Part shown: positions 1-64,000 of the stretch, piece after piece
Layout of the letters: each line of letters opens with the position of its first letter
Position numbering within the stretch: the first letter of the stretch is position 1
NCBI RefSeq assembly: GCF_001659705.1
Contig: NZ_CP015971.1
Location: 3,103,029 to 3,167,028 of the forward strand
Length of the DNA stretch: 64,000 nucleotides
Direction of reading: 5' to 3'
Origin: Arachidicoccus sp. BS20
GTDB lineage: Bacteria; Bacteroidota; Bacteroidia; Chitinophagales; Chitinophagaceae
Made by a program: the position numbers and the translations under genes
Notes under the pieces: generated by a model
Databases searched by the model: none
Told to the model about the DNA's origin: nothing
What the model saw: only the letters and a program-made list of their open reading frames with translations

Positions 1-623
1 GGCGTGGGTTTCAGATAATCATAAAACACGCCGCCAATACCGCGCATCTCAAATCCGCGGTGCGAATTATTAAAATATTCGTCGCATTGCTTTTTATATT
101 TCGGATATAAATCTTTGCCAAAAGGTTCTATTGCATTCTTCAACGTTTGATGAAAGTGCTTTGCATCTTCTTCAAACAAATAATAAGGCGTTAAGTCCGC
201 ACCGCCGCCAAACCAGCGGTCGGCGACATTATCGTCCTCATCATACAATTCAAAATAGCGCCAGTTGGCATGCGTTGTAGGTACAAAAGGGTTGAGCGGA
301 TGAATGACCAAACTCAACCCGCAGGCAAACCATTTCGCGCCGTCAATACCCAATTGCTTGCGCATCGGTTCGGTAACTTTTCCATAAACAACCGATGTAT
401 TTACGCCGCCTTTTTCAAATACATTTCCATTGGCAATTACGCGTGTTTTTCCACCCCCGCCTTTGCCGTCGGGGTTGCGCTGCCATTCATCTTCAACAAA
501 TTTCGCTTTGCCGTCAACAGCTTCTAATGCAGTACAGATGTGGTTTTGCAAAGAATGAACAAATTCAATCCATTCTCCGCGAAATTCTTTTGTTGCTGTT
601 TTGTATAATGTTTCCGTTTGCAT
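1..623 (-). CDS. hemF: Oxygen-dependent coproporphyrinogen III oxidase (3' end cut by window)
   Basis: HemF oxidatively decarboxylates coproporphyrinogen III to protoporphyrinogen IX in the cytoplasm and needs O2. I translated the minus strand from the ATG at 621-623; the frame stays open to base 1, giving about 207 residues of a protein usually near 300. The diagnostic family motif WFGGGADLTPYY is present about residues 138-149, followed by the KHFH stretch and the GIGGVFYDY motif at the cut end. The N-terminal region with a GGGGKTRV segment also fits. No other gene of heme synthesis is visible nearby. A role in supplying heme to the oxidase and cytochromes downstream is only an inference from function. 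The identification is secure; the C-terminus lies outside the window. Confidence 0.95.
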   Translation of the reverse strand, partial: MQTETLYKTATKEFRGEWIEFVHSLQNHICTALEAVDGKAKFVEDEWQRNPDGKGGGGKTRVIANGNVFEKGGVNTSVVYGKVTEPMRKQLGIDGAKWFACGLSLVIHPLNPFVPTTHANWRYFELYDEDDNVADRWFGGGADLTPYYLFEEDAKHFHQTLKNAIEPFGKDLYPKYKKQCDEYFNNSHRGFEMRGIGGVFYDYLKPT

Positions 624-742
624 AACAATTGATTTTTTGCAAAGCTATTCCGACATGATTTTTGGAATGATGATTTTCATCAGTTTTTTAATTTCTTACA
701 GAAAGATGACAATGCTTGGCTCCGGAAGGCTGATTATTTCTT

Positions 743-1744
743 TTAATCCACTTTTCTGCTCAGTATTGCCCACAGTTTATCTTTCAGCTCCGTCAAGCCT
801 TGTTGTGTAACTGATGAGATAAAAAGATGAGGAACGTTTGTAGGTAATTCATTTGCAATTTCCTGTTTCAGTTCATCGTCCAGCATATCCGATTTTGAAA
901 TCGCAATCAACATATCTTTTTGTAACAATTCTGGGTTATATTGTTCTAACTCGTTGTATAAAATTTCAAATTCTTTCCGATGATTTGCACTATCCGCAGG
1001 AATCAAAAACAGCAAAGCGGAGTTGCGTTCGATATGTCGTAAAAAACGATGACCAAGACCTTTGCCTTCCGCAGCGCCTTCGATAATTCCCGGTAAATCT
1101 GCCATGCAAAACGAGCGTCCGTCGCGGTATTCGACTATTCCTAAATTGGGAACTAAAGTGGTAAAAGCATAATCTGCAATCTTGGGTTTTGCTGCAGAAA
1201 TTGTGGAGAGTAAAGTCGATTTTCCTGCGTTGGGAAATCCTACCAAACCCACGTCTGCCAATACTTTCAGCTCAAGAAACTTGTAACCTTCAACCCCTTC
1301 TTCGCCGGGCTGCGAATGTTCGGGAACTTGGTTGGTGGGCGTTGCAAAGTGTTGGTTTCCCCAGCCGCCGCGACCGCCTTTCAGCCAGACGATTTCTTGT
1401 CCGTCTTCCAAAATTTCGGCTTCAATTTCATCGGTTTCTTCATCACGCGCAATTGTTCCGAGCGGCACTTCGATAATGATGTCTTTTCCATTGCGACCGG
1501 TACAATTATTCTTCATGCCGTTTTCGCCGTCTTCGGCAACTACGTTTTTGAAATAACGAAGATGCAGCAATGTCCAAAGCTGTTTATTGCCGCGCAGGAT
1601 AATATGCCCACCGCGCCCGCCGTCGCCGCCGTCCGGTCCCGCTTTCGGATTGAATTTCGTGCGCATGAAATGTGTAGCGCCACGCCCGCCTTTGCCGCTG
1701 TGGCAAAAGATGCGAATGTAGTCTATGAAGTTTTTGTCGGACAA
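743..1744 (-). CDS. obg: Obg family GTPase
   Basis: Obg is a ribosome-associated GTPase involved in late 50S assembly and stress control. The 333-residue protein has the glycine-rich N-terminal Obg fold (residues 1 to about 158, with GKGGRGA and [11 protein letters not shown] stretches). A G domain follows, with P-loop GFPNAGKST near residue 166, switch II motif DLPG, and an SKSD sequence in place of the canonical NKxD. The C-terminal extension found in some Obg proteins is absent, as is usual in short forms. The start [12 protein letters not shown] is the expected family start. It lies 79 bp downstream of prfA on the same strand, with an imperfect palindrome between them. Confidence 0.95.
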
Positions 1745-1772
1745 GATTTTTTAAATTTTTTGTTCATAGATA

Positions 1773-1816
1773 ATAGTTCATAGTTCACGGTTTGCCCACT
1801 ATGAACCATGAACTAT
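1773..1816. repeat. Imperfect inverted repeat between prfA and obg
   Basis: Two 15-bp arms (1773-1787 and 1802-1816) built on the core TAGTTCATAGTTCA pair with one mismatch around a 14-nt loop. Sequences of the TAGTTCATGGTTCATAG kind are common between genes in this phylum, to my recollection. No T-run follows on the minus strand, so it looks more like a dispersed repeat than a terminator. Confidence 0.6.
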
Positions 1817-1822
1817 ATGCCA

Positions 1823-2884
1823 TTAACTTTTAGCCATTTTCTCGGCGTTTTCCGCTACCTGTAATGCTTCGATAAATTCGTCCAAATCGCCGTTCATTAC
1901 TGCATTTAAATTATACGAAGTCAATCCGATTCTATGGTCGGTTACACGTCCTTGCGGATAATTGTACGTGCGTATTTTCGCGCTTCTGTCGCCGGTGCTT
2001 ACCAATGTTTTACGCTGGCGCGAAATTTCTTCTTCCTGCTTGCGTACTTGTTCTTCGTAAAGTTTCGTACGCAGCATATCCATTGCTTTTAATCGGTTGC
2101 CAAGCTGTGTTCTTTCTGTCTGGCACATCACAACCGTTCCTGTGGGAATATGCGTAAGCAACACCTTCGTTTCTACTTTGTTCACGTTTTGCCCACCGGC
2201 GCCGCCGCTTCGTGCGGTTTCCATTTTAACTTCACTTTCTTTCAGTTCAAAATCTATTTCTTCGGCTTCGGGCATTACGGCAACAGTTGCCGCGGAAGTA
2301 TGCACACGACCTTGCGTTTCGGTTTCCGGCACGCGTTGCACACGATGCACACCACTTTCAAATTTTAATGTGCCGTAAACGTCGTCGCCCTGCACCTCAA
2401 GCATCACTTCTTTATAACCGCCCACGGTTCCTTCGCTTTCACTCACAATCGCCGTTTTCCAACCGCGCTTTGCACAATACCGAATATACATATCGAGCAA
2501 ATTCCCTGCGAATAAAGAAGCTTCGTCGCCGCCTGTTCCTGCGCGTATTTCGAGGATGGCGTTTTTATCATCCTGCGGGTCTTTGGGAATGAGTAATTGT
2601 GTGAGCAATTTTTCCAATTCTTCTTTCTTCGCTTCCAGCTCGGGTAATTCCATTTTTGCCAATTCGCGTAAGTCTGCATCGTTGCTGTTGATACCTTCTT
2701 TGCTGAACTCGTAATCGTCCAGCACGCGCCGGTATTCTTTGTATGGTTGCACAATTTTTTCCAAATCGCGGTACTCTTTACTGAGCTTGGAAAACTCTTT
2801 TTGATTACCGATGATTTCAGGATTGGTTAGTGCTATGCCCAACTGGTCAAATCTCGCCTGTATGCTTTCTAACTGGTCTAACAT
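1823..2884 (-). CDS. prfA: Peptide chain release factor 1
   Basis: RF1 recognises UAA and UAG stop codons and triggers peptide release. The 353-residue length is normal. The GGQ catalytic loop appears as [15 protein letters not shown] (near residue 225). The stop-codon recognition tripeptide is PET, in the context [12 protein letters not shown], which fits the RF1 P-x-T pattern and not the SPF of RF2. The N-terminal coiled-coil region and the [11 protein letters not shown] motif are also typical. Obg follows on the same strand. I see no frameshift site, consistent with RF1 rather than RF2. Confidence 0.96.
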
Positions 2885-2972
2885 AAATTTTTATAAGCGT
2901 GCAAAATTACGGCATTGACACGTATTATAAAAACGAGAAAAATTTAATGAATAATTGGATGTTAACTAATGC

Positions 2973-2980
2973 TATATTTG
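2973..2980 (+). promoter_or_regulatory. Bacteroidota -7 promoter element, TATATTTG
   Basis: The octamer matches the TAnnTTTG consensus of the Bacteroidota housekeeping sigma factor and lies 24 bp before the ATG of the next plus-strand gene. A TTG at 2955-2957 is closer than the usual -33 spacing, so only the -7 element is convincing. Confidence 0.5.
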
Positions 2981-3004
2981 CTGAAACTAAAAAATTAATT
3001 ATTT

Positions 3005-3619
3005 ATGACAAGAAAACTACTCGCTTTTGCAATCATCATTTTTGTTTGCGGTAAAAGTTTTGGACAAATCAAGGGCAAAGTCGAATACGGTGTTGCTATT
3101 GGCATTGGGGGAGCAACGGTTTCTGATGGAAATGGCAACACAAACAATTCCGACAGAACGGTTTTTAATGCAGGCATTTCTGCGGATTATTATTTTTCTG
3201 ACAGATGGAGCCTGAAAGGCAAATTGTTGTACGACCAAAAAGGTTGGAACAATGGTTTTTTAAGTGATGAGAGCGACAATGTGTATCCCGAAGATTTTCA
3301 CATTGATTATGTGACCGTTCCTGTGATGGCGAACTGGCATTTCGGAAGAACGCGAAACTGGTATCTGAATTTTGGTCCATATATCGGTTTTTTATTATCG
3401 GCAAAAACATCGCCCGATAAAACGGATGTGAAACCTTTATTTTATAATGTTGATGGAGGAATCGCGTTCGGAATCGGTGTGAAAATTCCTTTGTCGCAGC
3501 AATTGAAATTTTTTATTGAATTGGATGGGCAAGGTGGAATGGCAAACGCTGTAAAAACTACGGACGGCTCTTCTCTGCATAATTCAAGAGGTGGTTTTAA
3601 TATTGGAATTAATTTTTGA
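3005..3619 (+). CDS. Secreted outer-membrane beta-barrel protein (PorT-like fold)
   Basis: A 204-residue protein with a clear signal peptide (MTRKLLAFAIIIFVCGKSFGQ). After it come alternating hydrophobic strands typical of the small Bacteroidota outer-membrane beta-barrels (OmpX/PorT-like), for example ADYYFSDRWSLKGKLLYDQKGW and VPVMANWHFGRTRNWYLNFG. It ends in an aromatic residue (NIGINF), as expected for barrel insertion. The start follows a -7 element by 24 bp, and a terminator hairpin follows the stop, so it is probably a single-gene unit. The specific function cannot be read from sequence. Confidence 0.75.
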   Translation: MTRKLLAFAIIIFVCGKSFGQIKGKVEYGVAIGIGGATVSDGNGNTNNSDRTVFNAGISADYYFSDRWSLKGKLLYDQKGWNNGFLSDESDNVYPEDFHIDYVTVPVMANWHFGRTRNWYLNFGPYIGFLLSAKTSPDKTDVKPLFYNVDGGIAFGIGVKIPLSQQLKFFIELDGQGGMANAVKTTDGSSLHNSRGGFNIGINF

Positions 3620-3641
3620 TACGAGAAAGTATTTGAAACAT

Positions 3642-3677
3642 AAACCTGTGGGGCAATCAGTTCTTACAGGTTTTTTG
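3642..3677 (+). terminator. Rho-independent terminator
   Basis: AAACCTGT (3642-3649) pairs perfectly with ACAGGTTT (3666-3673) and is followed by a run of T. It lies 23 bp after the barrel gene and before pgk. Confidence 0.7.
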
Positions 3678-3740
3678 TTTATAAAAACTCCTAACTTTAC
3701 CGCCCTTTCTATTAATCATCTAATTTTTTAAAAGAAAAAT

Positions 3741-4934
3741 ATGAGCAAGTTCAACGAGCATTCATTCGCAAATGAAAAAGCATTAATCCGTGTGGATTTC
3801 AATGTGCCTTTGGATAAAACAACTTTGGCAATTACCGATGACACGCGCATTCGCGCAGCAATTCCTACTATTAAAAAAATATTATCCGACGGCGGCAGCG
3901 TTATCTTGATGAGCCATCTCGGTCGTCCGAAAAATGGACCTGAGGATAAATATTCTTTGAAACACATTGTTGCACACATAAGCGAATTATTGGGTATTCC
4001 TGTTCAGTTTGCAAGCGATTGTTTGGGCGAAGATGCGCAAAATAAAGCGCGGGACTTGCAGCCCGGCGAAGTATTATTACTGGAGAATCTGCGTTTTTAT
4101 CCCGAAGAAGAAAAAGGCGATAAAGCATTTGCAGAAAAACTCAGCAAGTACGGCGATGTGTATGTGAATGATGCTTTTGGTACGGCGCATCGTGCGCACG
4201 CATCTACGGCAATTGTTGCGGATTTCTTTCCTGCAGACAAAAAATTCTTTGGTTTATTAATGGAAGCTGAAGTGTCGAGCGCGGAAAAAGTGTTGCATAA
4301 ATCTGAAAAGCCATTTGTCGCAATCATTGGTGGAGCAAAGGTTTCAGACAAAATATTGATTATCGAAAACTTGTTGGGAAAAGCAACGGACATCATCATC
4401 GGCGGCGGCATGGCTTATACTTTTTTCAAAGCGTTGGGCGGAAATATTGGCAATTCGCTTTGCGAAGACGACCGGTTGGAAACTGCAAAAGAACTGTTGA
4501 AAAAAGCAGAAGAAAAAGGTGTGTGTATTCATTTGCCGAGTGATTCCATTATCGCAGATAAATTTGCTGTCGATGCGGAAGTTTCTGCTGCGCCGAGCAA
4601 TAATATTCCTGCCGGCTGGCTTGGCTTGGATATTGCGGAAGATGCGCAGGAAGAATTTGCTAATGTGATTCATAATTCCAAAACCATTTTGTGGAACGGA
4701 CCGATGGGCGTTTTTGAAATGGAAAAATTTCAAGGTGGTACAAAAGCTATTGCGGAAGCGGTTGCAAAAGCTACGGAAAACGGCGCGTTTTCTTTAGTGG
4801 GCGGCGGCGACAGCGTAGCTGCAGTAAACAAATTTAACCTCGCCGATAAAATCAGTTATGTATCCACAGGCGGCGGCGCGTTGCTCGAATATTTTGAAGG
4901 AAAAGTATTACCGGGCATTGCGGCGATAAAATAG
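3741..4934 (+). CDS. pgk: Phosphoglycerate kinase
   Basis: Transfers phosphate from 1,3-bisphosphoglycerate to ADP in glycolysis. The 397-residue length is standard. Family motifs appear in order: RVDFNVPLD (near residue 17), [31 protein letters not shown], the hinge-region [11 protein letters not shown] and the nucleotide-binding [14 protein letters not shown] near the C-terminus. The gene appears monocistronic: a terminator precedes it and a palindromic repeat follows it. Confidence 0.98.
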
Positions 4935-4938
4935 TTTT

Positions 4939-5013
4939 TTGCCACAAAGGCTCTAAGGCACAAAGTTTCACGAAAGCTTGGTGCATCTTGGAGTCTTTGT
5001 GTCTTAGTGGCAA
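4939..5013. repeat. Intergenic inverted repeat of the CCACAAAGGCxxTAAGxCACAAAG type
   Basis: The left arm at 4939-4965 carries TTGCCACAAAGG and TAAGGCACAAAG. The right arm at 4995-5013 has the reverse complement of TTGCCACTAAGACACAAAG, so the arms pair with a 7-base bulge in the left arm. It fills the 92-bp gap between pgk and the DUF3050 gene. Confidence 0.65.
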
Positions 5014-5026
5014 TTAAAGAAAATTA

Positions 5027-5797
5027 ATGAACGAACATATCTTAAGAATCCAAAAGGCTATCGAGCCTTTGCGGGAAGAAATTATCAATCATAAAGTTTA
5101 TAAAGCGATTCAAACTATTGAGGATTTACGCGGCTTTATGCAGTATCATGTTTTTGCGGTTTGGGATTTTATGTCGCTGCTGAAAGCGTTGCAGAATAAT
5201 CTCACTTGCACATCCGTTCCCTGGTTTCCGACGGGCGATGCGGAAACGCGGTTTTTAATCAACGAAATTGTAGTAGGCGAGGAGTCGGATGTAGATGAAT
5301 GGGGTAAAAGAAAAAGCCATTATGAATTATATCTCGAAGCGATGCAGCAAAGCGGTGCAACTGTTTTGCAAATAGAACAGTTTACAAATATCTTACAATC
5401 AACAAAAGATTTTGATAAAGCATTTGCAAATGTTCCTTCGGAAGCAAGGCAATTTGTACAATCAACGTTTGAGGTAATCAACAGTGGAAAGACTTATTTA
5501 CAAGCTGCGGTATTTACGTTTGGGCGCGAAGATTTAATTCCGAATATGTTTCATTCCATCGTGAATGATATTTATCAAAATTTGCCCGGCAGTATTTCTG
5601 TTTTCAAATATTATCTTGAGCGTCATATCGAAGTGGACGGCGACCATCATAGCCATTTGGCTTTGCAAATGACAGCTAATCTTTGCGGCGATAACGAGCA
5701 ATATTGGAAAGAAGCGGAAGCCGCCGTAGTTGAAGCATTGCAACAAAGAATTAATCTTTGGAACGGCGCGTACGAGTTTATAACTGCAAAGCATTAA
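5027..5797 (+). CDS. DUF3050 domain protein
   Basis: A 256-residue protein that I recognise as the DUF3050 family, whose members are all-helical and may resemble the heme oxygenase/TenA fold. It starts with the typical [19 protein letters not shown] and contains the [16 protein letters not shown] segment and the block [26 protein letters not shown]. His-rich positions ([25 protein letters not shown]) could bind metal, but this is inference. No signal peptide is seen, so it is probably cytoplasmic. It stands alone between two palindromic repeats and its biochemical function is not known to me. Confidence 0.75.
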
Positions 5798-5800
5798 GCA

Positions 5801-5973
5801 ATATAAACCAGATAGTAACATAGTTTTGATATTGGCGACCAAAACAAGATTTTAAAGACATAGTAGATTTTCATCTTCGATGAAAATGCTATGATTTTCT
5901 GCGTATCCAAATACTAAACAAACTCTAATTCTTATTTCTAAAGAATCATTCTATGTGTCTATGTGGTTTATAT
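5801..5973. repeat. Long imperfect palindrome with internal hairpin (MITE-like)
   Basis: The outer arms 5801-5823 and 5951-5973 match over 23 bp with three mismatches (core ATATAAACCA). Nested inside is a second hairpin: CATAG plus ATTTTCAT at 5859-5874 pairs with ATGAAAAT plus CTATG at 5880-5893 around CTTCG. It occupies the gap between two convergent genes and could also end both transcripts. I see no open reading frame inside. Confidence 0.6.
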
Positions 5974-5984
5974 TTTGTATAGTT

Positions 5985-6383
5985 TCAGGTGCGGAAAGTA
6001 ATCAAATCGTTCGCCGTGAAATTCCACAATATCACAATTGCAACAGCAATCAATTTTGCTATATAAAAATTCATTTTTCCTTTTCGCGTCAGCAAAAAAA
6101 TAATGCCGTTGTTAATGCCTAAACCGATGAGCGAAACAATGAAAAACGAGAGATATTCCTTCTCGATATTTTGTTGCCGGCTTTGAAAAGTCCAAATTCT
6201 GTTGAGCAAATAATTACTTGACGCGGCACACACAAATCCAAAGCTGTTGGCGATATATTTGTTGATTTTCAGTTTTTCTTTCAGCAGCCAGGTAACGGAA
6301 AAATCAACAATCATTCCCGAAAAACCGACAATGCCAAAGCGGATGAATTTGAAAAATATGTTCATAAGAGTTCTGTAATTCAT
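5985..6383 (-). CDS. GtrA-like membrane protein
   Basis: A 132-residue protein with four predicted membrane helices and the GtrA signature start FKFIRFGIVGFSGMIVDFSVTWLL. It also has the family segments YIANSFGFVCAASSNYLLNRIWTF and LWNFTANDLITFR. GtrA proteins are thought to help move lipid-linked sugars across the inner membrane for surface glycan decoration. It is divergent from the family-39 glycosyltransferase at 6442, with only 58 bp between the two starts, and the two could share a regulatory region and a substrate. Confidence 0.88.
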   Translation of the reverse strand: MNYRTLMNIFFKFIRFGIVGFSGMIVDFSVTWLLKEKLKINKYIANSFGFVCAASSNYLLNRIWTFQSRQQNIEKEYLSFFIVSLIGLGINNGIIFLLTRKGKMNFYIAKLIAVAIVILWNFTANDLITFRT

Positions 6384-6441
6384 ACAAAGATATTATTCCG
6401 ATATTATGCGCAGGTTATCTTTGCTTTAAAGACTTTTCGCA

Positions 6442-8067
6442 ATGCAAAATTTCCTCTCAAAAAATTTCAAAACATTATTGGCAATTGCCATCGTGCTCAA
6501 CGCAACTGCGTTGTTTACAGGTGTTTTCACAGGCGACAGCGCGTTGTATGCCGATGTCGCAAAATCAATGGCGCAGAAAAATGACTGGTTGAATTTATTT
6601 GCTTACGGACACGATTGGCTGGACAAACCGCATTTCCCTTTTTGGATGACTGCATTGAGTTTTAAGGTTTTCGGCATCAATGCTTTTGCGTATAAATTGC
6701 CTGCGTTTATTTTTTGGTTAATTGGTTTGTACTATTCTTTTCGTTTAGCAACGAATATTTACGGAAAAGCCATTGCACAAGCAACTGTTTTGATTGATGC
6801 GATTGCCTTGCACGGCGTAATCGCCAACTTCGACGTGCGTGCCGAAGCGTATTTAGCCGCATTGATTATTGCCGCGATTTATTTTATTTACAGATTACTG
6901 GACAGCAACAGTTGGGAATATTATCTCGGTGCGGCACTGTTTGCCGGTTGCGCCGTGATGACGAAAGGATTATTTGTATTGATTACAATTCTTGCAGGTT
7001 TTATATTGTATTGGATAATTGAGAAAGATTGGAAACAATTTATTCGCCCGAAATGGTATTTATTATTGTTATTGGTTTTGATTGCAATCACGCCGGAAAT
7101 GTATGCGCTGTACACACAATTTGACTTGCATTCCGAGAAAATTGTTTTTGGAAGAACGCACGTTTCGGGCATTAAATTTTTCTTCTGGGACAGCCAGTTC
7201 GGACGGTTTTTCAACACAGGTCCTATTAAAGGTAAAGGCGATATTTCTTTTTTTCTGCACACAACGCTTTGGGCTTTTTTGCCCTGGTCGATTGTATTGG
7301 TTTTTTCTTTATTTAAGAAAAGTAGTTCGGGTAATAAACGTTGGATAATCATTGGTAGCGCGCTGGTAACTTTTATTGTTTTCTCTTTATCAAAATTCCA
7401 GTTGCCGCATTACATTATCATTTTGTTTCCGCAGTTTTCGATGATTTGCGCGGTGTATTTGTTGGAGTTGAAAAAAGAAAAAACAATCAAGATTTTATCC
7501 ATTGTTCAGCAAGTTATTTTCTATATTGCGGTTGTGTTGATTGCTTTACTTGCATACTTGATTGATATAAAAACCTGGTTGAATATTTTGCTTGTAACGG
7601 TATTTTTAGTTATTGTGTTTTTTGTTTTGCGAAAGAAAAACAAAAACTGTAATATTTTTTATTACAGTTATGCTTTTGCCGGTATTTTGTATTTGTTTAT
7701 GAACTTGCTTTTCTATCCTTTTTTACTTACTTATCAATCCGGCGAAAAGGCTGCGAAAGATGTGGACAGTATGCAAAATACAACAATTGGTATGGTGCAT
7801 TATTATTCCAACGATTTTCGTTTTAGTTCGAAGAAACCTGTGGCGTATCTGGAAACATTTGATAGCGCAGAAACATTTTTACACCGACCTTCAACGGTTG
7901 CATTTATAAGACAACCGGAATTAGATTCTTTGAAAATGCGAAACGATAATGTGAAGATTTTAAAGACTTATAACGATTTTCATGTAACGCAACTGACATT
8001 GAAATTTTTGAATGCAAAGACAAGAGCACAGGTGTTGAAGAAAACATATTTGATTTCGTTACAATAA
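6442..8067 (+). CDS. Family 39 (ArnT/PMT-like) polytopic glycosyltransferase
   Basis: A 541-residue integral membrane protein with roughly a dozen hydrophobic helices and a C-terminal soluble tail. The first periplasmic loop has the GT39-type acidic motif in FTGDSALYADVAKSMA (near residue 30), followed by HDWLDKPHFPFWM, where KPP/KPH-F-x-W is usual for ArnT-like enzymes. These enzymes transfer a sugar from a polyprenyl phosphate donor to lipid A or protein. The acceptor cannot be assigned. The neighbouring divergent GtrA-like gene supports a role in surface glycan transfer. It ends just before a palindromic terminator shared with the opposite strand. Confidence 0.85.
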   Translation: MQNFLSKNFKTLLAIAIVLNATALFTGVFTGDSALYADVAKSMAQKNDWLNLFAYGHDWLDKPHFPFWMTALSFKVFGINAFAYKLPAFIFWLIGLYYSFRLATNIYGKAIAQATVLIDAIALHGVIANFDVRAEAYLAALIIAAIYFIYRLLDSNSWEYYLGAALFAGCAVMTKGLFVLITILAGFILYWIIEKDWKQFIRPKWYLLLLLVLIAITPEMYALYTQFDLHSEKIVFGRTHVSGIKFFFWDSQFGRFFNTGPIKGKGDISFFLHTTLWAFLPWSIVLVFSLFKKSSSGNKRWIIIGSALVTFIVFSLSKFQLPHYIIILFPQFSMICAVYLLELKKEKTIKILSIVQQVIFYIAVVLIALLAYLIDIKTWLNILLVTVFLVIVFFVLRKKNKNCNIFYYSYAFAGILYLFMNLLFYPFLLTYQSGEKAAKDVDSMQNTTIGMVHYYSNDFRFSSKKPVAYLETFDSAETFLHRPSTVAFIRQPELDSLKMRNDNVKILKTYNDFHVTQLTLKFLNAKTRAQVLKKTYLISLQ

Positions 8068-8070
8068 AAA

Positions 8071-8096
8071 AAGCCCACGATTTAAATCGTGGGCTA
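8071..8096. terminator. Perfect palindromic terminator between convergent genes
   Basis: AGCCCACGATTT (8072-8083) is followed directly by its exact reverse complement (8084-8095). A run of A on the left becomes a U-run for minus-strand transcripts, so it mainly serves the persulfide dioxygenase-rhodanese gene. The plus-strand side lacks a T-run. Confidence 0.8.
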
Positions 8097-8102
8097 TGGA
8101 AA

Positions 8103-9515
8103 TCAATTCAACGCTTCAACAGATTTTTCCGTTTCAATATTTTCCTGTTGTTTAATCGCTTCCCAGCCGCCTGTAACATTTCGCAGATTATGAATGTCTT
8201 GCTTTTTTAGTAGAGATGCAGCGATTGTACTGCGATAGCCGCTTTGGCAATGCACGTAAATATTATCGTTATCCTCAAAGGCTGCGATGCTCACAGGGTC
8301 GGTAAGATTAGTTACAGGAATATTCACGGCATCTTTCACATGTCCGTCCGCAAATTCGGTTTCTTTGCGCACATCCAGCACCACAATATTTTCGTCAAAA
8401 GGAATGTCCATTGCAAGCTCGTCGGCATCTACATTGATAATCATGTCAATCGGTTTGTCGGCATTTTTCCATGCCTCAAAGCCGCCGTTGAGAAAACCTT
8501 GCATTTTGTCGAAACCCACGCGCGCCAGGCGAATCATCGCTTCGCGTTCCATGCCTTGTTCGGCAACAATCAATAATTTTTTATCGAACGGAATAATGCT
8601 TCCCGCCCATTCGGCAAATCGCCCGTCAAGCCCTATGAATACCGAATTTGGAACAAATCCTTCGGTAAAAATTTCTTTGTTACGCGTGTCGATAATCCAC
8701 GTATTTTCTTCTTTAGATTTTTTATCAAAATCTTCAACGGACAATGCTGTTAATGCTTTATCCAAAACATTATCCAAAGAAGAATATCCGTTTTTATTAA
8801 TAGATGCGTTTACAGGAAAATATTGCGGCGGTTCGCTCAATCCTTCGGTTACGGCTTTTACAAAATCGTCTTTTGAAGTTTGTTGCAAAGCGTAGTTGGT
8901 TTGTTTTTGTTCGCCAATTGTACTCACGGTTTCTGAGCCAAGGTTTTTTCCGCAACTGCTGCCTGCGCCGTGTGCGGGATATACCAGCACATCATCTGCC
9001 AAAGGCATAATTTTGCTTTGCAGGCTTTCATACATCATGCCGGCAAGGTCTTGTGTGGTAAGGCTTTCGCCTTTTTGTGCCAAATCGGGACGACCGACAT
9101 CTCCGATGAATAAAGTGTCGCCTGTGAAAATTGCGTAGTCTTTTCCGCTTTCATCTTTCAGCAGAAAACAGGAACTTTCCAGTGTGTGTCCGGGTGTGTG
9201 CAACACCTGGATGCTGCAATTTCCCAAAGGAAACATTTCGTTATCCTTTGCAATTTTCACGTCAAAATTCGCTTCGGTTTTTGGACCGTAAATAATGGGC
9301 GCGCCTGTGATGCCGCTCAAATCCAGATGCCCGCTGATGAAGTCGGCGTGGAAATGCGTTTCAAAAACGTACTTGATTTTCGCGTTTCTGCTTTCTGCCA
9401 GTTCGAGATACGGCTCAATATCGCGCATCGGGTCAATGATTGCCGCTTCGCCGTTGCTTTCGATGTAATAAGCCGCTTCGCTGAGGCAACCTGTATATAA
9501 TTGTTCAATGTACAT
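8103..9515 (-). CDS. Persulfide dioxygenase-like beta-lactamase fold protein fused to two rhodanese domains
   Basis: A 470-residue cytoplasmic protein. Residues 1 to about 250 form a metallo-beta-lactamase fold with the metal motif THFHADFISGH (residues 53-63), TPGHT and the IFTGDTLF segment. This is the arrangement of ETHE1-like persulfide dioxygenases, which oxidise glutathione or other persulfides. Two rhodanese domains follow. The second has a full active-site loop, CQSGYRS, with Cys about residue 423. The first, around LLIVAEQGMEREAM, has Glu where the catalytic Cys would be and is probably inactive. The likely role is sulfide or persulfide detoxification. It lies 59 bp behind the ArsR gene on the same strand, indicating an operon. 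Confidence 0.9.
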   Translation of the reverse strand: MYIEQLYTGCLSEAAYYIESNGEAAIIDPMRDIEPYLELAESRNAKIKYVFETHFHADFISGHLDLSGITGAPIIYGPKTEANFDVKIAKDNEMFPLGNCSIQVLHTPGHTLESSCFLLKDESGKDYAIFTGDTLFIGDVGRPDLAQKGESLTTQDLAGMMYESLQSKIMPLADDVLVYPAHGAGSSCGKNLGSETVSTIGEQKQTNYALQQTSKDDFVKAVTEGLSEPPQYFPVNASINKNGYSSLDNVLDKALTALSVEDFDKKSKEENTWIIDTRNKEIFTEGFVPNSVFIGLDGRFAEWAGSIIPFDKKLLIVAEQGMEREAMIRLARVGFDKMQGFLNGGFEAWKNADKPIDMIINVDADELAMDIPFDENIVVLDVRKETEFADGHVKDAVNIPVTNLTDPVSIAAFEDNDNIYVHCQSGYRSTIAASLLKKQDIHNLRNVTGGWEAIKQQENIETEKSVEALN

Positions 9516-9574
9516 TTTGCAAAAAATTTAATCCTGCAAAGATACGAACCAAACAGGGAAAAGAAGATAATAAA

Positions 9575-9913
9575 CTATTTCAACAAATCGTCCACAAAAC
9601 CTACAAGTTCTTTTACGCGGGCGTAATTGATGGTGTAATAAATGAACTTGCCGTCGCGTTGTGTGAGCACCAAATTGGCGCGTCTGAGAATTGCCAGATG
9701 CTGGGAAACTACAGATTGTTCCAAACGTAGTTTCACGTAAATTTCGGTAACGGTAATTTTCTGGTGTTCCTGAATCAGTTTGACGATTTGTAAGCGTAAT
9801 TTATGATTGATAGCACGAAGTATTAGCGCGGCTTTTTTCATGCGTAAAAAGTCAATAGTAATTTCTTCGGAACTTGCTGGGAATTTGATAATGATAGATT
9901 GTGTTGTGCTCAT
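9575..9913 (-). CDS. ArsR family transcriptional regulator without cysteines
   Basis: A 112-residue winged-helix regulator with the ArsR core KLRLQIVKLIQEHQ, the recognition helix region EQSVVSQHLAILRRANLV and the wing RDGKFIYYTIN. It lies directly upstream of, and in the same direction as, the persulfide dioxygenase-rhodanese gene, which suggests that it controls that gene. Sulfide-sensing relatives (BigR, SqrR) use a pair of cysteines, but I find no cysteine in the whole protein. It either senses something else or works by another mechanism. A TATATTTG -7 element (minus strand, about 9954-9961) lies some 40 bp before the start. Confidence 0.88.
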   Translation of the reverse strand: MSTTQSIIIKFPASSEEITIDFLRMKKAALILRAINHKLRLQIVKLIQEHQKITVTEIYVKLRLEQSVVSQHLAILRRANLVLTQRDGKFIYYTINYARVKELVGFVDDLLK

Positions 9914-10026
9914 GACTAAGATAATTTTTTCAAAACAGATATATTGTAAAAAACAAATATAAAATTAGGCATTTAATTGCTTTTCGGTAGTAGCTTATGA
10001 TGAAAAATGACAATATTTTAACATGC

Positions 10027-10722
10027 TTAGCTGGTTTTGCCGGGCTTCGCTGTCGTATAGAAACTTTTTGCATAAACCGGTTCACTGTAAGCAAGGTCGG
10101 CAAACAGTTTTTTTTCAAAGCTTTGCTGCGCCAAAGCGTTAATGGCATTTGCGTCAATAGCGATGTTTTCGGGAAAACTAAAGTTGCCCTGCGGAGCGAT
10201 TGCTTTCCATTTGTCCATACCGTTTCCAAAGAAAATAATTTCCTTTTCATGGTTAAGGAAAGTCTCTGAAAAATTTTGCTCGGTCAGGATAAATGCGCTT
10301 GTTTTCTCTATTTCATTCAGTGAAAAATCATAAAGTGCAGCAAAAACTTCCATTCTGCGTGCATCAATCATGGGCGCGTATAAAGCATCTTGTTTATTTA
10401 GTTGCAGCGCTGTCGATTTTGCCATGATTTTTAAAGTGTTCAACAAAATCAATGGCTTGTTCAAGGCAAAGCACAAGCCTTTTGCCGATGCCATTCCCAC
10501 GCGCAAGCCTGTATAGCTCCCCGGTCCGGCACTTACAGCAACGGCGTCAATGTCTTTTAATGATGTTTGAGTTTTGGCTGAAATGCTTTCTATGGCAGTC
10601 TGCACAAATGCTGCATGATTTTTTTGCTCTGAATTTTTTTCTTCTGCGAGAATATGCTGCGTGTCGGCGAGAACAATCGATGCGTTTTCCAAAGCTGTGT
10701 CAATCAATAAAATAAGCGCCAT
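10027..10722 (-). CDS. tsaB: tRNA threonylcarbamoyladenosine biosynthesis protein TsaB
   Basis: TsaB pairs with TsaD and TsaE to place the t6A modification at position 37 of ANN-decoding tRNAs. The 231-residue length is normal. The ASKHA-fold N-terminus MALILLIDTALENASIVL and the family motif VSAGPGSYTGLRVGMASAKGL (about residues 66-86) are clear. The C-terminal half is divergent, as is usual. The start ATG at 10720-10722 gives the expected MALILLIDTA. It is transcribed away from a candidate small RNA in the 332-bp gap upstream. Confidence 0.93.
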   Translation of the reverse strand: MALILLIDTALENASIVLADTQHILAEEKNSEQKNHAAFVQTAIESISAKTQTSLKDIDAVAVSAGPGSYTGLRVGMASAKGLCFALNKPLILLNTLKIMAKSTALQLNKQDALYAPMIDARRMEVFAALYDFSLNEIEKTSAFILTEQNFSETFLNHEKEIIFFGNGMDKWKAIAPQGNFSFPENIAIDANAINALAQQSFEKKLFADLAYSEPVYAKSFYTTAKPGKTS

Positions 10723-10800
10723 TGAATATGAAATTTTTCACAAAATTAGTAAACTAAAAAAGTTGCGCTGGAAAAAGGTTTTAAATTTTACTAACTTATA

Positions 10801-10832
10801 TTTGTTAATTAACAAAAAGTCCTTTAACTTTG
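10801..10832 (+). promoter_or_regulatory. Strong Bacteroidota promoter (TTTG-N20-TAACTTTG)
   Basis: TTTG at 10801-10804 and TAACTTTG at 10825-10832 match both halves of the Bacteroidota consensus, with a 20-bp spacer. No open reading frame of useful length starts downstream. A terminator follows about 70 bp later, which together suggest a short untranslated transcript. Confidence 0.7.
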
Positions 10833-10838
10833 TCGGCA

Positions 10839-10932
10839 TAATCAGCAAAAATAACTTACTCCTTTTTGTTTAATGATTAGATAGATGATTTGATTAGCAG
10901 CACGACCTCTTATTTTTAAGAGGTCTTTTTTT
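10839..10932 (+). ncRNA. Candidate small RNA of about 94 nt
   Basis: The interval runs from the expected transcription start, about 7 bp after the -7 element, to the end of a rho-independent terminator. It holds no long reading frame, only ATG codons followed at once or within two codons by stops (for example ATG ATT AGA TAG). It lies in the 332-bp gap between tsaB and purN, both on the other strand, so it cannot be their leader. I do not recognise a known RNA family. The 120 bp after it (to 11054) show nothing further. Confidence 0.5.
10904..10932 (+). terminator. Rho-independent terminator of candidate small RNA
   Basis: GACCTCTTA (10904-10912) and TAAGAGGTC (10917-10925) form a perfect 9-bp stem with a TTTT loop, followed by seven T. 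Confidence 0.85.
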
Positions 10933-11054
10933 GTCGGAACAAGGATTTGGGTGGATTTAAAAGATTGTGAGGATTGTTTTGAACCACAAAAACGTGGTGA
11001 AACAAAGGAAATACAGAACACGCTTGTCCGTCATGCTGAACTAGTTTCAGCATT

Positions 11055-11639
11055 TTAATTGAGCGACGAATTGATATAATCTTCGACAACCTGCGGAAAA
11101 TATTGATGTTCCAATTGATGGATTTTTTGCGCCAGCGCGTCCGGCGTATCGGTTTCTTTTACATCACATTCGGCTTGAAACAAATGCTTGCCGTGGTCAT
11201 ATTGTTCATCAACTAAATGAATGGTAATGCCCGATTTTTTTTCGTGCGCGGCAATGACGGCTTCGTGTACAAAATGTCCGTACATACCCTTTCCTCCATA
11301 TTTCGGCAACAGCGCGGGATGAATGTTAATGATGCGTTCAGGAAATGCCCGGATAAGATTGGACGGCACTTTCCACAGAAAACCGGCAAGCACAATCAGG
11401 TTAATGTCTTCATGTTTCAGCAATTCAACATATTTGTCGGAACGGAAAAAAGATTCTTTTTCAATCGATATTTTTTGAATATTATTCTCATCGGCAATTT
11501 TCAATACGCCGGCTTCGGGCTTGTTGCACAAAATCAGCTTGATGGAAACAGAAGGGTTATTTCTGAAATGTTCAATGATTTTCAACGCATTACTTCCGGC
11601 TCCGGAGGCAAAAATGGCGAGGTTACAGGTTTGATTCAT
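11055..11639 (-). CDS. purN: Phosphoribosylglycinamide formyltransferase
   Basis: Catalyses the third step of de novo purine synthesis, moving a formyl group from 10-formyl-THF to GAR. The 194-residue length is normal. The N-terminal phosphate-binding FASGAGSNALKI, the catalytic INIHPALLPKYGG block (Asn and His) and the later GITIHLVDEQYDHG segment with the conserved Asp are all present. No other purine gene is adjacent. It is divergent from the respiratory operon at 11871. Confidence 0.95.
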   Translation of the reverse strand: MNQTCNLAIFASGAGSNALKIIEHFRNNPSVSIKLILCNKPEAGVLKIADENNIQKISIEKESFFRSDKYVELLKHEDINLIVLAGFLWKVPSNLIRAFPERIINIHPALLPKYGGKGMYGHFVHEAVIAAHEKKSGITIHLVDEQYDHGKHLFQAECDVKETDTPDALAQKIHQLEHQYFPQVVEDYINSSLN

Positions 11640-11870
11640 GAGCGCAAAGTTGCGATAAAACTTTAAATGTTGGAGAAAATATGCGTTACAACGAGTGTTG
11701 TATTTCTATAAAAAAAATTTATATACATATTGATATCATTGCGTTTTAGGCGTAAAGTAATGCTGTGAAATAAAAAATTTTTTCTGTGAATGTTCTTTTG
11801 TCAATTTCGTGTCATATTTTTGCCCCCGTCAAGGGACATTTCTCCACATACGAACAACTGAATTGTGAAT

Positions 11871-13127
11871 ATGATTCAACTAAATAGAATAACCGCCAAG
11901 TTTGGTTTTATTGTAAGTATTGTTTTTTTATTATTTTTTGCAAACAGCGTTCGCGCTCAAGACGGTAAAGCTTTATTTCAGACCAACTGTGCTTCCTGTC
12001 ACAGAATAGATAAAGATGCCACAGGTCCTGCATTGGAACACGTAGAAGACCGCTGGCCCAGCAGGGATAAAATTATTGCGTGGGTTCACAATAGTGCTGC
12101 TGTGTTGGCTTCCGGCGACAAATATGCGAATGACCTCTTTAACAGGTTTGGAAAAACCCAAATGACGAAATTTCAGGGTATTTTGTCCGATAAAGATGTA
12201 GATGCGATTCTTGATTATATCAAAACCGAGCAGGATAAACAACCTGCAACTGCAACAGCTGCCGGCGCAACTACAACTCAGGCTTCCGGGAGTGATAATA
12301 CTTTGCTGTATGCAGTACTTACCGGTATTTTGCTAATAGCAGTATTTATTTTGTGGCAGGTAAATACCAACCTTAAAAAAGTTGCTGCTAAAAAAGAAGG
12401 TCAGCCTGCAATTGCTGCAATTCCTTGGTACAGAAATAAAAAGGTAATCACAATTATTGCAATCGCAATATTTATATACATTGGTTTCTGGCTGTCGAGC
12501 AATGCGATTGGTATTGGAAGACAACAGAATTACGAGCCACGCCAACCGATTTTCTACTCACACAAAGTTCATGCGGGAATAAATCAAATCAGTTGTTTAT
12601 ATTGTCATACCAATGCGCAATACAGCCGTCATGCAACTGTGCCACCGATTAATGTGTGTATGAACTGCCACTTGGCAATCAATTCATACAGTGGTCCACA
12701 ACTGAAAGATGCCGAAGGAAATGATATTGACGGAACGGCGGAAATTCAAAAGTTGTACAAGTATGCAGGTTTCACACCGGGTCCCGGCGCAACGTTTGAT
12801 GCTTCAAAAGCAAAACCAATTCCTTGGATTCGTATTCATGAGTTACCCGACCATGTTTACTTCAACCACTCGCAGCACGTGATGGTAGGTAAAGTTCAGT
12901 GTCAGACTTGCCATGGCGAGATTAATAAAATGGATGAAGTAAAACAGTTTGCACCATTAAGTATGAACTGGTGTATCAACTGCCACCGCACAACGGCGGT
13001 ACAATTTAAGGACAACGGATTTTACAGCATTTATACAAAATATCATGAAGGCTTGAAAAACGGAACAATTGATTCTGTAACCGTGCAAATGATTGGGGGT
13101 ACTGACTGTCAGAAATGTCACTATTAA
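11871..13127 (+). CDS. actA: Alternative complex III subunit ActA with an extra N-terminal cytochrome c domain (six CxxCH motifs)
   Basis: ActA carries the c-type hemes that pass electrons from the quinol site of alternative complex III to the oxidase. I chose the ATG at 11871; a GTG two codons earlier is less likely. A signal sequence (FIVSIVFLLFFANSVRAQ) is followed by a monoheme cytochrome c domain with CASCH (about residues 40-44). A low-complexity linker and a membrane helix (TLLYAVLTGILLIAVFILW) come next, then a second helix near residue 200. The pentaheme part holds CLYCH, CMNCH, CQTCH, CINCH and CQKCH (about 240, 262, 343, 367 and 413). The 418-residue protein is thus a hexaheme fusion. 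It opens the act-cta block. Confidence 0.92.
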   Translation: MIQLNRITAKFGFIVSIVFLLFFANSVRAQDGKALFQTNCASCHRIDKDATGPALEHVEDRWPSRDKIIAWVHNSAAVLASGDKYANDLFNRFGKTQMTKFQGILSDKDVDAILDYIKTEQDKQPATATAAGATTTQASGSDNTLLYAVLTGILLIAVFILWQVNTNLKKVAAKKEGQPAIAAIPWYRNKKVITIIAIAIFIYIGFWLSSNAIGIGRQQNYEPRQPIFYSHKVHAGINQISCLYCHTNAQYSRHATVPPINVCMNCHLAINSYSGPQLKDAEGNDIDGTAEIQKLYKYAGFTPGPGATFDASKAKPIPWIRIHELPDHVYFNHSQHVMVGKVQCQTCHGEINKMDEVKQFAPLSMNWCINCHRTTAVQFKDNGFYSIYTKYHEGLKNGTIDSVTVQMIGGTDCQKCHY

Positions 13128-13181
13128 TTGTTGAACGTTTTTCGAGAGAATATTAATTTCAAATTTTTCAAATTCCGATAA

Positions 13182-16100
13182 ATGGCGAATATTAAACATT
13201 GGCAAAGTTTTGGGGAGCGTCAGCAAACAAAAGGTTTTCAGGACGCAAACAAAGACGAATTTCGGGAAGAACTTCTGCCTTTTGAAGAAGTGAAAGGCGG
13301 TTTTTTGAATGCGCCTACTGCGAGAAGAGATTTCTTAAAATATCTTGGATTCAGCACGGCTGCGGCTGCGCTTGCTGCAAGTTGCGAAACGCCGGTAAGA
13401 AGAGTCATTCCATTTGCTAATAAGCCGGAAGACATTATTCCGGGCGTAGCGGATTATTATGCTACAACCTTTGTTCAGGATGGTGAAGTATTGAGCGTAT
13501 TGGCTAAAGTGCGCGACGGTCGTCCCATCAAAATTGAAGGAAATGAATTAAGTCCGGTTACAAAAGGTGGAACATCGGCAAGAGCGCAGGCTTCTGTGGT
13601 AGATTTATACAACACGGCACGTCTTCGTTTCCCGACTATCAACGGAAAAGAAGTAACTTTTGAAGCGATTGATAAAGCGATTGCAAGCGAATTAACTGCA
13701 CCTGCCGTAATTTTAACTTCATCCATCACATCGCCTACAACGCTTGAAATCATTAATAATTTTATTGCAAAATATCCCGGAAGCCGCCATGTAACTTACG
13801 ATGCGGTTTCTTATCAGGGAATTTTGGAAGCAAATAATACAACTTACGGAAAACGCGCAATTCCTTCTTATCATTTTGAAAATGCAAAAGTGATAGTTGG
13901 CATTGGTGCAGATTTCCTGGGAACCTGGGTTTCTCCGGTGGAATTTTCAAAACAATATTCCGTGAATAGGAAGATTGACGAGAAAAATCCTATGATGAGC
14001 AAACATTATCAGTTTGAAAGTATTTTAACACCTACAGGCGCTGCTGCTGATGAACGTATTTTGCATGCTCCGTCTGAAACAGGGAAAGTGGTTGCCGCTT
14101 TATTGAGTGCTGTTAACGGACAATCTGTAAGTGGAATTACTGATAAAAAATTAGCTGACGGAATTGCCAAAGTTGCCAAAGATTTACTTGCCAATAAAGG
14201 ACAAGCATTAGTTGTTGCTGGAAGCAATGACGTGAATGTACAGATTTTGGTAAATGCTATCAATGAAGCGATTGGTGCAAACGGTAAAACTATTGACTGG
14301 TCTGTGGTTCATAATACTCGTCAGGGAAATGATGCGGACTTTATTCAATTGGTAAACGATATGAATGCAGGCACAGTAAAATCTTTGTTGATTTTCGGTG
14401 CAAATCCTGCATACAGTTGGTACGACAGTGCGAAATTTGTTTCGGGCTTGAAAAAAGTACCGACAACAATTTCCTTTAACGAAAAGAATGACGAAAGTAC
14501 ACAATTGGTAAAATACGTTTTGCCAAGCCACAACTATCTCGAAAGTTGGGGCGATGCAGAACCGAAAACAGGATATTTCTCTTTGCAACAACCTACCATC
14601 AATCCATTGTTCAAAACACGTCAATGGCAAGACAGTTTGTTGAAATGGTCGGGAAATACAACATCTTACGAAGATTATTTAATCAATTACTGGACTACAA
14701 AAATCGGTGGCGGCGCAACAGGTTGGGAAAAGGCTTTACAGGCTGGAGTTATCAATCCTGCGACAGAACCTGCGATTGCAGGAGCGCCGTTCAATGCAGG
14801 TGCAGTAACTGCTGCAATTTCAGCAGCAACATCTGCAAAAGCATCAGGTAATTTGGAATTGGTTCTTTATCAAAAAATAGCCATCGGTGAAGGACAAGGT
14901 GCAAGCAATCCTTTCTTGCAGGAAATGCCCGACCCGATTTCAAAAGCCACATGGGATAATTATATTATGATTTCTCCGGCTTTGGCTAAAACCTTACTGG
15001 GAATTGATTTGACAAACGAAGGTCAGACGGACGATTACGAAGTAAACGTAATGAAGCCCGTTGCAAAATTGACTGCACCAAACGGTCAAACTATTGAATT
15101 GCCGGTTTTGATTATTCCGGGAACTCATCCGAATACAGTCGGTATTGCACTCGGTTACGGACGTACAGGAAAAATTGGTAAAGCTGCTGCCGGATACGGA
15201 AAGAACGCTTTTCCTTTGGCTACTTTAAAAGGAAATGCAGTTCAGTTTGAACAGTACGGCGTTAAATTAGAAAAGACAAACGATACGTATAAAATTGCGC
15301 AAACACAGCTCCACGGAACTTACAGTTCGGTAATTGGCGGTACGCGCGAAGAGGTAATAAAAACATTAACGCTTCCATCTTTCGTGAAAAATCCAAAACA
15401 GATTTTGGAAGGAAGAGAAGAAGAATTGAAACCTTTTGGAGGCATTGACGGATTTGTAAAGCAAGGAACAATTTATCCTTACTATGACAAACCGGGTATT
15501 CATTGGGGAATGAGCATTGATATGAATGCTTGTAACGGCTGCGGCGCGTGCGTTGTAGCTTGTAATATCGAAAACAATATTCCGATTGTAGGTAAAGATG
15601 AAGTGGCTCGTTTCCATGATATGCACTGGTTGCGCATCGACCGTTATTATTCCGGTGATGTGGAAAATCCGAATGTTACGTTTATGCCGATGCTGTGTCA
15701 ACATTGTGACAATGCGCCTTGCGAAAACGTATGTCCGGTAAATGCTACCAACCATAGTCAGGAAGGGTTGAACCAAATGGCTTATAACCGTTGTATCGGT
15801 ACAAGATATTGTGCGAACAACTGTCCATATAAAGTACGTCGTTTCAACTGGGCAGATTATCTTGGAGCAGACAGCTTCCCGAACAATCAGGACCAGCAAA
15901 TAGTTGGTAAATTGGATGCGCCCGTTCATGACATGAACGAGGAACTGAGCCGGATGGTATTGAACCCTGATGTTACGGTTCGCTCAAGAGGTGTGATGGA
16001 AAAATGTTCTTTCTGCGTACAAAGATTGCAGGATGGCAAGTTGAAGGCGAAGAAAGAAAGCAGACCTTTGAAATCGGGCGAAAACAACGAGTGGGATGTA

Positions 16101-16307
16101 AAAACGGCTTGTCAGCAAGCGTGCGCAAGCGATTGTATCACTTTCGGAAATTCCAATGATACAAAAAGTGCGGTATCTGTGGCTCGCCACGAAAATCCGT
16201 TACGTTTGTTCCATTCATTAGAGCAATTACATACTTTGCCGAATGTAAACTATCTGGCAAAAGTCAGGAATACCGATATAGAAGTAGAAGAAACTTATAC
16301 GGCGTAA
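13182..16307 (+). CDS. actB: Alternative complex III subunit ActB (molybdopterin-oxidoreductase-like fused to 4Fe-4S domain)
   Basis: A 1041-residue periplasmic iron-sulfur subunit. The N-terminus has a Tat-type signal, RRDFLKYLGFSTAAAALAASC (from about residue 49). The large central part resembles the molybdopterin oxidoreductase family, but ActB proteins are not known to bind molybdenum. The C-terminal ferredoxin-like domain has the cysteine clusters CNGCGACVVAC (near residue 784), CQHCDNAPCENVCP (near 838), CIGTRYCANNCPY (near 871) and CSFC with CQQACASDC (near 941). These account for the 3Fe-4S and 4Fe-4S centres. It starts 54 bp after actA. Confidence 0.95.
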   Translation: MANIKHWQSFGERQQTKGFQDANKDEFREELLPFEEVKGGFLNAPTARRDFLKYLGFSTAAAALAASCETPVRRVIPFANKPEDIIPGVADYYATTFVQDGEVLSVLAKVRDGRPIKIEGNELSPVTKGGTSARAQASVVDLYNTARLRFPTINGKEVTFEAIDKAIASELTAPAVILTSSITSPTTLEIINNFIAKYPGSRHVTYDAVSYQGILEANNTTYGKRAIPSYHFENAKVIVGIGADFLGTWVSPVEFSKQYSVNRKIDEKNPMMSKHYQFESILTPTGAAADERILHAPSETGKVVAALLSAVNGQSVSGITDKKLADGIAKVAKDLLANKGQALVVAGSNDVNVQILVNAINEAIGANGKTIDWSVVHNTRQGNDADFIQLVNDMNAGTVKSLLIFGANPAYSWYDSAKFVSGLKKVPTTISFNEKNDESTQLVKYVLPSHNYLESWGDAEPKTGYFSLQQPTINPLFKTRQWQDSLLKWSGNTTSYEDYLINYWTTKIGGGATGWEKALQAGVINPATEPAIAGAPFNAGAVTAAISAATSAKASGNLELVLYQKIAIGEGQGASNPFLQEMPDPISKATWDNYIMISPALAKTLLGIDLTNEGQTDDYEVNVMKPVAKLTAPNGQTIELPVLIIPGTHPNTVGIALGYGRTGKIGKAAAGYGKNAFPLATLKGNAVQFEQYGVKLEKTNDTYKIAQTQLHGTYSSVIGGTREEVIKTLTLPSFVKNPKQILEGREEELKPFGGIDGFVKQGTIYPYYDKPGIHWGMSIDMNACNGCGACVVACNIENNIPIVGKDEVARFHDMHWLRIDRYYSGDVENPNVTFMPMLCQHCDNAPCENVCPVNATNHSQEGLNQMAYNRCIGTRYCANNCPYKVRRFNWADYLGADSFPNNQDQQIVGKLDAPVHDMNEELSRMVLNPDVTVRSRGVMEKCSFCVQRLQDGKLKAKKESRPLKSGENNEWDVKTACQQACASDCITFGNSNDTKSAVSVARHENPLRLFHSLEQLHTLPNVNYLAKVRNTDIEVEETYTA

Positions 16308-16347
16308 AAAGAAGAATAAATATCTGTTTAGTTATAAACGAAACCGA

Positions 16348-17796
16348 ATGTCATCATTAAAGTACGAATCGCAATTAAGAGAACCGCTCGTAAAAGGCAG
16401 CAAGAGTTATCATCAGATGACGGAAGACATTGTGCAGCCTATTGAAGCAAAGCCGGGCAAGCTGTGGTATGTAGGATTTTTTATTGCAGTTGCATTGTTG
16501 TTGTTTGGCGTTGTGAGTGTAACCATGGAAGTTATCTACGGTATCGGACAATGGAACCTGAATAAGACCGTTGGCTGGGGCTGGGACATTACCAACTTCG
16601 TTTGGTGGGTAGGTATCGGTCACGCAGGTACGCTGATTTCGGCAATCTTGTTGTTGTTCCGTCAGGGATGGAGAACAGGTGTAAACCGTGCTGCAGAAGC
16701 TATGACGATTTTTGCCGTAATGTGCGCCGGTCAGTTCCCGATTTTCCACATGGGTCGTGTTTGGGATGCGTTCTTTGTATTGCCTTATCCGAATACACGC
16801 GGTCCACTTTGGCCTAACTTTGATTCGCCTTTGTTGTGGGACGTATTCGCGATTTCGACTTATTTCACGGTATCCGTTTTGTTTTGGTACACAGGTTTGT
16901 TGCCTGATTTTGCAACGGTGCGAGACAGAGCAAAAACAAAATTGAGAAAATTATTATACGGTATCGCTTCTTTCGGGTGGACGGGTTCAACAAAACACTG
17001 GCAGCGCCACGAAGCATTATCATTGGTATTGGCAGGTTTGGCTACGCCGTTGGTACTTTCAGTACATACTATCGTGTCATTTGACTTTGCCACGTCTGTA
17101 ATTCCGGGTTGGCATACTACCATCTTCCCGCCATACTTTGTGGCAGGTGCGGTATTCTCAGGATTTGCAATGGTAAATACTTTGTTGTTGATTGTACGAA
17201 AACTGATGAATTTGCAGGATTACATAACGATGGGCCACATTGAGGCAATGAATAAAGTAATTGTGCTTACGGGTTCGATTGTTGGTATAGCTTACTTGTC
17301 TGAATTGTTTGTAGCATGGTACGGCGGAAACAGATATGAAGCGTACGAATTTTTCTATAATAGAGCAAATTTGTACAGTTCATTGGGTTGGAGCTATTGG
17401 GGTATGATTGGCTGTAATGTATTAAGCCCGCAAATTTTCTGGTTCAGGAAAATGAGGAGAAACATTTTTGTTACTTTCTTCATGAGTATCATTGTAAATA
17501 TCGGTATGTGGTTCGAGCGTTTTGTAATTATCGTTGCGTCTATTTATCGTGATTATGTTCCGTCTGCATGGTCGGTATATTATCATCCAACGATTTGGGA
17601 ATTAGGTTTTTATGTTGGTACGTTCGGATTGTTCTTTACCTGTTTCTTCCTGTTCTCTAAATATTTCCCTGTAATTGCGCTTGCTGAAATTAAAAGCATT
17701 GCGAAAACATCGGGCGACAATCATAAATGGGCTGATGAAATTTCAAAAGTGGAAGCAATGGAACCTGAAGCTTTTGCACATGAATTTGCACATTAG
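16348..17796 (+). CDS. actC: Alternative complex III subunit ActC (NrfD-like quinol-binding membrane protein)
   Basis: A 482-residue NrfD/PsrC-type protein with about ten membrane helices, expected to form the menaquinol oxidation site of alternative complex III. Visible features are the first helix after KPGKLWYVGFFIAV, the conserved WGWDITNFVWWVGIGHAGTLISA segment and the GQFPIFHMGRVWDAFF helix, whose His and Asp lie near the quinol site in the family. The N-terminal about 40 residues are soluble. It sits 40 bp after actB in the same direction. Confidence 0.95.
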   Translation: MSSLKYESQLREPLVKGSKSYHQMTEDIVQPIEAKPGKLWYVGFFIAVALLLFGVVSVTMEVIYGIGQWNLNKTVGWGWDITNFVWWVGIGHAGTLISAILLLFRQGWRTGVNRAAEAMTIFAVMCAGQFPIFHMGRVWDAFFVLPYPNTRGPLWPNFDSPLLWDVFAISTYFTVSVLFWYTGLLPDFATVRDRAKTKLRKLLYGIASFGWTGSTKHWQRHEALSLVLAGLATPLVLSVHTIVSFDFATSVIPGWHTTIFPPYFVAGAVFSGFAMVNTLLLIVRKLMNLQDYITMGHIEAMNKVIVLTGSIVGIAYLSELFVAWYGGNRYEAYEFFYNRANLYSSLGWSYWGMIGCNVLSPQIFWFRKMRRNIFVTFFMSIIVNIGMWFERFVIIVASIYRDYVPSAWSVYYHPTIWELGFYVGTFGLFFTCFFLFSKYFPVIALAEIKSIAKTSGDNHKWADEISKVEAMEPEAFAHEFAH

Positions 17797-17852
17797 TTTT
17801 TAAGAAAACAGAAAGTTAGAATAATAGCAAATCGCTAAACTGAAAATAAATT

Positions 17853-18443
17853 ATGGCAAAAAAGAAATTTGTTGTAGCGAGTTTTGATGATGAGGAGAAA
17901 GTTTTTCCTGCGGTAAAAGATGTTCGTACCGCCGGCTACAAAATCCATGATGTATATACACCGTTTCCGGTGCATGGTTTAGACCACGCATTGGGCTTGC
18001 GCGAAACAAGCTTGCACACTGCCGGTTTTATCTATGGTATTACCGGGACTGCAACAGCTTTGGGCTGTATGACATGGATTTTTACCAGCGATTGGCCTCA
18101 GATTTATGATGGTAAACCACACTTTGCATTACCTGCATTTGTTCCTATTACATTTGAATTGACGGTATTGTTTGCGGCGGTGGGAATGGTAATGACTTTC
18201 TGCTGGTTGTGTCAATTAGCACCGTTTGTGAAAAAACATATTTTCAATCCGAGACAGACAGACGATTTGTTTATCATGGCAATTGAATGTACGTCTTCGA
18301 CAAATGTAGATGAATTGGTAAGCTTTATGAAAAGTAAAAATGTAGTGGATGTAGAAATACAGGAAGCGGAAGCAGACTGGTGGTGGGGACGTTTCGATAA
18401 AGAGCAGCAAATCATCAATGAGCAAGCAGTTGAGGTTTTATAA
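17853..18443 (+). CDS. actD: Alternative complex III subunit ActD (DUF3341)
   Basis: A 196-residue protein of the DUF3341 family: a cytoplasmic N-terminal domain (KFVVASFDDEEKVFPAVKDVRTAGYKIHDVYTPFPVHGLDHALGL) followed by two membrane helices, near TAGFIYGITGTATALGCMTW and FELTVLFAAVGMVMTFCWL, and a short soluble C-terminus. ActD carries no cofactor and packs against ActC and ActF. Its place in the operon order supports the call. Confidence 0.93.
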   Translation: MAKKKFVVASFDDEEKVFPAVKDVRTAGYKIHDVYTPFPVHGLDHALGLRETSLHTAGFIYGITGTATALGCMTWIFTSDWPQIYDGKPHFALPAFVPITFELTVLFAAVGMVMTFCWLCQLAPFVKKHIFNPRQTDDLFIMAIECTSSTNVDELVSFMKSKNVVDVEIQEAEADWWWGRFDKEQQIINEQAVEVL

Positions 18444-18477
18444 AAAATTATTAGAATAGAACATTAGATATTTTCGG

Positions 18478-19155
18478 ATGAAAAGATTATCTGTCATAGC
18501 AACAATTTTGGTAGCCGGTTCTTCTGTACTGGTTAGCTGCAGTAATGTAAGACGCGACCCGGGACATGTGTATATGCCCGATATGTTTTACAGCCGTGCG
18601 TATGAAACTTATGCGGAAAGAGACTCTGCGCAATTCACAACCGATGCTGCAAAAGCCGGAGAAAAAATATTTTACAACAATCAGCCGGTTGCAGGAACTA
18701 TTGCCCGCGGAGAAGATTTGCCTTTTCCTTTGGCAAAAGACAAACAAGGCGATACTACGAATTATGTTGCCGCAAAAGCAATAGAAAATCCGGAACCTCC
18801 GCTTACTGCTGCTGAAGCAAAAGAAATACATCGCTTATACTTGGTCAATTGTGGCATTTGCCATGGTGCGAAAATGGATGGTAACGGACCTTTATATAAA
18901 GATGGCAATGGACCATTTCCTTCGAAGCCTGCAGATCTTTTAGGAAGTCCTACGGTTTCCGTGATGCCAGAAGGACAAATGTTTTATTCTATTGAATACG
19001 GAAAGAATATGATGGGAAGTTATGCTTCGCAATTGAGCCGTAAGCAACGTTGGCAATTGGTTCATTATATTAAAGCAATGCAAGACCAGGCAAAAAAAAT
19101 ACCTGTTTCTCCGGCAGACGTGGCAGATTCAACAGTACTTGCAGCGGCACAATAA
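18478..19155 (+). CDS. actE: Alternative complex III subunit ActE (monoheme cytochrome c lipoprotein)
   Basis: A 225-residue lipoprotein with the lipobox VLVSCSNV (Cys near residue 21) and a single heme motif, CGICHGAKMDGNGP (near residue 125). A Met ligand is possible in the later MPEGQMFYSIEYGKNMMGSYASQL segment. In alternative complex III, ActE can hand electrons to the oxidase. The N-terminal sequence DPGHVYMPDMFYSRAYETY is typical of ActE. Confidence 0.94.
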   Translation: MKRLSVIATILVAGSSVLVSCSNVRRDPGHVYMPDMFYSRAYETYAERDSAQFTTDAAKAGEKIFYNNQPVAGTIARGEDLPFPLAKDKQGDTTNYVAAKAIENPEPPLTAAEAKEIHRLYLVNCGICHGAKMDGNGPLYKDGNGPFPSKPADLLGSPTVSVMPEGQMFYSIEYGKNMMGSYASQLSRKQRWQLVHYIKAMQDQAKKIPVSPADVADSTVLAAAQ

Positions 19156-19210
19156 TATAGATAAAGAATAGCAGTTTAAAAATTTTATAGCAGAGATAAA
19201 CAACATTACA

Positions 19211-20437
19211 ATGGCATCTATAAAAACGCAATTTGAAATTCCGGCAAAAATGAAGACTTGGTCTTATGGGCTGATGGCTGTGGGAATTGTTGCATTCTTA
19301 ATTGGTTTGTTTACAAAAGGAATGAGTGCAGATGTGTATGACCGTCAGGTATTTTGGGGAACAATTATGTATAATGCAATCTTCTTTTTGCTGATTACCA
19401 ACGTCGCCATGTTTTTCATTTGCGCATTAACGATTGGAATGGGTGGATGGCAAACAGCTTTGAGAAGAGTGCCGGAAGCAATTTCTGCTACAGTTCCGGT
19501 ATTTGGGACGATTGCGGGTGTTTTGCTGATTGGTATTGTTATAAGCAATCTGCATATCTACCAATGGACAGATATGGAAAAAGTAAAGGAAGACATGATT
19601 TCTTCCCGCATACATGGTTTTTTAAATCCTTGGTTCTTTAGCTTATGGACAATTGCTACAATCGGTTTGTGGATTATGCTTGGTGCAAGAATGCGTAAAC
19701 TTTCCGCCGAAGCTGATGTTGAAAATATGGGCTTGGAAAAAGGACAAAGCTTTATCTGGCGTAATACCGTAACAGCTTCGATGTTTATTGCATGGTTTGG
19801 ATTGACGGCAGGTTGCGTTACGCCTTGGTTTTGGCAAATGAGCCTGAATATTCATTGGGGAAGCACCATGTATAGTTGGTACACATTTGCAAGCAGCTTT
19901 GTGGGCGGTTTGGCATTGATTACTTTATTCTTTATTTATCTGAAAAATAAAGGTTATCTGGAATTAGCTAACCAAGAGCATTTGCACGATTTAGGTAAGT
20001 TCCTGTTTGCGTTCTCAATATTTTGGACATATATTTGGTTTGCACAATATATGTTGATTTGGTATGCAAATATTCCTGAAGAAACTATCTATTTCAAGCA
20101 TCGTGTTCAGGGCGAATATAAGGGTGTATTTTTCCTTAATTTAGTCATTAACTTTGTATGTCCGATTTTGATACTGATGTCGAGACCCGCAAAAAGAAAT
20201 TATACATTGGTAACTTTTATGGCAGTATTGTTACTATTTGGTCATTGGTTAGATTTTTATCAAATGATTATGGGCAGTATTTCTCCTATAAAAATTACTT
20301 TAGGTTGGCTTGACTTTGGAATATTGGCATTCTTTGTAGGAATATTGATTTTCTGCGTAGGCAGGGCTTTAACAAAACGTCCTTTGGTTCCAAAGTATCA
20401 TCCGTTCCTGAAAGAAAGTATTATTCATCATACATAG
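19211..20437 (+). CDS. actF: Alternative complex III subunit ActF (NrfD-like membrane protein)
   Basis: A 408-residue polytopic protein, paralogous in fold to ActC, with about ten membrane helices. Recognisable stretches include the early KMKTWSYGLMAVGIVAFLIGLF helix and the aromatic block YFKHRVQGEYKGVFFLNLVINFVCPILILMSRP. It ends the act part of the operon; oxidase subunit II starts 69 bp later, which supports an alternative complex III-oxidase supercomplex as known in related bacteria. Confidence 0.93.
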   Translation: MASIKTQFEIPAKMKTWSYGLMAVGIVAFLIGLFTKGMSADVYDRQVFWGTIMYNAIFFLLITNVAMFFICALTIGMGGWQTALRRVPEAISATVPVFGTIAGVLLIGIVISNLHIYQWTDMEKVKEDMISSRIHGFLNPWFFSLWTIATIGLWIMLGARMRKLSAEADVENMGLEKGQSFIWRNTVTASMFIAWFGLTAGCVTPWFWQMSLNIHWGSTMYSWYTFASSFVGGLALITLFFIYLKNKGYLELANQEHLHDLGKFLFAFSIFWTYIWFAQYMLIWYANIPEETIYFKHRVQGEYKGVFFLNLVINFVCPILILMSRPAKRNYTLVTFMAVLLLFGHWLDFYQMIMGSISPIKITLGWLDFGILAFFVGILIFCVGRALTKRPLVPKYHPFLKESIIHHT

Positions 20438-20506
20438 AGTTTCGATTAGAATTTTAGAATAGTAGAGCAAACGATTTTCAGAAAATTATTTTAAGCATTA
20501 TACATT

Positions 20507-21595
20507 ATGTCTATGTTGTTAACCATTGCCGCGATTGTTTTAATTGTGATAGTGATTTTTCAAATTGCTAAGGCAAGTGAGTATGTGTCTGCATTGAAAG
20601 GCGATAGCGGAACATTTAATAAGCAGAGCAACAAAATCAACGGTAGTTTGATGATTGCCTTTTTGGTTTTGGGCTTAATCGGCGTGTTTTGGTGCAATCA
20701 TGAATTGTATCCCGAAACATTGTTTCCCCAAGGTTCTGCAAGTGTGGAAGGCGAAAACGTAGATAAACTTTTATACATTACGATTGCGCTTACCGGCGTT
20801 GTGTTTTTTATTACCCAAATATTGTTATTTGTATTTGCATATAAATACCAGTATAAAGAGAATAAGAAAATATATTTTTTCCCGCACAATACACGCTTGG
20901 AAATTATCTGGACTTCCGTACCTACAATCGTACTGTTGATTTTGATTGCTTACGGATTGCGTAGTTGGTTTATTTTTACAGGCGATGCGCCTAAAAACTC
21001 TATGCAAATTGAAGTTACCGGACACCAGTTCGGGTGGATATTCCGCTATCCCGGAAAAGACGGAGAGTTTGGTAAAAAATACTTTAAAGATATTAATGCA
21101 AATAATGGCTTAGGTTTAATTTGGAAAGATAGTGCAGCGCTTAATCAGAAAGCAGACCCAGCAACATTTGATGATATTACAATGGAAGGAAAGGTATATT
21201 TGGTCAAGGGAAAGCCTGTGAAATTTTTGATTAATTCGCAGGATGTGATTCACGATGTAGGGTTACCTCAATTCCGTTTGAAAATGGATGCTGTTCCAGG
21301 AACACCTACCACACTTTGGTTTACACCAAAATACACAACCGAAGAAATGAAGCAGCGTACAGGCAATCCAAATTTTGTATATGAACTATCTTGCGACCAG
21401 TTATGTGGGCGCGGACATTATTCTATGCGTGCGGAAGTCGTTGTATTGACTCAGCCGGAGTTTGATGCGGTTATGGCAAAACAAAAGCCGGCATATTATC
21501 TTGCATTTCCCGATAAAGATCCAAGCAATATTAAGCCCGCGGCAGATTCAACAAAACCGGCGACGGATAGCTTGAAAACTGTGGCAATAAAGTAG
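20507..21595 (+). CDS. ctaC: Cytochrome c oxidase subunit II
   Basis: A 362-residue membrane protein. After an N-terminal hydrophobic segment and two further helices, the soluble cupredoxin domain carries the CuA site: His in NSQDVIHDVGLPQF (near residue 247) and the loop CDQLCGRGHYSM (near residues 295-306) with two Cys, His and Met. The quinone or cytochrome docking Trp region is EVTGHQFGWIFRYPG. There is no fused cytochrome c domain, so electrons must come from ActA, ActE or a soluble cytochrome. The C-terminus is a Lys/Ala/Pro-rich tail. Confidence 0.95.
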   Translation: MSMLLTIAAIVLIVIVIFQIAKASEYVSALKGDSGTFNKQSNKINGSLMIAFLVLGLIGVFWCNHELYPETLFPQGSASVEGENVDKLLYITIALTGVVFFITQILLFVFAYKYQYKENKKIYFFPHNTRLEIIWTSVPTIVLLILIAYGLRSWFIFTGDAPKNSMQIEVTGHQFGWIFRYPGKDGEFGKKYFKDINANNGLGLIWKDSAALNQKADPATFDDITMEGKVYLVKGKPVKFLINSQDVIHDVGLPQFRLKMDAVPGTPTTLWFTPKYTTEEMKQRTGNPNFVYELSCDQLCGRGHYSMRAEVVVLTQPEFDAVMAKQKPAYYLAFPDKDPSNIKPAADSTKPATDSLKTVAIK

Positions 21596-21643
21596 CAATT
21601 TTAGAAACAGATAAAATTATAGAATTTATATAAAGCATTAATC

Positions 21644-23449
21644 ATGAGCGAAACAATATCACACGCCGGCGTTGCCGCAGTTCACGCAGCAGAGCATCAC
21701 GACGTTCATCATCATAAGGAAACTTTTATTACCAAATACATTTTTAGCCAGGACCATAAAACTATTGGTAAGCAGTTTTTGATTACCGGTATGATTTGGG
21801 CTATATTAGGAGGCTTTATGTCGGTGTTGTTCCGTTTACAATTAGGTTTTCCCGACAGTACTTTCCCTTGGCTGGAAACTATTTTGGGTAAATGGGCTAA
21901 AGGCGGTCATTTGATTGATGAGGCATATTATTCGCTTACCACGCTTCATGGTACTATCATGATATTTTTTGTGTTGACAGGCGGATTGAGCGGCACGTTT
22001 GCTAATTTTTTGATTCCGCTTCAGATAGGTGCGCGCGATATGGCTTCTCCACTGATGAATATGTTGAGCTATTGGTTTTTCTTTATTGCGAGCATCATCA
22101 TGTTATCGTCTTTATTTGTAGAAACAGGACCATTTTCCGGTGGTTGGACGGCTTATCCGCCATTGAGTGCGTTGGGCGCTGCTTCGGACGGGTCTAAAAC
22201 CGGAATGGATTTGTGGTGGATATCGCTGGTGTTGTTTGTGGTATCGCAATTGTTGGCAGGTCTTAATTATATTTCTACTGTATTGAATATGCGTACCAAA
22301 GGTATGAGCATGACACGTATGCCTTTGAGCGTTTGGGGTGTGTTTTTGCAAGCCGTTTTAGGCGTCCTGTCTTTCCCTGTTTTATTTGCCGGTTTCATTT
22401 TGTTGTTGTTTGACCGTCATTTTGGAACAAGTTTTTATTTATCTGATATTTATGTAGGCGGTACGGCACTTGCACATGAAGGAGGCAATGCAATTTTGTA
22501 CCAGCATTTATTCTGGTTCTTAGGACATCCGGAAGTGTATATTGTAATTCTCCCTGCGATGGGATTGGTTTCGGAAGTCATGTCCACCAACGCACGAAAG
22601 CCCATTTTCGGATATTCTGCCATGGTAATGTCTATGTTTGCCATTGTCATCCTGGCATTTCTTGTATGGGCGCACCACATGTTCGTTACCGGATTAAATC
22701 CGTTCCTCGGTTCTGTATTTGTGTTGCTTACGCTGTTAATTGCGGTACCATCGGCGATTAAAGTATTTAACTGGTTAACGACGTTGTGGAGGGGAAATAT
22801 CCGTTTCACGCCGGGTATGTTGTTTGCAATTGGTTTTGTGAGTTTGTTTATTTCCGGTGGTTTGACAGGTATTTATTTGGGCAACTCTGCTATTGATATT
22901 CATGTGCATGATACTTATTTTGTGATTGCACACTTCCACTTGGTAATGGGTGTGGCTGCGTTCTTTGGAATGTTCTGCGGAGTGTACCATTGGTTTCCGA
23001 AAATGTACGGCAGACACATGAATCCGACGATGGGTTATGTACATTTTTGGCTTACATTAATTGGTGCATATCTTATCTTTTGGCCCATGCACTACGAAGG
23101 GCTTGCGGGAATGCCGCGCCGCTACTATGATTACAGCAATTGGGAAAGTTTTAAACAATTTGTTTCGCTAAACAGATTTATTAGTATTGCAGTAATTGTA
23201 ACATTTGCAGCTCAGTTCTTATTTGTGGTAAATTTCTTCTGGTCTATTTTCAAAGGAAGAAAATTAACTACACAAAATCCATGGTTGTCTAATACGTTAG
23301 AATGGACTACTCCTATTAAACCGGTGCACGGCAACTGGCCCGGAGAAATTCCTGAAGTATATCGCTGGCCATATGATTATGGTAAAGATGGTAAAGATTT
23401 CATTACACAGACAACACCGATAGGGGATGATGAGTCGGAGCATCATTAA
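21644..23449 (+). CDS. ctaD: Cytochrome c oxidase subunit I
   Basis: The 601-residue catalytic subunit holds hemes a and a3 and CuB. The CuB ligand region WFLGHPEVYIVILPA contains the His-Tyr cross-link pair. WAHHMFVTG gives the two further CuB histidines, and HDTYFVIAHFHLVMG supplies the heme a3 and heme a ligands. About 12 core helices are present. The His-rich N-terminus (AAEHHDVHHHKETF) is unusual in density but lies outside the core. The Tyr in GHPEVY indicates a canonical A-family oxidase. Confidence 0.97.
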   Translation: MSETISHAGVAAVHAAEHHDVHHHKETFITKYIFSQDHKTIGKQFLITGMIWAILGGFMSVLFRLQLGFPDSTFPWLETILGKWAKGGHLIDEAYYSLTTLHGTIMIFFVLTGGLSGTFANFLIPLQIGARDMASPLMNMLSYWFFFIASIIMLSSLFVETGPFSGGWTAYPPLSALGAASDGSKTGMDLWWISLVLFVVSQLLAGLNYISTVLNMRTKGMSMTRMPLSVWGVFLQAVLGVLSFPVLFAGFILLLFDRHFGTSFYLSDIYVGGTALAHEGGNAILYQHLFWFLGHPEVYIVILPAMGLVSEVMSTNARKPIFGYSAMVMSMFAIVILAFLVWAHHMFVTGLNPFLGSVFVLLTLLIAVPSAIKVFNWLTTLWRGNIRFTPGMLFAIGFVSLFISGGLTGIYLGNSAIDIHVHDTYFVIAHFHLVMGVAAFFGMFCGVYHWFPKMYGRHMNPTMGYVHFWLTLIGAYLIFWPMHYEGLAGMPRRYYDYSNWESFKQFVSLNRFISIAVIVTFAAQFLFVVNFFWSIFKGRKLTTQNPWLSNTLEWTTPIKPVHGNWPGEIPEVYRWPYDYGKDGKDFITQTTPIGDDESEHH

Positions 23450-23462
23450 TTGATAAATCGAA

Positions 23463-23490
23463 AACCGCAGGGTTATGAATACTGCGGTTG
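23463..23490 (+). promoter_or_regulatory. Hairpin overlapping the TTG start of heme O synthase
   Basis: AACCGCAG (23463-23470) pairs perfectly with CTGCGGTT (23482-23489) around an 11-nt loop. The right arm contains the first two bases of the proposed TTG start at 23488. No T-run follows. It could lower translation of ctaB relative to ctaD or reduce read-through. This is inference from position. Confidence 0.45.
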
Positions 23491-24441
23491 AATAAAAATA
23501 GTTTTTTGGATAAGGAAAATTCTTCAGCAACAAGAACGCCTGTGTGGAAAGATTATATGGCGCTTACGAAATTCACATTGAGTTTCACGGTTGTATTTTC
23601 CTGTGTTATTTGTTATCTTTTATCGCCGAATACGGAAGTGTTGGCGATAAAAATAGTTGAGCTCTTTGTAGCAGGCATGCTGGTAACTGGTGCGGCAAAT
23701 GCGATTAATCAGGCGGTGGAAAAAGACACCGATGCTTTGATGAAACGCACTGCAAAACGCCCTGTGGCTTCCGGTAAAATATCTCAGCAGCAAGCGATGA
23801 TTTTTGCATTCGTTACGGGAGCAACCGGTGTCGCGATGATGTGGTATTGTTTTAATCTACAATCTGCATTACTGTCTGCATTCAGTCTTTTTTTGTATGC
23901 GTATATTTATACGCCGTTGAAAAAAGTGAGTTCTGTTGCTGTTCTGGTGGGTGCTTTTCCGGGCGCTTTTCCTTGCTTGATTGGTTGGGTCGCAGGTTTT
24001 GTGGATGGTGGGAACAATAGTTGGACGGGCGGGCTGATTTTATTTCTGATTCAGTTTCTTTGGCAATTTCCGCATTTTTGGGCAATTGCATGGGTAGCGC
24101 ACGGCGATTACAGCAGGGCTGGTTTTAAGCTGTTGCCATCGGATAAAGGACCAACAAAAAGCACGGCATTACAGTCGATAGTTTACGCAGTAATGATGAT
24201 TCCGGTGGGAATGCTGGCTTTTGCAGATTTTGGTAAAGGGTCTTTGAATGACATAAATACGTTAAGAGGAAAAGTAAGTTTTATAATATTGTTGCTGTGT
24301 AATATCGGGATGGTGGTTCAGTGTGTGAGATTGTATATTAATATGGATGTGAAATCGGCAAGACGTGTGATGTTCAGCAGTTATATTTATTTGCCGATTG
24401 TATTATTGGCATTATTATTCGCAGCGAATAAAAATTTTTAA
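23488..24441 (+). CDS. ctaB: Protoheme IX farnesyltransferase (heme O synthase)
   Basis: Adds a farnesyl group to heme b to make heme O, the precursor of the heme A needed by the adjacent oxidase. It is a 317-residue UbiA-fold protein with about nine helices. The metal-prenyl motif is NAINQAVEKDTDALMKRT followed by KRPVASG, close to the family form. The second acidic motif region includes WVAHGDYSRAGFKLLP. The conserved start block DYMALTKFTLSFTVVFS requires a start upstream of the first in-frame ATG. Only TTG codons (23488 or 23506) are available, so a non-ATG start is likely. The stop abuts the ATG of the next gene. Confidence 0.9.
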   Translation: MNKNSFLDKENSSATRTPVWKDYMALTKFTLSFTVVFSCVICYLLSPNTEVLAIKIVELFVAGMLVTGAANAINQAVEKDTDALMKRTAKRPVASGKISQQQAMIFAFVTGATGVAMMWYCFNLQSALLSAFSLFLYAYIYTPLKKVSSVAVLVGAFPGAFPCLIGWVAGFVDGGNNSWTGGLILFLIQFLWQFPHFWAIAWVAHGDYSRAGFKLLPSDKGPTKSTALQSIVYAVMMIPVGMLAFADFGKGSLNDINTLRGKVSFIILLLCNIGMVVQCVRLYINMDVKSARRVMFSSYIYLPIVLLALLFAANKNF

Positions 24442-25017
24442 ATGACAAGCGTGAGCGTAGTTGAAAATAGAGGAAGAATGCATCCGCACAAATTTTTGTT
24501 GTGGATAGGTATAGCAAGTATTGTGATGCTCTTTGCGGGTTTGACAAGCGCTTATATTGTAAAGCGTTCCTTTGCCAACTGGCTGGAATTTCCTTTGCCT
24601 AAGATTTTTTGGCTTTCGACATGTGTTATTCTTATTAGCAGCTTGACGATGCACTTGGCTTTAAAGGCTTTTAAGGCACATGAACGTAAAAGGTACAGAT
24701 TACTAATAACGCTTACGGCTGCCTTGGGAGTTGCGTTTGCATTATTGCAGTTATATGGTTTTATAACTTTGGAGCACAGAGGCATTCATATATTCGGTAC
24801 CGGAAGTAATGCATCGGCTTCGTTTTTGGGTGTGATAACAATTGTGCATGCGGTGCACGTAATTGGCGGAGTGGTAGCTTTATTGATAATGTTTTTTCGG
24901 GCGTTTCGCAAACGGGTAAAAAGGTATGATGCAACACCGGTAGAAATAGCAGCTATTTATTGGCATTTTGTAGATATACTTTGGATTTATTTGTTTATAT
25001 TTTTTAGCTTGAATTAA
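24442..25017 (+). CDS. Cytochrome c oxidase subunit III-like protein (first copy)
   Basis: A 191-residue membrane protein with five predicted helices that fits the short subunit III family: HPHKFLLWIGIASIVMLFAGLTSAYIVKR, then TIVHAVHVIGGVVAL and the terminal AAIYWHFVDILWIYLFIFF, where the WHFVDxxW motif is a hallmark of subunit III. It starts on the base after the ctaB stop, so translation is probably coupled. A second, longer subunit III-like gene follows. Having two such genes in tandem is common in Bacteroidota oxidase operons, as far as I recall. Confidence 0.88.
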   Translation: MTSVSVVENRGRMHPHKFLLWIGIASIVMLFAGLTSAYIVKRSFANWLEFPLPKIFWLSTCVILISSLTMHLALKAFKAHERKRYRLLITLTAALGVAFALLQLYGFITLEHRGIHIFGTGSNASASFLGVITIVHAVHVIGGVVALLIMFFRAFRKRVKRYDATPVEIAAIYWHFVDILWIYLFIFFSLN

Positions 25018-25047
25018 TTAAAATATCAACTTTTTATAATTGTTTTT

Positions 25048-25731
25048 ATGGCAGATTCAGTAGCAGCACATACAGGAAAAAGAAGCCCCTGGTCAGGAGG
25101 ATACAGCCCGTTTAAAGTAGAATACGGCAAGTTGATGATGTGGTTCTTTTTGTTGAGCGATTCTTTTACTTTTGGCGCATTGCTTATTTCTTATGGTACC
25201 ACACGCTTTGCAACCATGGGATGGCCCGATCCGAATAAGGTTTTCAATAAGTACCCTTTAGGTGGCGACGGCAATTCTCCATTGGTATTTGTAAGTATTA
25301 TGACTTTTATCCTCATCATCAGTTCCGTTACGATGGTGCTGGCGGTACAGTCGGGAAAGGAAATGAACAAGAAAGCGGTTGTCAAATATTTGATATTGAC
25401 TATTATTGGTGGTTTGGCGTTCTTAAGCTGCCAGGCTTGGGAATGGACACACTTATTTCATGAAGGTGCTTGGTGGGGCAGAAACCCTTTCCCGAATGCG
25501 GACGGAACACTTTCTTCGCCCAACTTTACCAATTTCTTCTTTACTATTACGGGTTTTCACGGTTTCCACGTGTTTTCTGGTGTGATTATCAATATCATTA
25601 TGCTGATAATGACGTTGTGCAATACGTTTGAGAAAAGAGGTCATTACCTGATGATTGAGAAAGCGGGTTTGTATTGGCACTTTGTGGATTTGGTTTGGGT
25701 ATTTGTATTTACTTGTTTCTATTTGATTTAA
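25048..25731 (+). CDS. ctaE: Cytochrome c oxidase subunit III (second copy)
   Basis: A 227-residue polytopic protein. It has the conserved LMMWFFLLSDSFTFGALLISY helix near the start, QAWEWTHLFHEGAWWG, the GFHGFHVFSGVIIN helix with its conserved His and Glu-like region, and the terminal GLYWHFVDLVWVFVFTCFYL. This is the closer match to canonical subunit III. It begins 30 bp after the first subunit III-like gene. Confidence 0.92.
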   Translation: MADSVAAHTGKRSPWSGGYSPFKVEYGKLMMWFFLLSDSFTFGALLISYGTTRFATMGWPDPNKVFNKYPLGGDGNSPLVFVSIMTFILIISSVTMVLAVQSGKEMNKKAVVKYLILTIIGGLAFLSCQAWEWTHLFHEGAWWGRNPFPNADGTLSSPNFTNFFFTITGFHGFHVFSGVIINIIMLIMTLCNTFEKRGHYLMIEKAGLYWHFVDLVWVFVFTCFYLI

Positions 25732-25758
25732 GTTTAAAAAATTTCAATACGATTTTAT

Positions 25759-26235
25759 ATGTCAGATTTAGCACAATTAGAAAGCGGTGGACACACACAT
25801 GCACACGCTTTTGATTCAAAAGCGGTAAGGAAAGAAATTTGGAAAATCACATTGTATCTTACCGTATTGACGATTATTGAGTTGATACTTGGTTTTACGA
25901 TGATGAACTGGGAAGAAGGCAGCTTTAAAAGAGATTTTGTAAAAGGCATTATCATTATTCTAATGCTTTGGAAAGCGTTCTATATTATTGGTTATTTTAT
26001 GCACTTGCGTCATGAAGTAAAAACCATGATAATGGTAATTGCATTGCCGGCGTTGTTTTTTGTATGGTTTATTATTGCGTTTTTAAAAGACGGAAGTTCT
26101 TATAAAAATCTCCGTGCAACAGAAGACCCATACAAAGTGGAACTGTCCAAGCAACCGATGCCTGCTCATGAAGAAAAAGAGAATACGCATGAAGTGAAAC
26201 CTGCGCCCGAATCGCAAAAGTTGTATAATTTATAA
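25759..26235 (+). CDS. Cytochrome c oxidase subunit IV-like protein
   Basis: A 158-residue protein with three membrane helices of the prokaryotic subunit IV family. It has a His-rich N-terminus (GGHTHAHAFDSKAVRKEIWK), helices at LYLTVLTIIELILGFTMM, GIIIILMLWKAFYIIGYFMHLRHE and MIMVIALPALFFVWFIIAFL, then a charged C-terminal tail. Subunit IV is thought to stabilise the binuclear centre. It is the last gene of the operon, closed by a terminator. Confidence 0.88.
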   Translation: MSDLAQLESGGHTHAHAFDSKAVRKEIWKITLYLTVLTIIELILGFTMMNWEEGSFKRDFVKGIIIILMLWKAFYIIGYFMHLRHEVKTMIMVIALPALFFVWFIIAFLKDGSSYKNLRATEDPYKVELSKQPMPAHEEKENTHEVKPAPESQKLYNL

Positions 26236-26260
26236 ATTAAATTGTTTTATAAGATTTTAA

Positions 26261-26293
26261 AAAGCCGCTTTCAAGATAGAAGCGGCTTTTTTG
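26261..26293 (+). terminator. Terminator of the act-cta block
   Basis: AAAGCCGCTT (26261-26270) pairs with AAGCGGCTTT (26280-26289) around a 9-nt loop, followed by a T-run. The right half and following bases are repeated near 27674-27700 ahead of small-ORF copy 3. Confidence 0.85.
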
Positions 26294-26332
26294 TTTTCTG
26301 CAATATTTTCTCACGTACGGTAACAGGAAAAC

Positions 26333-26475
26333 TTATTCATTTCCACACTTGTCTTTTGCAATCTTATTTTTACCCGCCCTGCGTTCTTTGTGCCAGTAAT
26401 GTTTTTTCCAATATTAACACAGGTGCTTTTTCCATTCTCCACTTACGGTAAGCAAGCCTTTTGCTTGTGCGACAT
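26333..26475 (-). pseudogene. Broken copy of the small basic protein gene (copy 1)
   Basis: This interval aligns base for base with the intact copies at 27152-27289 and 27722-27865. It lacks one A in the early A-run, which shifts the frame after MSHKQK and gives a stop at codon 11. It also has a second stop where the others read LRKYW. The length is 143 bp against 144 in copy 3. The flank with the act-cta terminator is repeated at copy 3. Confidence 0.7.
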
Positions 26476-26497
26476 GACTGTATTTTTTCCGCAATTA

Positions 26498-26839
26498 TTA
26501 CGGTTGATTTTTTAAAACGGTTATTTGCTCCAAAAGGTCGGGAAGCCGGTATTGGATAGTGTCCCAAACAATGTTTTGATTGATGCCGAAATAATCGTGT
26601 ATAATAAAGTTTCGGAAATCTTTTATAATGCGCCATTCTACTTGAAGATGCTGTAACTTAAACGCTTGCGGAACTCTTGAAGCAGCTTCGCCTATGATTT
26701 CAAAATTCCGTTCTACGGCATATCTTGTTTTTACGTCGGCTTGGTATTCGTCCAGGTGCATTCCTTTGGTAAACTCCATAATGTAGTTTATAGAGCTTGA
26801 CGTATCTTCCAACAGCAAGGATAATGCTCTTTCAGACAT
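26498..26839 (-). CDS. hepT: HEPN-domain toxin (HepT/DUF86)
   Basis: A 113-residue all-helical HEPN ribonuclease-type toxin. The active motif is RNFIIHDY (Arg about 76, His 81, Tyr 83), an RX4HXY form. In characterised type VII systems the Tyr is AMPylated by the MntA partner. It overlaps the mntA end by 8 bp, as typical of the pair. The pair sits between copies of a repeated small gene, which suggests that it was acquired or moved. Confidence 0.88.
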   Translation of the reverse strand: MSERALSLLLEDTSSSINYIMEFTKGMHLDEYQADVKTRYAVERNFEIIGEAASRVPQAFKLQHLQVEWRIIKDFRNFIIHDYFGINQNIVWDTIQYRLPDLLEQITVLKNQP

Positions 26840-27125
26840 GGATGAGGCTTTTTTCTACAAAGGGCAAATATTTAGGCTGTACGCCTTGGCGGGAAACAAG
26901 GTCTATCTTGGTATTGAAAGTATCTTCCAGCGCATGGGCTATTCTTATGTAATCAAAACCGTCTATGCGGGCGTTGAAATCTACAAGTATATCAATATCA
27001 CTATGCTCATTATAATCGCCGCGGGCATAAGAGCCGAACAAGCCCATTTCCGAAATGGGATATTTTTTTTCCAACTCGGCTTTTTTGGCTTTGAGAATAT
27101 TTAGTATTTCGCCCGTTGTGTACAT
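26832..27125 (-). CDS. mntA: MNT-type nucleotidyltransferase antitoxin
   Basis: A 97-residue minimal nucleotidyltransferase. The motif GSYARGDYNEHSDID (residues 31-45) satisfies GSX10DXD, and a third Asp is present in FNTKIDLVSRQG. Proteins of this type neutralise HepT by adding AMP to its tyrosine. It is the first gene of the minus-strand pair and overlaps hepT. The start MYTTGEILNILKAKK is the only sensible one. Confidence 0.88.
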   Translation of the reverse strand: MYTTGEILNILKAKKAELEKKYPISEMGLFGSYARGDYNEHSDIDILVDFNARIDGFDYIRIAHALEDTFNTKIDLVSRQGVQPKYLPFVEKSLIHV

Positions 27126-27151
27126 ACTGCAAAGTTATTTAAAAGTTCTTA

Positions 27152-27289
27152 CTATTTTTCTTTGTCTTTTGCAATCTTTTCTTTGCCTGCTCTGCGCTCT
27201 TTGTGCCAGTAATGTTTTTTCCAATATTTACGCAGATGCTTTTTCCATTCTTTGCTTACGGTAAGCAAGCCTTTTTGTTTGTGCGACAT
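27152..27289 (-). CDS. Small basic protein, 45 residues (copy 2, intact)
   Basis: Starts MSHKQKGLLTVSKEWKKHL and continues with RKYWKKHYWHKERRAGK, ending in KDKEK. It is very rich in Lys, His, Trp and Arg. Compared with copy 3, many of the base changes are synonymous (Ser TCG/TCT, Lys AAA/AAG, Glu GAG/GAA, Arg AGA/AGG, Ala GCA/GCT). That argues for a real, selected protein. There is no signal peptide or membrane segment. I do not recognise the family; nucleic acid or ribosome binding is only a guess from charge. The leader shared with copies 3 and 4 precedes it. Confidence 0.65.
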   Translation of the reverse strand: MSHKQKGLLTVSKEWKKHLRKYWKKHYWHKERRAGKEKIAKDKEK

Positions 27290-27330
27290 GATTATGATTT
27301 TTTAAGGAATTACTTACTGTGTTTACGCAG

Positions 27331-27397
27331 CTTCGGTACGTGTCTCTCGTACCGAAACTATGTGAGTGGTTCGTGCGGACACGAACCACGGCGGTAA
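27331..27397. repeat. Two-hairpin element, copy 1
   Basis: The first hairpin is TTCGGTACG with CGTACCGAA (27332-27356). The second is GTGGTTCGTG with CACGAACCAC around CGGA (27366-27389). It ends in GGCGGTAA, at which point an apparent 3' fragment of a plus-strand gene begins. Confidence 0.75.
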
Positions 27398-27540
27398 AGA
27401 CCAACATCATAGGGAAGAAACGCCCTATTAATAAGGATCAGATGCGGGATAACGTGGAAGCGTTCATGCATCAGCGCAAAAATGACAAAAAGCAGGTGCA
27501 AAAATATTTTCATGCAGAGCACGTCAGATATGCAGCGTAG
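27398..27540 (+). pseudogene. Apparent 3' remnant of an unknown gene
   Basis: The plus frame reads GKKRPINKDQMRDNVEAF and on to a stop at 27538-27540, about 46 residues of plausible, charged, helical protein. Upstream it runs into the two-hairpin element rather than a start codon. The only start in frame lies in repeat sequence. I infer a gene truncated at its 5' end by the element. Its family is not recognised. Confidence 0.4.
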
Positions 27541-27572
27541 AGGATTTATCTGCAATAGTTAAGACTTTTCCC

Positions 27573-27672
27573 CCGCATAGTCTCCTTGTATAGCTTTGTG
27601 TGTTTGCCAAGGGACTTTGCGGCTATTGGTTTATCGTTGCGTAAAGTCCCCTGCGGGAGACTGTGCGGAGAA
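27573..27672. repeat. Large imperfect inverted repeat with a second copy of its right half near 34.1 kb
   Basis: The left half has CCGCATAGTCTCC and AAGGGACTTTGCGG (27573-27622). The right half has GCGTAAAGTCCCC and GGGAGACTGTGCGG (27639-27668), which is their inverted form. About 48 bp of the right side (27625-27672) recur nearly unchanged at 34097-34145. Confidence 0.65.
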
Positions 27673-27721
27673 GAAAGCGGCTTTTTTATTTTTATGTAAT
27701 ATTTATTAGTAACCGGAAAAC

Positions 27722-27865
27722 TTATTTATTTCCACGCTTGTCTTTTGCAATCTTATTTTTGCCAGCCCTGCGTTCTTTGTGCCAGTAATGTTTTTTCCAA
27801 TATTTACGCAGATGTTTTTTCCATTCTCTGCTTACGGCAAGCTGGCCTTTTTGCTTGTGAGACAT
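27722..27865 (-). CDS. Small basic protein, 47 residues (copy 3, intact)
   Basis: Starts MSHKQKGQLAVSREWKKHL and continues RKYWKKHYWHKERRAGK, ending DKRGNK. It differs from copy 2 at a few positions (L8Q, T10A, K13R and the C-terminal tail). The DNA upstream of the start (27866-27975) is almost identical to that upstream of copy 4, including a two-hairpin element. Function unknown. Too basic and short for a membrane or secreted protein by eye. Confidence 0.65.
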   Translation of the reverse strand: MSHKQKGQLAVSREWKKHLRKYWKKHYWHKERRAGKNKIAKDKRGNK

Positions 27866-27907
27866 GATTTATAATTTTTAAGGAATTACTTATCTGTGTT
27901 TACGCAG

Positions 27908-27975
27908 CCTCGGTACGTGAGACGCGTACCGAAACAATGTAAGCGGTTCGTGCGGACACGAACCGCGGCGGCAGG
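27908..27975. repeat. Two-hairpin element, copy 2
   Basis: The first hairpin is CGGTACG with CGTACCG (27911-27931). The second is GCGGTTCGTG with CACGAACCGC around CGGA (27943-27966). It carries the paired change GC/GC instead of GT/AC in the stem, compared with copy 1. It ends in GGCGGCAGG. Confidence 0.75.
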
Positions 27976-28044
27976 TATAGTTTTAAATTTTTAAATGGTA
28001 AATGAATGTTTAATTGCTCAATTATGTTTTTGTTATTTGCTGCC

Positions 28045-28186
28045 CGTCATCCCGAAGGGATGATACGTTTATAGCAAAAACGAGGATGATGCAGGTTCGA
28101 CCCCATAGGGGTCGTATGTTCGTCGCAATATTTCTGCTATAAACATACCACTCCGTTGGAGTGGGAAAACCTATGCTGTTTCCGCT
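28045..28186. repeat. Series of short CC-N3-GG palindromes
   Basis: Three hairpins follow each other at about 50-bp spacing: CATCCC-GAA-GGGATG (near 28048), CGACCCC-ATA-GGGGTCG (near 28100) and CCACTCC-GTT-GGAGTGG (28148-28164). Outer arms GTTTATAGCAAAAAC (near 28067) and ATTTCTGCTATAAAC (near 28130) also pair. The last hairpin plus the following GGAAAAC/GTTTCC hairpin recurs at 28427-28466. Confidence 0.6.
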
Positions 28187-28248
28187 CCGGTATGTGTATT
28201 CACGTTGCCGGAATGGCTGGTTCGTGCGGACACGAACCACGGCGGTAA
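28185..28248. repeat. Two-hairpin element, copy 3
   Basis: A CCGGTATGTG/CACGTTGCCGG hairpin is followed by TGGTTCGTG-CGGA-CACGAACCA (28218-28239). It ends in GGCGGTAA, exactly where the truncated small-ORF copy 4 begins. Confidence 0.75.
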
Positions 28249-28313
28249 TATTTACGCAGATGCTTTTTCCATTCTCCGCTTACGGTAAGCAAGCCTTTTT
28301 GCTTGTGAGACAT
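28248..28313 (-). pseudogene. Truncated copy of the small basic protein gene (copy 4)
   Basis: The first 22 codons (MSHKQKGLLTVSGEWKKHL and RKY) match the intact copies. At the 28248 boundary the sequence passes into the two-hairpin element. A chimeric frame continues to a TGA at 28200-28202 but encodes repeat sequence. Its 5' leader is intact and matches that of copy 3. Confidence 0.65.
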
Positions 28314-28354
28314 TGGTTATGATTTTTAAGGAATTACTTACTGTGTTTACGCAG

Positions 28355-28422
28355 CCTCGGTACGTGAGACGCGTACCGAAACAATGTAAGCGGTTCGTGC
28401 GGACACGAACCGCGGCGGCAGG
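28355..28422. repeat. Two-hairpin element, copy 4
   Basis: Nearly identical to copy 2, with hairpins CGGTACG/CGTACCG and GCGGTTCGTG-CGGA-CACGAACCGC (28390-28413), ending in GGCGGCAGG. It is part of a roughly 110-bp duplicated block shared with 27866-27980. Confidence 0.75.
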
Positions 28423-28465
28423 TATATACCACTCCAGCGGAGTGGGAAAACCTATGCTGTTTCCG

Positions 28466-28529
28466 CCCCGGTACGTGTATTCACGTTGCCGGAATGTGTG
28501 GTTCGTGTCCGCACGAACCACGGCGGTAA
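28466..28529. repeat. Two-hairpin element, copy 5
   Basis: The first hairpin is CCGGTACGTG/CACGTTGCCGG. The second is GTGGTTCGTG-TCCG-CACGAACCAC (28498-28521), whose loop is the reverse complement of that in the other four copies. It ends in GGCGGTAA, at which point the truncated ATP-grasp-like gene begins. Confidence 0.75.
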
Positions 28530-28724
28530 ACTTCCTCTTGTACAATTATATAGTCCGTCATGCTCTGTAGGCACAGGTAAATTTGAAAAATCTGTTATTG
28601 CTTCATCCATGAGGCAAAATTGAATGTTGTACTTTTGGCAAGCCTTCTCCAATGAAGCTAATCTTGCTGCAACATTTAGGCTGTCAGTTGTTTGGCTGTT
28701 GTATATGCAATAAAACTGGGACAT
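28530..28724 (-). pseudogene. 5' fragment of an unknown enzyme gene, possibly a RimK-like ATP-grasp ligase
   Basis: About 64 codons remain, starting MSQFYCIYNSQTTDSLNVAARL and ending GLYNCTRGS, where the two-hairpin element replaces the rest. The frame then reads repeat DNA until 28452. The alternating Rossmann-like pattern and the DGLYNCTRGS end remind me of the N-terminal domain of RimK/ATP-grasp peptide ligases, but this is a weak match by eye. It starts 10 bp after the second GNAT gene and was probably the last gene of that operon. Confidence 0.5.
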
Positions 28725-28734
28725 TTAAAACATT

Positions 28735-29244
28735 TTATACGGGTCTAATCATAAATATTTTTTGAAACTTGTTGCTCCCTTTTTTCGACGGCGGAATAAT
28801 GCCGATTTCAATCCAACCTGTTTGAGATGTTATCTTTCTTGCTGCTTCGTTTGTAAGTGAAACAAATCCTATAATGTATTCTAAAGAACTTTTTTCTGCT
28901 TCCTGAATTACAAAGTCAAGAAGCAATTTGCCCAAACCATCAGACCGTATATTTTTTGAAATGTATGTGCTGCTTTCGGCATAAATATTTTCTTTGACCG
29001 GATGAGAAATGCACTTTATTAAAGATTGCCAGCCTAAAACTTTGTCTTCTTCATCAACAGCCACCCAAAAATTAAATATACCTTCTCGTTGAAAAAAGTT
29101 TGATGAGAATTTTTTCTTTACGGTATCTAAATCAATATTATCGTCTTCAAATGAATTATAGATACCTTCAAGCCAAATGGAAAATATTTGTTCAAAATCT
29201 TCGTCTTCAGCTAATCGTATTTTTATGTTTTGTGCTGTTATCAT
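28735..29244 (-). CDS. GNAT family N-acetyltransferase (second of a tandem pair)
   Basis: A 169-residue acetyltransferase. The acyl-CoA binding motif is NIRSDGLGKLLLDFVIQ (R/Q-x-x-G-x-G/A form), followed by an EYIIGFVSLTNEAARKITSQTGW strand-helix typical of the GNAT fold. It shares with the preceding gene the N-terminal pattern (IRLAEDEDFEQIFSIW) and the VLGWQSL and SSTYI blocks, so the two are tandem paralogues. The ATG begins immediately after the stop of the first GNAT gene. The substrate is unknown. Confidence 0.8.
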   Translation of the reverse strand: MITAQNIKIRLAEDEDFEQIFSIWLEGIYNSFEDDNIDLDTVKKKFSSNFFQREGIFNFWVAVDEEDKVLGWQSLIKCISHPVKENIYAESSTYISKNIRSDGLGKLLLDFVIQEAEKSSLEYIIGFVSLTNEAARKITSQTGWIEIGIIPPSKKGSNKFQKIFMIRPV

Positions 29245-29790
29245 TTAATGGTTTTGTTTATTAGTTTCATAAACTAAAAAATCCCAATCAGGGAAATGAA
29301 GATTGTTATTTTTTGGAAGTGTCCCCATATTATAGAAACCGATTTCGTCACACATTTTCAAACTTTTTTTATTTTCAGTAAGTACAATGCCAAAAACATA
29401 TTTTATATCGCTGTGATTTTTGCAATAATTTAAAGCGTGGCGCAAAAGCAATTTCCCAATTCCTTTTCCTTGAAACTCTTTCCTTACATAGGTACTTGAT
29501 TGTCCAAAGCTTGATTTCACTATTGGATTGGGCGAAACATGAAATGGTAATATTGATTGCCAACCTACAATTTTGTTATCAAGAGAAAGGCATATCCAGA
29601 ATTTAAAGTCTTGTGTTTGCTGTTGAATTTGATGAAGAAATTCTTTCTTCAAGCTATCTATTTGTAAGTGATTTTCATCTACAACTGAACCTTGCTCTAA
29701 AACACCTTGTTGCCATATTATTGCAATATCATCCACATCGCTACTTGTGGCTGAGCGAATTATCCAATTGTTTGTTTCAACTTGTGTCAT
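29245..29790 (-). CDS. GNAT family N-acetyltransferase (first of a tandem pair)
   Basis: A 181-residue acetyltransferase with the clear coenzyme A loop RKEFQGKGIGKLLLRHALNYC and the following VLTENKKSLKMCDEIGFYNMG segment. It begins VETNNWIIRSATSSDVDDIAIIWQ and contains KIVGWQSILPF, which matches its downstream paralogue. It starts 1 bp after the MaoC-like gene, so the set is probably translated from one message. It may modify an amine on a product of this operon, but no substrate can be read. Confidence 0.8.
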   Translation of the reverse strand: MTQVETNNWIIRSATSSDVDDIAIIWQQGVLEQGSVVDENHLQIDSLKKEFLHQIQQQTQDFKFWICLSLDNKIVGWQSILPFHVSPNPIVKSSFGQSSTYVRKEFQGKGIGKLLLRHALNYCKNHSDIKYVFGIVLTENKKSLKMCDEIGFYNMGTLPKNNNLHFPDWDFLVYETNKQNH

Positions 29791-29791
29791 A

Positions 29792-30205
29792 CTACTTGTA
29801 ATATTTTTTGTTCATTAAAAACGCTTCGCCGGTTACTTTAATTTCGCCTGTTTGCTTTTCGATAATTTCATTGATATAACAAACTCTGTTTTTGTCAGGA
29901 AAAAATTCTTTGGTGGTAAAAATTGCCGTGTATTCTATTCCTGTAAAAACAGGTTTTATATACCTCGCTGTTTGGCTTATTAAAATATGTTCTTCGGGAT
30001 AAAGCAATGTGCCATATACTTTTGAAAAAATACTAATGCTGAAATATCCGTGAACGATACAGCGTTTAAAATTCGTTTGTTCTGCATATTGCTCGGACAC
30101 GTGTATAGGATTTGTATCTCCGGAAATATTGGCATAAGCCAATACTTGTTCATGGGTAAAGATGAAGTCGTGCTTAAAAATGTCGCCGATTTTTGGTTTT
30201 GTCAT
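29792..30205 (-). CDS. MaoC-like hotdog-fold hydratase
   Basis: About 137 residues from the ATG at 30203-30205 (MTKPKIGDIFKHDFIFTHEQV). That start overlaps the TGA of the acyl-CoA dehydrogenase gene as ATGA; an upstream in-frame ATG would add 21 residues inside that gene. The hotdog hydratase motif is ANISGDTNPIHVSEQYAEQ, with the catalytic Asp and His, followed by RCIVHGYFSISIFSKV. Such enzymes hydrate enoyl thioesters. Next to an acyl-CoA dehydrogenase, it could act on the enoyl product. Confidence 0.85.
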   Translation of the reverse strand: MTKPKIGDIFKHDFIFTHEQVLAYANISGDTNPIHVSEQYAEQTNFKRCIVHGYFSISIFSKVYGTLLYPEEHILISQTARYIKPVFTGIEYTAIFTTKEFFPDKNRVCYINEIIEKQTGEIKVTGEAFLMNKKYYK

Positions 30206-31329
30206 TTCCATATTTCTTTTAGAATGATTAATTGTTGAATTTCGCTTGTGCCTTCGCCAATGGTGCAAAGCTTAGCATCGCGGTAATATTTTTCTATCAA
30301 ATAGTCTGTTGTATAGCCATAGCCGCCCAGAATTTGCACAGCATCATTAGCCGTTTTTACAGCCAGTTCAGAAGCAAAAAATTTACACATGGCACTTTCT
30401 TTTGTTGTACTTAATCCTGCATCTTTTTTAGCACAAGCATCTTTCAGCATTAATTCGGCTGCATATAATTCTGTTGCTGTTTGAGAGAGCTTAAAACCTG
30501 TTGCCTGGAAGTCAATAATCTTTTTTCCAAACTGTTCTCTTTGTTTTGCATACTGCAATGCAATTTGATATGCGCCTTTTGCAATGCCGAGCGATAAGGC
30601 TGTAATAGAAATACGTCCGCCGTCTAAGATTTGCATGGCTTGTCTAAAACCCTCGCCGGCGTTTCCCACTCTGTTACTATCGGGAACAATGCAGTTGTCG
30701 AAAAACAGTTGTACGGTTTCGCAGGCTTTCATACCTAATTTGTCAAGCGGCTTGCCTGCGCTGAACCCTTTTGTTCCTTTCTCCACAAGAAACGCGGTTA
30801 TATTATTTTTCTCGTTTCCTGTTTTTGCAAGCACCACCACTACCTGTGCCGATGCGCCTTGTGTAATAAATATTTTACTACCGTTCAACACCCAGCTGTT
30901 ACCGTCAAAAACCGCGTTACATTGCAAGCTTACAGCATCGCTGCCGGCACTTGGTTCGGTTAATGCCCATGCGCCCAAGTATTCGCCCGAAGCAAGTTGC
31001 GGAAGATATTTTGCTTTTTGCATATCGCTCCCGAACTGTACAATATGCCTGCTGACTAAAGAATTGTGCGCAGCAATAAATAATCCTACAGAACCACAGA
31101 CTTTAGATATTTCAATGATGGCTTGCGTATAAGTATGGTAGTCCAACGCGGTTCCGCCGTATTCTTCGGGAATCTGCATACCTAAGAAACCTGCTTTGCC
31201 TAATTCTTCGTATAACCATTTTGGGAAAGCGCCTGCTTTGTCCCAAGCGAGTACATTTGGGCGAATATACTTTGTTGCAAATTGCTTGCAGAAATCGATA
31301 AATTGTTGTGTGTGGGCATTATGAAGCAT
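30202..31329 (-). CDS. Acyl-CoA dehydrogenase
   Basis: A 375-residue flavoprotein with full-length acyl-CoA dehydrogenase architecture. It includes GFLGMQIPEEYGGTALDYHTY, the signature GAWALTEPSAGSDA, FITQGASAQVVVV, the helical domain with QREQFGKKIIDFQ, and the C-terminal signature with catalytic Glu in LGGYGYTTDYLIEKYYRDAK followed by IGEGTSEIQQLIILK. It probably forms an alpha,beta-double bond on a short or branched acyl-CoA. It is the first gene of a five-gene, tightly spaced minus-strand operon whose last member is broken. Confidence 0.93.
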   Translation of the reverse strand: MLHNAHTQQFIDFCKQFATKYIRPNVLAWDKAGAFPKWLYEELGKAGFLGMQIPEEYGGTALDYHTYTQAIIEISKVCGSVGLFIAAHNSLVSRHIVQFGSDMQKAKYLPQLASGEYLGAWALTEPSAGSDAVSLQCNAVFDGNSWVLNGSKIFITQGASAQVVVVLAKTGNEKNNITAFLVEKGTKGFSAGKPLDKLGMKACETVQLFFDNCIVPDSNRVGNAGEGFRQAMQILDGGRISITALSLGIAKGAYQIALQYAKQREQFGKKIIDFQATGFKLSQTATELYAAELMLKDACAKKDAGLSTTKESAMCKFFASELAVKTANDAVQILGGYGYTTDYLIEKYYRDAKLCTIGEGTSEIQQLIILKEIWK

Positions 31330-31414
31330 ATTATTGTATATTTTTAGTGTCGTTTACTTTATTCATATTAAATGCGAAGGCACTCAGCACTGTTGAAAAT
31401 AAGGAATATTGCCA

Positions 31415-32221
31415 CTACTTATTGCTGTTGCTTGAGTTAAAGGATAGGGCAGTTAATCCTAAAGCCACACCGAAACCAATCCAAGGTTTTAATCCATGTT
31501 TTCCATTGTTTTCTGTCCAATATTTTGCATTAGCGCCTATGGCGTTATCGAAGCCTAATGCCAATGTAAATCCTAAATGATTAATAGAATATATTCCATT
31601 TATACCATAGCTTATAGCAGCAATATTATCTTTTGTCATTACTTTTCCATTGGTATTGGCACTATCTAATGCTTGCTGGGAAAATGCGAGAAATACACCT
31701 GTCCCCCAATAATGCTCTCGAGGATTGATTTGTGTCTTTTTAAAATATTTAGCCTTACCCCAAATTTTAAGAAAATTGACACCAGTATTTAGAAACTGTG
31801 CTTCTAAATCGGAATTTTTTTCTAGTCTATACCTAAAAGGTATATTTAAAGGGGTAAATGCCCAACTTGAAAATGGAATTGTAAAAGAAATGCCATTAAC
31901 CCAATCACTTTTTTGTATAATGTAGGCAAAAGAAGAATCGTTATCGCAAGAATTGATAATATCTTTATTTTGTTTAAAACTATCATAGTTTTTATTTATG
32001 TCCCAGAAATTAATAAGTAAGGTATCTCCTAAACGTTTAGAAACGAACCCCTTTAGGTTATGGGCTATATGGCGAGGTGTGGAATCTATTTTTCCATTAA
32101 TTACTTCATGTAGAACGCCAAATTTACATTTGGAGAAGTTACTGTGTAGTTGATAAATATTTTGTGCGTTTACAATGCTCAACACAGTGAGAAAGATACA
32201 GATAAACAAATATTTTTTCAT
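31415..32221 (-). CDS. Secreted protein of unknown function
   Basis: About 268 residues from ATG 32219-32221 (MKKYLFICIFLTVLSIVNAQ, a classic signal peptide); an ATG three codons upstream is also possible. The mature part has alternating strands and a C-terminal hydrophobic segment (PWIGFGVALGLTALSF) that could be membrane-associated. No family recognised. It is AT-rich. A 35-40 bp leader repeat found ahead of several genes in this region lies just upstream (32238-32279). Confidence 0.55.
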   Translation of the reverse strand: MKKYLFICIFLTVLSIVNAQNIYQLHSNFSKCKFGVLHEVINGKIDSTPRHIAHNLKGFVSKRLGDTLLINFWDINKNYDSFKQNKDIINSCDNDSSFAYIIQKSDWVNGISFTIPFSSWAFTPLNIPFRYRLEKNSDLEAQFLNTGVNFLKIWGKAKYFKKTQINPREHYWGTGVFLAFSQQALDSANTNGKVMTKDNIAAISYGINGIYSINHLGFTLALGFDNAIGANAKYWTENNGKHGLKPWIGFGVALGLTALSFNSSNSNK

Positions 32222-32237
32222 AACAGTCATTTTTTTT

Positions 32238-32279
32238 CGCCTACTCTATAATCCTCTTTTCGGCTTACGAGGTTTTTAT
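32238..32279 (-). repeat. Conserved leader repeat, copy 1
   Basis: On the plus strand it contains GCCTACTCTATAATCCTC and TTTTCGGCTTACGAGG, the core also found at 33903, 34677 and 36187. It lies 17 bp before the start of a minus-strand secreted protein gene. Confidence 0.75.
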
Positions 32280-32314
32280 TTTAATCCTGCAAATCTTTAA
32301 ATCCCAAAATCCCC

Positions 32315-32567
32315 GTTCAGACAACCTCTTTCCACGTTCCGCAATGCTCCGTCGCGGTTCTGAACACATCTCGATACATTGCGAACACCACCCTTGCGGT
32401 TCAAGACCCAAAATTTGCCGTTCGCAACCCCAAAATATAGGCTGCATAACCCTACCGAACACGTTCGCAACCCCTCGCGATAAGTGTATTACAGGTTCAG
32501 ACCATTTCAAGACCCCGTCGGATAGGTTCGGAACGCCAAAATATACGTTCCGAACCTCAAGCCTCCC
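32315..32567. repeat. Degenerate tandem array of twelve 21-bp units
   Basis: Units open with GTTCnnAAC-like sequence at 32315, 32336, 32357, 32379, 32399, 32420, 32441, 32463, 32484, 32505, 32526 and 32547, a spacing of 21 bp with plus or minus one. A common unit form is GTTCGCAACCCCAAAATATAG. In one minus frame it reads as seven-residue repeats such as VPNLSDG and VLKWSEP. A hairpin, CCCCTTA/TAAGGGG (32565-32587), closes it beside the stop of the next gene. This fills the 371-bp gap between genes; I see no convincing gene in it. Confidence 0.7.
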
Positions 32568-32592
32568 CTTAAATCCCTCATAAGGGGGAAAA

Positions 32593-33084
32593 TTACTGAC
32601 CCGCACCATCCGCAGGCGGTGTAACAGGGCTTGCGGATTTTGCAAAGAACTGTTTCAAATCGTCGTACTTGGTTTCAAAACCGGGCGCAGATGTACCGGC
32701 TTTGTACGAAGTATAAGCATAATCGGTCAACGCTGCCTGATAGTTGTCGTAGTCATGCAGCGTTTTGGCATTATCGAGGCGTGTGTGCAGGCTGTCGAGC
32801 CTTGCTATGAGCGCTTCATAACTTTGGCGGCTTGCGAAATCTGCCGTAAACTCCGTCCAGTCCACTTCGGGAGAGGAAAGTGCGGGCTGGCTCGTGTTGT
32901 AATCGTTTACCTTGTTTACAAACAATTTGTTCTGCTCGTTGATGCTGCCGTACTTGCGGCGGTCATCTGCCGTAAGGTTTATATTGATTACGGCGAGTGT
33001 TGTTTCGAGTTGCGTAAGCGCATCCTGTGCAGCCGTTAATTGCTCTGCTGTGAGGTGCAGGTTGTTGAGATTGGTAATTGGCAT
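32593..33084 (-). CDS. Helical protein of unknown function
   Basis: A 163-residue soluble protein, almost entirely helical with heptad-like stretches (LTAEQLTAAQDALTQLETTL, YEALIARLDSLHTRLDNAKT) and a Pro-rich C-terminus (SPVTPPADGAGQ). The segment DRRKYGSINEQNKLFVNKVNDY looks like a conserved block. I believe similar proteins occur in many Bacteroidota, but I cannot name the family. No signal peptide. The gap upstream (33085-33294) holds AT-rich sequence with nothing I can assign. Confidence 0.6.
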   Translation of the reverse strand: MPITNLNNLHLTAEQLTAAQDALTQLETTLAVININLTADDRRKYGSINEQNKLFVNKVNDYNTSQPALSSPEVDWTEFTADFASRQSYEALIARLDSLHTRLDNAKTLHDYDNYQAALTDYAYTSYKAGTSAPGFETKYDDLKQFFAKSASPVTPPADGAGQ

Positions 33085-33294
33085 AGCTTGAAATTTTTAA
33101 ATGGTTAATTGTTTTTTTAATTATTCATTTTTATTATTTGAGAAGGAGAAAATTGTATTGACATGATAAATGGTGTTCTTTGTGCTTTCTTAAAACTTGA
33201 AATACTGCAGGATTTTGTAAATCTTGTTTTATCTGCTGTTCCGGGATGCGCTGCGCTAACATCATGAACAGCGTTGATGGAATCATTTATCCTT

Positions 33295-33765
33295 TTAACA
33301 GTTACAAGTAAAAACTATTCTATTTGCTTCATTAAAACTATGTGCTTTCTTAGTATCAGGCTTTCTTGTTTCATCCCAACGTTTGATTACATTTCCATCA
33401 TGAATATCAAAGTGAAAATGTTCTCTCCACAATTCTACATTGTTTGCATTATAACATATTATGTAGCCATCCCATTCGTCGCCAGAATCGCTACTTTTAA
33501 TGTTGCACCTCCAATTAATTGCTCCATTAGCATATAGGGTAAACGTTGCTCCTGAAAAAATTGTACAGTCTCCTTTTCTTATTTCCTGAAAAGCAAAAGA
33601 TTTATGAGGCATTTGAATGTTCCTATTAAAAAGTGCTATACTTTCTTTTTTATTGAATTTAGATATAACAAAACTTTTTGGTATTGTAGCATTGTCATTC
33701 AATGCAGTTATTTTGTTTAATGGTAAACAAAATAAAATCACGGCAAAAGAAACATATACTTTCAT
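33295..33765 (-). CDS. Secreted beta-rich protein, resembling DUF6294
   Basis: A 156-residue protein with a signal peptide (MKVYVSFAVILFCLPLNKITA) and a beta-rich domain. The block KGDCTIFSGATFTLYANGAI, then SSDSGDEWDGYIICYNANNVELW, resembles what I recall of DUF6294 proteins (GDCT, GATxTLYxDG, SSDxxDxW). The match is by memory and should be treated as tentative. Two cysteines at the C-terminus (FTCNC) and one in GDCT could form a disulfide. A degenerate leader repeat (near 33786) precedes it. Confidence 0.55.
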   Translation of the reverse strand: MKVYVSFAVILFCLPLNKITALNDNATIPKSFVISKFNKKESIALFNRNIQMPHKSFAFQEIRKGDCTIFSGATFTLYANGAINWRCNIKSSDSGDEWDGYIICYNANNVELWREHFHFDIHDGNVIKRWDETRKPDTKKAHSFNEANRIVFTCNC

Positions 33766-33785
33766 TGTTTTAATTTTTTAATTTT

Positions 33786-33945
33786 TGCCTACTCTGTTCA
33801 GTTTTCGGCAACTCTGTTGCGTACTTTATTTTTTGGTGTCGTTGTTCCGCATTTGTTCGACTTTGGGTTGTAAGCCCGCTTTATTACAGATTTTTATTTT
33901 AATTTGCCTACTCTTTATTCCTCTTTTCGGCTTACGAGGTTTATA
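33786..33945 (-). repeat. Two leader repeats, one degenerate (near 33786) and one good (33903-33945)
   Basis: The copy at 33903-33945 keeps the full core (GCCTACTCTTTATTCCTC, TTTTCGGCTTACGAGG). The copy near 33786 keeps TTGCCTACTCTGTTCAG and TTTTCGGCAAC only. They flank a stretch without genes, after the stop of a Sel1-repeat remnant. Confidence 0.6.
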
Positions 33946-33962
33946 ATTTTTTACTCTTACAT

Positions 33963-34096
33963 TTAATTGTTGCCCGCTGCTTGTGCAGCCTTTTGATACC
34001 AGTATTTTGCTTTGGAATATTTGCGCAAGGGATAATTTTCATAATGTTCTCCCAATTTGAACATAGCATGAGCTTCGCTAATATTCCGAACAGCGT
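33963..34096 (-). pseudogene. C-terminal remnant of a Sel1-repeat protein
   Basis: The minus frame ending at the TAA at 33963-33965 reads AHAMFKLGEHYENYPL then RKYSKAKYWYQKAAQAAGNN. This is the Sel1/TPR-like repeat pattern (A-x-x-x-L-G-x-x-Y ... A-x-x-W-Y-x-K-A-A). No start codon is in frame before the sequence merges with the 48-bp repeat at 34097-34145. It is a truncated gene. Confidence 0.6.
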
Positions 34097-34145
34097 GATT
34101 GGTTTATCGTTCCGCAAAGTCCCCTGCGGGAGACTGTGCGGAGAA
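34097..34145. repeat. Second copy of the 48-bp GTCCCC/GGGAGAC repeat
   Basis: Matches 27625-27672 with very few changes, including TTGGTTTATCGTT, AAAGTCCCCTGCGGGAGACT and GTGCGGAGAA. It abuts the truncated end of the Sel1-repeat remnant. The gap from 33766 to 34232 is therefore made of leader repeats, this remnant and this repeat. Confidence 0.75.
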
Positions 34146-34232
34146 TGAAATATTTATTCCAGCCCAATTAAATTGTTCAGCTTTATTTATTTTACAGCAC
34201 ACCACATAAGTAACATGCGATGTGCTGCATCT

Positions 34233-34658
34233 TCATATCTTATGTTGCGCCGGACATAGCTTTCCTATTCCTTGTTGCAAAAAGAATTTGATAATTACTT
34301 TTACAAGACTCTTCACAAAGACCCCGAGAGGAATAATATGAGCTATTGCTTCTAAAACAAAATCAATAATTTTTCCGGCAATACTATCGCCCTGAATAAT
34401 TGAACAGAAAATCTTTTTTAACTCATCCCAAAGATTTATTTTATTTATACCACTAATACTTAGAGCAATCATGTTTGCGTGAGTATTGTTGCTCCAGAAT
34501 CTTTCACTCATTTGTTTCGTCGCTGAAAGATATAAATTAGCCAATGCTTCCTGAGCATCTTGCTCGGTAACAGCACCATCGCCCAAGCCTTCGGCGAGTA
34601 TTTCATTTGCAAAAGCAGAAGTATCTACCAATTGCAAGGCTTCATTTCTTACTAACAT
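34233..34658 (-). CDS. Small protein with a hydrophobic C-terminal half, unknown
   Basis: A 141-residue protein. Residues 1-75 are acidic and helical (EILAEGLGDGAVTEQDAQEAL). Residues 85-135 are hydrophobic and amphipathic (IAGKIIDFVLEAIAHIIPLG, VFVKSLVKVIIKFFLQQG), followed by a short tail with Cys. This could form a membrane-active helix pair. There is no signal peptide. No family recognised. A leader repeat copy precedes it (34677-34714). Confidence 0.5.
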   Translation of the reverse strand: MLVRNEALQLVDTSAFANEILAEGLGDGAVTEQDAQEALANLYLSATKQMSERFWSNNTHANMIALSISGINKINLWDELKKIFCSIIQGDSIAGKIIDFVLEAIAHIIPLGVFVKSLVKVIIKFFLQQGIGKLCPAQHKI

Positions 34659-34676
34659 AATTTTAGGTTTTTATTT

Positions 34677-34714
34677 TGCCTACTCTATAATCCTCTTTTC
34701 GGCTTACGAGGTCT
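34677..34714 (-). repeat. Conserved leader repeat, copy 3
   Basis: Full core (GCCTACTCTATAATCCTC, TTTTCGGCTTACGAGG). It begins directly after the stop of the 34716-35585 gene and ends 19 bp before the start of the next minus-strand gene, so it marks the gene junction. Confidence 0.75.
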
Positions 34715-34715
34715 T

Positions 34716-35585
34716 TTATTGAATGTGATAAGTAATCGGCGTTATAAGTTGTTCATTATTTCCGTCCTGATGATTTAATTGGTCTTGTATTTTTAAAGTC
34801 AGGTCTGTTTTGGCTTGTCCTCTGTCATGGTTATTGCCCGAAGTAGAAGCCGTTACAGTTCTTATATCGCCTGTTTTAAAGTTTTGTACTTTGGCAGATG
34901 CAGTACCGCTGTATGTGTGATTTCCTATACTGTACACACCTGCGGAATCTATGCTATAATGAATGGATGTTTCTAATGTAACGCCAAGCGTTTTTATTTT
35001 TGTGCGTAAGTAACTTTGAGCTTCTCCTATATTACTGTGGTTGCAATCTTCTGTCGCCACACGATAATATTCATTGCCTTTGCTGTTTTTTACTTTTACA
35101 TAAGCACTGCCACCGTAAAACATTTTTGTTTTTGCGGTCTTAGAAGCGTTAATGGTAAATTCGGTTACAGAACGGTCAAACGCTGGGTCTGCCCACCCTC
35201 CAATCAAAAACGAACGAAATCCTACTGCATCTTCCTTGTTTTCAAATTCCAGTTCAGGATTGGATATTCTCTTTGTGTTAGTAGTATCAATGTCAATACT
35301 ATAGTTTGTTGCATTTATACCTTTATCAGCTAGTGTTTTAATTGCAGCACTGCGTAAAGCATCTCTTGTTCCAAAATCATACATGTCTAATACATTGCTT
35401 ACATATACTACTTTAAAATTATTAGTACTCATAACTATAAAACAATACTTTATTTTTGTAGAATTATCAGCCATATTTTGAGTTGGTGCAGCTAAAGCTT
35501 TTCGGGCAAGGTGTGTTTGTCCAAAACTGACTTGTATTCCCGTAAGGAATAACAGAGTACATAAAATGGTAATTGATTTTTTCAT
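34716..35585 (-). CDS. Secreted beta-rich protein of unknown function
   Basis: A 289-residue protein with a signal peptide (MKKSITILCTLLFLTGIQVSFGQ). The mature part appears to hold two similar halves with strand-rich sequence (KMFYGGSAYVKVKNSKGNEYY; GNHTYSGTASAKVQNFKTGD), each followed by an Asn/His-rich turn and a helix (DCNHSNIGEAQSYLRTKIKT; GNNHDRGQAKTDLTLKIQDQL). This hints at an internal duplication. No family recognised. It would be exported to the periplasm or beyond. Confidence 0.6.
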   Translation of the reverse strand: MKKSITILCTLLFLTGIQVSFGQTHLARKALAAPTQNMADNSTKIKYCFIVMSTNNFKVVYVSNVLDMYDFGTRDALRSAAIKTLADKGINATNYSIDIDTTNTKRISNPELEFENKEDAVGFRSFLIGGWADPAFDRSVTEFTINASKTAKTKMFYGGSAYVKVKNSKGNEYYRVATEDCNHSNIGEAQSYLRTKIKTLGVTLETSIHYSIDSAGVYSIGNHTYSGTASAKVQNFKTGDIRTVTASTSGNNHDRGQAKTDLTLKIQDQLNHQDGNNEQLITPITYHIQ

Positions 35586-35666
35586 TGATATTTAAAATTT
35601 TAGTGTGTTAAAAAATGTTTTTGAGATTAAGTCATAGCCACCATAGCGACTATGACTTTCGATTTT

Positions 35667-36167
35667 TTAATTGATTTTAATGTAATAATAAACGGCTACA
35701 TTTCTCGGGCGTGTTTCTGAGTTAATCCCATTTCCACTATTATCTGTAGTATAGGTTTTGTTTCCCTGCCGAGAATTTGATTCAAATCCATAGCCATTAA
35801 ATCCACTACCACCACTCGCTTCTAAAAAATGTCCAATAACATTATGAGCGTGCTGACCTATCGTATCTGGCTGATAATCATTGGCTGTTCTGTTAGCTCC
35901 GTCTGGGTCGCCGTGCGTATTCGGATCAAATGGTAAAGGTTGCCCTACACTATAAATCGTATTTAACCCCCGTAAGAACTTGCCTCGTAAATCAGGTGCA
36001 TTTATTTGCCCTGTATTTCGATTTAAGCAGGAATTTTGAATAGAGCGACCATCGCATGGTGCATAAGAAGAATGTGGCGCACTAAATACCGCAGCTTCTC
36101 TGATTTCTTGGGTAAGCTGGTCATAGCTCAAAATAGACGCTATGATTGTTCCTAAAATGTCTGACAT
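35667..36167 (-). CDS. Phage tail-collar-like domain protein
   Basis: A 166-residue protein. The segment APDLRGKFLRGLNTIYSVGQ and the end RPRNVAVYYYIKIN are hallmarks of the tail collar/tail fibre C-terminal fold, also found in the microcystin-dependent MdpB-like family. A Gly-rich, His-containing middle (TIGQHAHNVIGHFLEASGGSG) is typical too. No signal peptide is seen and no other phage genes are present, so it is either a lone exported adhesin-like protein or a relic. Leader repeat copy 4 precedes it. Confidence 0.75.
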   Translation of the reverse strand: MSDILGTIIASILSYDQLTQEIREAAVFSAPHSSYAPCDGRSIQNSCLNRNTGQINAPDLRGKFLRGLNTIYSVGQPLPFDPNTHGDPDGANRTANDYQPDTIGQHAHNVIGHFLEASGGSGFNGYGFESNSRQGNKTYTTDNSGNGINSETRPRNVAVYYYIKIN

Positions 36168-36186
36168 AATTGATAATTTTTTATTT

Positions 36187-36225
36187 CGCCTACTCTATAT
36201 CCTCTTTTCGGCTTACGAGGTTGTT
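36187..36225 (-). repeat. Conserved leader repeat, copy 4
   Basis: Core GCCTACTCTATATCCTC (one base shorter) with TTTTCGGCTTACGAGG, ending 20 bp before the start of the tail-collar-like gene. The 695-bp gap from here to the LuxR gene holds no convincing reading frame. Confidence 0.75.
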
Positions 36226-36522
36226 GAATAATGAATTAATTGTTTTATTGTTTTTGGTCTGTTTCATATTTTTTTCGTCACAGTTTTTTCAATGAGCATC
36301 ATCGTGTTTTGTATCAGCCGGTCGTTTGCCAAAGGCAAGCGCATCGTGCATTTTCTCAATCGTTATCAAAATTATTTTCATTTTACTCAACAGCAATACC
36401 ATCAAGTGGGTATTTTGTGAGTAGTCCCGGGACTATGCTGCCGGTTCTGTTTTTCAATGCTAATCTTGTATGCTGCATCTACTATGCAAAGCTACTATGA
36501 CCGGTATGGCAAAGTCAAGCGT

Positions 36523-36600
36523 AGAAATACGGTATTTTACCCCCGTATTTTTACGGGGGCAGGGGGAGTAAAAACCCCCTCCCTGAATACCGTAAAAACA
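36523..36600. repeat. Nested G/C-rich hairpins in the gap before the LuxR-type gene
   Basis: CCCCCGTA/TACGGGGG (36540-36560) lies next to GGGGGAGT-AAAA-ACCCCCT-like pairing. Outer arms AATACGGTATTTTAC and GAATACCGTAAAAA enclose both. These could be operators or a terminator; the sequence does not decide. Confidence 0.55.
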
Positions 36601-36809
36601 CGTATTTTTTGCAATCATGGTTGCCGCTTTTAGCATTGGCAAATTCCACAATATACATGCGGGCGCATACATTGCCTGGGCAGCAACAATCAATTGTTTT
36701 ACAGACATTTATGCCAATATTTTTTTCGTTCTTAGAGTGCCTGTACATATCTTTCCGCTGATAATAATAGATAATACTGCAAATGTAAAATGACTGTTAT
36801 CCTCAATCA

Positions 36810-36827
36810 ATCCTCATTTATGAGGAT
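36810..36827. promoter_or_regulatory. Perfect 18-bp palindrome, candidate operator
   Basis: ATCCTCAT-TT-ATGAGGAT, with a further half-site TTATCCTCA at 36797-36805. It lies directly upstream of the -33 element of the LuxR-type gene, a fitting place for autoregulation. Confidence 0.55.
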
Positions 36828-36834
36828 AAAATCG

Positions 36835-36865
36835 TTGGTATTTTTGAAAGTATTTTCTAAATTTG
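36835..36865 (+). promoter_or_regulatory. Promoter of the LuxR-type gene (TTG-N20-TAAATTTG)
   Basis: TTG at 36835-36837 and TAAATTTG at 36858-36865 match the Bacteroidota consensus with a 20-bp spacer. The -7 element covers the alternative TTG start at 36863, which supports the ATG at 36884 as the true start. Confidence 0.65.
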
Positions 36866-36883
36866 GAGTGTAAACGACCGGTT

Positions 36884-37681
36884 ATGCCTGCTTATAAAAA
36901 GTTCTCATACTCATACGAAGGATATCTGCGGGAGATTTATTACGACAAAGAGCAATCTGATGAACATGATGTTCTGGAGTTGTTTGCCAAGCTGCAAGGT
37001 TTTGCCAATACGGGATTTGGGGCGCTCCCATTACTTTTTATCATAGATTACAGAAAGCGGGAATATATTTTATACTCCGATGCCGTTCGCCAGATAGCGG
37101 GCTATCATCCGCGCGATTTTTTGGATTCCGGGCTGGAGATGCTTTTGTATGTTTACCAGAAAGACGATTTTAAAATTTATAACGAAAAAATCTTTTCCCG
37201 CAACTGTGAATTTCTCCGGTCCATACCACAAAGCGAGCACGAGAACTATTTGTTTTCTTACACATTTCGCATTAGCGATGCAAAAGGAAAGCATCAGCAA
37301 ATATGGCAAAGAGGTAGTTATATTACTTCGCCGGAAACGGGACTTCCATTATATTCTTTGGGCATTTGCCTTAACCTTACGGCTGTGAAAACAGATACCC
37401 GCATGGTACACACGATTGAGAAAATGAATAGAAACAGCCCTGCCAATTTAATGATGGAAACCAATTATTTCTTCCCCAACGAAGAAGACAAATTGTTTTC
37501 AAAAAGAGAAAAAGAAGTATTGCTGTACATGGCAGACGGGCTTTCTACCAAGCAAATTGCAGATAAAATGCGCGTTGCAGATACAACCGTTATTACCTAC
37601 CGGAAAAAAATGATGGAAAAATCCAATACTAAAAATACTGCTGCATTGATAGCCTACAGTACACAAAACAGAATAATTTAG
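36884..37681 (+). CDS. LuxR-type transcriptional regulator with N-terminal PAS-like domain
   Basis: About 265 residues from ATG 36884 (MPAYKKFSYSYEGYLREIYY). The N-terminal 170 residues contain a PAS-like segment (PLLFIIDYRKREYILYSDAVRQIAGYHPRDFLDSG, and a PAC-like part). The C-terminal helix-turn-helix is FSKREKEVLLYMADGLSTKQIADKM, then ADTTVITYRKKMMEKSNTKNTAALI, the classic GerE/LuxR form. There is no response-regulator receiver. It faces away from the minus-strand orphan genes and could control them, though that is inference. The hydrolase gene starts 6 bp after its stop. Confidence 0.85.
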   Translation: MPAYKKFSYSYEGYLREIYYDKEQSDEHDVLELFAKLQGFANTGFGALPLLFIIDYRKREYILYSDAVRQIAGYHPRDFLDSGLEMLLYVYQKDDFKIYNEKIFSRNCEFLRSIPQSEHENYLFSYTFRISDAKGKHQQIWQRGSYITSPETGLPLYSLGICLNLTAVKTDTRMVHTIEKMNRNSPANLMMETNYFFPNEEDKLFSKREKEVLLYMADGLSTKQIADKMRVADTTVITYRKKMMEKSNTKNTAALIAYSTQNRII

Positions 37682-37687
37682 ACAGTT

Positions 37688-38497
37688 ATGCAAAAGATAC
37701 TTTTTTATCACGGCGGTCCCGGGCTTAACGGCAATCCGGAACGCAACCTGCTGGCGTCTATGTACAAAACCGCGAATTTGGATTTGCAGGTTTGGGATGA
37801 GCCTTCGCTATTGAGAGGCACTTTAAAAGAGTTGAACACACGCACGCATTTTGAGCAATTGCTGCATAGCGCAGAAGACTTTCTGTTACAGCACTATGAC
37901 GGAACGCCGCTGCATTTATTCGGAAGCAGCTGGGGCGCCCAAGTGGTTGCATGGCTTCAACAAAATCATAGTGATAAAGTCGCTTCAATAATTTTGTCTG
38001 CCCCTTGTTTTGATATATACAAAGCCGACCATAATATTTTCACTTTTATTGCGCAAGATTACAAGGGAAATAATGATGATAGTAATTTTGAAAAAATGCA
38101 GCAAGTAATTGAACGTTTATCCGGCTCATTCGATGATAATGCAATAAAAGGCTGGGAGCTGGCATTGGCAAATCCGGGATTTTTAAATTATTACTGGACA
38201 AACACAGAAGCACAGGCAAAATATCTTGCCAACTTTATAGCACCCGAATATGGATTTGATATCGAAAATTTTTTCGCCGTAAGAAAATCTATGACCGATA
38301 TACATATCATTCCTACCTCGACAAAAACAATTATTGTATATGGTGCGCGTGACAAGATTGTAATCATACCGGAAGAAATGGATTTTATAAAAGAAAAGTT
38401 TCCCCGTCATGTAATATACAGGCTGGAGCATTCGTCTCATTATCCGCATATTGAAGAAGCGCAGCGTGTGGCGGATATAATAGCTGCCGAAGTATAA
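37688..38497 (+). CDS. Alpha/beta hydrolase
   Basis: A 269-residue cytoplasmic hydrolase. The oxyanion motif HGGPG near residue 8 resembles proline iminopeptidase-like (S33) enzymes. The nucleophile elbow is LFGSSWGAQV (Ser near residue 80). The acid is probably Asp in IIVYGARDKIVI, and the catalytic His is in LEHSSHYPHIEEAQ. The substrate is unknown. It begins 6 bp after the LuxR-type gene, so the two are probably co-transcribed. It could process a signal sensed by that regulator, but nothing in the sequence proves this. Confidence 0.85.
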   Translation: MQKILFYHGGPGLNGNPERNLLASMYKTANLDLQVWDEPSLLRGTLKELNTRTHFEQLLHSAEDFLLQHYDGTPLHLFGSSWGAQVVAWLQQNHSDKVASIILSAPCFDIYKADHNIFTFIAQDYKGNNDDSNFEKMQQVIERLSGSFDDNAIKGWELALANPGFLNYYWTNTEAQAKYLANFIAPEYGFDIENFFAVRKSMTDIHIIPTSTKTIIVYGARDKIVIIPEEMDFIKEKFPRHVIYRLEHSSHYPHIEEAQRVADIIAAEV

Positions 38498-38628
38498 ATA
38501 CAAAATCTTAAAATCCTTTTTCAAAATTGTTTTATCAAAATTATGTAGGACTTTTGCCACGAAATCAATTCTAAGCAAAAAATCGAAATGCTTTTGACTT
38601 TTGCTTTCTTATCTTTATCGGAATTGTA

Positions 38629-39465
38629 ATGAACAAAAAAGCATTAGCTGCAATTGCAGTAGCCTTATTTATTCCCCTTGTTGGTTATCTGTTATTGAAG
38701 TATGCCGGCGAGAACGCAGTAGATGTGCCGCGCAATTATATTTATGATTCGGTCGTTACCAAAACCGATAATGGCAAAATATACGACGATACTGTTTGGC
38801 ATACCGTGGAGAATATCCGTTTGGTTAATCAGCTTGGCGATACCGTGCAATTGTATGATATAAAGAATAAAGCCATTGTAATGGATTTCTTTTTTACAAG
38901 CTGCGGTTCTATTTGTCCCACGCTTACGCACAATATGCGGATGCTCCAAAAGTCATTTGAAAAAGGCAGTCACTCCCAGTCTGTACAAAATGATGCAGAT
39001 GGCGCTAACCGTGTACAGTTTATTTCTTTTAGTATCGATCCTGAGCGTGACAGCGTTGCACGACTGAAAAAATATGCCGACAGATATGGTGTGAACAACG
39101 ATAACTGGTGGTTTCTGACGGGCAATAAGGATTCGATTTACAACTTTATTTATGAGCAGTTAAAGGTAGATAAGTATGACGATACCATTCCCATTAGCCC
39201 CGATTTTCCGCATACGGGAAGGTTTGTATTGCTGGACAGAGACCATCACATTCGCGGCTACTACGATGGCTTGGATACAGCAGAGGCTTTGCCGAAACTT
39301 GCGCATGACATTGGTGTATTGATGGTGGAAAAAGACCGTGAACATCCGGCAGCACTACCTTTCGATCCGGTGGAGATGGGTATTTGTTTTGCGATTACCA
39401 TTGTGATTGTTCTATTGCTGGCGCGTATTATTTTTAAAAAGAAAAAAAATATCAACAATAAATAA
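38629..39465 (+). CDS. SCO1/SenC family copper chaperone
   Basis: A 278-residue membrane-anchored thioredoxin-fold protein. It has an N-terminal hydrophobic anchor (ALAAIAVALFIPLVGYLLLKY), the copper-binding DFFFTSCGSICPTLTHNM (Cys near 92 and 96, CxxxC) and the conserved His in DFPHTGRFVLLD (near residue 194). The C-terminus has an additional membrane helix (MGICFAITIVIVLLLARIIF), less usual for the family. SCO proteins deliver copper to the CuA site of oxidase subunit II, here encoded 17 kb away. It is followed after 5 bp by a DUF420 gene. Confidence 0.92.
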   Translation: MNKKALAAIAVALFIPLVGYLLLKYAGENAVDVPRNYIYDSVVTKTDNGKIYDDTVWHTVENIRLVNQLGDTVQLYDIKNKAIVMDFFFTSCGSICPTLTHNMRMLQKSFEKGSHSQSVQNDADGANRVQFISFSIDPERDSVARLKKYADRYGVNNDNWWFLTGNKDSIYNFIYEQLKVDKYDDTIPISPDFPHTGRFVLLDRDHHIRGYYDGLDTAEALPKLAHDIGVLMVEKDREHPAALPFDPVEMGICFAITIVIVLLLARIIFKKKKNINNK

Positions 39466-39470
39466 ACTTT

Positions 39471-40016
39471 ATGTTACAGGCTGCTATTCAGAAGAATGAT
39501 AAGAAAGCAAAATGGTTGATTGGAATTGTATCTGCGGTTATTTTTGGTGCAGTTGTGGTTTTGGACAGGCACATTATCCATCCGACTTTTACGTTGTTTG
39601 ATGTGCGGTATTTTGCGCTGGCAAATGCCGTGATTAATACGCTTGTTACTATCTGCTTACTCGCAGCATTGTGGGCTGTGAAGCGAAAGAAATTTGAGCT
39701 GCACCGCAATTTTATGTTTGCGGCAATTATTCTATCCGTATTATTCTTATTGTCGTATATCTGTCATCATTTGTTTGCCGGCGATACGGTTTATGGCGGC
39801 ACAGGTGCAATTCGTTACGTGTATTATTTTATTCTCATTTCACACATTGCGTTGGTAACAATTATGTTGCCGTTTATATTGTTTACTGCTTATCGCGGAT
39901 TGACAGGCGAATGGGCAAAGCATAAAAAAATAGCGCGCTATACATTTCCATCGTGGTTATATATTTCGGTTACGGGACCAATTATTTATTTTATGATTGC
40001 TCCTTATTATCATTAA
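39471..40016 (+). CDS. DUF420 membrane protein
   Basis: A 181-residue protein with about five hydrophobic helices matching DUF420 (YozB-like): FTLFDVRYFALANAVINTLV, KKFELHRNFMFAAIILSVLFLLSYICHHL, then LISHIALVTIMLPFILFTAYRGL and HKKIARYTFPSWLYISVTG. Several conserved His are visible. The family often sits near oxidase assembly genes, and the overlapping position behind the SCO gene supports a role in heme-copper oxidase biogenesis. Its mechanism is not known to me. Confidence 0.88.
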   Translation: MLQAAIQKNDKKAKWLIGIVSAVIFGAVVVLDRHIIHPTFTLFDVRYFALANAVINTLVTICLLAALWAVKRKKFELHRNFMFAAIILSVLFLLSYICHHLFAGDTVYGGTGAIRYVYYFILISHIALVTIMLPFILFTAYRGLTGEWAKHKKIARYTFPSWLYISVTGPIIYFMIAPYYH

Positions 40017-40040
40017 AAATATTTTAAAGAATAATATTGA

Positions 40041-40074
40041 AAGCCTTCAGCACATTTTGTCTGAGGGCTTTTTT
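40041..40074 (+). terminator. Terminator after SCO-DUF420 operon
   Basis: AAGCCTTCAG (40041-40050) pairs with CTGAGGGCTT (40061-40070), with one G-U pair, and is followed by T residues. Confidence 0.85.
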
Positions 40075-40264
40075 CATCTGTTTATTTTTATTGTTTTTTA
40101 ATTGTCAGATGGAATGCCTTGAAATAATTATCGCTTTGGGTATGTAAAATACTTATGGGCATTTCATGTGAAAGAGAATGGTATAATTATTTTATTTATC
40201 TTAACTAATTTTTATAATTTATTTTTTCATTAATTTCGTTCCGGTTCATCATTTATTTAAAATT

Positions 40265-40837
40265 GTGCATAATTATCATTCTTATTCAGATGAAGAGTTG
40301 CTTCACTTAGTATGTGAGAGCGACGAATCTGCATTCAGAGAAATTTTCGAGAGGTATTGGAAAAAGCTTTATGCAATGGCGTACAACCGCCTGCAATCCA
40401 AACATGGTGCGGAAGATGTAGTGCAGGATGTGTTGAGTACATTGTGGACGCGGAGGGAAAAACTGGAAATAAAATCCCTGAATCATTATCTGTCATCTGC
40501 TGTTCGGTATAGTATTTTTCATGCAATGAGAAAACAACTGAAAGAAGATGAACTAACGAAAGCGCTCCATATAAATGGCAATACTTTTACCACCATCGAC
40601 GAAAGTCTGAAGTATCAACTTATAGAAGAAGCTGTTCGGAAAGAAATTGACCGACTGCCCGATAAATGCAAACTCGTTTTCCAATACAGCAGAGAGTTGG
40701 GCATGAGTAACCGCGAAATTGCTGAAGAACTTCAATTATCATCCAAAACTGTTGAAGCGCACATTACGCGTGCCATCAGGCAATTGCGTTCTGCGTTAAA
40801 AAGTTCATTATCTTCTTTCTTTTCCTTATTTTTTTAA
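40265..40837 (+). CDS. ECF-type RNA polymerase sigma factor (FecI-like)
   Basis: A 190-residue extracytoplasmic-function sigma factor. The sigma-2 region is FREIFERYWKKLYAMAYNRLQ, then GAEDVVQDVLSTLWTRR. The sigma-4 helix-turn-helix is ELGMSNREIAEELQLSSKTVEAHITRAIRQLR. The apparent start is GTG at 40265; no better ATG exists upstream of the conserved region. An anti-sigma gene of the FecR type follows at 79 bp, and then a SusC with a signalling domain, a standard transenvelope regulation set of this phylum. Confidence 0.93.
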   Translation: MHNYHSYSDEELLHLVCESDESAFREIFERYWKKLYAMAYNRLQSKHGAEDVVQDVLSTLWTRREKLEIKSLNHYLSSAVRYSIFHAMRKQLKEDELTKALHINGNTFTTIDESLKYQLIEEAVRKEIDRLPDKCKLVFQYSRELGMSNREIAEELQLSSKTVEAHITRAIRQLRSALKSSLSSFFSLFF

Positions 40838-40915
40838 TTTTTCAGAAAAAAATCCAAAACAGACTAAGGGTTAGCGCCTTTTTTCTTCACTTTATTAAAG
40901 AACGCCTTGTAATTA

Positions 40916-42091
40916 ATGGAAAATTCATTGCTAAAAGAGTTATTAGAAAAATACTTAACTGGTGTTGCCAACGAAGACGAAGCGAGGCAATTGACGGAGT
41001 GGTACCAATCTTTTAACGATGAAAATATAATTGTTCCCGCTCAGTTTGAAGATGAAGAGAACAATATTTACGAAAGGCTGAAAGCGCGCATGGATGCGAC
41101 ACTGAACAGTTCATTGAAAACGGAAACGGTACGTATGCCTTTTTTATTTCGTTATAAGAATGTTGCAGCTGCGGCAATTATTATTGTGTTATTGGGCAGC
41201 GGTTTTTGGTGGTGGAGCCGCAGTAATATTTCTTCGCCGAAACAAACGGGAACGATTGTACAAAATATGATACAGCCGGGGCGTAACGGTGCAATATTAA
41301 CGCTGGCAGATGGAACTCAGGTGGTTTTGGACAGTTCTAATAACGGGCAAATAGGCGTACAGGGCAGCAGCAAAATTGTGAAGCAGGGAAATATTGTAAC
41401 ATACACAAATGCGAATGCTGTTGTAGGCAATGCTGTGCAATACAATACAATGAGTACGCCGCGCGGCAGGGAATTTCAGATTGTATTACCCGATGGAACA
41501 AAGGCATGGCTGAATGCCGCGTCATCCATAAAATACCCGACAGCGTTTAACGATTCTGCAAGGCTCGTTTCCATTACCGGAGAAGTATATTTTGAAGTGG
41601 CACATCAATTGGGTAAGACAGGAAAGAGGGTGCCTTTTGTGGTGCAGACAGACCGTATGTCGGTAAAAGTTTTAGGAACGCACTTCGATGTAAATGCTTA
41701 TCCCGATGAGCAAAATTATAAAGCAACTTTGTTTGAAGGTAGCGTTGAAGTTTATGGAAATGATGAATACAATGCCGTAAAAATAGTTCCGGGACAACAA
41801 GCACAAATGCAGGAAAGCAATGCACAACCGAAAGTATCGGAGGCTGATTTGGATAAAGCAATGGCTTGGAGAAACGGTATGTTTCAGTTTGATGATGACA
41901 AGCTGGACAATATTCTGAAACAGGTTGCGCGTTGGTACGATGTGGACGTGGATTGTGCGGCAGACAAGCGACAACTTCGGTTTAACGGTGTTATTTCAAG
42001 ACGCGCCGATGTTGCAGATATTTTACATTTATTGTCGGTAACGGGCGTAGTGAATTTTAAAGTAAACGGCAGAAAAATATATGCTTATTAA
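40916..42091 (+). CDS. FecR family anti-sigma factor
   Basis: A 391-residue single-pass membrane protein. The cytoplasmic N-terminus (about 80 residues) would bind the sigma factor. One helix follows (NVAAAAIIIVLLGSGFWWW), then the periplasmic FecR domain with STPRGREFQIVLPDGTKAWLNAASSIKYP and RLVSITGEVYFEVAH. The C-terminal DUF4974 part has WRNGMFQFDDDKLDNILKQVARWYDVDV. It would receive a signal from the STN domain of the following SusC protein. Confidence 0.94.
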   Translation: MENSLLKELLEKYLTGVANEDEARQLTEWYQSFNDENIIVPAQFEDEENNIYERLKARMDATLNSSLKTETVRMPFLFRYKNVAAAAIIIVLLGSGFWWWSRSNISSPKQTGTIVQNMIQPGRNGAILTLADGTQVVLDSSNNGQIGVQGSSKIVKQGNIVTYTNANAVVGNAVQYNTMSTPRGREFQIVLPDGTKAWLNAASSIKYPTAFNDSARLVSITGEVYFEVAHQLGKTGKRVPFVVQTDRMSVKVLGTHFDVNAYPDEQNYKATLFEGSVEVYGNDEYNAVKIVPGQQAQMQESNAQPKVSEADLDKAMAWRNGMFQFDDDKLDNILKQVARWYDVDVDCAADKRQLRFNGVISRRADVADILHLLSVTGVVNFKVNGRKIYAY

Positions 42092-42226
42092 AAAGTACAT
42101 GAGAAAATTTTTTTTTGCCCGAAGTGATATGTAAGAGTTAAGCGCAAAAATTTATTGATATAAAAAATGGACAGACTTCTCAAAAAGTCGGTCTGAAATC
42201 TTATTGCCTTTTCCAAAGAAAAGACA

Positions 42227-45200
42227 ATGAGTTCGGAATCTAAAACAAAACAATCCAAACTAAAATTAAAAAACACAATGAAGGTTGGAACGCTATTTTT
42301 AATCATCGTAATGTTAAGTTTTCGCTTGTGCGGACAAACGGTTTCTATCAAAGAGAAAGGAATGTCTTTGCCGAATTTGTTTAAAGAAATAAGAAGGCAA
42401 ACAGGCTTTGAGTTTTTGTATAACAGCGAAATGATTGAGAAGCTGCCTGCGGTAGATGTGAATGTTAAAGATGCGAATATACCGCAAACGCTGGACAATT
42501 GTTTTAAAACATTGCCATTGACCTATTCTATTATTGACGACAAAACTATTATCGTAAGAAGAAAGAAAAATATTCCGGCGCTTCCTGCCGATACGGTCAA
42601 GCAACCTATGAAAAAGATTGTCCAGGGAACGGTCATCGATGAAACGGGCGTTCCCATACAAGGCGCGAGCGTACAGGTAAAAGGTGTTGCCCGCGGCGTT
42701 TTCACGGATAATAAAGAGAATTTTTCACTTGATATTACGAACGTACCGGCAGATTCATTGATTATAAGTTACGTTGGTTTTCAACGTAAATCTATTGCGG
42801 CAATACCCGGACATGCGGATGTTACGTTGCAACTGGTGGAAAAAGAAATGAGCGACATAGTTGTTTCAACAGGTTATCAGGAAATCAATAAAGATAGCTA
42901 TACGGGCACGGCGGTTTCGGTTTCCGGCGCGGAACTTAAAAAAGTAAATCCTCAAAGCATTTTACAAAGCTTGCAAACATTTGACCCTTCTTTCAAAATT
43001 GTAGAAAATAATCTTGCAGGTTCAAATCCCAATACGCTTCCCAATATCAACGTTCGCGGCTCTACGGCTTTGCCAAGCGGTAGTACAGATGCCATCAGTC
43101 GCAATACGCTTTCGGGAACAGTCAATATGCCTACATTTATTCTGGATGGTTATGAAGTAGATGTACAAAAAATATTTGACCTTGATATTAACCGTGTCAA
43201 ATCCGTAACCTTACTGAAAGATGCTGCAGCTACGGCTGTATATGGTTCGCGTGCTGCTAACGGCGTTGTGGTCATTGTTACCAATCCGCCTAAAGAAGGA
43301 AAGTTGCAGGTTTCATATAACTATGAGCTAAATGTAACTACACCGGATATATCGGCATATCATGAGTTGGACGCGACACAAAAACTGCAATACGAAAAGC
43401 TCGCAGGCTTGTACAGCACCGATAATAATCCGGCATTGTCGCAAGACCAGTTAGACGATATTTATTATCACAAATTAAATCTTGTGCTTAGCGGCGTTAA
43501 TACCGACTGGCTTGTACAACCTGTACGCACTACCTACGGACAAAAGCATTCGCTATACATTGAAGGCGGTTCATCAACATTCAGATATGGACTGGCAGCA
43601 CGTTATCAGACAGATCCCGGCGTAATGAAAGGTTCCACGCGAGACAGGTACAGCACCGATCTTGACCTTTCGTACAATATCGGCAATAAATTTCTTTTCA
43701 AAAATACGGTAAGCATTACCCAAATGAAAAGCAAAGAATCGCCGTATGGAGATTTTTCCGACTATGTAAAAATGAATCCATATTATCCAATGACAGATTC
43801 CGCAGGAAAAATCGTTCAGGTGGTTGATAGCTGGACAGACCGTTCCGGAACAGGCGGCGGAATTGTTACAACTCCGGTGTTGAACCCTTTGTATAATGCC
43901 ACGCTCGGCAGCTTCAACAAATCGGATTATCTGCAATTGATTGATGCGCTTTCGGCAGACTGGACTATTACTCGCGGGCTGCGCTTGAGAGGTCTCATCA
44001 GTATAAACCAGACAAGAAGCACGAGTGATAATTTTCAATCGCCGTTTGCCAATGCTTTTTATTTTTATGGTACTGACCAACTAAATCAGCGCGGCAGTTA
44101 CGATTACAGCGATAATGTTGAAACTGTTGTGGATGGTAGCCTTACGCTGAATTACAACAAAAGGCTTGGACATCATTTTATCAATCTGGTTGCAGGCTCT
44201 AACATTCATACCGATAAGGGAGATTACAAAGCATTTTCGGCGGTCGGCTTTACCAACGATAAATTTTCCAACATCGGTTTTGCAAATAGCTATGCGCCGG
44301 GCTCGACACCTTATGGTTATGTGTCGCAGCAACGGCTTGCGGGCGCATTTACTTCGCTGAACTATTCTTATGACGATATATATCTGCTGGATTTTACTTT
44401 CCGCGAAGATGGTTCGTCTGACTTTGGTTCAAACAAAAGAGTTGCTCCATTTAATGCTGTAGGTATCGGCTGGAATATTCATAACGAGCCGTTTATGAAA
44501 GGCTCTGTTTTCAGCCGTCTTAAAATACGTGCAAGTACAGGTCTTACCGGTTCGGTTTCCTTTTCTCCTTATATGGCACAAACGACTTATAGCTACTATA
44601 CCAGCAACTGGTATGCAACCGGTGCCGGCGCCATCGTAAACAATTACGGCAATAACAATCTCGAATGGCAACAAACCCGCGATAATGACTTGGGAATGGA
44701 AATAGGATTTATGCATGATAGGCTTTTGATTATGCCGAGATATTATTACAAATACACAAAAGGATTAATTGCAGACGTAACGCTGCCGCCATCAACAGGC
44801 TTCACTTCGTATAAAGATAATATCGGAAATATGCGCAACACAGGCTGGGAACTGAATTTCCAGTACGGCGTCATCAGCAACAAAAATTTTAACCTGAACC
44901 TCACGGCAAATCTTGTACACAACAAAAACGTGATTGTAAAAATATCCGATGCGCTCAAGGCTTATAACAATCGTGCGGACGATGCACAGTCAGACCCGGA
45001 AAATGTGGGAGCGCCTTTATTGCACTATCAGGAAGGACAATCGCTCAATACAATTTATGCTGTTAAGTCGTTGGGTATCGACCCGGAAAACGGCAGGGAA
45101 ATTTATGTAAAAAAAGACGGAACGCTTACTTACGACTGGAGTGCAAATGATATCGTGCCCGTAGGCAATGCCGACCCGAAAGTAGAAGGTTATTTCGGCT

Positions 45201-45625
45201 CCAGCATTCGTTATAAGCAATTCAATATGACATTCAATTTTTATACGCGCTGGGGAGGCAAAATGTACAATCAAACTTTGGTTGACAGGGTCGAAAATGC
45301 CGACCCGCGTTACAATGAAGACATACGTGCGCTGGACGATAAATGGAAACAACCCGGTGATCATACTTTTTATAAAAGCATTTCTGACCTCGGGCAAACG
45401 CAGGTATCGTCACGCTTTGTGCAGAGCGATGCGGTGCTGCAATTATCATCGCTGTATCTTTCTTACGATGTAAAAAAATCGTTTTATTCAAAGCTGGGAA
45501 TGGAAAGCCTGCGGTTTGCTTTTACAACCAACGATGTGTTTCGCCTGTCTTCGATCCGTATGGAGCGGGGTATCGATTATCCGTATGCGCATAGTTTCAC
45601 TTTTTCTTTGACGGCTAATTTTTAA
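42227..45625 (+). CDS. SusC/RagA family TonB-dependent receptor with STN domain
   Basis: A 1132-residue outer-membrane transporter. The mature N-terminus has an STN signalling domain (FKEIRRQTGFEFLYNSEMIEKL to TIIVRRK) that contacts the FecR protein. A carboxypeptidase-like CNA-B domain (GTVIDETGVPIQGASVQVKG) follows, then the plug with the SusC signature LLKDAAATAVYGSRAANGVVVIVT and a long barrel ending SFTFSLTANF. The signal peptide starts at the second Met (MKVGTLFLIIVMLSFRLCGQ), so ATG 42278 is an alternative start. The transported ligand is not indicated; no glycoside hydrolase is in the locus. Confidence 0.95.
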   Translation: MSSESKTKQSKLKLKNTMKVGTLFLIIVMLSFRLCGQTVSIKEKGMSLPNLFKEIRRQTGFEFLYNSEMIEKLPAVDVNVKDANIPQTLDNCFKTLPLTYSIIDDKTIIVRRKKNIPALPADTVKQPMKKIVQGTVIDETGVPIQGASVQVKGVARGVFTDNKENFSLDITNVPADSLIISYVGFQRKSIAAIPGHADVTLQLVEKEMSDIVVSTGYQEINKDSYTGTAVSVSGAELKKVNPQSILQSLQTFDPSFKIVENNLAGSNPNTLPNINVRGSTALPSGSTDAISRNTLSGTVNMPTFILDGYEVDVQKIFDLDINRVKSVTLLKDAAATAVYGSRAANGVVVIVTNPPKEGKLQVSYNYELNVTTPDISAYHELDATQKLQYEKLAGLYSTDNNPALSQDQLDDIYYHKLNLVLSGVNTDWLVQPVRTTYGQKHSLYIEGGSSTFRYGLAARYQTDPGVMKGSTRDRYSTDLDLSYNIGNKFLFKNTVSITQMKSKESPYGDFSDYVKMNPYYPMTDSAGKIVQVVDSWTDRSGTGGGIVTTPVLNPLYNATLGSFNKSDYLQLIDALSADWTITRGLRLRGLISINQTRSTSDNFQSPFANAFYFYGTDQLNQRGSYDYSDNVETVVDGSLTLNYNKRLGHHFINLVAGSNIHTDKGDYKAFSAVGFTNDKFSNIGFANSYAPGSTPYGYVSQQRLAGAFTSLNYSYDDIYLLDFTFREDGSSDFGSNKRVAPFNAVGIGWNIHNEPFMKGSVFSRLKIRASTGLTGSVSFSPYMAQTTYSYYTSNWYATGAGAIVNNYGNNNLEWQQTRDNDLGMEIGFMHDRLLIMPRYYYKYTKGLIADVTLPPSTGFTSYKDNIGNMRNTGWELNFQYGVISNKNFNLNLTANLVHNKNVIVKISDALKAYNNRADDAQSDPENVGAPLLHYQEGQSLNTIYAVKSLGIDPENGREIYVKKDGTLTYDWSANDIVPVGNADPKVEGYFGSSIRYKQFNMTFNFYTRWGGKMYNQTLVDRVENADPRYNEDIRALDDKWKQPGDHTFYKSISDLGQTQVSSRFVQSDAVLQLSSLYLSYDVKKSFYSKLGMESLRFAFTTNDVFRLSSIRMERGIDYPYAHSFTFSLTANF

Positions 45626-45661
45626 TAAACATTATCAGAGAGATTCAAATAATTTTTTACA

Positions 45662-47146
45662 ATGAAAAAATACTTAATCATATTAACCGGTTTGTTAGCG
45701 CTCAGCTCCTGCAACAAATGGCTGAATATAACGCCGCAATCGCAAGTCTCGTCCGACGACCTCTACAAAACGCAGGAAGGTTTTGAAGAAGCATTGAACG
45801 GCGTATACACTCGTTGTTCACAAGACGATTTGTATGGTAATGAACTCTCAACAGGTTTCCTGGACGTATTGGCGCAGGACTTTACCATATCAACTCAGAA
45901 CGATGCCTATGGCTATCTGCAAACGCAAAAGTTCAATTATACCGATGCCAACTTTATCAGCCGTAAAGACAATACATGGAATGGATTGTACAATGCCATT
46001 GTGAATGCGAACCTTATTCTTGAGAACATCGACCAAAAGAAAAGTGTTTTTTCCAATCCCGATGAATATGCTATGATAAAAGGCGAAGCGCTGGCGTTGC
46101 GCGCTTATCTGCATTTTGATGTTTTCAGAATGTTCGGCTCATCGTTCAGCAGTACAGGCGCACCGGAAGGTATTCCTTATGTAACTACTTATTCCAACAA
46201 GGTAACCAAAACCTCTTCTCCGCAAGATGTAATGAAGGCGATAATTACAGACCTCGACTCGGCGAAAATGTTATTAAAACCTGTTGATCCTATTGTGAAA
46301 GGGACATATGTAATTGATTATCCGGGAAGTGATTCATCAACTGAAAATTCAAACCCTTCATTGTTTTTACAAGACAGAAGAAACAGGCTGAATTATTACG
46401 CTGTTTGCGGCGAGCTGGCAAGAGCATATTTGTACGAAGGCGATAAAAGCAATGCGCTTGCGAATGCTTTGGAAGTTATTCAGTCAAACAAGTTTCCCTG
46501 GACAAAATCTGCAGATTTGATTAACTCCGACCCAAGCCTGCAAGATAAAATCATGTACAAAGAAATTCTCTTCGGCTGGTATTGTCCGTGGGAATCGCAA
46601 AGCCTGCTGAATCGTTTCCTCTCGGGTGGTGGCGGTGTATTTGCTTCTCAGGACGATATGCAATATATCTATGAAACAAATGGCATAGGCGGCGAAGATA
46701 ATCGAGCTAAAGCGTGGTTCCAGACAGGCTTGGACCAGAATATGATATTTGAAAAATATGCAAGAAACCAGGCGAAAGGAACAAGCGACGATAATAGCGT
46801 TAACCTTTATCCGCAAACAATTCCCGCGTTGCGCCTCAGCGAAATGTACTATATCGCGGCAGAATGCTCTTACGACAGCAGTCCACAACAGGCATTGGAA
46901 TATTTTGACGATGTGCGTGAAAACAGAGGTATTGGAACTCCTCTGAGTGTTTCTTCCAAATCGCAGTTTACCGGCGAATTGATTAAAGAAGCGCGCAAGG
47001 AATTTTACGGCGAAGGACAAATATTTTATATGTACAAGCGTCTCAACCAAAGTATTGTAGGACATAGCGGCTCACTTATTTCGCCAAGCGATAAAATTTT
47101 CGTATTGCCTTTGCCAAACGATGAAGTGGAATTTGGAAACCGGTAA
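45662..47146 (+). CDS. SusD/RagB family lipoprotein
   Basis: A 494-residue surface lipoprotein that forms the lid of the SusC channel. The lipobox is LLALSSCNKWL (Cys near residue 17), followed by the usual ITPQSQVSSDDLYKTQEGFEEALNGVYTR. TPR-like helices such as GEALALRAYLHFDVFRMFG and the C-terminal ALRLSEMYYIAAECSY, EARKEFYGEGQIFYMYKRLN are all family typical. It is slightly short but complete. Confidence 0.95.
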   Translation: MKKYLIILTGLLALSSCNKWLNITPQSQVSSDDLYKTQEGFEEALNGVYTRCSQDDLYGNELSTGFLDVLAQDFTISTQNDAYGYLQTQKFNYTDANFISRKDNTWNGLYNAIVNANLILENIDQKKSVFSNPDEYAMIKGEALALRAYLHFDVFRMFGSSFSSTGAPEGIPYVTTYSNKVTKTSSPQDVMKAIITDLDSAKMLLKPVDPIVKGTYVIDYPGSDSSTENSNPSLFLQDRRNRLNYYAVCGELARAYLYEGDKSNALANALEVIQSNKFPWTKSADLINSDPSLQDKIMYKEILFGWYCPWESQSLLNRFLSGGGGVFASQDDMQYIYETNGIGGEDNRAKAWFQTGLDQNMIFEKYARNQAKGTSDDNSVNLYPQTIPALRLSEMYYIAAECSYDSSPQQALEYFDDVRENRGIGTPLSVSSKSQFTGELIKEARKEFYGEGQIFYMYKRLNQSIVGHSGSLISPSDKIFVLPLPNDEVEFGNR

Positions 47147-47265
47147 AAAATAAAATACATGAAATGAGTCATGAGAACTTTTCATACTTAAAGTGATGAT
47201 TGTTTGACGAAACGGAGTTCGGCGAAGCCAATTCCATCTGACAGATAAAAAATAAAAATAAACAG
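47147..47265 (+). repeat. Intergenic element shared with the second Sus locus
   Basis: Contains ATGAAATGAGTCAT, TTTTCATACTTAAAG, GATGATT and AATTCCATCTGACA in that order, ending CAGATGAAG at the next start. The same order and spacing, minus about 20 bp, appears at 63133-63226. It includes a hairpin GGAGTT-C-GGC-GAA-GCC-AATTCC. Confidence 0.55.
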
Positions 47266-48087
47266 ATGAAGCGATTTTTGATTTATTCTCTTTTAATAAC
47301 AATATCCGCGGCATACTTTACATCCTGTAAGCGCGATGAATTAGAATTGTACAACAGTCCCGATAATGTGTACTTCGATTTTACCGATGCACAGCGCGAC
47401 AGCCTGCTATATACTTTTGCCTTTGAGCCTTCGCGCGAGGCAGATACTATTTATCTTCCCGTAAAACTTTCCGGGTTGAGAGAGAACAGAGATAGAAAAT
47501 TTATTATCAAAATAGACCCGAATCCCGATTCTACTACGGCTGTTGCAAACAAACATTATAAGCCGCTTGACAGCGTGTACACGCTTGCAGCCAATACCGG
47601 TGAAACGGATGTGCCATTGATAATTTATAATACCGATACGGCTTTGCAATCCAAATCTGTCCAGATAAGGTTCAGGCTTTATCCTACATCTGATTTGGAC
47701 ACGGCTTTACCAAAATTGATAAAAGGACGGCTTGTATTTTCCAGCAAGCTCGAAGAGCCCGATTGGTGGACAATGTGGATGGGCGATTATTTTTCGCAGA
47801 TAAAATTCCAGCTTTTCATCATTGTTACCGGACAAACTTCCATGACGACAGACGGACTGGATGCACCTAAAAATTTATATTTCGTCAGTGTGCTCACGAG
47901 CTTTCTCAATGATCCCGATGCATGGATAAGCAAAAATTCCGATAAAGGTTATGTATTGAAAAAACAGAATGACAATATTTATTATTTCTACAATACCGAT
48001 AATCCGGAAAAGAAAATCTTATACCGATATGATGCGCAAGCCGGCAGATATTTCTTTATTGACGAAAACGGATTGGAAGTAAACTAA
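47266..48087 (+). CDS. DUF4843 family lipoprotein
   Basis: A 273-residue lipoprotein with lipobox AAYFTSCKRDE (Cys near residue 22) and the DUF4843 start LYNSPDNVYFDFTDAQRDSLLYTFAFEP. The DUF4843 family is found in Sus-like loci together with PKD-like lipoproteins. It probably binds ligand at the cell surface or helps the SusCD complex. It shares a related leader element with the second SusD gene. Confidence 0.85.
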   Translation: MKRFLIYSLLITISAAYFTSCKRDELELYNSPDNVYFDFTDAQRDSLLYTFAFEPSREADTIYLPVKLSGLRENRDRKFIIKIDPNPDSTTAVANKHYKPLDSVYTLAANTGETDVPLIIYNTDTALQSKSVQIRFRLYPTSDLDTALPKLIKGRLVFSSKLEEPDWWTMWMGDYFSQIKFQLFIIVTGQTSMTTDGLDAPKNLYFVSVLTSFLNDPDAWISKNSDKGYVLKKQNDNIYYFYNTDNPEKKILYRYDAQAGRYFFIDENGLEVN

Positions 48088-48110
48088 TATTTCTGACGAT
48101 TAAAATAACT

Positions 48111-49580
48111 ATGATGCAATATAAATTTCTCTATCGCCTCTCTTTTGTATGTGCAGCTATTATTGCGATAGCGACTGTAAGCGGTTGTTATAAAGACAAA
48201 GGCAATTATGCTTATACAACTATTGCCGCGCCTGTTGTTTCTCATTTGGACAGCATTTATAATGTATATGTCGGCGACAGCCTTGTGGTAAAACCTGTAG
48301 TAACACTGCCTGGCGTGGACAACCCCAATCTGAGTTTTCAATGGACTATCGAAGTGCCGCCGATATCTCCGGCAGATACTAATCTTGTGTTCACAGGAAA
48401 TGAACTGCATATTGTATTCGGGCTTGGTCCGCAAAAATATTTGGTGCGATTCGCTATTACCAATAATGATAATGGCATGAAGTATTTTCACGATTTTATC
48501 ATCAACGGGCAAACGGCTTTCTCCATGGGAACAACCGTATTGACCGATGAAAACGGCGTAACGCAGGTATCTTTTATTAAGCCGGACGATTCCGTGCAGC
48601 CGAGAATATACCAGGCAGTGAATCCGGGCGAAGAACTGCCGGGCAATCCTGCGCAGATACTTGCTATTCCGGTAGCGTATCAGCCGCCGATTCAGAGCTA
48701 TTGGGTATTTGGTAAAAGCGGCGAAAATACCGGTGTTGAAATTGATGCCAATACTTTTAAGAAAATAGAATACCTGAGAGATAATTTCTTCAGTGCGCCG
48801 GATACTGCACTCATTCCGCAAAATATGTTTGTTGATCCGCTTGGCGTTCTTTCCGGCGTTATCAATGGTGTGTTGTACAGTGGTACTACATCTACATGGA
48901 ACGAAGCGCCCACTTATGGAATGTTTGATGCCGGAGCAACGGGCGATTACGAGTGTTCGCCGGAAATGGTATTTAATTACACGGGGACTTACGGTCCCGG
49001 AAATTTCGTAGGATTCGATATAAATCGTAAACAATTTCTGCGTTTCAATTTGTATGGAGCAGCTACTTATTTCGGTACGCAATATCAGGTTATTAATGAT
49101 TCGCTGTTCAATCCTACCGACCTTAAAATGGATTTAGTTCACTTACAGCAAATCAACGGAGGACTTTGTTACGCCTACTGCAAAGCACCTGACAATGATA
49201 CTTTGTACGAACTGGAGTTTAACGCAGAGTTTAATGGACCTTTCCAAATTACAAATATGCTTAAGCGCCCGTTTGCGCATCCTGAATTAATTACTGCTGC
49301 AACTAAATGGCAGGCTACGCAAAATGGTATTATTTATTTCAATTATCAGGATAAAGTATATCGTTACAATCCCACCAATCAGGATTTCAGAACAGTGAGT
49401 GCCGGTTTTGGCGGAAAAACAGTAACGATGGTAAAAGTGCTGGACCAAAATACTTTGACGGTAGGAGTTGATGGCAGCATTTATTATCTCGATATTAGTA
49501 CAGGAAAATATGGAACGCTTATCAAAAAAATTGACGGGCTTCCCGGTAAAGTTATTGATATGGCTTATCGTGCGCAATAG
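48111..49580 (+). CDS. PKD-like family lipoprotein of the Sus locus
   Basis: A 489-residue lipoprotein with lipobox TVSGCYKDKGNYAY (Cys near residue 25). A PKD-like beta-sandwich follows (IYNVYVGDSLVVKPVVTLPG ... NLSFQWTIEVPP), then a long beta-rich C-terminal region with propeller-like repeats (NGIIYFNYQDKVYRYNPTNQD; GVDGSIYYLDISTGKYGTLIKK). It is the usual partner of DUF4843 and TlpA-like proteins in such loci. A 332-codon open frame on the opposite strand is a shadow. Confidence 0.85.
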   Translation: MMQYKFLYRLSFVCAAIIAIATVSGCYKDKGNYAYTTIAAPVVSHLDSIYNVYVGDSLVVKPVVTLPGVDNPNLSFQWTIEVPPISPADTNLVFTGNELHIVFGLGPQKYLVRFAITNNDNGMKYFHDFIINGQTAFSMGTTVLTDENGVTQVSFIKPDDSVQPRIYQAVNPGEELPGNPAQILAIPVAYQPPIQSYWVFGKSGENTGVEIDANTFKKIEYLRDNFFSAPDTALIPQNMFVDPLGVLSGVINGVLYSGTTSTWNEAPTYGMFDAGATGDYECSPEMVFNYTGTYGPGNFVGFDINRKQFLRFNLYGAATYFGTQYQVINDSLFNPTDLKMDLVHLQQINGGLCYAYCKAPDNDTLYELEFNAEFNGPFQITNMLKRPFAHPELITAATKWQATQNGIIYFNYQDKVYRYNPTNQDFRTVSAGFGGKTVTMVKVLDQNTLTVGVDGSIYYLDISTGKYGTLIKKIDGLPGKVIDMAYRAQ

Positions 49581-49619
49581 CGCGATTAAAAAATTTGTTT
49601 AATTTTTAAAATGTATAAA

Positions 49620-50741
49620 ATGAAAATCAATCTTATCAAATCAGTCGCAATGCAATCTGCTTTTCTGCTTTTGGGCGGAAGCATATTTGCGCAGCATAAA
49701 ATGCCTTTTACTGCAAGCGGGCATATTGAAGGTCTTGCAGATGGAGAACTGTATCTCGCGTATGGCTCGTTCAGCAATATGCGCGCAGATACGGCGCAGG
49801 TAACAAATGGCTATTTCACATTCAGCGATTCGCTTTCCGAGCCGTCGTATGGAATGTTGTTTAATCACGATTACACGGTAAAAGTGGATATGTTTCTGGA
49901 CAAAGGGAAAGTGATTATCAACGGGAATATCGATTCGTCTTATGACATCAGGGTTTCGGGAAGTCCTGTCGTAAACGAATATGCGGCGTACAATCAATCT
50001 CAAATGGATTTGAGAAAACCTGTTCAGGTAATTTACGAAAAAATGATAGCTGCATATAAAGCAGGCGATTCTGTAAGCATGAAAAAATATCAGGCGGACT
50101 TTAATGCTGCGCGCGACGAGCAAAGCAAGCAGGCTGTTGCAATGCAGGTTAATTATATAAAAACGCATCCGAACAGCAATGCAAGTGCATGGGAATTGCT
50201 GCACTATCTCAATGATAAAACATTAGAAGTAAGCAAGCAAATGTATAACGCGTTTTCTCCTGTTGTAAAATCTTCTGCAATGGGAAAAGAAACGGGCGAG
50301 AGAATTGCAACGCTTAGTCGTGTGGAAGTGGGAAATAACGCGCCGGGCTTTGCGCAGGCAGATGAAAACAATAAGTCCGTAACACTTTCTTCTTACAAGG
50401 GAAAATATGTGTTGCTGGAGTTTTGGGCAAGCTGGTGCGGACCTTGCCGCGCCGAAAGTCCGAATGTGCTGAAAGCATATAAAAAATACAAAGACAAGGG
50501 CTTTGATGTATTGTCCGTTTCGCTCGATCACGAAAAAGATAAATGGGTAGAAGCCGTTAAGAAAGACGGTTTGTTGTGGAAACAGGTTTCAGATTTGAAC
50601 GGCTGGAAAAATGCCGTTGCCGTGCTTTACGGAATTAATGCAGTGCCTGCAAATTTTCTCATTGACCCATCGGGAAAAATAGTTGCGCAGGATTTGCGCG
50701 GCGATGAGCTTAACAACAAGCTGGCAACAATTTTTAAATAG
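49620..50741 (+). CDS. TlpA-like thioredoxin-fold protein with N-terminal DUF4369
   Basis: About 373 residues from ATG 49620 (MKINLIKSVAMQSAFLLLGG), an alternative start being three codons upstream. After the signal peptide comes a DUF4369 beta domain (FTASGHIEGLADGELYLAYG), a helical linker and a thioredoxin domain with the CxxC motif in LEFWASWCGPCRAESP (near residues 272-275) and cis-Pro in INAVPANFLIDPSG. It is periplasmic and probably a disulfide reductase. It closes the locus begun by the sigma factor. Confidence 0.93.
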   Translation: MKINLIKSVAMQSAFLLLGGSIFAQHKMPFTASGHIEGLADGELYLAYGSFSNMRADTAQVTNGYFTFSDSLSEPSYGMLFNHDYTVKVDMFLDKGKVIINGNIDSSYDIRVSGSPVVNEYAAYNQSQMDLRKPVQVIYEKMIAAYKAGDSVSMKKYQADFNAARDEQSKQAVAMQVNYIKTHPNSNASAWELLHYLNDKTLEVSKQMYNAFSPVVKSSAMGKETGERIATLSRVEVGNNAPGFAQADENNKSVTLSSYKGKYVLLEFWASWCGPCRAESPNVLKAYKKYKDKGFDVLSVSLDHEKDKWVEAVKKDGLLWKQVSDLNGWKNAVAVLYGINAVPANFLIDPSGKIVAQDLRGDELNNKLATIFK

Positions 50742-50768
50742 ACGTTACAAGCATAGTATGGATTTGAT

Positions 50769-50797
50769 AAAAGAGCATCGGCATCGGTGCTCTTTTT
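50769..50797 (+). terminator. Terminator of the first Sus locus
   Basis: AAAAGAGCA (50769-50777) pairs with TGCTCTTTT (50788-50796) around a 10-nt loop, with T residues following. Confidence 0.85.
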
Positions 50798-50836
50798 GTT
50801 AAAAAATATTTTTTGAAGAGCAGGTAAAAACATTTT

Positions 50837-50868
50837 TTTGGAAAACTAAAAAAATAGTTATACGTTTG
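50837..50868 (+). promoter_or_regulatory. Promoter and candidate BlaI operator
   Basis: TTTG (50837-50840) and TACGTTTG (50861-50868) match the Bacteroidota consensus with a 20-bp spacer. The palindrome AACTA-N6-TAGTT (50844-50859) sits inside the spacer, where a bound BlaI-type repressor would block polymerase. It lies 39 bp before the BlaI start. Confidence 0.65.
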
Positions 50869-50906
50869 AGTAAATTAATTTATCAACTAATAAAAATTTA
50901 AGTAAA

Positions 50907-51263
50907 ATGAAAACATTAACTCGTGCCGAAGAGCAGATTATGAAAGCCGTTTGGGACGTTAATCAAGGTTTTTTAAAAGATATTATTGACGCGTTGCCCG
51001 AACCTAAACCTCACACCAATACCGTTGCTACTATTCTTAAAATTTTAATCGAAAAAGAATTTGTAAGTTACGAGGTATTTAGTCGTGCACACAGATATTA
51101 TCCTTTGGTTTCCCGCGAAGAATATTCCAAAGGTTCGCTCAACAATTTTGTAAGCAATTATTTCAAAGGTTCGTACAAAGAAGCCGTTTCGTTCCTTGTA
51201 AAAGAAAAAGAACTGAGCGTAAAAGACCTCGAACTGTTGCTCAAGCAACTGAAGAAAAAATAA
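50907..51263 (+). CDS. BlaI/MecI/CopY family repressor
   Basis: A 118-residue winged-helix repressor. The start KTLTRAEEQIMKAVWDVNQGFLKDII and HTNTVATILKILIEKEFVSYE are the family signature, and the C-terminal helix FVKEKELSVKDLELLLKQL would dimerise. It is followed after 48 bp by an M56 metallopeptidase gene. In the classical system such a peptidase cleaves or relieves the repressor on signal, and the promoter palindrome supports autoregulation. Confidence 0.94.
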   Translation: MKTLTRAEEQIMKAVWDVNQGFLKDIIDALPEPKPHTNTVATILKILIEKEFVSYEVFSRAHRYYPLVSREEYSKGSLNNFVSNYFKGSYKEAVSFLVKEKELSVKDLELLLKQLKKK

Positions 51264-51311
51264 TCCCGGCTCCGTAGGAGCCTTATTTTCTTACATATTA
51301 AAGCGGATGTT

Positions 51312-53330
51312 ATGCACGCACTTATCGTTTATTTAATAAAAATGATAGTATGCTCCGCATTGTTTTTCGCATACTATTTACTGGCGCTGCGCAACAAAAG
51401 TTTCCATCCGTACAACAGGTTTTATCTGCTCGTTGCAGCCTCATTTAGTTGTTTATTGCCTTTATTGCACATCAGTATGTTTGATATGCAAAGCAATAAT
51501 GCAAAGATGCTGGAGCTGATGCAACTGATGTATGGCGGAGCTTTGCCCGATGTTACGGTGGGCGCAGAAACGGCACATATTGACTGGGGACAAATTGTAC
51601 TTTTTGCATCACTTGCGGTAACGGCTGTATTGCTGGCGCTGGTAGTAATCAGGGTAATAAAAATTTACCAGTTAAAAAAGTCGTTTCCAATTACAAAGCT
51701 GGACGAAATCGACTTCATTAATACTGATGTTGAAAACGCGCCATTTTCTTTCATGCACAATTTATTCTGGCGCGAGGATATTGAACTGGACGATGCAATC
51801 GGAACACAGATTTATCATCACGAAATGGCGCACATCACGCAGAAACATTCGTGGGACAAACTGTTTTTTCAAATACTGACGGCAGTCTTTTGGATGAATC
51901 CTTTTTTCTATCTGATGAAAAAAGAACTCTTGCTCATTCACGAATTTATTGCCGATGAAAAAGCCGTGAAAGACAGAGACGGCGAGGCTTTTGCGCAAAT
52001 GCTTTTGCGAACGCAGTTTGGTAAATTTGCCTTCGAACCGGCGCATCCGTTGTTTTATTCTACCATCAAAAAGCGGTTAATGATGATAACCAATTCCAAA
52101 AAACCGAAATACAGTTATCTCCGCAGATTAATGATTTTGCCGGTGCTTGGTTGTGTAACATTTCTGCTGGCGTTTCGTGCGCATCGTATGGAAATAAAAC
52201 AGCAAAGTGAAGCGATTGACGGCATGATTACTTTGTTGAAATCGCAGGATTCCGTTCAGCAGAAAATGGATACAGTCAATGTAAAATTGGTTACAGATAA
52301 AAAGTTGAATGAGAAAAAAACGCATAAGGATACAATCATCATTACTTCGGATACTTTTTCTTTCAAGCCTTTGAAAAGTACGTTCTCTTCGTTACGCTTA
52401 TCGGGCGGCGAGCCGTTGTATGTGGTTAATGGTATTCCTGCAAAAAATAAGGCAGATGTGGATGCTCTTGCACCGAAAAGCATTGAATCGGTTTCTGTAC
52501 TGAAAAATGCTTCTGCCAAAGCGATTTACGGTAGCAAGGCAGATAATGGTGTGGTGTTCGTTACTACAAAAACAGGCATTACACATAAAAAAGATTCGAG
52601 CAGGCATCTCTATGTTTATCGTGGAATCGCTGATGGGAGTCCGCTTATCTTTATTGATGATAAAAAAGCCAATGAGGGGGAAATGAGAAATTTAGCTCCA
52701 TCCGACATATCATCTATTTCGATTTTGAAAGATGCTGCGGCAACTATTAAATACGGCGCTGATGCGCGAAACGGTGTAATATTAATTACTACCAAAGACT
52801 CTTTACCTAAAACTAAAATTACCATCGAGCCGATAACTGTAAACGGAGTGCCGATTCAGGGAAAAGTTTCGAGCGTTAAGGTAACAGCTATCGGAAAAAG
52901 GCAGGCAAGCGGCAATACATTTATACCGGACAGTTCAGACCTGAAAGAAGTAACGGTCATTGGTTATGCTTCGCCAAAGAAAAAGCCAAACTATGGCGAC
53001 AAAGAATTTACCTCTGTCCAGGTAGAACCTGTTTTTCCGGGCGGAGAATCTGCGTGGTCAAGATATTTAAGAATGAACCTTCGAGAAAATATTCCTTCCG
53101 ATAATGGCGCACCTCCGGGAACTTATCCTATAACTGTTTCGTTCTTGGTTGACCGGGACGGCTATGTTTCGGAAGTGAAAGCAGTCAATGTTCCGAAACA
53201 TGACTACGGTGCTGCGGCGGAAGCCGTGCGTGTAGTGGCGCAAAGCGGTAAGTGGACACCCGCTTATCAAAATCATAGAGCGGTTACTTACCGCATGAAA
53301 CAGAAAATCACATTTTCTATTTCAGAATAA
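51312..53330 (+). CDS. M56 (BlaR1-like) metallopeptidase fused to two TonB-plug-like domains and a TonB C-terminal domain
   Basis: A 672-residue membrane protein. Four hydrophobic helices in the first 300 residues carry the zinc peptidase motif HHEMAHITQKHSW (HExxH-like, near residue 166) and the following LIHEFIADEKAV Glu ligand. Past the last helix (MILPVLGCVTFLLAF) come two segments resembling SusC plug signatures: SVLKNASAKAIYGSKADNGVV and SILKDAAATIKYGADARNGVI. The last about 100 residues are TonB C-terminal-like (PVFPGGESAWSRYL, GTYPITVSFLVDRDGYVSEV). The combination suggests a sensor that contacts an outer-membrane partner. It has no penicillin-binding domain. Confidence 0.88.
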   Translation: MHALIVYLIKMIVCSALFFAYYLLALRNKSFHPYNRFYLLVAASFSCLLPLLHISMFDMQSNNAKMLELMQLMYGGALPDVTVGAETAHIDWGQIVLFASLAVTAVLLALVVIRVIKIYQLKKSFPITKLDEIDFINTDVENAPFSFMHNLFWREDIELDDAIGTQIYHHEMAHITQKHSWDKLFFQILTAVFWMNPFFYLMKKELLLIHEFIADEKAVKDRDGEAFAQMLLRTQFGKFAFEPAHPLFYSTIKKRLMMITNSKKPKYSYLRRLMILPVLGCVTFLLAFRAHRMEIKQQSEAIDGMITLLKSQDSVQQKMDTVNVKLVTDKKLNEKKTHKDTIIITSDTFSFKPLKSTFSSLRLSGGEPLYVVNGIPAKNKADVDALAPKSIESVSVLKNASAKAIYGSKADNGVVFVTTKTGITHKKDSSRHLYVYRGIADGSPLIFIDDKKANEGEMRNLAPSDISSISILKDAAATIKYGADARNGVILITTKDSLPKTKITIEPITVNGVPIQGKVSSVKVTAIGKRQASGNTFIPDSSDLKEVTVIGYASPKKKPNYGDKEFTSVQVEPVFPGGESAWSRYLRMNLRENIPSDNGAPPGTYPITVSFLVDRDGYVSEVKAVNVPKHDYGAAAEAVRVVAQSGKWTPAYQNHRAVTYRMKQKITFSISE

Positions 53331-53350
53331 ATAAAATGAAAAATAAAAAA

Positions 53351-53388
53351 CAGAGGGCAACGCTTGGATAACCGGGCATTGCCCTCTG
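53351..53388. terminator. Hairpin after the M56 gene
   Basis: CAGAGGGCAA (53351-53360) pairs exactly with TTGCCCTCTG (53379-53388). An A-run on the left and only a few T on the right make it a better terminator for the minus strand, but it lies just after the plus-strand stop. Confidence 0.6.
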
Positions 53389-53493
53389 TTATAAAATTAA
53401 TATATTAGGGAATGATTGCGTTTGGCTTACTTTTTGAATTAAATTTGTTTTTAATTTAAAAAATCTTCATCACAATCCCTAAAAAACAAAACT

Positions 53494-54735
53494 ATGAGTA
53501 CTTCTATTTTGGATTATGCAAAAGAGTTGCTGGGCGGCAATTTCGCTCAGGCAGCAGCAGAAAAACTCGGAGAAACTCCCGACGGTATTTCTAAAGCGAT
53601 ATCGGCAATTGTACCAACTATATTCGGCGGTATCGGCAACAAAATTTCCAACGACCCTTCTTTTCTTACAACGGTCGTAAGTGAAGCCAGGAACATTTTT
53701 ACCAATCATTCATTGAGCGATTTAGGCAGCTTATTTGGTTCAGGAACTTCAAGTACAGAAGGAACTCAAGCCGGTTCTTTTTTGTTCGATATTTTCGGCG
53801 GCGGTTTACACGGTATTATTGAAAAAATATCTTCTTTCGCAGGTATTAAAAGCAGCAGCACACGACAATTGTTTGATACATCGGGCATTGCTTCTTTGGG
53901 TAGTCTTGGAAAAAATTTGATAGAGAACAACGGAACACCAGACTCCATTGGCGAGTTTTTCAAAAGCAACAAGGCTTCGTTTCTCAGTTCCATTCCTGCA
54001 AGTTTGGGATTAAGTTCTTTATTGTCCGGCTTGCACACGCACGCGGCGGATGCAGCACACGGCGTAACATCGGCGGCAACGAGTGTCGCAAGTAGGGCAA
54101 AAAGCAGCAGTAAGTTTTTAGTTCCGTTGATTCTTGGTATTATTCTTCTGTTTTTATTAATTTGGTTGTTCAGAGGTTGTCATGGAAACGAAAATGCAAT
54201 GGTTATGGCAGATACAATGCAGGAAGATACAACTGCCGTAATGCCAGCAACTGCGGTAAGAACATTGACTGCGGTTGTGTTGCCCAACGGCGATACGTTG
54301 CAGGCTTATCCCGGCGGCATTGAAGACCAATTGGTAAAATTTATCGAATCGGATGATTACAAAAATGCCACCGACAGCACACTAAAAGACAAGTGGTTTA
54401 ACTTTGACGATTTGAATTTTAAATTCGGCACAACTGAGTTGGATTCGACATCTACACGCCAGTTGAACAATATTGCTGCTATTTTAAAAGCATTCCCTGA
54501 TGTGAAAATGAAAATTGGCGGCTATACCGATAAGAAAGGCGATTCTACTGCTAATCTTAAACTTTCCGATAGTCGTGCCAAAGCGGTGCAAACAGCGTTG
54601 AACGCTGCGGGGGTAGGCTCGCAAGTGCCGGAAGCAACAGGTTATGGTTCTCAGTTCGCAACTGTGGCGGCAGATGCAAGTGATTCTGCACGCGCTGTGG
54701 ACAGAAGGACTTCCGTTCGGTTGATTAAAAAATAA
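53494..54735 (+). CDS. DUF937-OmpA fusion protein
   Basis: A 413-residue protein. Residues 1 to about 190 are a DUF937-like region (SILDYAKELLGGNFAQAAAEKL, then SAIVPTIFGGIGNKIS) rich in Gly and Ser. A single membrane helix (FLVPLILGIILLFLLIWLF, near residue 215) follows, then an OmpA-type peptidoglycan-binding domain: FKFGTTELDSTSTRQLNNIA, VKMKIGGYTDKKGD, SDSRAKAVQTALNAAGV. The N-terminal domain is thus probably cytoplasmic and the OmpA part periplasmic. It would link the inner membrane to the cell wall. It stands alone, with terminators on both sides. Confidence 0.88.
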   Translation: MSTSILDYAKELLGGNFAQAAAEKLGETPDGISKAISAIVPTIFGGIGNKISNDPSFLTTVVSEARNIFTNHSLSDLGSLFGSGTSSTEGTQAGSFLFDIFGGGLHGIIEKISSFAGIKSSSTRQLFDTSGIASLGSLGKNLIENNGTPDSIGEFFKSNKASFLSSIPASLGLSSLLSGLHTHAADAAHGVTSAATSVASRAKSSSKFLVPLILGIILLFLLIWLFRGCHGNENAMVMADTMQEDTTAVMPATAVRTLTAVVLPNGDTLQAYPGGIEDQLVKFIESDDYKNATDSTLKDKWFNFDDLNFKFGTTELDSTSTRQLNNIAAILKAFPDVKMKIGGYTDKKGDSTANLKLSDSRAKAVQTALNAAGVGSQVPEATGYGSQFATVAADASDSARAVDRRTSVRLIKK

Positions 54736-54761
54736 AATTCCTTTATCTTTTTTTTATTACA

Positions 54762-54789
54762 AAGCGGCTCATATTTGAGTCGCTTTTTT
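54762..54789 (+). terminator. Rho-independent terminator
   Basis: AAGCGGCTCA (54762-54771) and TGAGTCGCTT (54776-54785) form a 10-bp stem with one G-U pair, a 4-nt loop and a T-run. Confidence 0.9.
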
Positions 54790-54875
54790 ATTTTATTGAA
54801 TACCAAAAATTATCGTTTACCGACCAATAATCTTCCTTTATCGAAAAAGCTTTCTATATTGGCGATGCTGCATTG

Positions 54876-54883
54876 TACATTTG
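54876..54883 (+). promoter_or_regulatory. -7 element TACATTTG before the LiaF-like gene
   Basis: Matches TAnnTTTG. It covers an in-frame ATG at 54881, so the start is more likely the ATG at 54902, 18 bp after the element. No well-spaced -33 element is obvious. Confidence 0.55.
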
Positions 54884-54901
54884 TGTATTAAAATTTTGGA
54901 T

Positions 54902-55756
54902 ATGGAAAACGAAGACTTGAAAGTGTCGCCAAGCGATGCTTCTTCTGATAACAGATTTAATAATTTCCCTCAAAGGAGTCCTCATAATCATTGGTTTGGC
55001 GGCGTAGTTATTATCATTGTAGGTATAGTGTTGTTGTTCAACCGTATGCCGCAAACGGCAAAATATTTTCCCGACTGGCTGTTCGACTGGCCTATGATTC
55101 CGATTGTTCTTGGAATTTTTGCCGGAGCAAAGCACGGGTTCAGAGGAAGTTTCGGCTGGCTGATACCTGTTTTTATCGGGCTGTATTTTTTGTTGCAAGA
55201 CCAGAATGTAATTAAAGAGCAATGGAATATTTATGCGTTGCCATTACTGTTAATTCTTGCAGGACTATTAATTTTATTGAAAAGAGGAAATCCTCGTTAT
55301 GGACCATATTGCCGTCGCGATAGCCGTTTTTATGAACGCATGAAAAGGAGGCAGGAATTTTGGCAGAGCACAGGCAGGGAACGTTTTGGCGGTCATCAAC
55401 AGTTTACCGATAGAAGCAGCGAAGATTATGTAGATATAAATTCCATATTCGGGAGTGCGGAAAAAACTTTGTTTACCAAAACATTCAAGGGCGGAAATAT
55501 TACTTGTTCTTTTGGTGGCGGCGAACTAAATCTTTCACAGGCTGATATTGAGGAAACTGCAATATTAAATGTTACAGTTACGTTCGGTGGTGCGGAAATA
55601 ACGGTTCCGGCAAACTGGACAATTCAAAACGAATTGACCGCTTTTATGGGCGGCATTGAAGATAAACGAAAACTTTCGTCGCCGGCAGTTCCGCCAAAAA
55701 TATTAATTTTAAGAGGCAGTGTGTTTTGCGGCGGCGTAGAAATAAAAAATTATTGA
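54902..55756 (+). CDS. LiaF-like membrane protein (DUF5668 plus LiaF C-terminal domain)
   Basis: About 284 residues from ATG 54902 (MENEDLKVSPSDASSDNRF). Four hydrophobic segments (WFGGVVIIIVGIVLLFNRMP, IPIVLGIFAGAKHGF, WLIPVFIGLYFLL, YALPLLLILAGLLILLK) fit the DUF5668/LiaF_TM form. The C-terminal beta-helix (FTKTFKGGNITCSFGGGELN, VTFGGAEITVPANWTIQ, FMGGIEDKRK) is the LiaF cell wall-stress domain. A LytS-type kinase and LytTR regulator follow on the same strand, 22 and 25 bp apart. By analogy to LiaFSR, it may restrain that kinase. Confidence 0.85.
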   Translation: MENEDLKVSPSDASSDNRFNNFPQRSPHNHWFGGVVIIIVGIVLLFNRMPQTAKYFPDWLFDWPMIPIVLGIFAGAKHGFRGSFGWLIPVFIGLYFLLQDQNVIKEQWNIYALPLLLILAGLLILLKRGNPRYGPYCRRDSRFYERMKRRQEFWQSTGRERFGGHQQFTDRSSEDYVDINSIFGSAEKTLFTKTFKGGNITCSFGGGELNLSQADIEETAILNVTVTFGGAEITVPANWTIQNELTAFMGGIEDKRKLSSPAVPPKILILRGSVFCGGVEIKNY

Positions 55757-55778
55757 TGATTGCAACGAAACATTTCAG

Positions 55779-56846
55779 ATGCCGGTAAAAACAAACAGAG
55801 GATGGGTTAAAGATAGTGGCGCAATTTTTCTTTTTATTATTGCTTTTGCGCAGTTTTGTTGGCTCTATCTGCGTAATTCCATTGCGCTGAAACCTGCGCT
55901 GGCAGATGTTTTGGTAAGTTATCTGTTAATGTATGGACTGTTTTTATTTATCAAATATTCGCGCCGCATTCATTTTTTTATTTATTCAAATTATGTTTCC
56001 ATTGGGTTTCAAAGTTTGCTTTTAGCGTGGGTCTGGATTGGTTTGTGCAGGTACATTTTGACGCACCTTTTTGCTACGGAACAAAATTATATTGAACTCT
56101 GGAATACTACGTTTTTTCTGCGTGCTTTAATAGGCTGGATTATGCTGAGTTGCTTTACGCTTATTTATTTTTTGAGTAAAGAATTGGCGCAAACAAGAGA
56201 AACAATTACGGAAGAACAGCAAGCGGAAAAGTTAAGAAAAGATGCAGAACTTTTTAAGCTACGGCAACAATTGCACCCGCATTTTTTGTTCAACAGTTTG
56301 AATTCTATTAATGCATTGATTGGGCGCGAACCGCAGAAAGCTAGGCAAATGATACAGCAACTTTCTGATTACCTGAGAAATACGATTAAGAAAGAAGATG
56401 ATAGCTTTATCTCTTTCCGGGAAGAAATGAATGACCTGCGCTTGTATCTCGCCATTGAACAAGTGCGTTTTGGGCATCGGTTGAAAATTGAAGAAAATGT
56501 AGAGCTTGATTGTGAAGATATGAAAGTGCCGCCGTTTCTCTTGCAGCCGTTGGTGGAGAATGCAATTAAATACGGATTGTACGGCACAATTGGAACTGTA
56601 ACAATAATTATTACAGTTATAAAAATCGGTAAAGAATTGATATTTACCATCAGCAATCCTTACGATGCGGATGCCGTGATGACAAAAGGAACAGGCTTTG
56701 GTTTGGAATCGATTCGTCGCAGGCTGTATTTATTATTTGCAAGAAATGACCTTTTAAAAATAGAGCAGGGAATTGTTCCGAAAGAAGATGCAGATACTTT
56801 GTTGCAAACATTTACTGCTACGATTATTATTCCTTTGACAAAATAA
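55779..56846 (+). CDS. LytS-type sensor histidine kinase
   Basis: A 355-residue kinase with four membrane helices in the first 140 residues and no periplasmic sensor domain. The phosphoacceptor motif is LRQQLHPHFLFNSLNSINALI (His near residues 166-168), typical of the His_kinase (PF06580) class. The ATP-binding part has PPFLLQPLVENAIKYGLYG and GTGFGLESIRRRLYLLF. It pairs with the LytTR response regulator that begins 25 bp after its stop. Confidence 0.94.
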   Translation: MPVKTNRGWVKDSGAIFLFIIAFAQFCWLYLRNSIALKPALADVLVSYLLMYGLFLFIKYSRRIHFFIYSNYVSIGFQSLLLAWVWIGLCRYILTHLFATEQNYIELWNTTFFLRALIGWIMLSCFTLIYFLSKELAQTRETITEEQQAEKLRKDAELFKLRQQLHPHFLFNSLNSINALIGREPQKARQMIQQLSDYLRNTIKKEDDSFISFREEMNDLRLYLAIEQVRFGHRLKIEENVELDCEDMKVPPFLLQPLVENAIKYGLYGTIGTVTIIITVIKIGKELIFTISNPYDADAVMTKGTGFGLESIRRRLYLLFARNDLLKIEQGIVPKEDADTLLQTFTATIIIPLTK

Positions 56847-56871
56847 TTTTTTTCACGCTAAAACTATTTTT

Positions 56872-57597
56872 ATGCGTACCATTATCATTGACGATGAACC
56901 GTTGGCCCGCTCTTTATTGACAGAGCTTTTGGAATCCGAAAAAAATATTGAAGTTATTGCTGAATGCGGCGATGGTTTTGAAGGTTTGAAAGCCATTCAG
57001 GAATTAAATCCCGATTTGATTTTTCTTGATATTCAAATGCCTAAAATAACAGGCTTTGAAATGCTTGAGCTGCTGGATAACCCGCCGCACGTGATTTTTA
57101 CAACGGCTTATGACGAATATGCACTAAAAGCGTTTGACGTAAATGCGCTGGATTATTTATTAAAACCCGTGAATCCCGAAAGACTGAGCAAAGCTTTGGA
57201 AAAATTAAGTCGCCAGTCAAGCGTGGTCGAAAATTCTATCAAAGAAAAAATTCCACACTTGCCCGAGCAGGCACAAAGAATTGTAGTGAAAGTAAACGGT
57301 AATATTAAAATACTGCCATTGCCGGAAGTGTTTTATTTAGAGTCTGCCGATGATTATGTAAAGATTCATACGGCAGACAAATATTATCTCAAGCACCAGA
57401 CTATGAGTCGCTTTGAAGACCAATTGCCCGAGCAGCAATTTGTGCGCATTCATCGTTCTTATCTGGTCAATGTGCAGCATATTCACAAAGTGGATTTGTA
57501 TGAAAAAGACCAATATTGTGTAGTGTTGAGAAACGATGTAAGATTGCCCGTAAGCCGTAGCGGCTATGCAAAATTGAAAGCGGTTTTGGGTATTTAA
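56872..57597 (+). CDS. LytTR family response regulator
   Basis: A 241-residue regulator. The receiver domain has the acidic pair IIDDEPLA, the phosphoacceptor Asp53 in DLIFLDIQMP and the Lys in DYLLKPVNPERL. The C-terminal LytTR DNA-binding domain begins near residue 140 (NGNIKILPLPEVFYLESADDY; FVRIHRSYLVNVQHI; VRLPVSRSGYAKLK). It completes a three-gene LiaF-like/kinase/regulator operon. Confidence 0.95.
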   Translation: MRTIIIDDEPLARSLLTELLESEKNIEVIAECGDGFEGLKAIQELNPDLIFLDIQMPKITGFEMLELLDNPPHVIFTTAYDEYALKAFDVNALDYLLKPVNPERLSKALEKLSRQSSVVENSIKEKIPHLPEQAQRIVVKVNGNIKILPLPEVFYLESADDYVKIHTADKYYLKHQTMSRFEDQLPEQQFVRIHRSYLVNVQHIHKVDLYEKDQYCVVLRNDVRLPVSRSGYAKLKAVLGI

Positions 57598-57598
57598 T

Positions 57599-57656
57599 CC
57601 CCGTTCCCTAAAGAGGAGTTTGTGTATGATATTTATTCCCCTTCAGGGGATAGGGG
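57599..57656. repeat. Imperfect inverted repeat between convergent genes
   Basis: CCCCGTTCCCTAAAGAGGA (57599-57617) pairs with the sequence TCCCCTTCAGGGGATAGGGG (57637-57656), with a few mismatches. It resembles the CCCCTAACCCCTAAAGGGG family of Bacteroidota palindromes and may end both transcripts. Confidence 0.6.
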
Positions 57657-58529
57657 CTAAATAAAAATTCTCGTTCCCGAGAAGCTTTCCCTAAATTCTT
57701 TGGGTGTGCGCCCTTTTCTTTTTTTGAAAATTCTGTTGAAGTTAGAAATGTTGTTAAACCCGCATGAATAGGCAATTTCAGCAATGCCGTGTGTGGTTGC
57801 CATCAGCATACGTGTAGCATTCCCAATGCGAATTTCATTTAGCGTATCGATGAACGTTTGCCCTGTTCTGATTTTAAAAAAACGGCTGAAACTTACTTCT
57901 GTCATATTAGCAATTTTCGCAGCTTCGGCAAGGCTTACTTCTTTGTTGAAGTTGCCGTGCAAATATTCCATCACTTTTTCCACTCTGCGGCTGTTGTAAG
58001 ATATCTGGCTGTTCATATTAAAGCTGCTGCCGGAAAGCGTCGTAAGATTGCGTGAAGTGGATAGGTCGTGCAATATGGACAACAGTTCCAATACGGAATC
58101 GAACCCGGTCTTTTTTGCCAACGCAATAATGCGCGGTGCGATGCGCTCAACGGTTTCTTTTGAAAACAAAATGCCATTGAAAGATTTTTCAAACATTGTG
58201 CGCAAATAGCTCAGTTGCTTTTTCTGTAAAAATTTATCGTCCAGCAAATCGCGATGGAATTGTATGGTAACTTCATGAATGTCTTTGCTTGTACATTTCT
58301 CCGTAAACCATGCGTGAGGCAAATTTGGTCCCACAAACACAAGTTCCACATCGTCAATTAAATCAATATGGTCGCCCACTACACGCTTTGCATTTTTCCC
58401 GTTAAGAATAAGATTTAATTCAAATTCTTCGTGGCTGTGCAAAGGAAAATCAAATTTGGTTTTGTGCCTTGTTGCCAGTGTAAAACAATCGTTCGGCGTA
58501 AGCGTGGTTATTTCCCGAAAAATCTCCAT
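57657..58529 (-). CDS. AraC family transcriptional regulator
   Basis: A 290-residue regulator with an N-terminal cupin-like sensory domain (TKFDFPLHSHEEFELNLILNG) and two C-terminal helix-turn-helix units: VSLAEAAKIANMTEVSFSRFFK and GIAEIAYSCGFNNISNFNRIFK, with KKRKGRTPKEFRE after. Cupin AraC proteins usually sense a small carbohydrate. It is divergent from the GH5 gene at 58766, and 230 bp of AT-rich sequence lies between them, so it is a candidate regulator of that gene and of the following Sus pair. Confidence 0.92.
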   Translation of the reverse strand: MEIFREITTLTPNDCFTLATRHKTKFDFPLHSHEEFELNLILNGKNAKRVVGDHIDLIDDVELVFVGPNLPHAWFTEKCTSKDIHEVTIQFHRDLLDDKFLQKKQLSYLRTMFEKSFNGILFSKETVERIAPRIIALAKKTGFDSVLELLSILHDLSTSRNLTTLSGSSFNMNSQISYNSRRVEKVMEYLHGNFNKEVSLAEAAKIANMTEVSFSRFFKIRTGQTFIDTLNEIRIGNATRMLMATTHGIAEIAYSCGFNNISNFNRIFKKRKGRTPKEFRESFSGTRIFI

Positions 58530-58731
58530 GAGGCTTTTTTATGATACAAAAATATAGAATTATGTTTATTTATATTCAATAATTTAATAAAAAAGTATTA
58601 TTACTTACTAAACCATATCATCTTTTATAATGCCTAATAAAAAAGAAAATTTTATTATTCATTATTATAAAATGGATTGATTATTATCATTTTTTGATAA
58701 AATAATATTATATAAATGATGTATAAAAATC

Positions 58732-58739
58732 TATATTTG
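58732..58739 (+). promoter_or_regulatory. -7 element TATATTTG before the GH5 gene
   Basis: Matches TAnnTTTG and lies 20-26 bp before the possible ATG starts (58760, 58766). The upstream region is very AT-rich with no clear -33 element, so activation by a regulator such as the divergent AraC protein is plausible. Confidence 0.5.
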
Positions 58740-58765
58740 GTTTTTCTTTCAATAAAAATATGGTT

Positions 58766-59713
58766 ATGAAAAAACTGCTGTTTTTAGCCCTGCCGATGAT
58801 GTTAATTTCGTGCGCAAATGCGCAGCAATCTGTGAAAGAATATGGATTTTTGAGTGTTAATGGAACGCAGCTTGTTGCTGAAAACGGAAACCCTGTTGCA
58901 TTGCATGGCGTAAGCTTTGGCTGGCACAATTTTCATCCACGTTTTTACAACCAGAAAACGGTTGAATGGCTGGCGAAAGATTGGCACGCAATCGTTGTAC
59001 GCGCGGCGATTGGCGCTGAACCGAAAGGCGGATATATTGATAATCCGAAGCAGGCGCTTAAAGCTGCGGAGGCAGTTATCAAAGGCGCGATTAAAAGTGG
59101 AATTTATGTGATTGTAGATTGGCATTCGCACAACATTAATCTCGATTCTGCTACGCAGTTTTTTACAACGATTGCCAAGAAATATCATCGCTATCCCAAC
59201 ATTCTTTATGAGTTGTACAACGAGCCGGATTTTGAATCGTGGAAAGAAGTAAAGAATTATGCAGAAAAATTGATAGCGACCATTCGTACTTATGACAAAA
59301 AGAATGTGATACTCGTCGGCTCTCCGCATTGGGACCAAGACCTGAATTTGCCTGCTGCAGACCCGATAAAAAATGTAACTAATGTGATGTACACATTGCA
59401 TTTTTATGCAGCAACACACAAAGGCTGGTTGCGCCAGCGTGCGGATAGCGCTTTGGCAAAGGGCTTGCCGATTTTCATTTCCGAATCGGCGGGCATGGAA
59501 GCTTCCGGCGATGGAAAATTGGACATTCCCGAATGGAACAAATGGATTCATTGGGCAGATAAACGCAAACTCTCATGGGTTGTATGGTCGGTTTCGGATA
59601 AAGATGAAACTTGTTCTATGTTGGAAAAGTCTGCGAATGCTTCAGGTAACTGGGCTGAAGATGACTTAAAAGAGTCGGGTATTTATACGAAAACATTATT
59701 AAAAAAGTATTAG
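58766..59713 (+). CDS. Glycoside hydrolase family 5 endoglucanase-like lipoprotein or secreted enzyme
   Basis: About 315 residues from ATG 58766 (MKKLLFLALPMMLISCANAQ), with a signal that includes a possible lipobox Cys. GH5 features are GNPVALHGVSFGWHN at the first strand, VIVDWHSHNIN, the acid/base Glu in LYELYNEPDFESW (near residue 152), YTLHFYAATHKGW and the probable nucleophile Glu in PIFISESAGM (near residue 239), then WVVWSVSDKDE. It probably cuts a beta-1,4-glucan or mannan. A SusC/SusD pair follows, and an AraC regulator lies divergently. Confidence 0.9.
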   Translation: MKKLLFLALPMMLISCANAQQSVKEYGFLSVNGTQLVAENGNPVALHGVSFGWHNFHPRFYNQKTVEWLAKDWHAIVVRAAIGAEPKGGYIDNPKQALKAAEAVIKGAIKSGIYVIVDWHSHNINLDSATQFFTTIAKKYHRYPNILYELYNEPDFESWKEVKNYAEKLIATIRTYDKKNVILVGSPHWDQDLNLPAADPIKNVTNVMYTLHFYAATHKGWLRQRADSALAKGLPIFISESAGMEASGDGKLDIPEWNKWIHWADKRKLSWVVWSVSDKDETCSMLEKSANASGNWAEDDLKESGIYTKTLLKKY

Positions 59714-59901
59714 ATTAATCGATTGTGATATTTTTTGTCTTTGATTAAGATAAAATACAGTATTTATAAGGGTCTTATGTCTTATAAGGGCATAAGATAA
59801 TTGTCTAATTAAAATCTTGCTATCGATTGCAATTTTATTATTTTGTTAAAAAATAACAAGTAATAGTTTATAAAGTATTATAAATGTGATGTGCTATGCT
59901 C

Positions 59902-59909
59902 TATTTTTG
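59902..59909 (+). promoter_or_regulatory. -7 element TATTTTTG before the second susC
   Basis: Matches TAnnTTTG, 17 bp before the ATG at 59927. No convincing -33 element is seen. The 177-bp gap after the GH5 gene holds no hairpin with a T-run that I could identify. Confidence 0.45.
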
Positions 59910-59926
59910 TCCAAAACTTACAAACG

Positions 59927-62900
59927 ATGATTAATAGAAAAGTTTACAGATTTTTTGCCTTTATCTTTTTCCTGCTGCCGGCAACTTTTGCTTTTGCTCA
60001 AACGCGTACGGTGTCCGGTAATGTGAAAGATGAAAGCGGGCAGCCGCTAAGTTTGGTTGCCATAAAAGAGGTAGGCGGTACCAGGCACGCGCTTACGGAT
60101 GATAAAGGTAATTTTACAATTACGATCTCTGTAAATACCAAATTGCTGCAATTTTCTTATACGGGTAAAAAAGACGTTGTCAAAGCGATTATTGACGGAC
60201 AGCTTTTGAATGTTCAAATGGAGTCCGCCGATTCAAAATTGGGGGATGTGGTTGTGATTGGTTACGGTACACAGAAAAGGGGAGATGTAAATAGTGCTGC
60301 ATCATCGATTAGTGCAAAAGATATTGCAAACCTTCCGCAAGCAAGCGTGGACCAGATGATGCAAGGTAAAGCTGCCGGTGTTACTGTTACACAAAACTCC
60401 GGTCAGCCGGGAAGCGCAACATCCGTACATATTCGCGGTATCACTTCTTTTGGTGGAACGGACCCTCTATACGTAATTGACGGGGTGGAAATGTCTGGGA
60501 ATGCATCAAGTGTACAATTGACTACTCCCGGAAGTTCTCAGCAAGAAACGGGTGTAAGTCCTTTAGCAATGCTGAATCCGAATGATATTGAATCTATCGA
60601 CATACTGAAAGATGCGGCGGCTACTGCTATTTATGGTAGTCGCGGCGCTAATGGAGTAGTTTTCATTACTACCAAGCATGGCAGAGGAACTACAACTTTA
60701 TCTTATGACGCTTTTGTAGGCTGGCAATCGCAGGGCAAATATTTAAAGATGATGAATTTGCAGCAATATGCTAATCTGGAGAATAATCTTGCTGTTGCTT
60801 ATGGTCAGCAGCCTCGCGTAGAATTTGCCAATCCGGGAGCATTGGGTACAGGAACCAATTGGCAGAAAGCTATCTTTAGAAATGCTTTAGAAACAAGCCA
60901 TAATATTTCTGTTGCGGGTAGCTCCAATAAAACAGATTATTATCTTTCCGGCGGATATTTTGACCAGGATGGGACAGTGCTGGGATTTAATTTCAAGCGT
61001 TATACATTTCGAGCCAGTATAAACTCTCATGTAAATAACTGGCTGAAAATGGGTGGCACTTTTGGTGCAATGCGCAGCAATCAGAATGTAGGTATGGGCG
61101 ACAATACAGGTATAATTTATTACGCATTGTTAACACCGCCTGACCAACCAATCTATAATGCTGATGGTTCGTATGCCGGACCTTCGGTTTCTTCTACGGG
61201 CACAAGACAAGGGAATATAAACCCTGTTCAGCAGGCTTTGTCTCTGACCAATAATCTGATTCGAAGCGAAGTGAATGGAAGTGTGTATGCGGATATTAAT
61301 TTCTTTAAAGACCTTTCTTTACATTCAGAATTAGATGGAGATTTCAATTGGGCGGATAACTATACTTTTAATCCCACTTACAACTATGGAATGACCGGAA
61401 CCGACCCAAACACATGGCTGACAAATAATAATGCTTCATTGCAAAGGATGCTGAGCAATAGTACTTACTGGAGCTGGAAAGAATATTTCAATTACAATCA
61501 TACATGGGGAAAAAGTAGTGTGAATGCAATAGCAGGGCACGAAGTATGGGAAAGCGACTGGGACCAATTGAGTATGGGAGCAAGTGGTTTTGTTGCAGGC
61601 AATGATTTAAAGAGTATTCAGCTTGCTGCTACGCAAAATCCTGCTTCGGAAACAGAGTCTCCTTCAGTAATGGAATCTTTTCTGGCACGTGTAATTTATA
61701 CTTATGGCAATAAGTACAGCATTACTGCTAACATTCGCAGAGATAAATCATCAAATTTTTATGAAGGGAATAACGTAGGTTATTTTCCCGGTGTAGCAGT
61801 TTCCTGGAAAATATCGAATGAGTCATTTATGAATAATACTAAAAATGTATTGAGTACTCTGAAACTTCGTTTGAGTTATGGCACAAACGGAAATTCGAGT
61901 GTCCCGGCTTATGCTTACGGATCGGTGCTGAATGCAAGAGTAGTAGCGTCAGGAACCGGTTTTGTAGTGGCAAATGTTGCTAATCCAAATTTAAAATGGG
62001 AGACAGCCGTTCAGTCAAATGGGGGCTTGGATTTCGGGCTTTTAAATGAACGAATTTCCGGTAGCTTTGATTATTATGTCAAAACTGCTAAAAACTTTTT
62101 GTTCCACCAGCCTTTGCCGGCATTTCTCGTAGGCGGACCAAATGATTACGGAGACGCGACCGCGGTAATTTCCGCACCTTATGTTAATGCGGGTAATATT
62201 CGCAACACGGGATTTGATATTAGTATCAACAGCAAGAATATTATGCATAAAGATTTCCAATGGAATACACTTCTCACATTCTCTCATTACAATAATAAAG
62301 TAATGTCGTTGAATGGTGCACCTGCTATCAACCAGTCCCTGACTTTGGCTTATGTAACCTTGTCTAATATTACAAAAACAGTAGTAGGTATGCCGGTAGG
62401 CGAGTTTTATGGTTATAAAGTAAAAGGTATTATTAATTCGGAATCGGACTTACAATACTTGGCTGCACACCCACAAAATGTTACGGGTACGGCGCAAGTA
62501 GTTACCAGTGACCGTACAAATCCTAACCATGTTTGGTATGGAGACCTTGAATATCAGGGCAATAATGACGGAGCACCCAATACGCAATATGCTTTGGGAA
62601 GTCCTAACCCCGATTTTACGTACGGATTGACCAATACATTTGATTACAAAGATTTTGAACTGAGCGTATTTCTCTACGGCTCCCAAGGAGGGAAAATACT
62701 GAATGCTTTGGCAGTAAGAACAATGGGTTTATCGGATTTATATTTGAATCAGTCTGCATCCGCCGCCAATTTTTGGACACCGCAAAATACGCATACAGAT
62801 GTTCCTGCACCTTATCCGGGACTCGGTAATGCCAATCTTGTAATGTCTGACAGATGGCTGGAAAGTGCATCATTCCTGCGATTCCAAAATGTACGTTTAG

Positions 62901-63112
62901 GATATAATCTTCCGAACAACTGGGCAAAGCGCATAGCCATGAAAAGTTTGAAAGCGTATATAAGTGCTCAAAATTTATTTGTGATTACAGGTTATTCAGG
63001 TCTTGACCCTGAAGTAGGATCTCACAATCAGGACCCGACCATGCAGAATATTGATTTGGGTAGATATCCTTCGCCGAGAGTGTTCACATTTGGTATTAAT
63101 GCACAGTTTTAA
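59927..63112 (+). CDS. SusC/RagA family TonB-dependent receptor (no STN domain)
   Basis: About 1061 residues from ATG 59927 (MINRKVYRFFAFIFFLLPAT); an upstream ATG at 59896 lies before the -7 element and is unlikely. After the signal peptide (cleaved near AFAQ) comes the CNA-B domain (RTVSGNVKDESGQPLSLVAIKE), the TonB box-like VVVIGYGTQKRGDV, and the plug with ILKDAAATAIYGSRGANGVVFITTK. The barrel ends PSPRVFTFGINAQF. It lacks the STN domain of the first SusC, so sigma signalling is not expected. With the GH5 enzyme it probably imports glucan-type oligosaccharides. Confidence 0.95.
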   Translation: MINRKVYRFFAFIFFLLPATFAFAQTRTVSGNVKDESGQPLSLVAIKEVGGTRHALTDDKGNFTITISVNTKLLQFSYTGKKDVVKAIIDGQLLNVQMESADSKLGDVVVIGYGTQKRGDVNSAASSISAKDIANLPQASVDQMMQGKAAGVTVTQNSGQPGSATSVHIRGITSFGGTDPLYVIDGVEMSGNASSVQLTTPGSSQQETGVSPLAMLNPNDIESIDILKDAAATAIYGSRGANGVVFITTKHGRGTTTLSYDAFVGWQSQGKYLKMMNLQQYANLENNLAVAYGQQPRVEFANPGALGTGTNWQKAIFRNALETSHNISVAGSSNKTDYYLSGGYFDQDGTVLGFNFKRYTFRASINSHVNNWLKMGGTFGAMRSNQNVGMGDNTGIIYYALLTPPDQPIYNADGSYAGPSVSSTGTRQGNINPVQQALSLTNNLIRSEVNGSVYADINFFKDLSLHSELDGDFNWADNYTFNPTYNYGMTGTDPNTWLTNNNASLQRMLSNSTYWSWKEYFNYNHTWGKSSVNAIAGHEVWESDWDQLSMGASGFVAGNDLKSIQLAATQNPASETESPSVMESFLARVIYTYGNKYSITANIRRDKSSNFYEGNNVGYFPGVAVSWKISNESFMNNTKNVLSTLKLRLSYGTNGNSSVPAYAYGSVLNARVVASGTGFVVANVANPNLKWETAVQSNGGLDFGLLNERISGSFDYYVKTAKNFLFHQPLPAFLVGGPNDYGDATAVISAPYVNAGNIRNTGFDISINSKNIMHKDFQWNTLLTFSHYNNKVMSLNGAPAINQSLTLAYVTLSNITKTVVGMPVGEFYGYKVKGIINSESDLQYLAAHPQNVTGTAQVVTSDRTNPNHVWYGDLEYQGNNDGAPNTQYALGSPNPDFTYGLTNTFDYKDFELSVFLYGSQGGKILNALAVRTMGLSDLYLNQSASAANFWTPQNTHTDVPAPYPGLGNANLVMSDRWLESASFLRFQNVRLGYNLPNNWAKRIAMKSLKAYISAQNLFVITGYSGLDPEVGSHNQDPTMQNIDLGRYPSPRVFTFGINAQF

Positions 63113-63132
63113 TTTTTATAACTAATAATATT

Positions 63133-63226
63133 ATGAAATGAGCCATAAAAATCTTGCATACAAAAGCGATGATGATTTTGGCAAATTCCATTTGGCAATT
63201 CAAAAAACATAAAAAATATACAGATG
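63133..63226 (+). repeat. Intergenic element shared with the first Sus locus
   Basis: Contains ATGAAATGAGCCAT, CTTGCATACAAAAG, CGATGATGATTTT and AATTCCATTTGGCA, then CAGATGAAG at the start. The same blocks in the same order appear at 47157-47265. The hairpin portion of the first copy is missing here. Confidence 0.55.
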
Positions 63227-64000
63227 AAGCTACAAATAAAAAATATTGCAAGTCTTGCATTGATTACAAGTTGGCTTTTAGCAGGATGCAGCAAAAGCTT
63301 TTTTGACCGCGTACCGGGAACTTCTGTTACAACAGGTTCTTATTATCAGACTGCGGACCAATTGGCTGCAGCCACTACTCCTCTATACGGTACGCCATGG
63401 TTTGGTTGGAACAACAAATGTGGTTGGTCGCTTACCGAAATTTCAGGTGGTAACCTTCGTTCATGGTCATCCGATGTGGCGCCTTTCGGCACAATGCCGG
63501 TATCATCGGACAATCCTGAATTGCGTACATTGTGGAACTCTCCTTTCACGGTAGTTGCTCAATGCAATGCTTTAATTACCAATATTAGTACTGCCAATAC
63601 TTCTGCTATTGCGCAAAACGCTATCAACAACGCTTTGGGCGAAGCACACCTGATGCGTGCTGTAGCTTACTTTTACTTAGTAAGGTCGTTTGGGAATGTT
63701 CCTTTGATAGAAAACCCATCGGATAATATCGATGATTTTCAAAATGTACCTACACGTTCCATTCCTGACGTATATAAATTTATTGTAAGAGACCTGAAAT
63801 TTGCTGAGGCTAATTGTACGCCAAATGTTGCGGCAACCGGACACGGTTCGAGTGGTTCGGCGTCAGCGATGCTGGCAAAGGTTTATCTGTATATGCAGAA
63901 TTACGATAGTGCAAGAATAGAAGCCGAGAAAGTAATCAATAGTGGCGAATTTTCATTATTGCCAAACTTTGGTGACCTCTTTATTACAAATAATAACAAT
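63224..64000 (+). CDS. SusD/RagB family lipoprotein (3' end outside window)
   Basis: 259 codons are visible from ATG 63224, open to the last base. The signal and lipobox are LQIKNIASLALITSWLLAGCSKSFFD (Cys near residue 22), followed by VPGTSVTTGSYYQTADQLAAATTPLYG. Later features are EAHLMRAVAYFYLVRSFGNVPLI and TRSIPDVYKFIVRDLKFAEANC, all SusD hallmarks. It follows the second susC by 111 bp. A complete SusD is about 500-600 residues, so roughly half is missing. Confidence 0.95.
   Translation, partial: MKLQIKNIASLALITSWLLAGCSKSFFDRVPGTSVTTGSYYQTADQLAAATTPLYGTPWFGWNNKCGWSLTEISGGNLRSWSSDVAPFGTMPVSSDNPELRTLWNSPFTVVAQCNALITNISTANTSAIAQNAINNALGEAHLMRAVAYFYLVRSFGNVPLIENPSDNIDDFQNVPTRSIPDVYKFIVRDLKFAEANCTPNVAATGHGSSGSASAMLAKVYLYMQNYDSARIEAEKVINSGEFSLLPNFGDLFITNNNN

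Follow-up and report, generated by a model that had tools for sequence, protein, structure and literature searches.

The window, by which we mean the whole 64,000-nt stretch analysed here, carries five copies of a two-hairpin unit (measured from GC foot to GGC foot), which we refer to as REPINs for reasons given below. Copy 1 (27330..27392) consists of a GCT foot, a hairpin GGTACG..CGTACC, a spacer, a second hairpin GGTTCGTG-CGGA-CACGAACC and a GGC foot. Copies 2 (27907..27969) and 4 (28354..28416) are identical to each other, copy 3 (28184..28243) has a degenerate left hairpin and copy 5 (28465..28524) has an inverted loop in the right hairpin. The window has five occurrences of the right-hand hairpin (GGTTCGTG-N4-CACGAACC) and no further one at up to 3 mismatches, against 0.07 expected from shuffled sequence; chance palindromes were therefore rejected and the five copies of the initial annotation confirmed. 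The two-hairpin layout described there holds in part: the right hairpin is present in all five, whereas the left one is imperfect in copies 3 and 5 and clean only in the other three. Two further details of that description, a reverse-complement loop in one copy (TCCG in copy 5 against CGGA) and a shared right edge (GGCGGTAA, in copies 1, 3 and 5), were recovered as well. No Rfam family matches the window hairpins at the gathering threshold.

Three of the five REPINs lie in one type of duplicated block and two in another. Blocks A, B and D, all on the minus strand, are 91-95% copies of a small ORF together with a REPIN. Block A (27162..27394) contains a small ORF of 45 aa (27155-27289) and REPIN 1, ends 2 nt past the GGC foot and is 91% identical over 232 nt to block B (27738-27971), which holds a small ORF of 47 aa (27725-27865) and REPIN 2 and remains homologous to block D up to 27979. 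Block D (28247..28418; 92% over 171 nt to 27223-27394) combines a truncated small ORF with REPIN 4. On the right these three blocks all end at most 10 nt from the REPIN foot; their left ends differ, and the variable end of block D abuts the foot of REPIN 3. Blocks C1 (28145..28248) and C2 (28426..28529), 89% identical over 104 nt, end just past the feet of REPINs 3 and 5, in both cases 5 nt beyond. One more copy of the small ORF, copy 1 (26349..26504, minus strand, 88% to 27162-27320), lacks a REPIN, and its frame is apparently broken by a missing base. The cluster grew through duplication of blocks of flank plus REPIN with one end at the REP foot.

Genes that are cut at the REPIN edges had been reported for copies 1, 3 and 5, and the first two of these cases hold. 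The second base after REPIN 1 is the start of the C-terminal tail of an IS630-family transposase (27394..27540, plus strand): 48 residues are 77% identical to an intact 346-aa gene of the sister genome G287 (207.8 bits against NF033545), with homology beginning at 27394. At E<=0.001 the G287 gene has no match in this genome beyond the 48-residue tail. At copy 3, alignment of the fourth small-ORF copy with the others starts only at 28247, to the right of REPIN 3. The gene piece of 65 residues beside the foot of REPIN 5 (28530..28724, minus strand) had been read as a cut ATP-grasp-like gene. That identity was rejected, as there is no ATP-grasp domain match (the best Pfam hit, GxGYxYP_N_2nd at E 0.0017, is below the cut-off), and with no relative in the other 194 of the 195 family genomes searched the claim of a cut at this copy was not borne out. 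That truncated genes are found next to REP edges follows from a tendency of duplicated segments to be sharply bounded at the foot and variable at their other end, as discussed further below.

In one orientation the single hairpin reads 5'-GCC-NY-GGTNCGTG-TCYN-CACGNACC-RN, and each window unit is made of two such hairpins, inverted and with the GCC feet outward, which is the REPIN arrangement. Among 21 aligned hairpins of the genome the foot is GCC in 19, GCT in one and neither in one (L008), instead of the GTAG or GTGG of the canonical GT[AG]G definition of REPs. A wider set of loci provides 144 distinct GCC feet; the bases just outside are often pyrimidines, with G in 1% at position -1 and 3% at -2. 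As had been noticed for the window copies, stem positions change in pairs: in the 21 hairpins 4 of 10 pairs show changes on both sides, 97.1% of the cells pair, and the covariation of 0.245 compares to a shuffled mean of 0.088 (equalled in 0 of 500 shuffles) and to at most 0.061 in slid versions.

The hairpins are dispersed over the genome (3,492,500 bases in a single contig; genome coordinates are given with the prefix C1:). The exact pattern is found in 17 places and a reversed control pattern in none. A covariance model, R1, was built from the 21 hairpins, which consequently match by construction, and yields 80 matches at E<=10 with E-values that are rough. After removal by hand of 24 rows that represent the opposite strand of listed palindromes, 56 distinct hairpins are left, 41 of them at 25 bits or more (about 40-56 distinct sites); in copy 3 of the window only the right hairpin is found by R1. 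Neighbouring hairpins at most 60 nt apart were counted after this removal, and 15 of the 18 pairs are in foot-outward (REPIN) orientation. Several genomic copies sit shortly 3' of stop codons. Given this genome-wide distribution, the window copies are more than a local tandem duplication.

About 2 Mb from the window, at C1:1131055-1131612, the genome encodes an intact HUH/Y1 transposase (RAYT) of 186 aa, which was taken from five Y1_Tnp matches at E<=10. Its ends are at most 42 nt and 48 nt away from GCC hairpins whose feet point outward, and the same hairpin frame surrounds a second copy (C1:3225018-3225574) that has decayed into two frames and a stop. A RAYT flanked by the same hairpins, as the initial annotation had proposed to look for, is thus present in an intact and in a decayed form. 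The Y1 genes at L018-L020 were also considered as partner and rejected, with one hairpin of REP type across the three loci. No RAYT match was found within the window, so the statement that it holds no transposase is correct for the RAYT but overlooks the IS630 remnant.

The RAYT scores below the cut-off with both Pfam Y1_Tnp (16.5 bits, cut-off 23) and NCBIfam NF047646 REP_Tyr_transpos (63.2 bits, E 2.3e-17, cut-off 80). Its HuH motif is NHVH (at 65), followed by WQ (at 121) and the Y motif YLHNNP (at 142). The HuH-Y distance is 77, compared to 74-77 in those RAYTs in which both motifs were found and a median of 82 in subclass 2.6. For a Pedobacter relative the predicted structure (pLDDT 86.6) has E. 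coli TnpAREP with its REP hairpin (4er8) as the best PDB fold (E 3.8e-7, TM 0.65/0.70), while similarity to the E. coli sequence is barely detectable (phmmer E 1.1). Membership of IS200/IS605 proper was rejected on the motifs, as NHVH and YLHNNP stand in place of DH[VI]H and Y[IV]ENQ; of the two classes that had been put forward, RAYT is retained and IS200/IS605 is not. By analogy with the studied TnpAREP enzymes, the RAYT would bind the hairpin as single-stranded DNA, would recognise both the GCC foot and the strand of the loop, and would cleave near the outer edge of the hairpin; the REPINs would then be a non-autonomous, internally deleted form of a REP-RAYT-REP element.

Similar arrangements are observed in relatives. 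RAYT relatives were found at 19 loci in a search of the genome collection (Pedobacter, Terrimonas, Cyclobacteriaceae and others), and within the order 132 of 298 genomes contain RAYT matches. We examined 47 distinct loci, being 17 of the 19 plus 30 from the order search with the own genome included (L025 and L027 were dropped as the same places as L073 and L074). An oriented hairpin lies within 260 nt of the RAYT on at least one side in 40 of the 47 loci and on both sides in 33, where shuffled flanks predict 0.1 loci for the left and 0.18 for the right side. The hairpin density around these genes is 89 in 24 kb nearby against 5 in 70 kb far away. At seven of the 47 loci no scored hairpin is present; GGTTCGTG hairpins are nevertheless present at two of the seven (L081 and L089), where loops of 3 bases put them outside the loop filter. 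The exact stem with a four-base loop occurs in 12 of the 19 genomes with the closest RAYTs (at least 175 bits) against 18 of the 279 others of the order, and all seven remaining close-RAYT genomes have a variant beside the gene, with other stem letters in G019, G011, G133 and G059 and a three-base loop in G265, G070 and G237.

The feet at the 47 loci are GCC-like in 33 (two or more of the three letters agree; 30 of these loci have one or more exact GCC), YTA-like in six, GTA in one (L039) and without label in seven. On a maximum-likelihood tree of 45 RAYT rows (two short ones, below 140 aa, were left out) the foot label changes 5 times against 11.5 after shuffling, a value reached in 0 of 200 shuffles, on a tree that has several long branches and in which near-identical Pedobacter rows are non-independent. 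The pattern is broken by L097, which has GCC feet although placed in the far clade, by L101, a member of the near clade with TCA/TTC, and by the GTA of L039. The foot, GCC or YTA, thus largely follows the RAYT clade: one stem-loop with a GCC tag recurs with the RAYT in Chitinophagaceae, Sphingobacteriaceae and Cyclobacteriaceae, and a second RAYT clade carries mainly a YTA tag.

Within the genus the picture is less uniform. R1 matches at E<=0.01 number 45 in the own genome, 19 in G300, 4 in G287 and none in the other three of the six genomes, and at E<=0.001 a RAYT is found in the own genome only, being absent from the REP-bearing sisters G300 and G287. Our prediction that the REP-rich G300 has a RAYT failed at this threshold. 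The G300 hairpins mostly still have visible GCC feet and are either relics or moved by something else. REPs without a RAYT in two sisters indicate that REPs can outlive or lack a RAYT.

Because the hairpins are spread genome-wide and a RAYT is framed by them both here and in other families, we assign the elements to the RAYT class. Judged from sequence, the five window copies are very probably REPINs of a genome-wide family that is served by a RAYT (HUH/Y1) encoded elsewhere in the chromosome. That they are a plain tandem duplication of unrelated gene-end hairpins such as terminators, with no mobile family behind them, is highly improbable. The location of three copies in one duplicated block and of two in another, and of several genomic copies shortly after stop codons, would agree with such an origin, but dispersed copies with unrelated flanks and the framing of RAYTs in several families would not.

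Duplications that end at a foot are seen outside the window too. At C1:1052189, 3' of a gene that we take to be ilvC, a REPIN is flanked on either side by 151-nt copies (91%). The end of the upstream gene at C1:424956 recurs over 55 nt directly at the foot; the sisters G287, G300 and G180 have one gene end and no REPIN, representing an empty site, and the extra DNA is longer than the REPIN itself. In the proposed comparison with empty sites, three sister sequences thus lack the REPIN here; for the window copies no clean example was obtained, and at the MutS-like gene-pair locus L058 sister matches cover the REP part only. The fetched loci contain 212 distinct REP elements, those of one array being non-independent. 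Direct repeats between left and right flank (score at least 30) were found at 28 of them, compared to 2 of 680 random sites taken from these loci. With a repeat end at most 12 nt from the REP edge the counts are 24 of 212 and 1 of 680 control sites; the thresholds were set after the first cases had been seen, and all five agree in direction. Long target-site duplications, suspected from L043 and L052, were rejected as a general rule since another hairpin bounds the copies in 15 of the 18 cases examined, making them units of REP plus flank; an X-REP-X structure without a second hairpin remains in three (L024, L046 and L043).

The sides on which copies resemble each other bear on how these duplications arise. 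Among 612 pairs of single REPs within a genome, flank homology is on the inner side only in 50, on the foot side only in 5, on both in 5 and on none in 552. By family (20 with flank homology), 14 share the inner side only, 2 the foot side only and 4 are mixed; RAYT sequence makes up the shared part in six of the 14 and in none of the other 8. Hairpins with a neighbour (1228 pairs) give 71 inner, 17 foot, 62 both and 1078 none, 45 of the 62 belonging to a single tandem array (L091). On its outer side the duplicated unit thus tends to end sharply at the foot, the evidence from non-RAYT sequence (8 against 2) being modest when taken by itself. The suggestion of a recombination hotspot in the initial annotation is partly right, in that duplicated segments repeatedly end at REP edges.

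In our view there is an even chance that the duplications arise at stable hairpins by replication slippage or illegitimate recombination, with no transposase involved. This accounts for local duplication: tandem or neighbouring units of REP plus flank bounded by another hairpin make up the 15 of 18 cases mentioned above, and REPINs in tandem with their flanks are given as the commonest higher-order arrangement in P. fluorescens SBW25 (PMC3116915). Loop inversions between near-identical copies (3 versus 5 in the window; C1:1314258 and 1848543) suggest folding and miscopying. A near-symmetrical hairpin, however, predicts no sharp end on the foot side, as opposed to the 14 families against 2. The sidedness would be accounted for, by analogy with other HUH systems, if cleavage by the RAYT at the GCC foot frees an end that primes a one-ended copy inward through the hairpin and on into the flank, with a variable stop, a process that we regard as somewhat unlikely. 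It would agree with the excess of inner over foot sharing both in families and in single-REP pairs (50 against 5) and with the edge-anchored repeats at 24 REP elements against a single control site, and for E. coli TnpAREP, which cuts 5' or 3' of the REP, priming from the 3'-OH is deemed possible (PMC8266576). Against it, the six inner-side families that share RAYT sequence would be expected of any transposon end, and the 8 against 2 that remain are weak; hairpins with a neighbour are less clear (71 inner, 17 foot, 62 both), and many duplications are local, as slippage would give. The generalisation that Bacteroidota RAYTs are one-ended copiers from the GCC foot, and that REPs thereby tag, duplicate and truncate neighbouring host genes, is unlikely in our estimation. 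If true, it would make the REP foot the fixed terminus of a machine that duplicates host DNA, and the broken genes of the window its footprints. The foot-anchored duplications offer a genomic readout on the spread of REPINs by RAYTs, and also a reason why genes beside them are truncated.

The REPINs of P. fluorescens carry a GTAG-type foot. They share with the present family the inverted REP pair as mobile unit, a RAYT nearby and an arrangement in tandem clusters together with flanks (Bertels and Rainey 2011, PMC3116915), so clustering of REPINs with their flanks is already known; here the foot is instead GCC, and the duplicated block has one of its ends there. REP/BIME and TnpAREP of E. coli (4er8; PMC8266576) are alike in enzyme fold and in the architecture of foot plus hairpin, and unlike in their GTAG foot and bulged stem. 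In vitro, the E. coli enzyme cuts single-stranded REP DNA 5' or 3' of the hairpin, and work on the Marinomonas enzyme showed that the foot guides which cut is made (PMC8266576). The GTAG and CGTC REPs (PMC3733652) are likewise small palindromes with a tag at one end that often form dimers; our family has a GCC tag and, in contrast to the CGTC repeats described there, a transposase gene framed by the hairpins.

IS200/IS605 elements (IS608, ISDra2) resemble this system in having HUH/Y1 enzymes and hairpins at their ends. PATEs, grouped with IS200/IS605, also combine HUH/Y1 enzymes with end hairpins. The present family differs from IS200/IS605 by RAYT motifs rather than those of TnpA IS200 and by its inverted hairpin pair; TnpA IS200 (subclass 1.1) is characterised by DH[VI]H and Y[IV]ENQ (PMC6006769). 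REPs and Bacteroidetes are treated together in two open-licence papers (PMC6006769, PMC3733652), and REP sequences are described as species-specific (PMC6006769). In the open-licence literature we found no description of a one-sided sharp duplication end at the foot, and the stem letters returned nothing evidently related among the matches listed.

Overall, by its sequence motifs the family appears to fit RAYT group 5 or TnpAREP subclass 2.6, which is mostly from Bacteroidetes, has the motifs NH[LIV]H, WQ and YIH[QN]NP and was found by manual inspection to have 'atypical' flanking structures without GT[AG]G and with copies elsewhere in the genome (Quentin et al. 2018, PMC6006769). Here, too, the hosts are Bacteroidetes, the flanking hairpins are atypical and the motifs are NHVH, WQ and YLHNNP (with L for I). 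Two points differ from the description in that paper: secondary structure is called weaker there, whereas the stems here are 8-10 bp and mostly perfect, and the GCC foot and stem recur here across families. The GCC motif may already be contained in its supplementary motif table. Our results give the atypical structures a concrete form, namely a GCC foot, a stem of 8-10 bp and a strand-specific TCYN loop in at least three families, with a mainly-YTA clade beside them. As the best-known REPs carry GTAG-type tags, the GCC and YTA clades provide a natural series on how the tag guides cleavage.

The REPIN cluster is located at the left end of a segment of approximately 12.4 kb (window positions 26236-38628), which is bounded on one side by the gene for cytochrome oxidase subunit IV and on the other by one at 38629-39462 that we read as SCO1. 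The segment is additional DNA relative to two of the five sister genomes (G287 and G180), where the putative SCO1 gene directly follows the subunit IV gene.

Several other features are found near the cluster. Domain matches identify a HepT-like (PF01934) and nucleotidyltransferase (PF01909) gene pair on the minus strand at 26501-27125, which is of the HEPN/MNT toxin-antitoxin type; it is flanked by two copies of the small ORF. A dispersed repeat of about 110 bp, distinct from the REPIN, lies at 27564-27672 and has 10 copies at 78-80% identity at C1:1349-1355 kb of the same genome. Four minus-strand matches to the DUF805b RNA (Rfam RF02914) are present at 32238-32273, 33905-33940, 34677-34712 and 36187-36221; two of them are directly followed by an ORF on that strand (at 31418-32230 and at 35670-36167).

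Elsewhere in the genome, eight single REPs (loci L067, L170 and L171; C1:1292-1305 kb and 1851 kb) all have their inner flank in common, for up to 255 nt (the length measured), and the flank comparison found zero shared flank on the foot side. These REPs form a REP-ended repeat family with a content other than the RAYT. Loops can be inverted between REP copies with otherwise nearly identical flanks, as seen at window 28500-28519 and for C1:1314258 versus C1:1848543 (100% identity across 200 nt of one flank); these are stem-loop inversion events. A further Y1 gene (locus L020, C1:2946000-2946239 plus flanks) encodes a protein with 30% identity to the RAYT (E 1e-11) and is bordered on both sides by hairpins of its own, CTTCGGAATT/AATTCCGAAG; it may be an additional RAYT with a separate REP family.

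REP populations are also present in other genomes. Sister genome G300 (L176-L185) holds 19 REP matches and a search at E<=0.001 found no RAYT; its REPs are orphans. Genome G221 (L074, L188-L197) contains 113 exact GGTTCGTG/CACGAACC hairpins, with a TATA loop in 9 of 13 among the matches listed and extended stems beside its RAYT, and represents an expanded and modified REP population.
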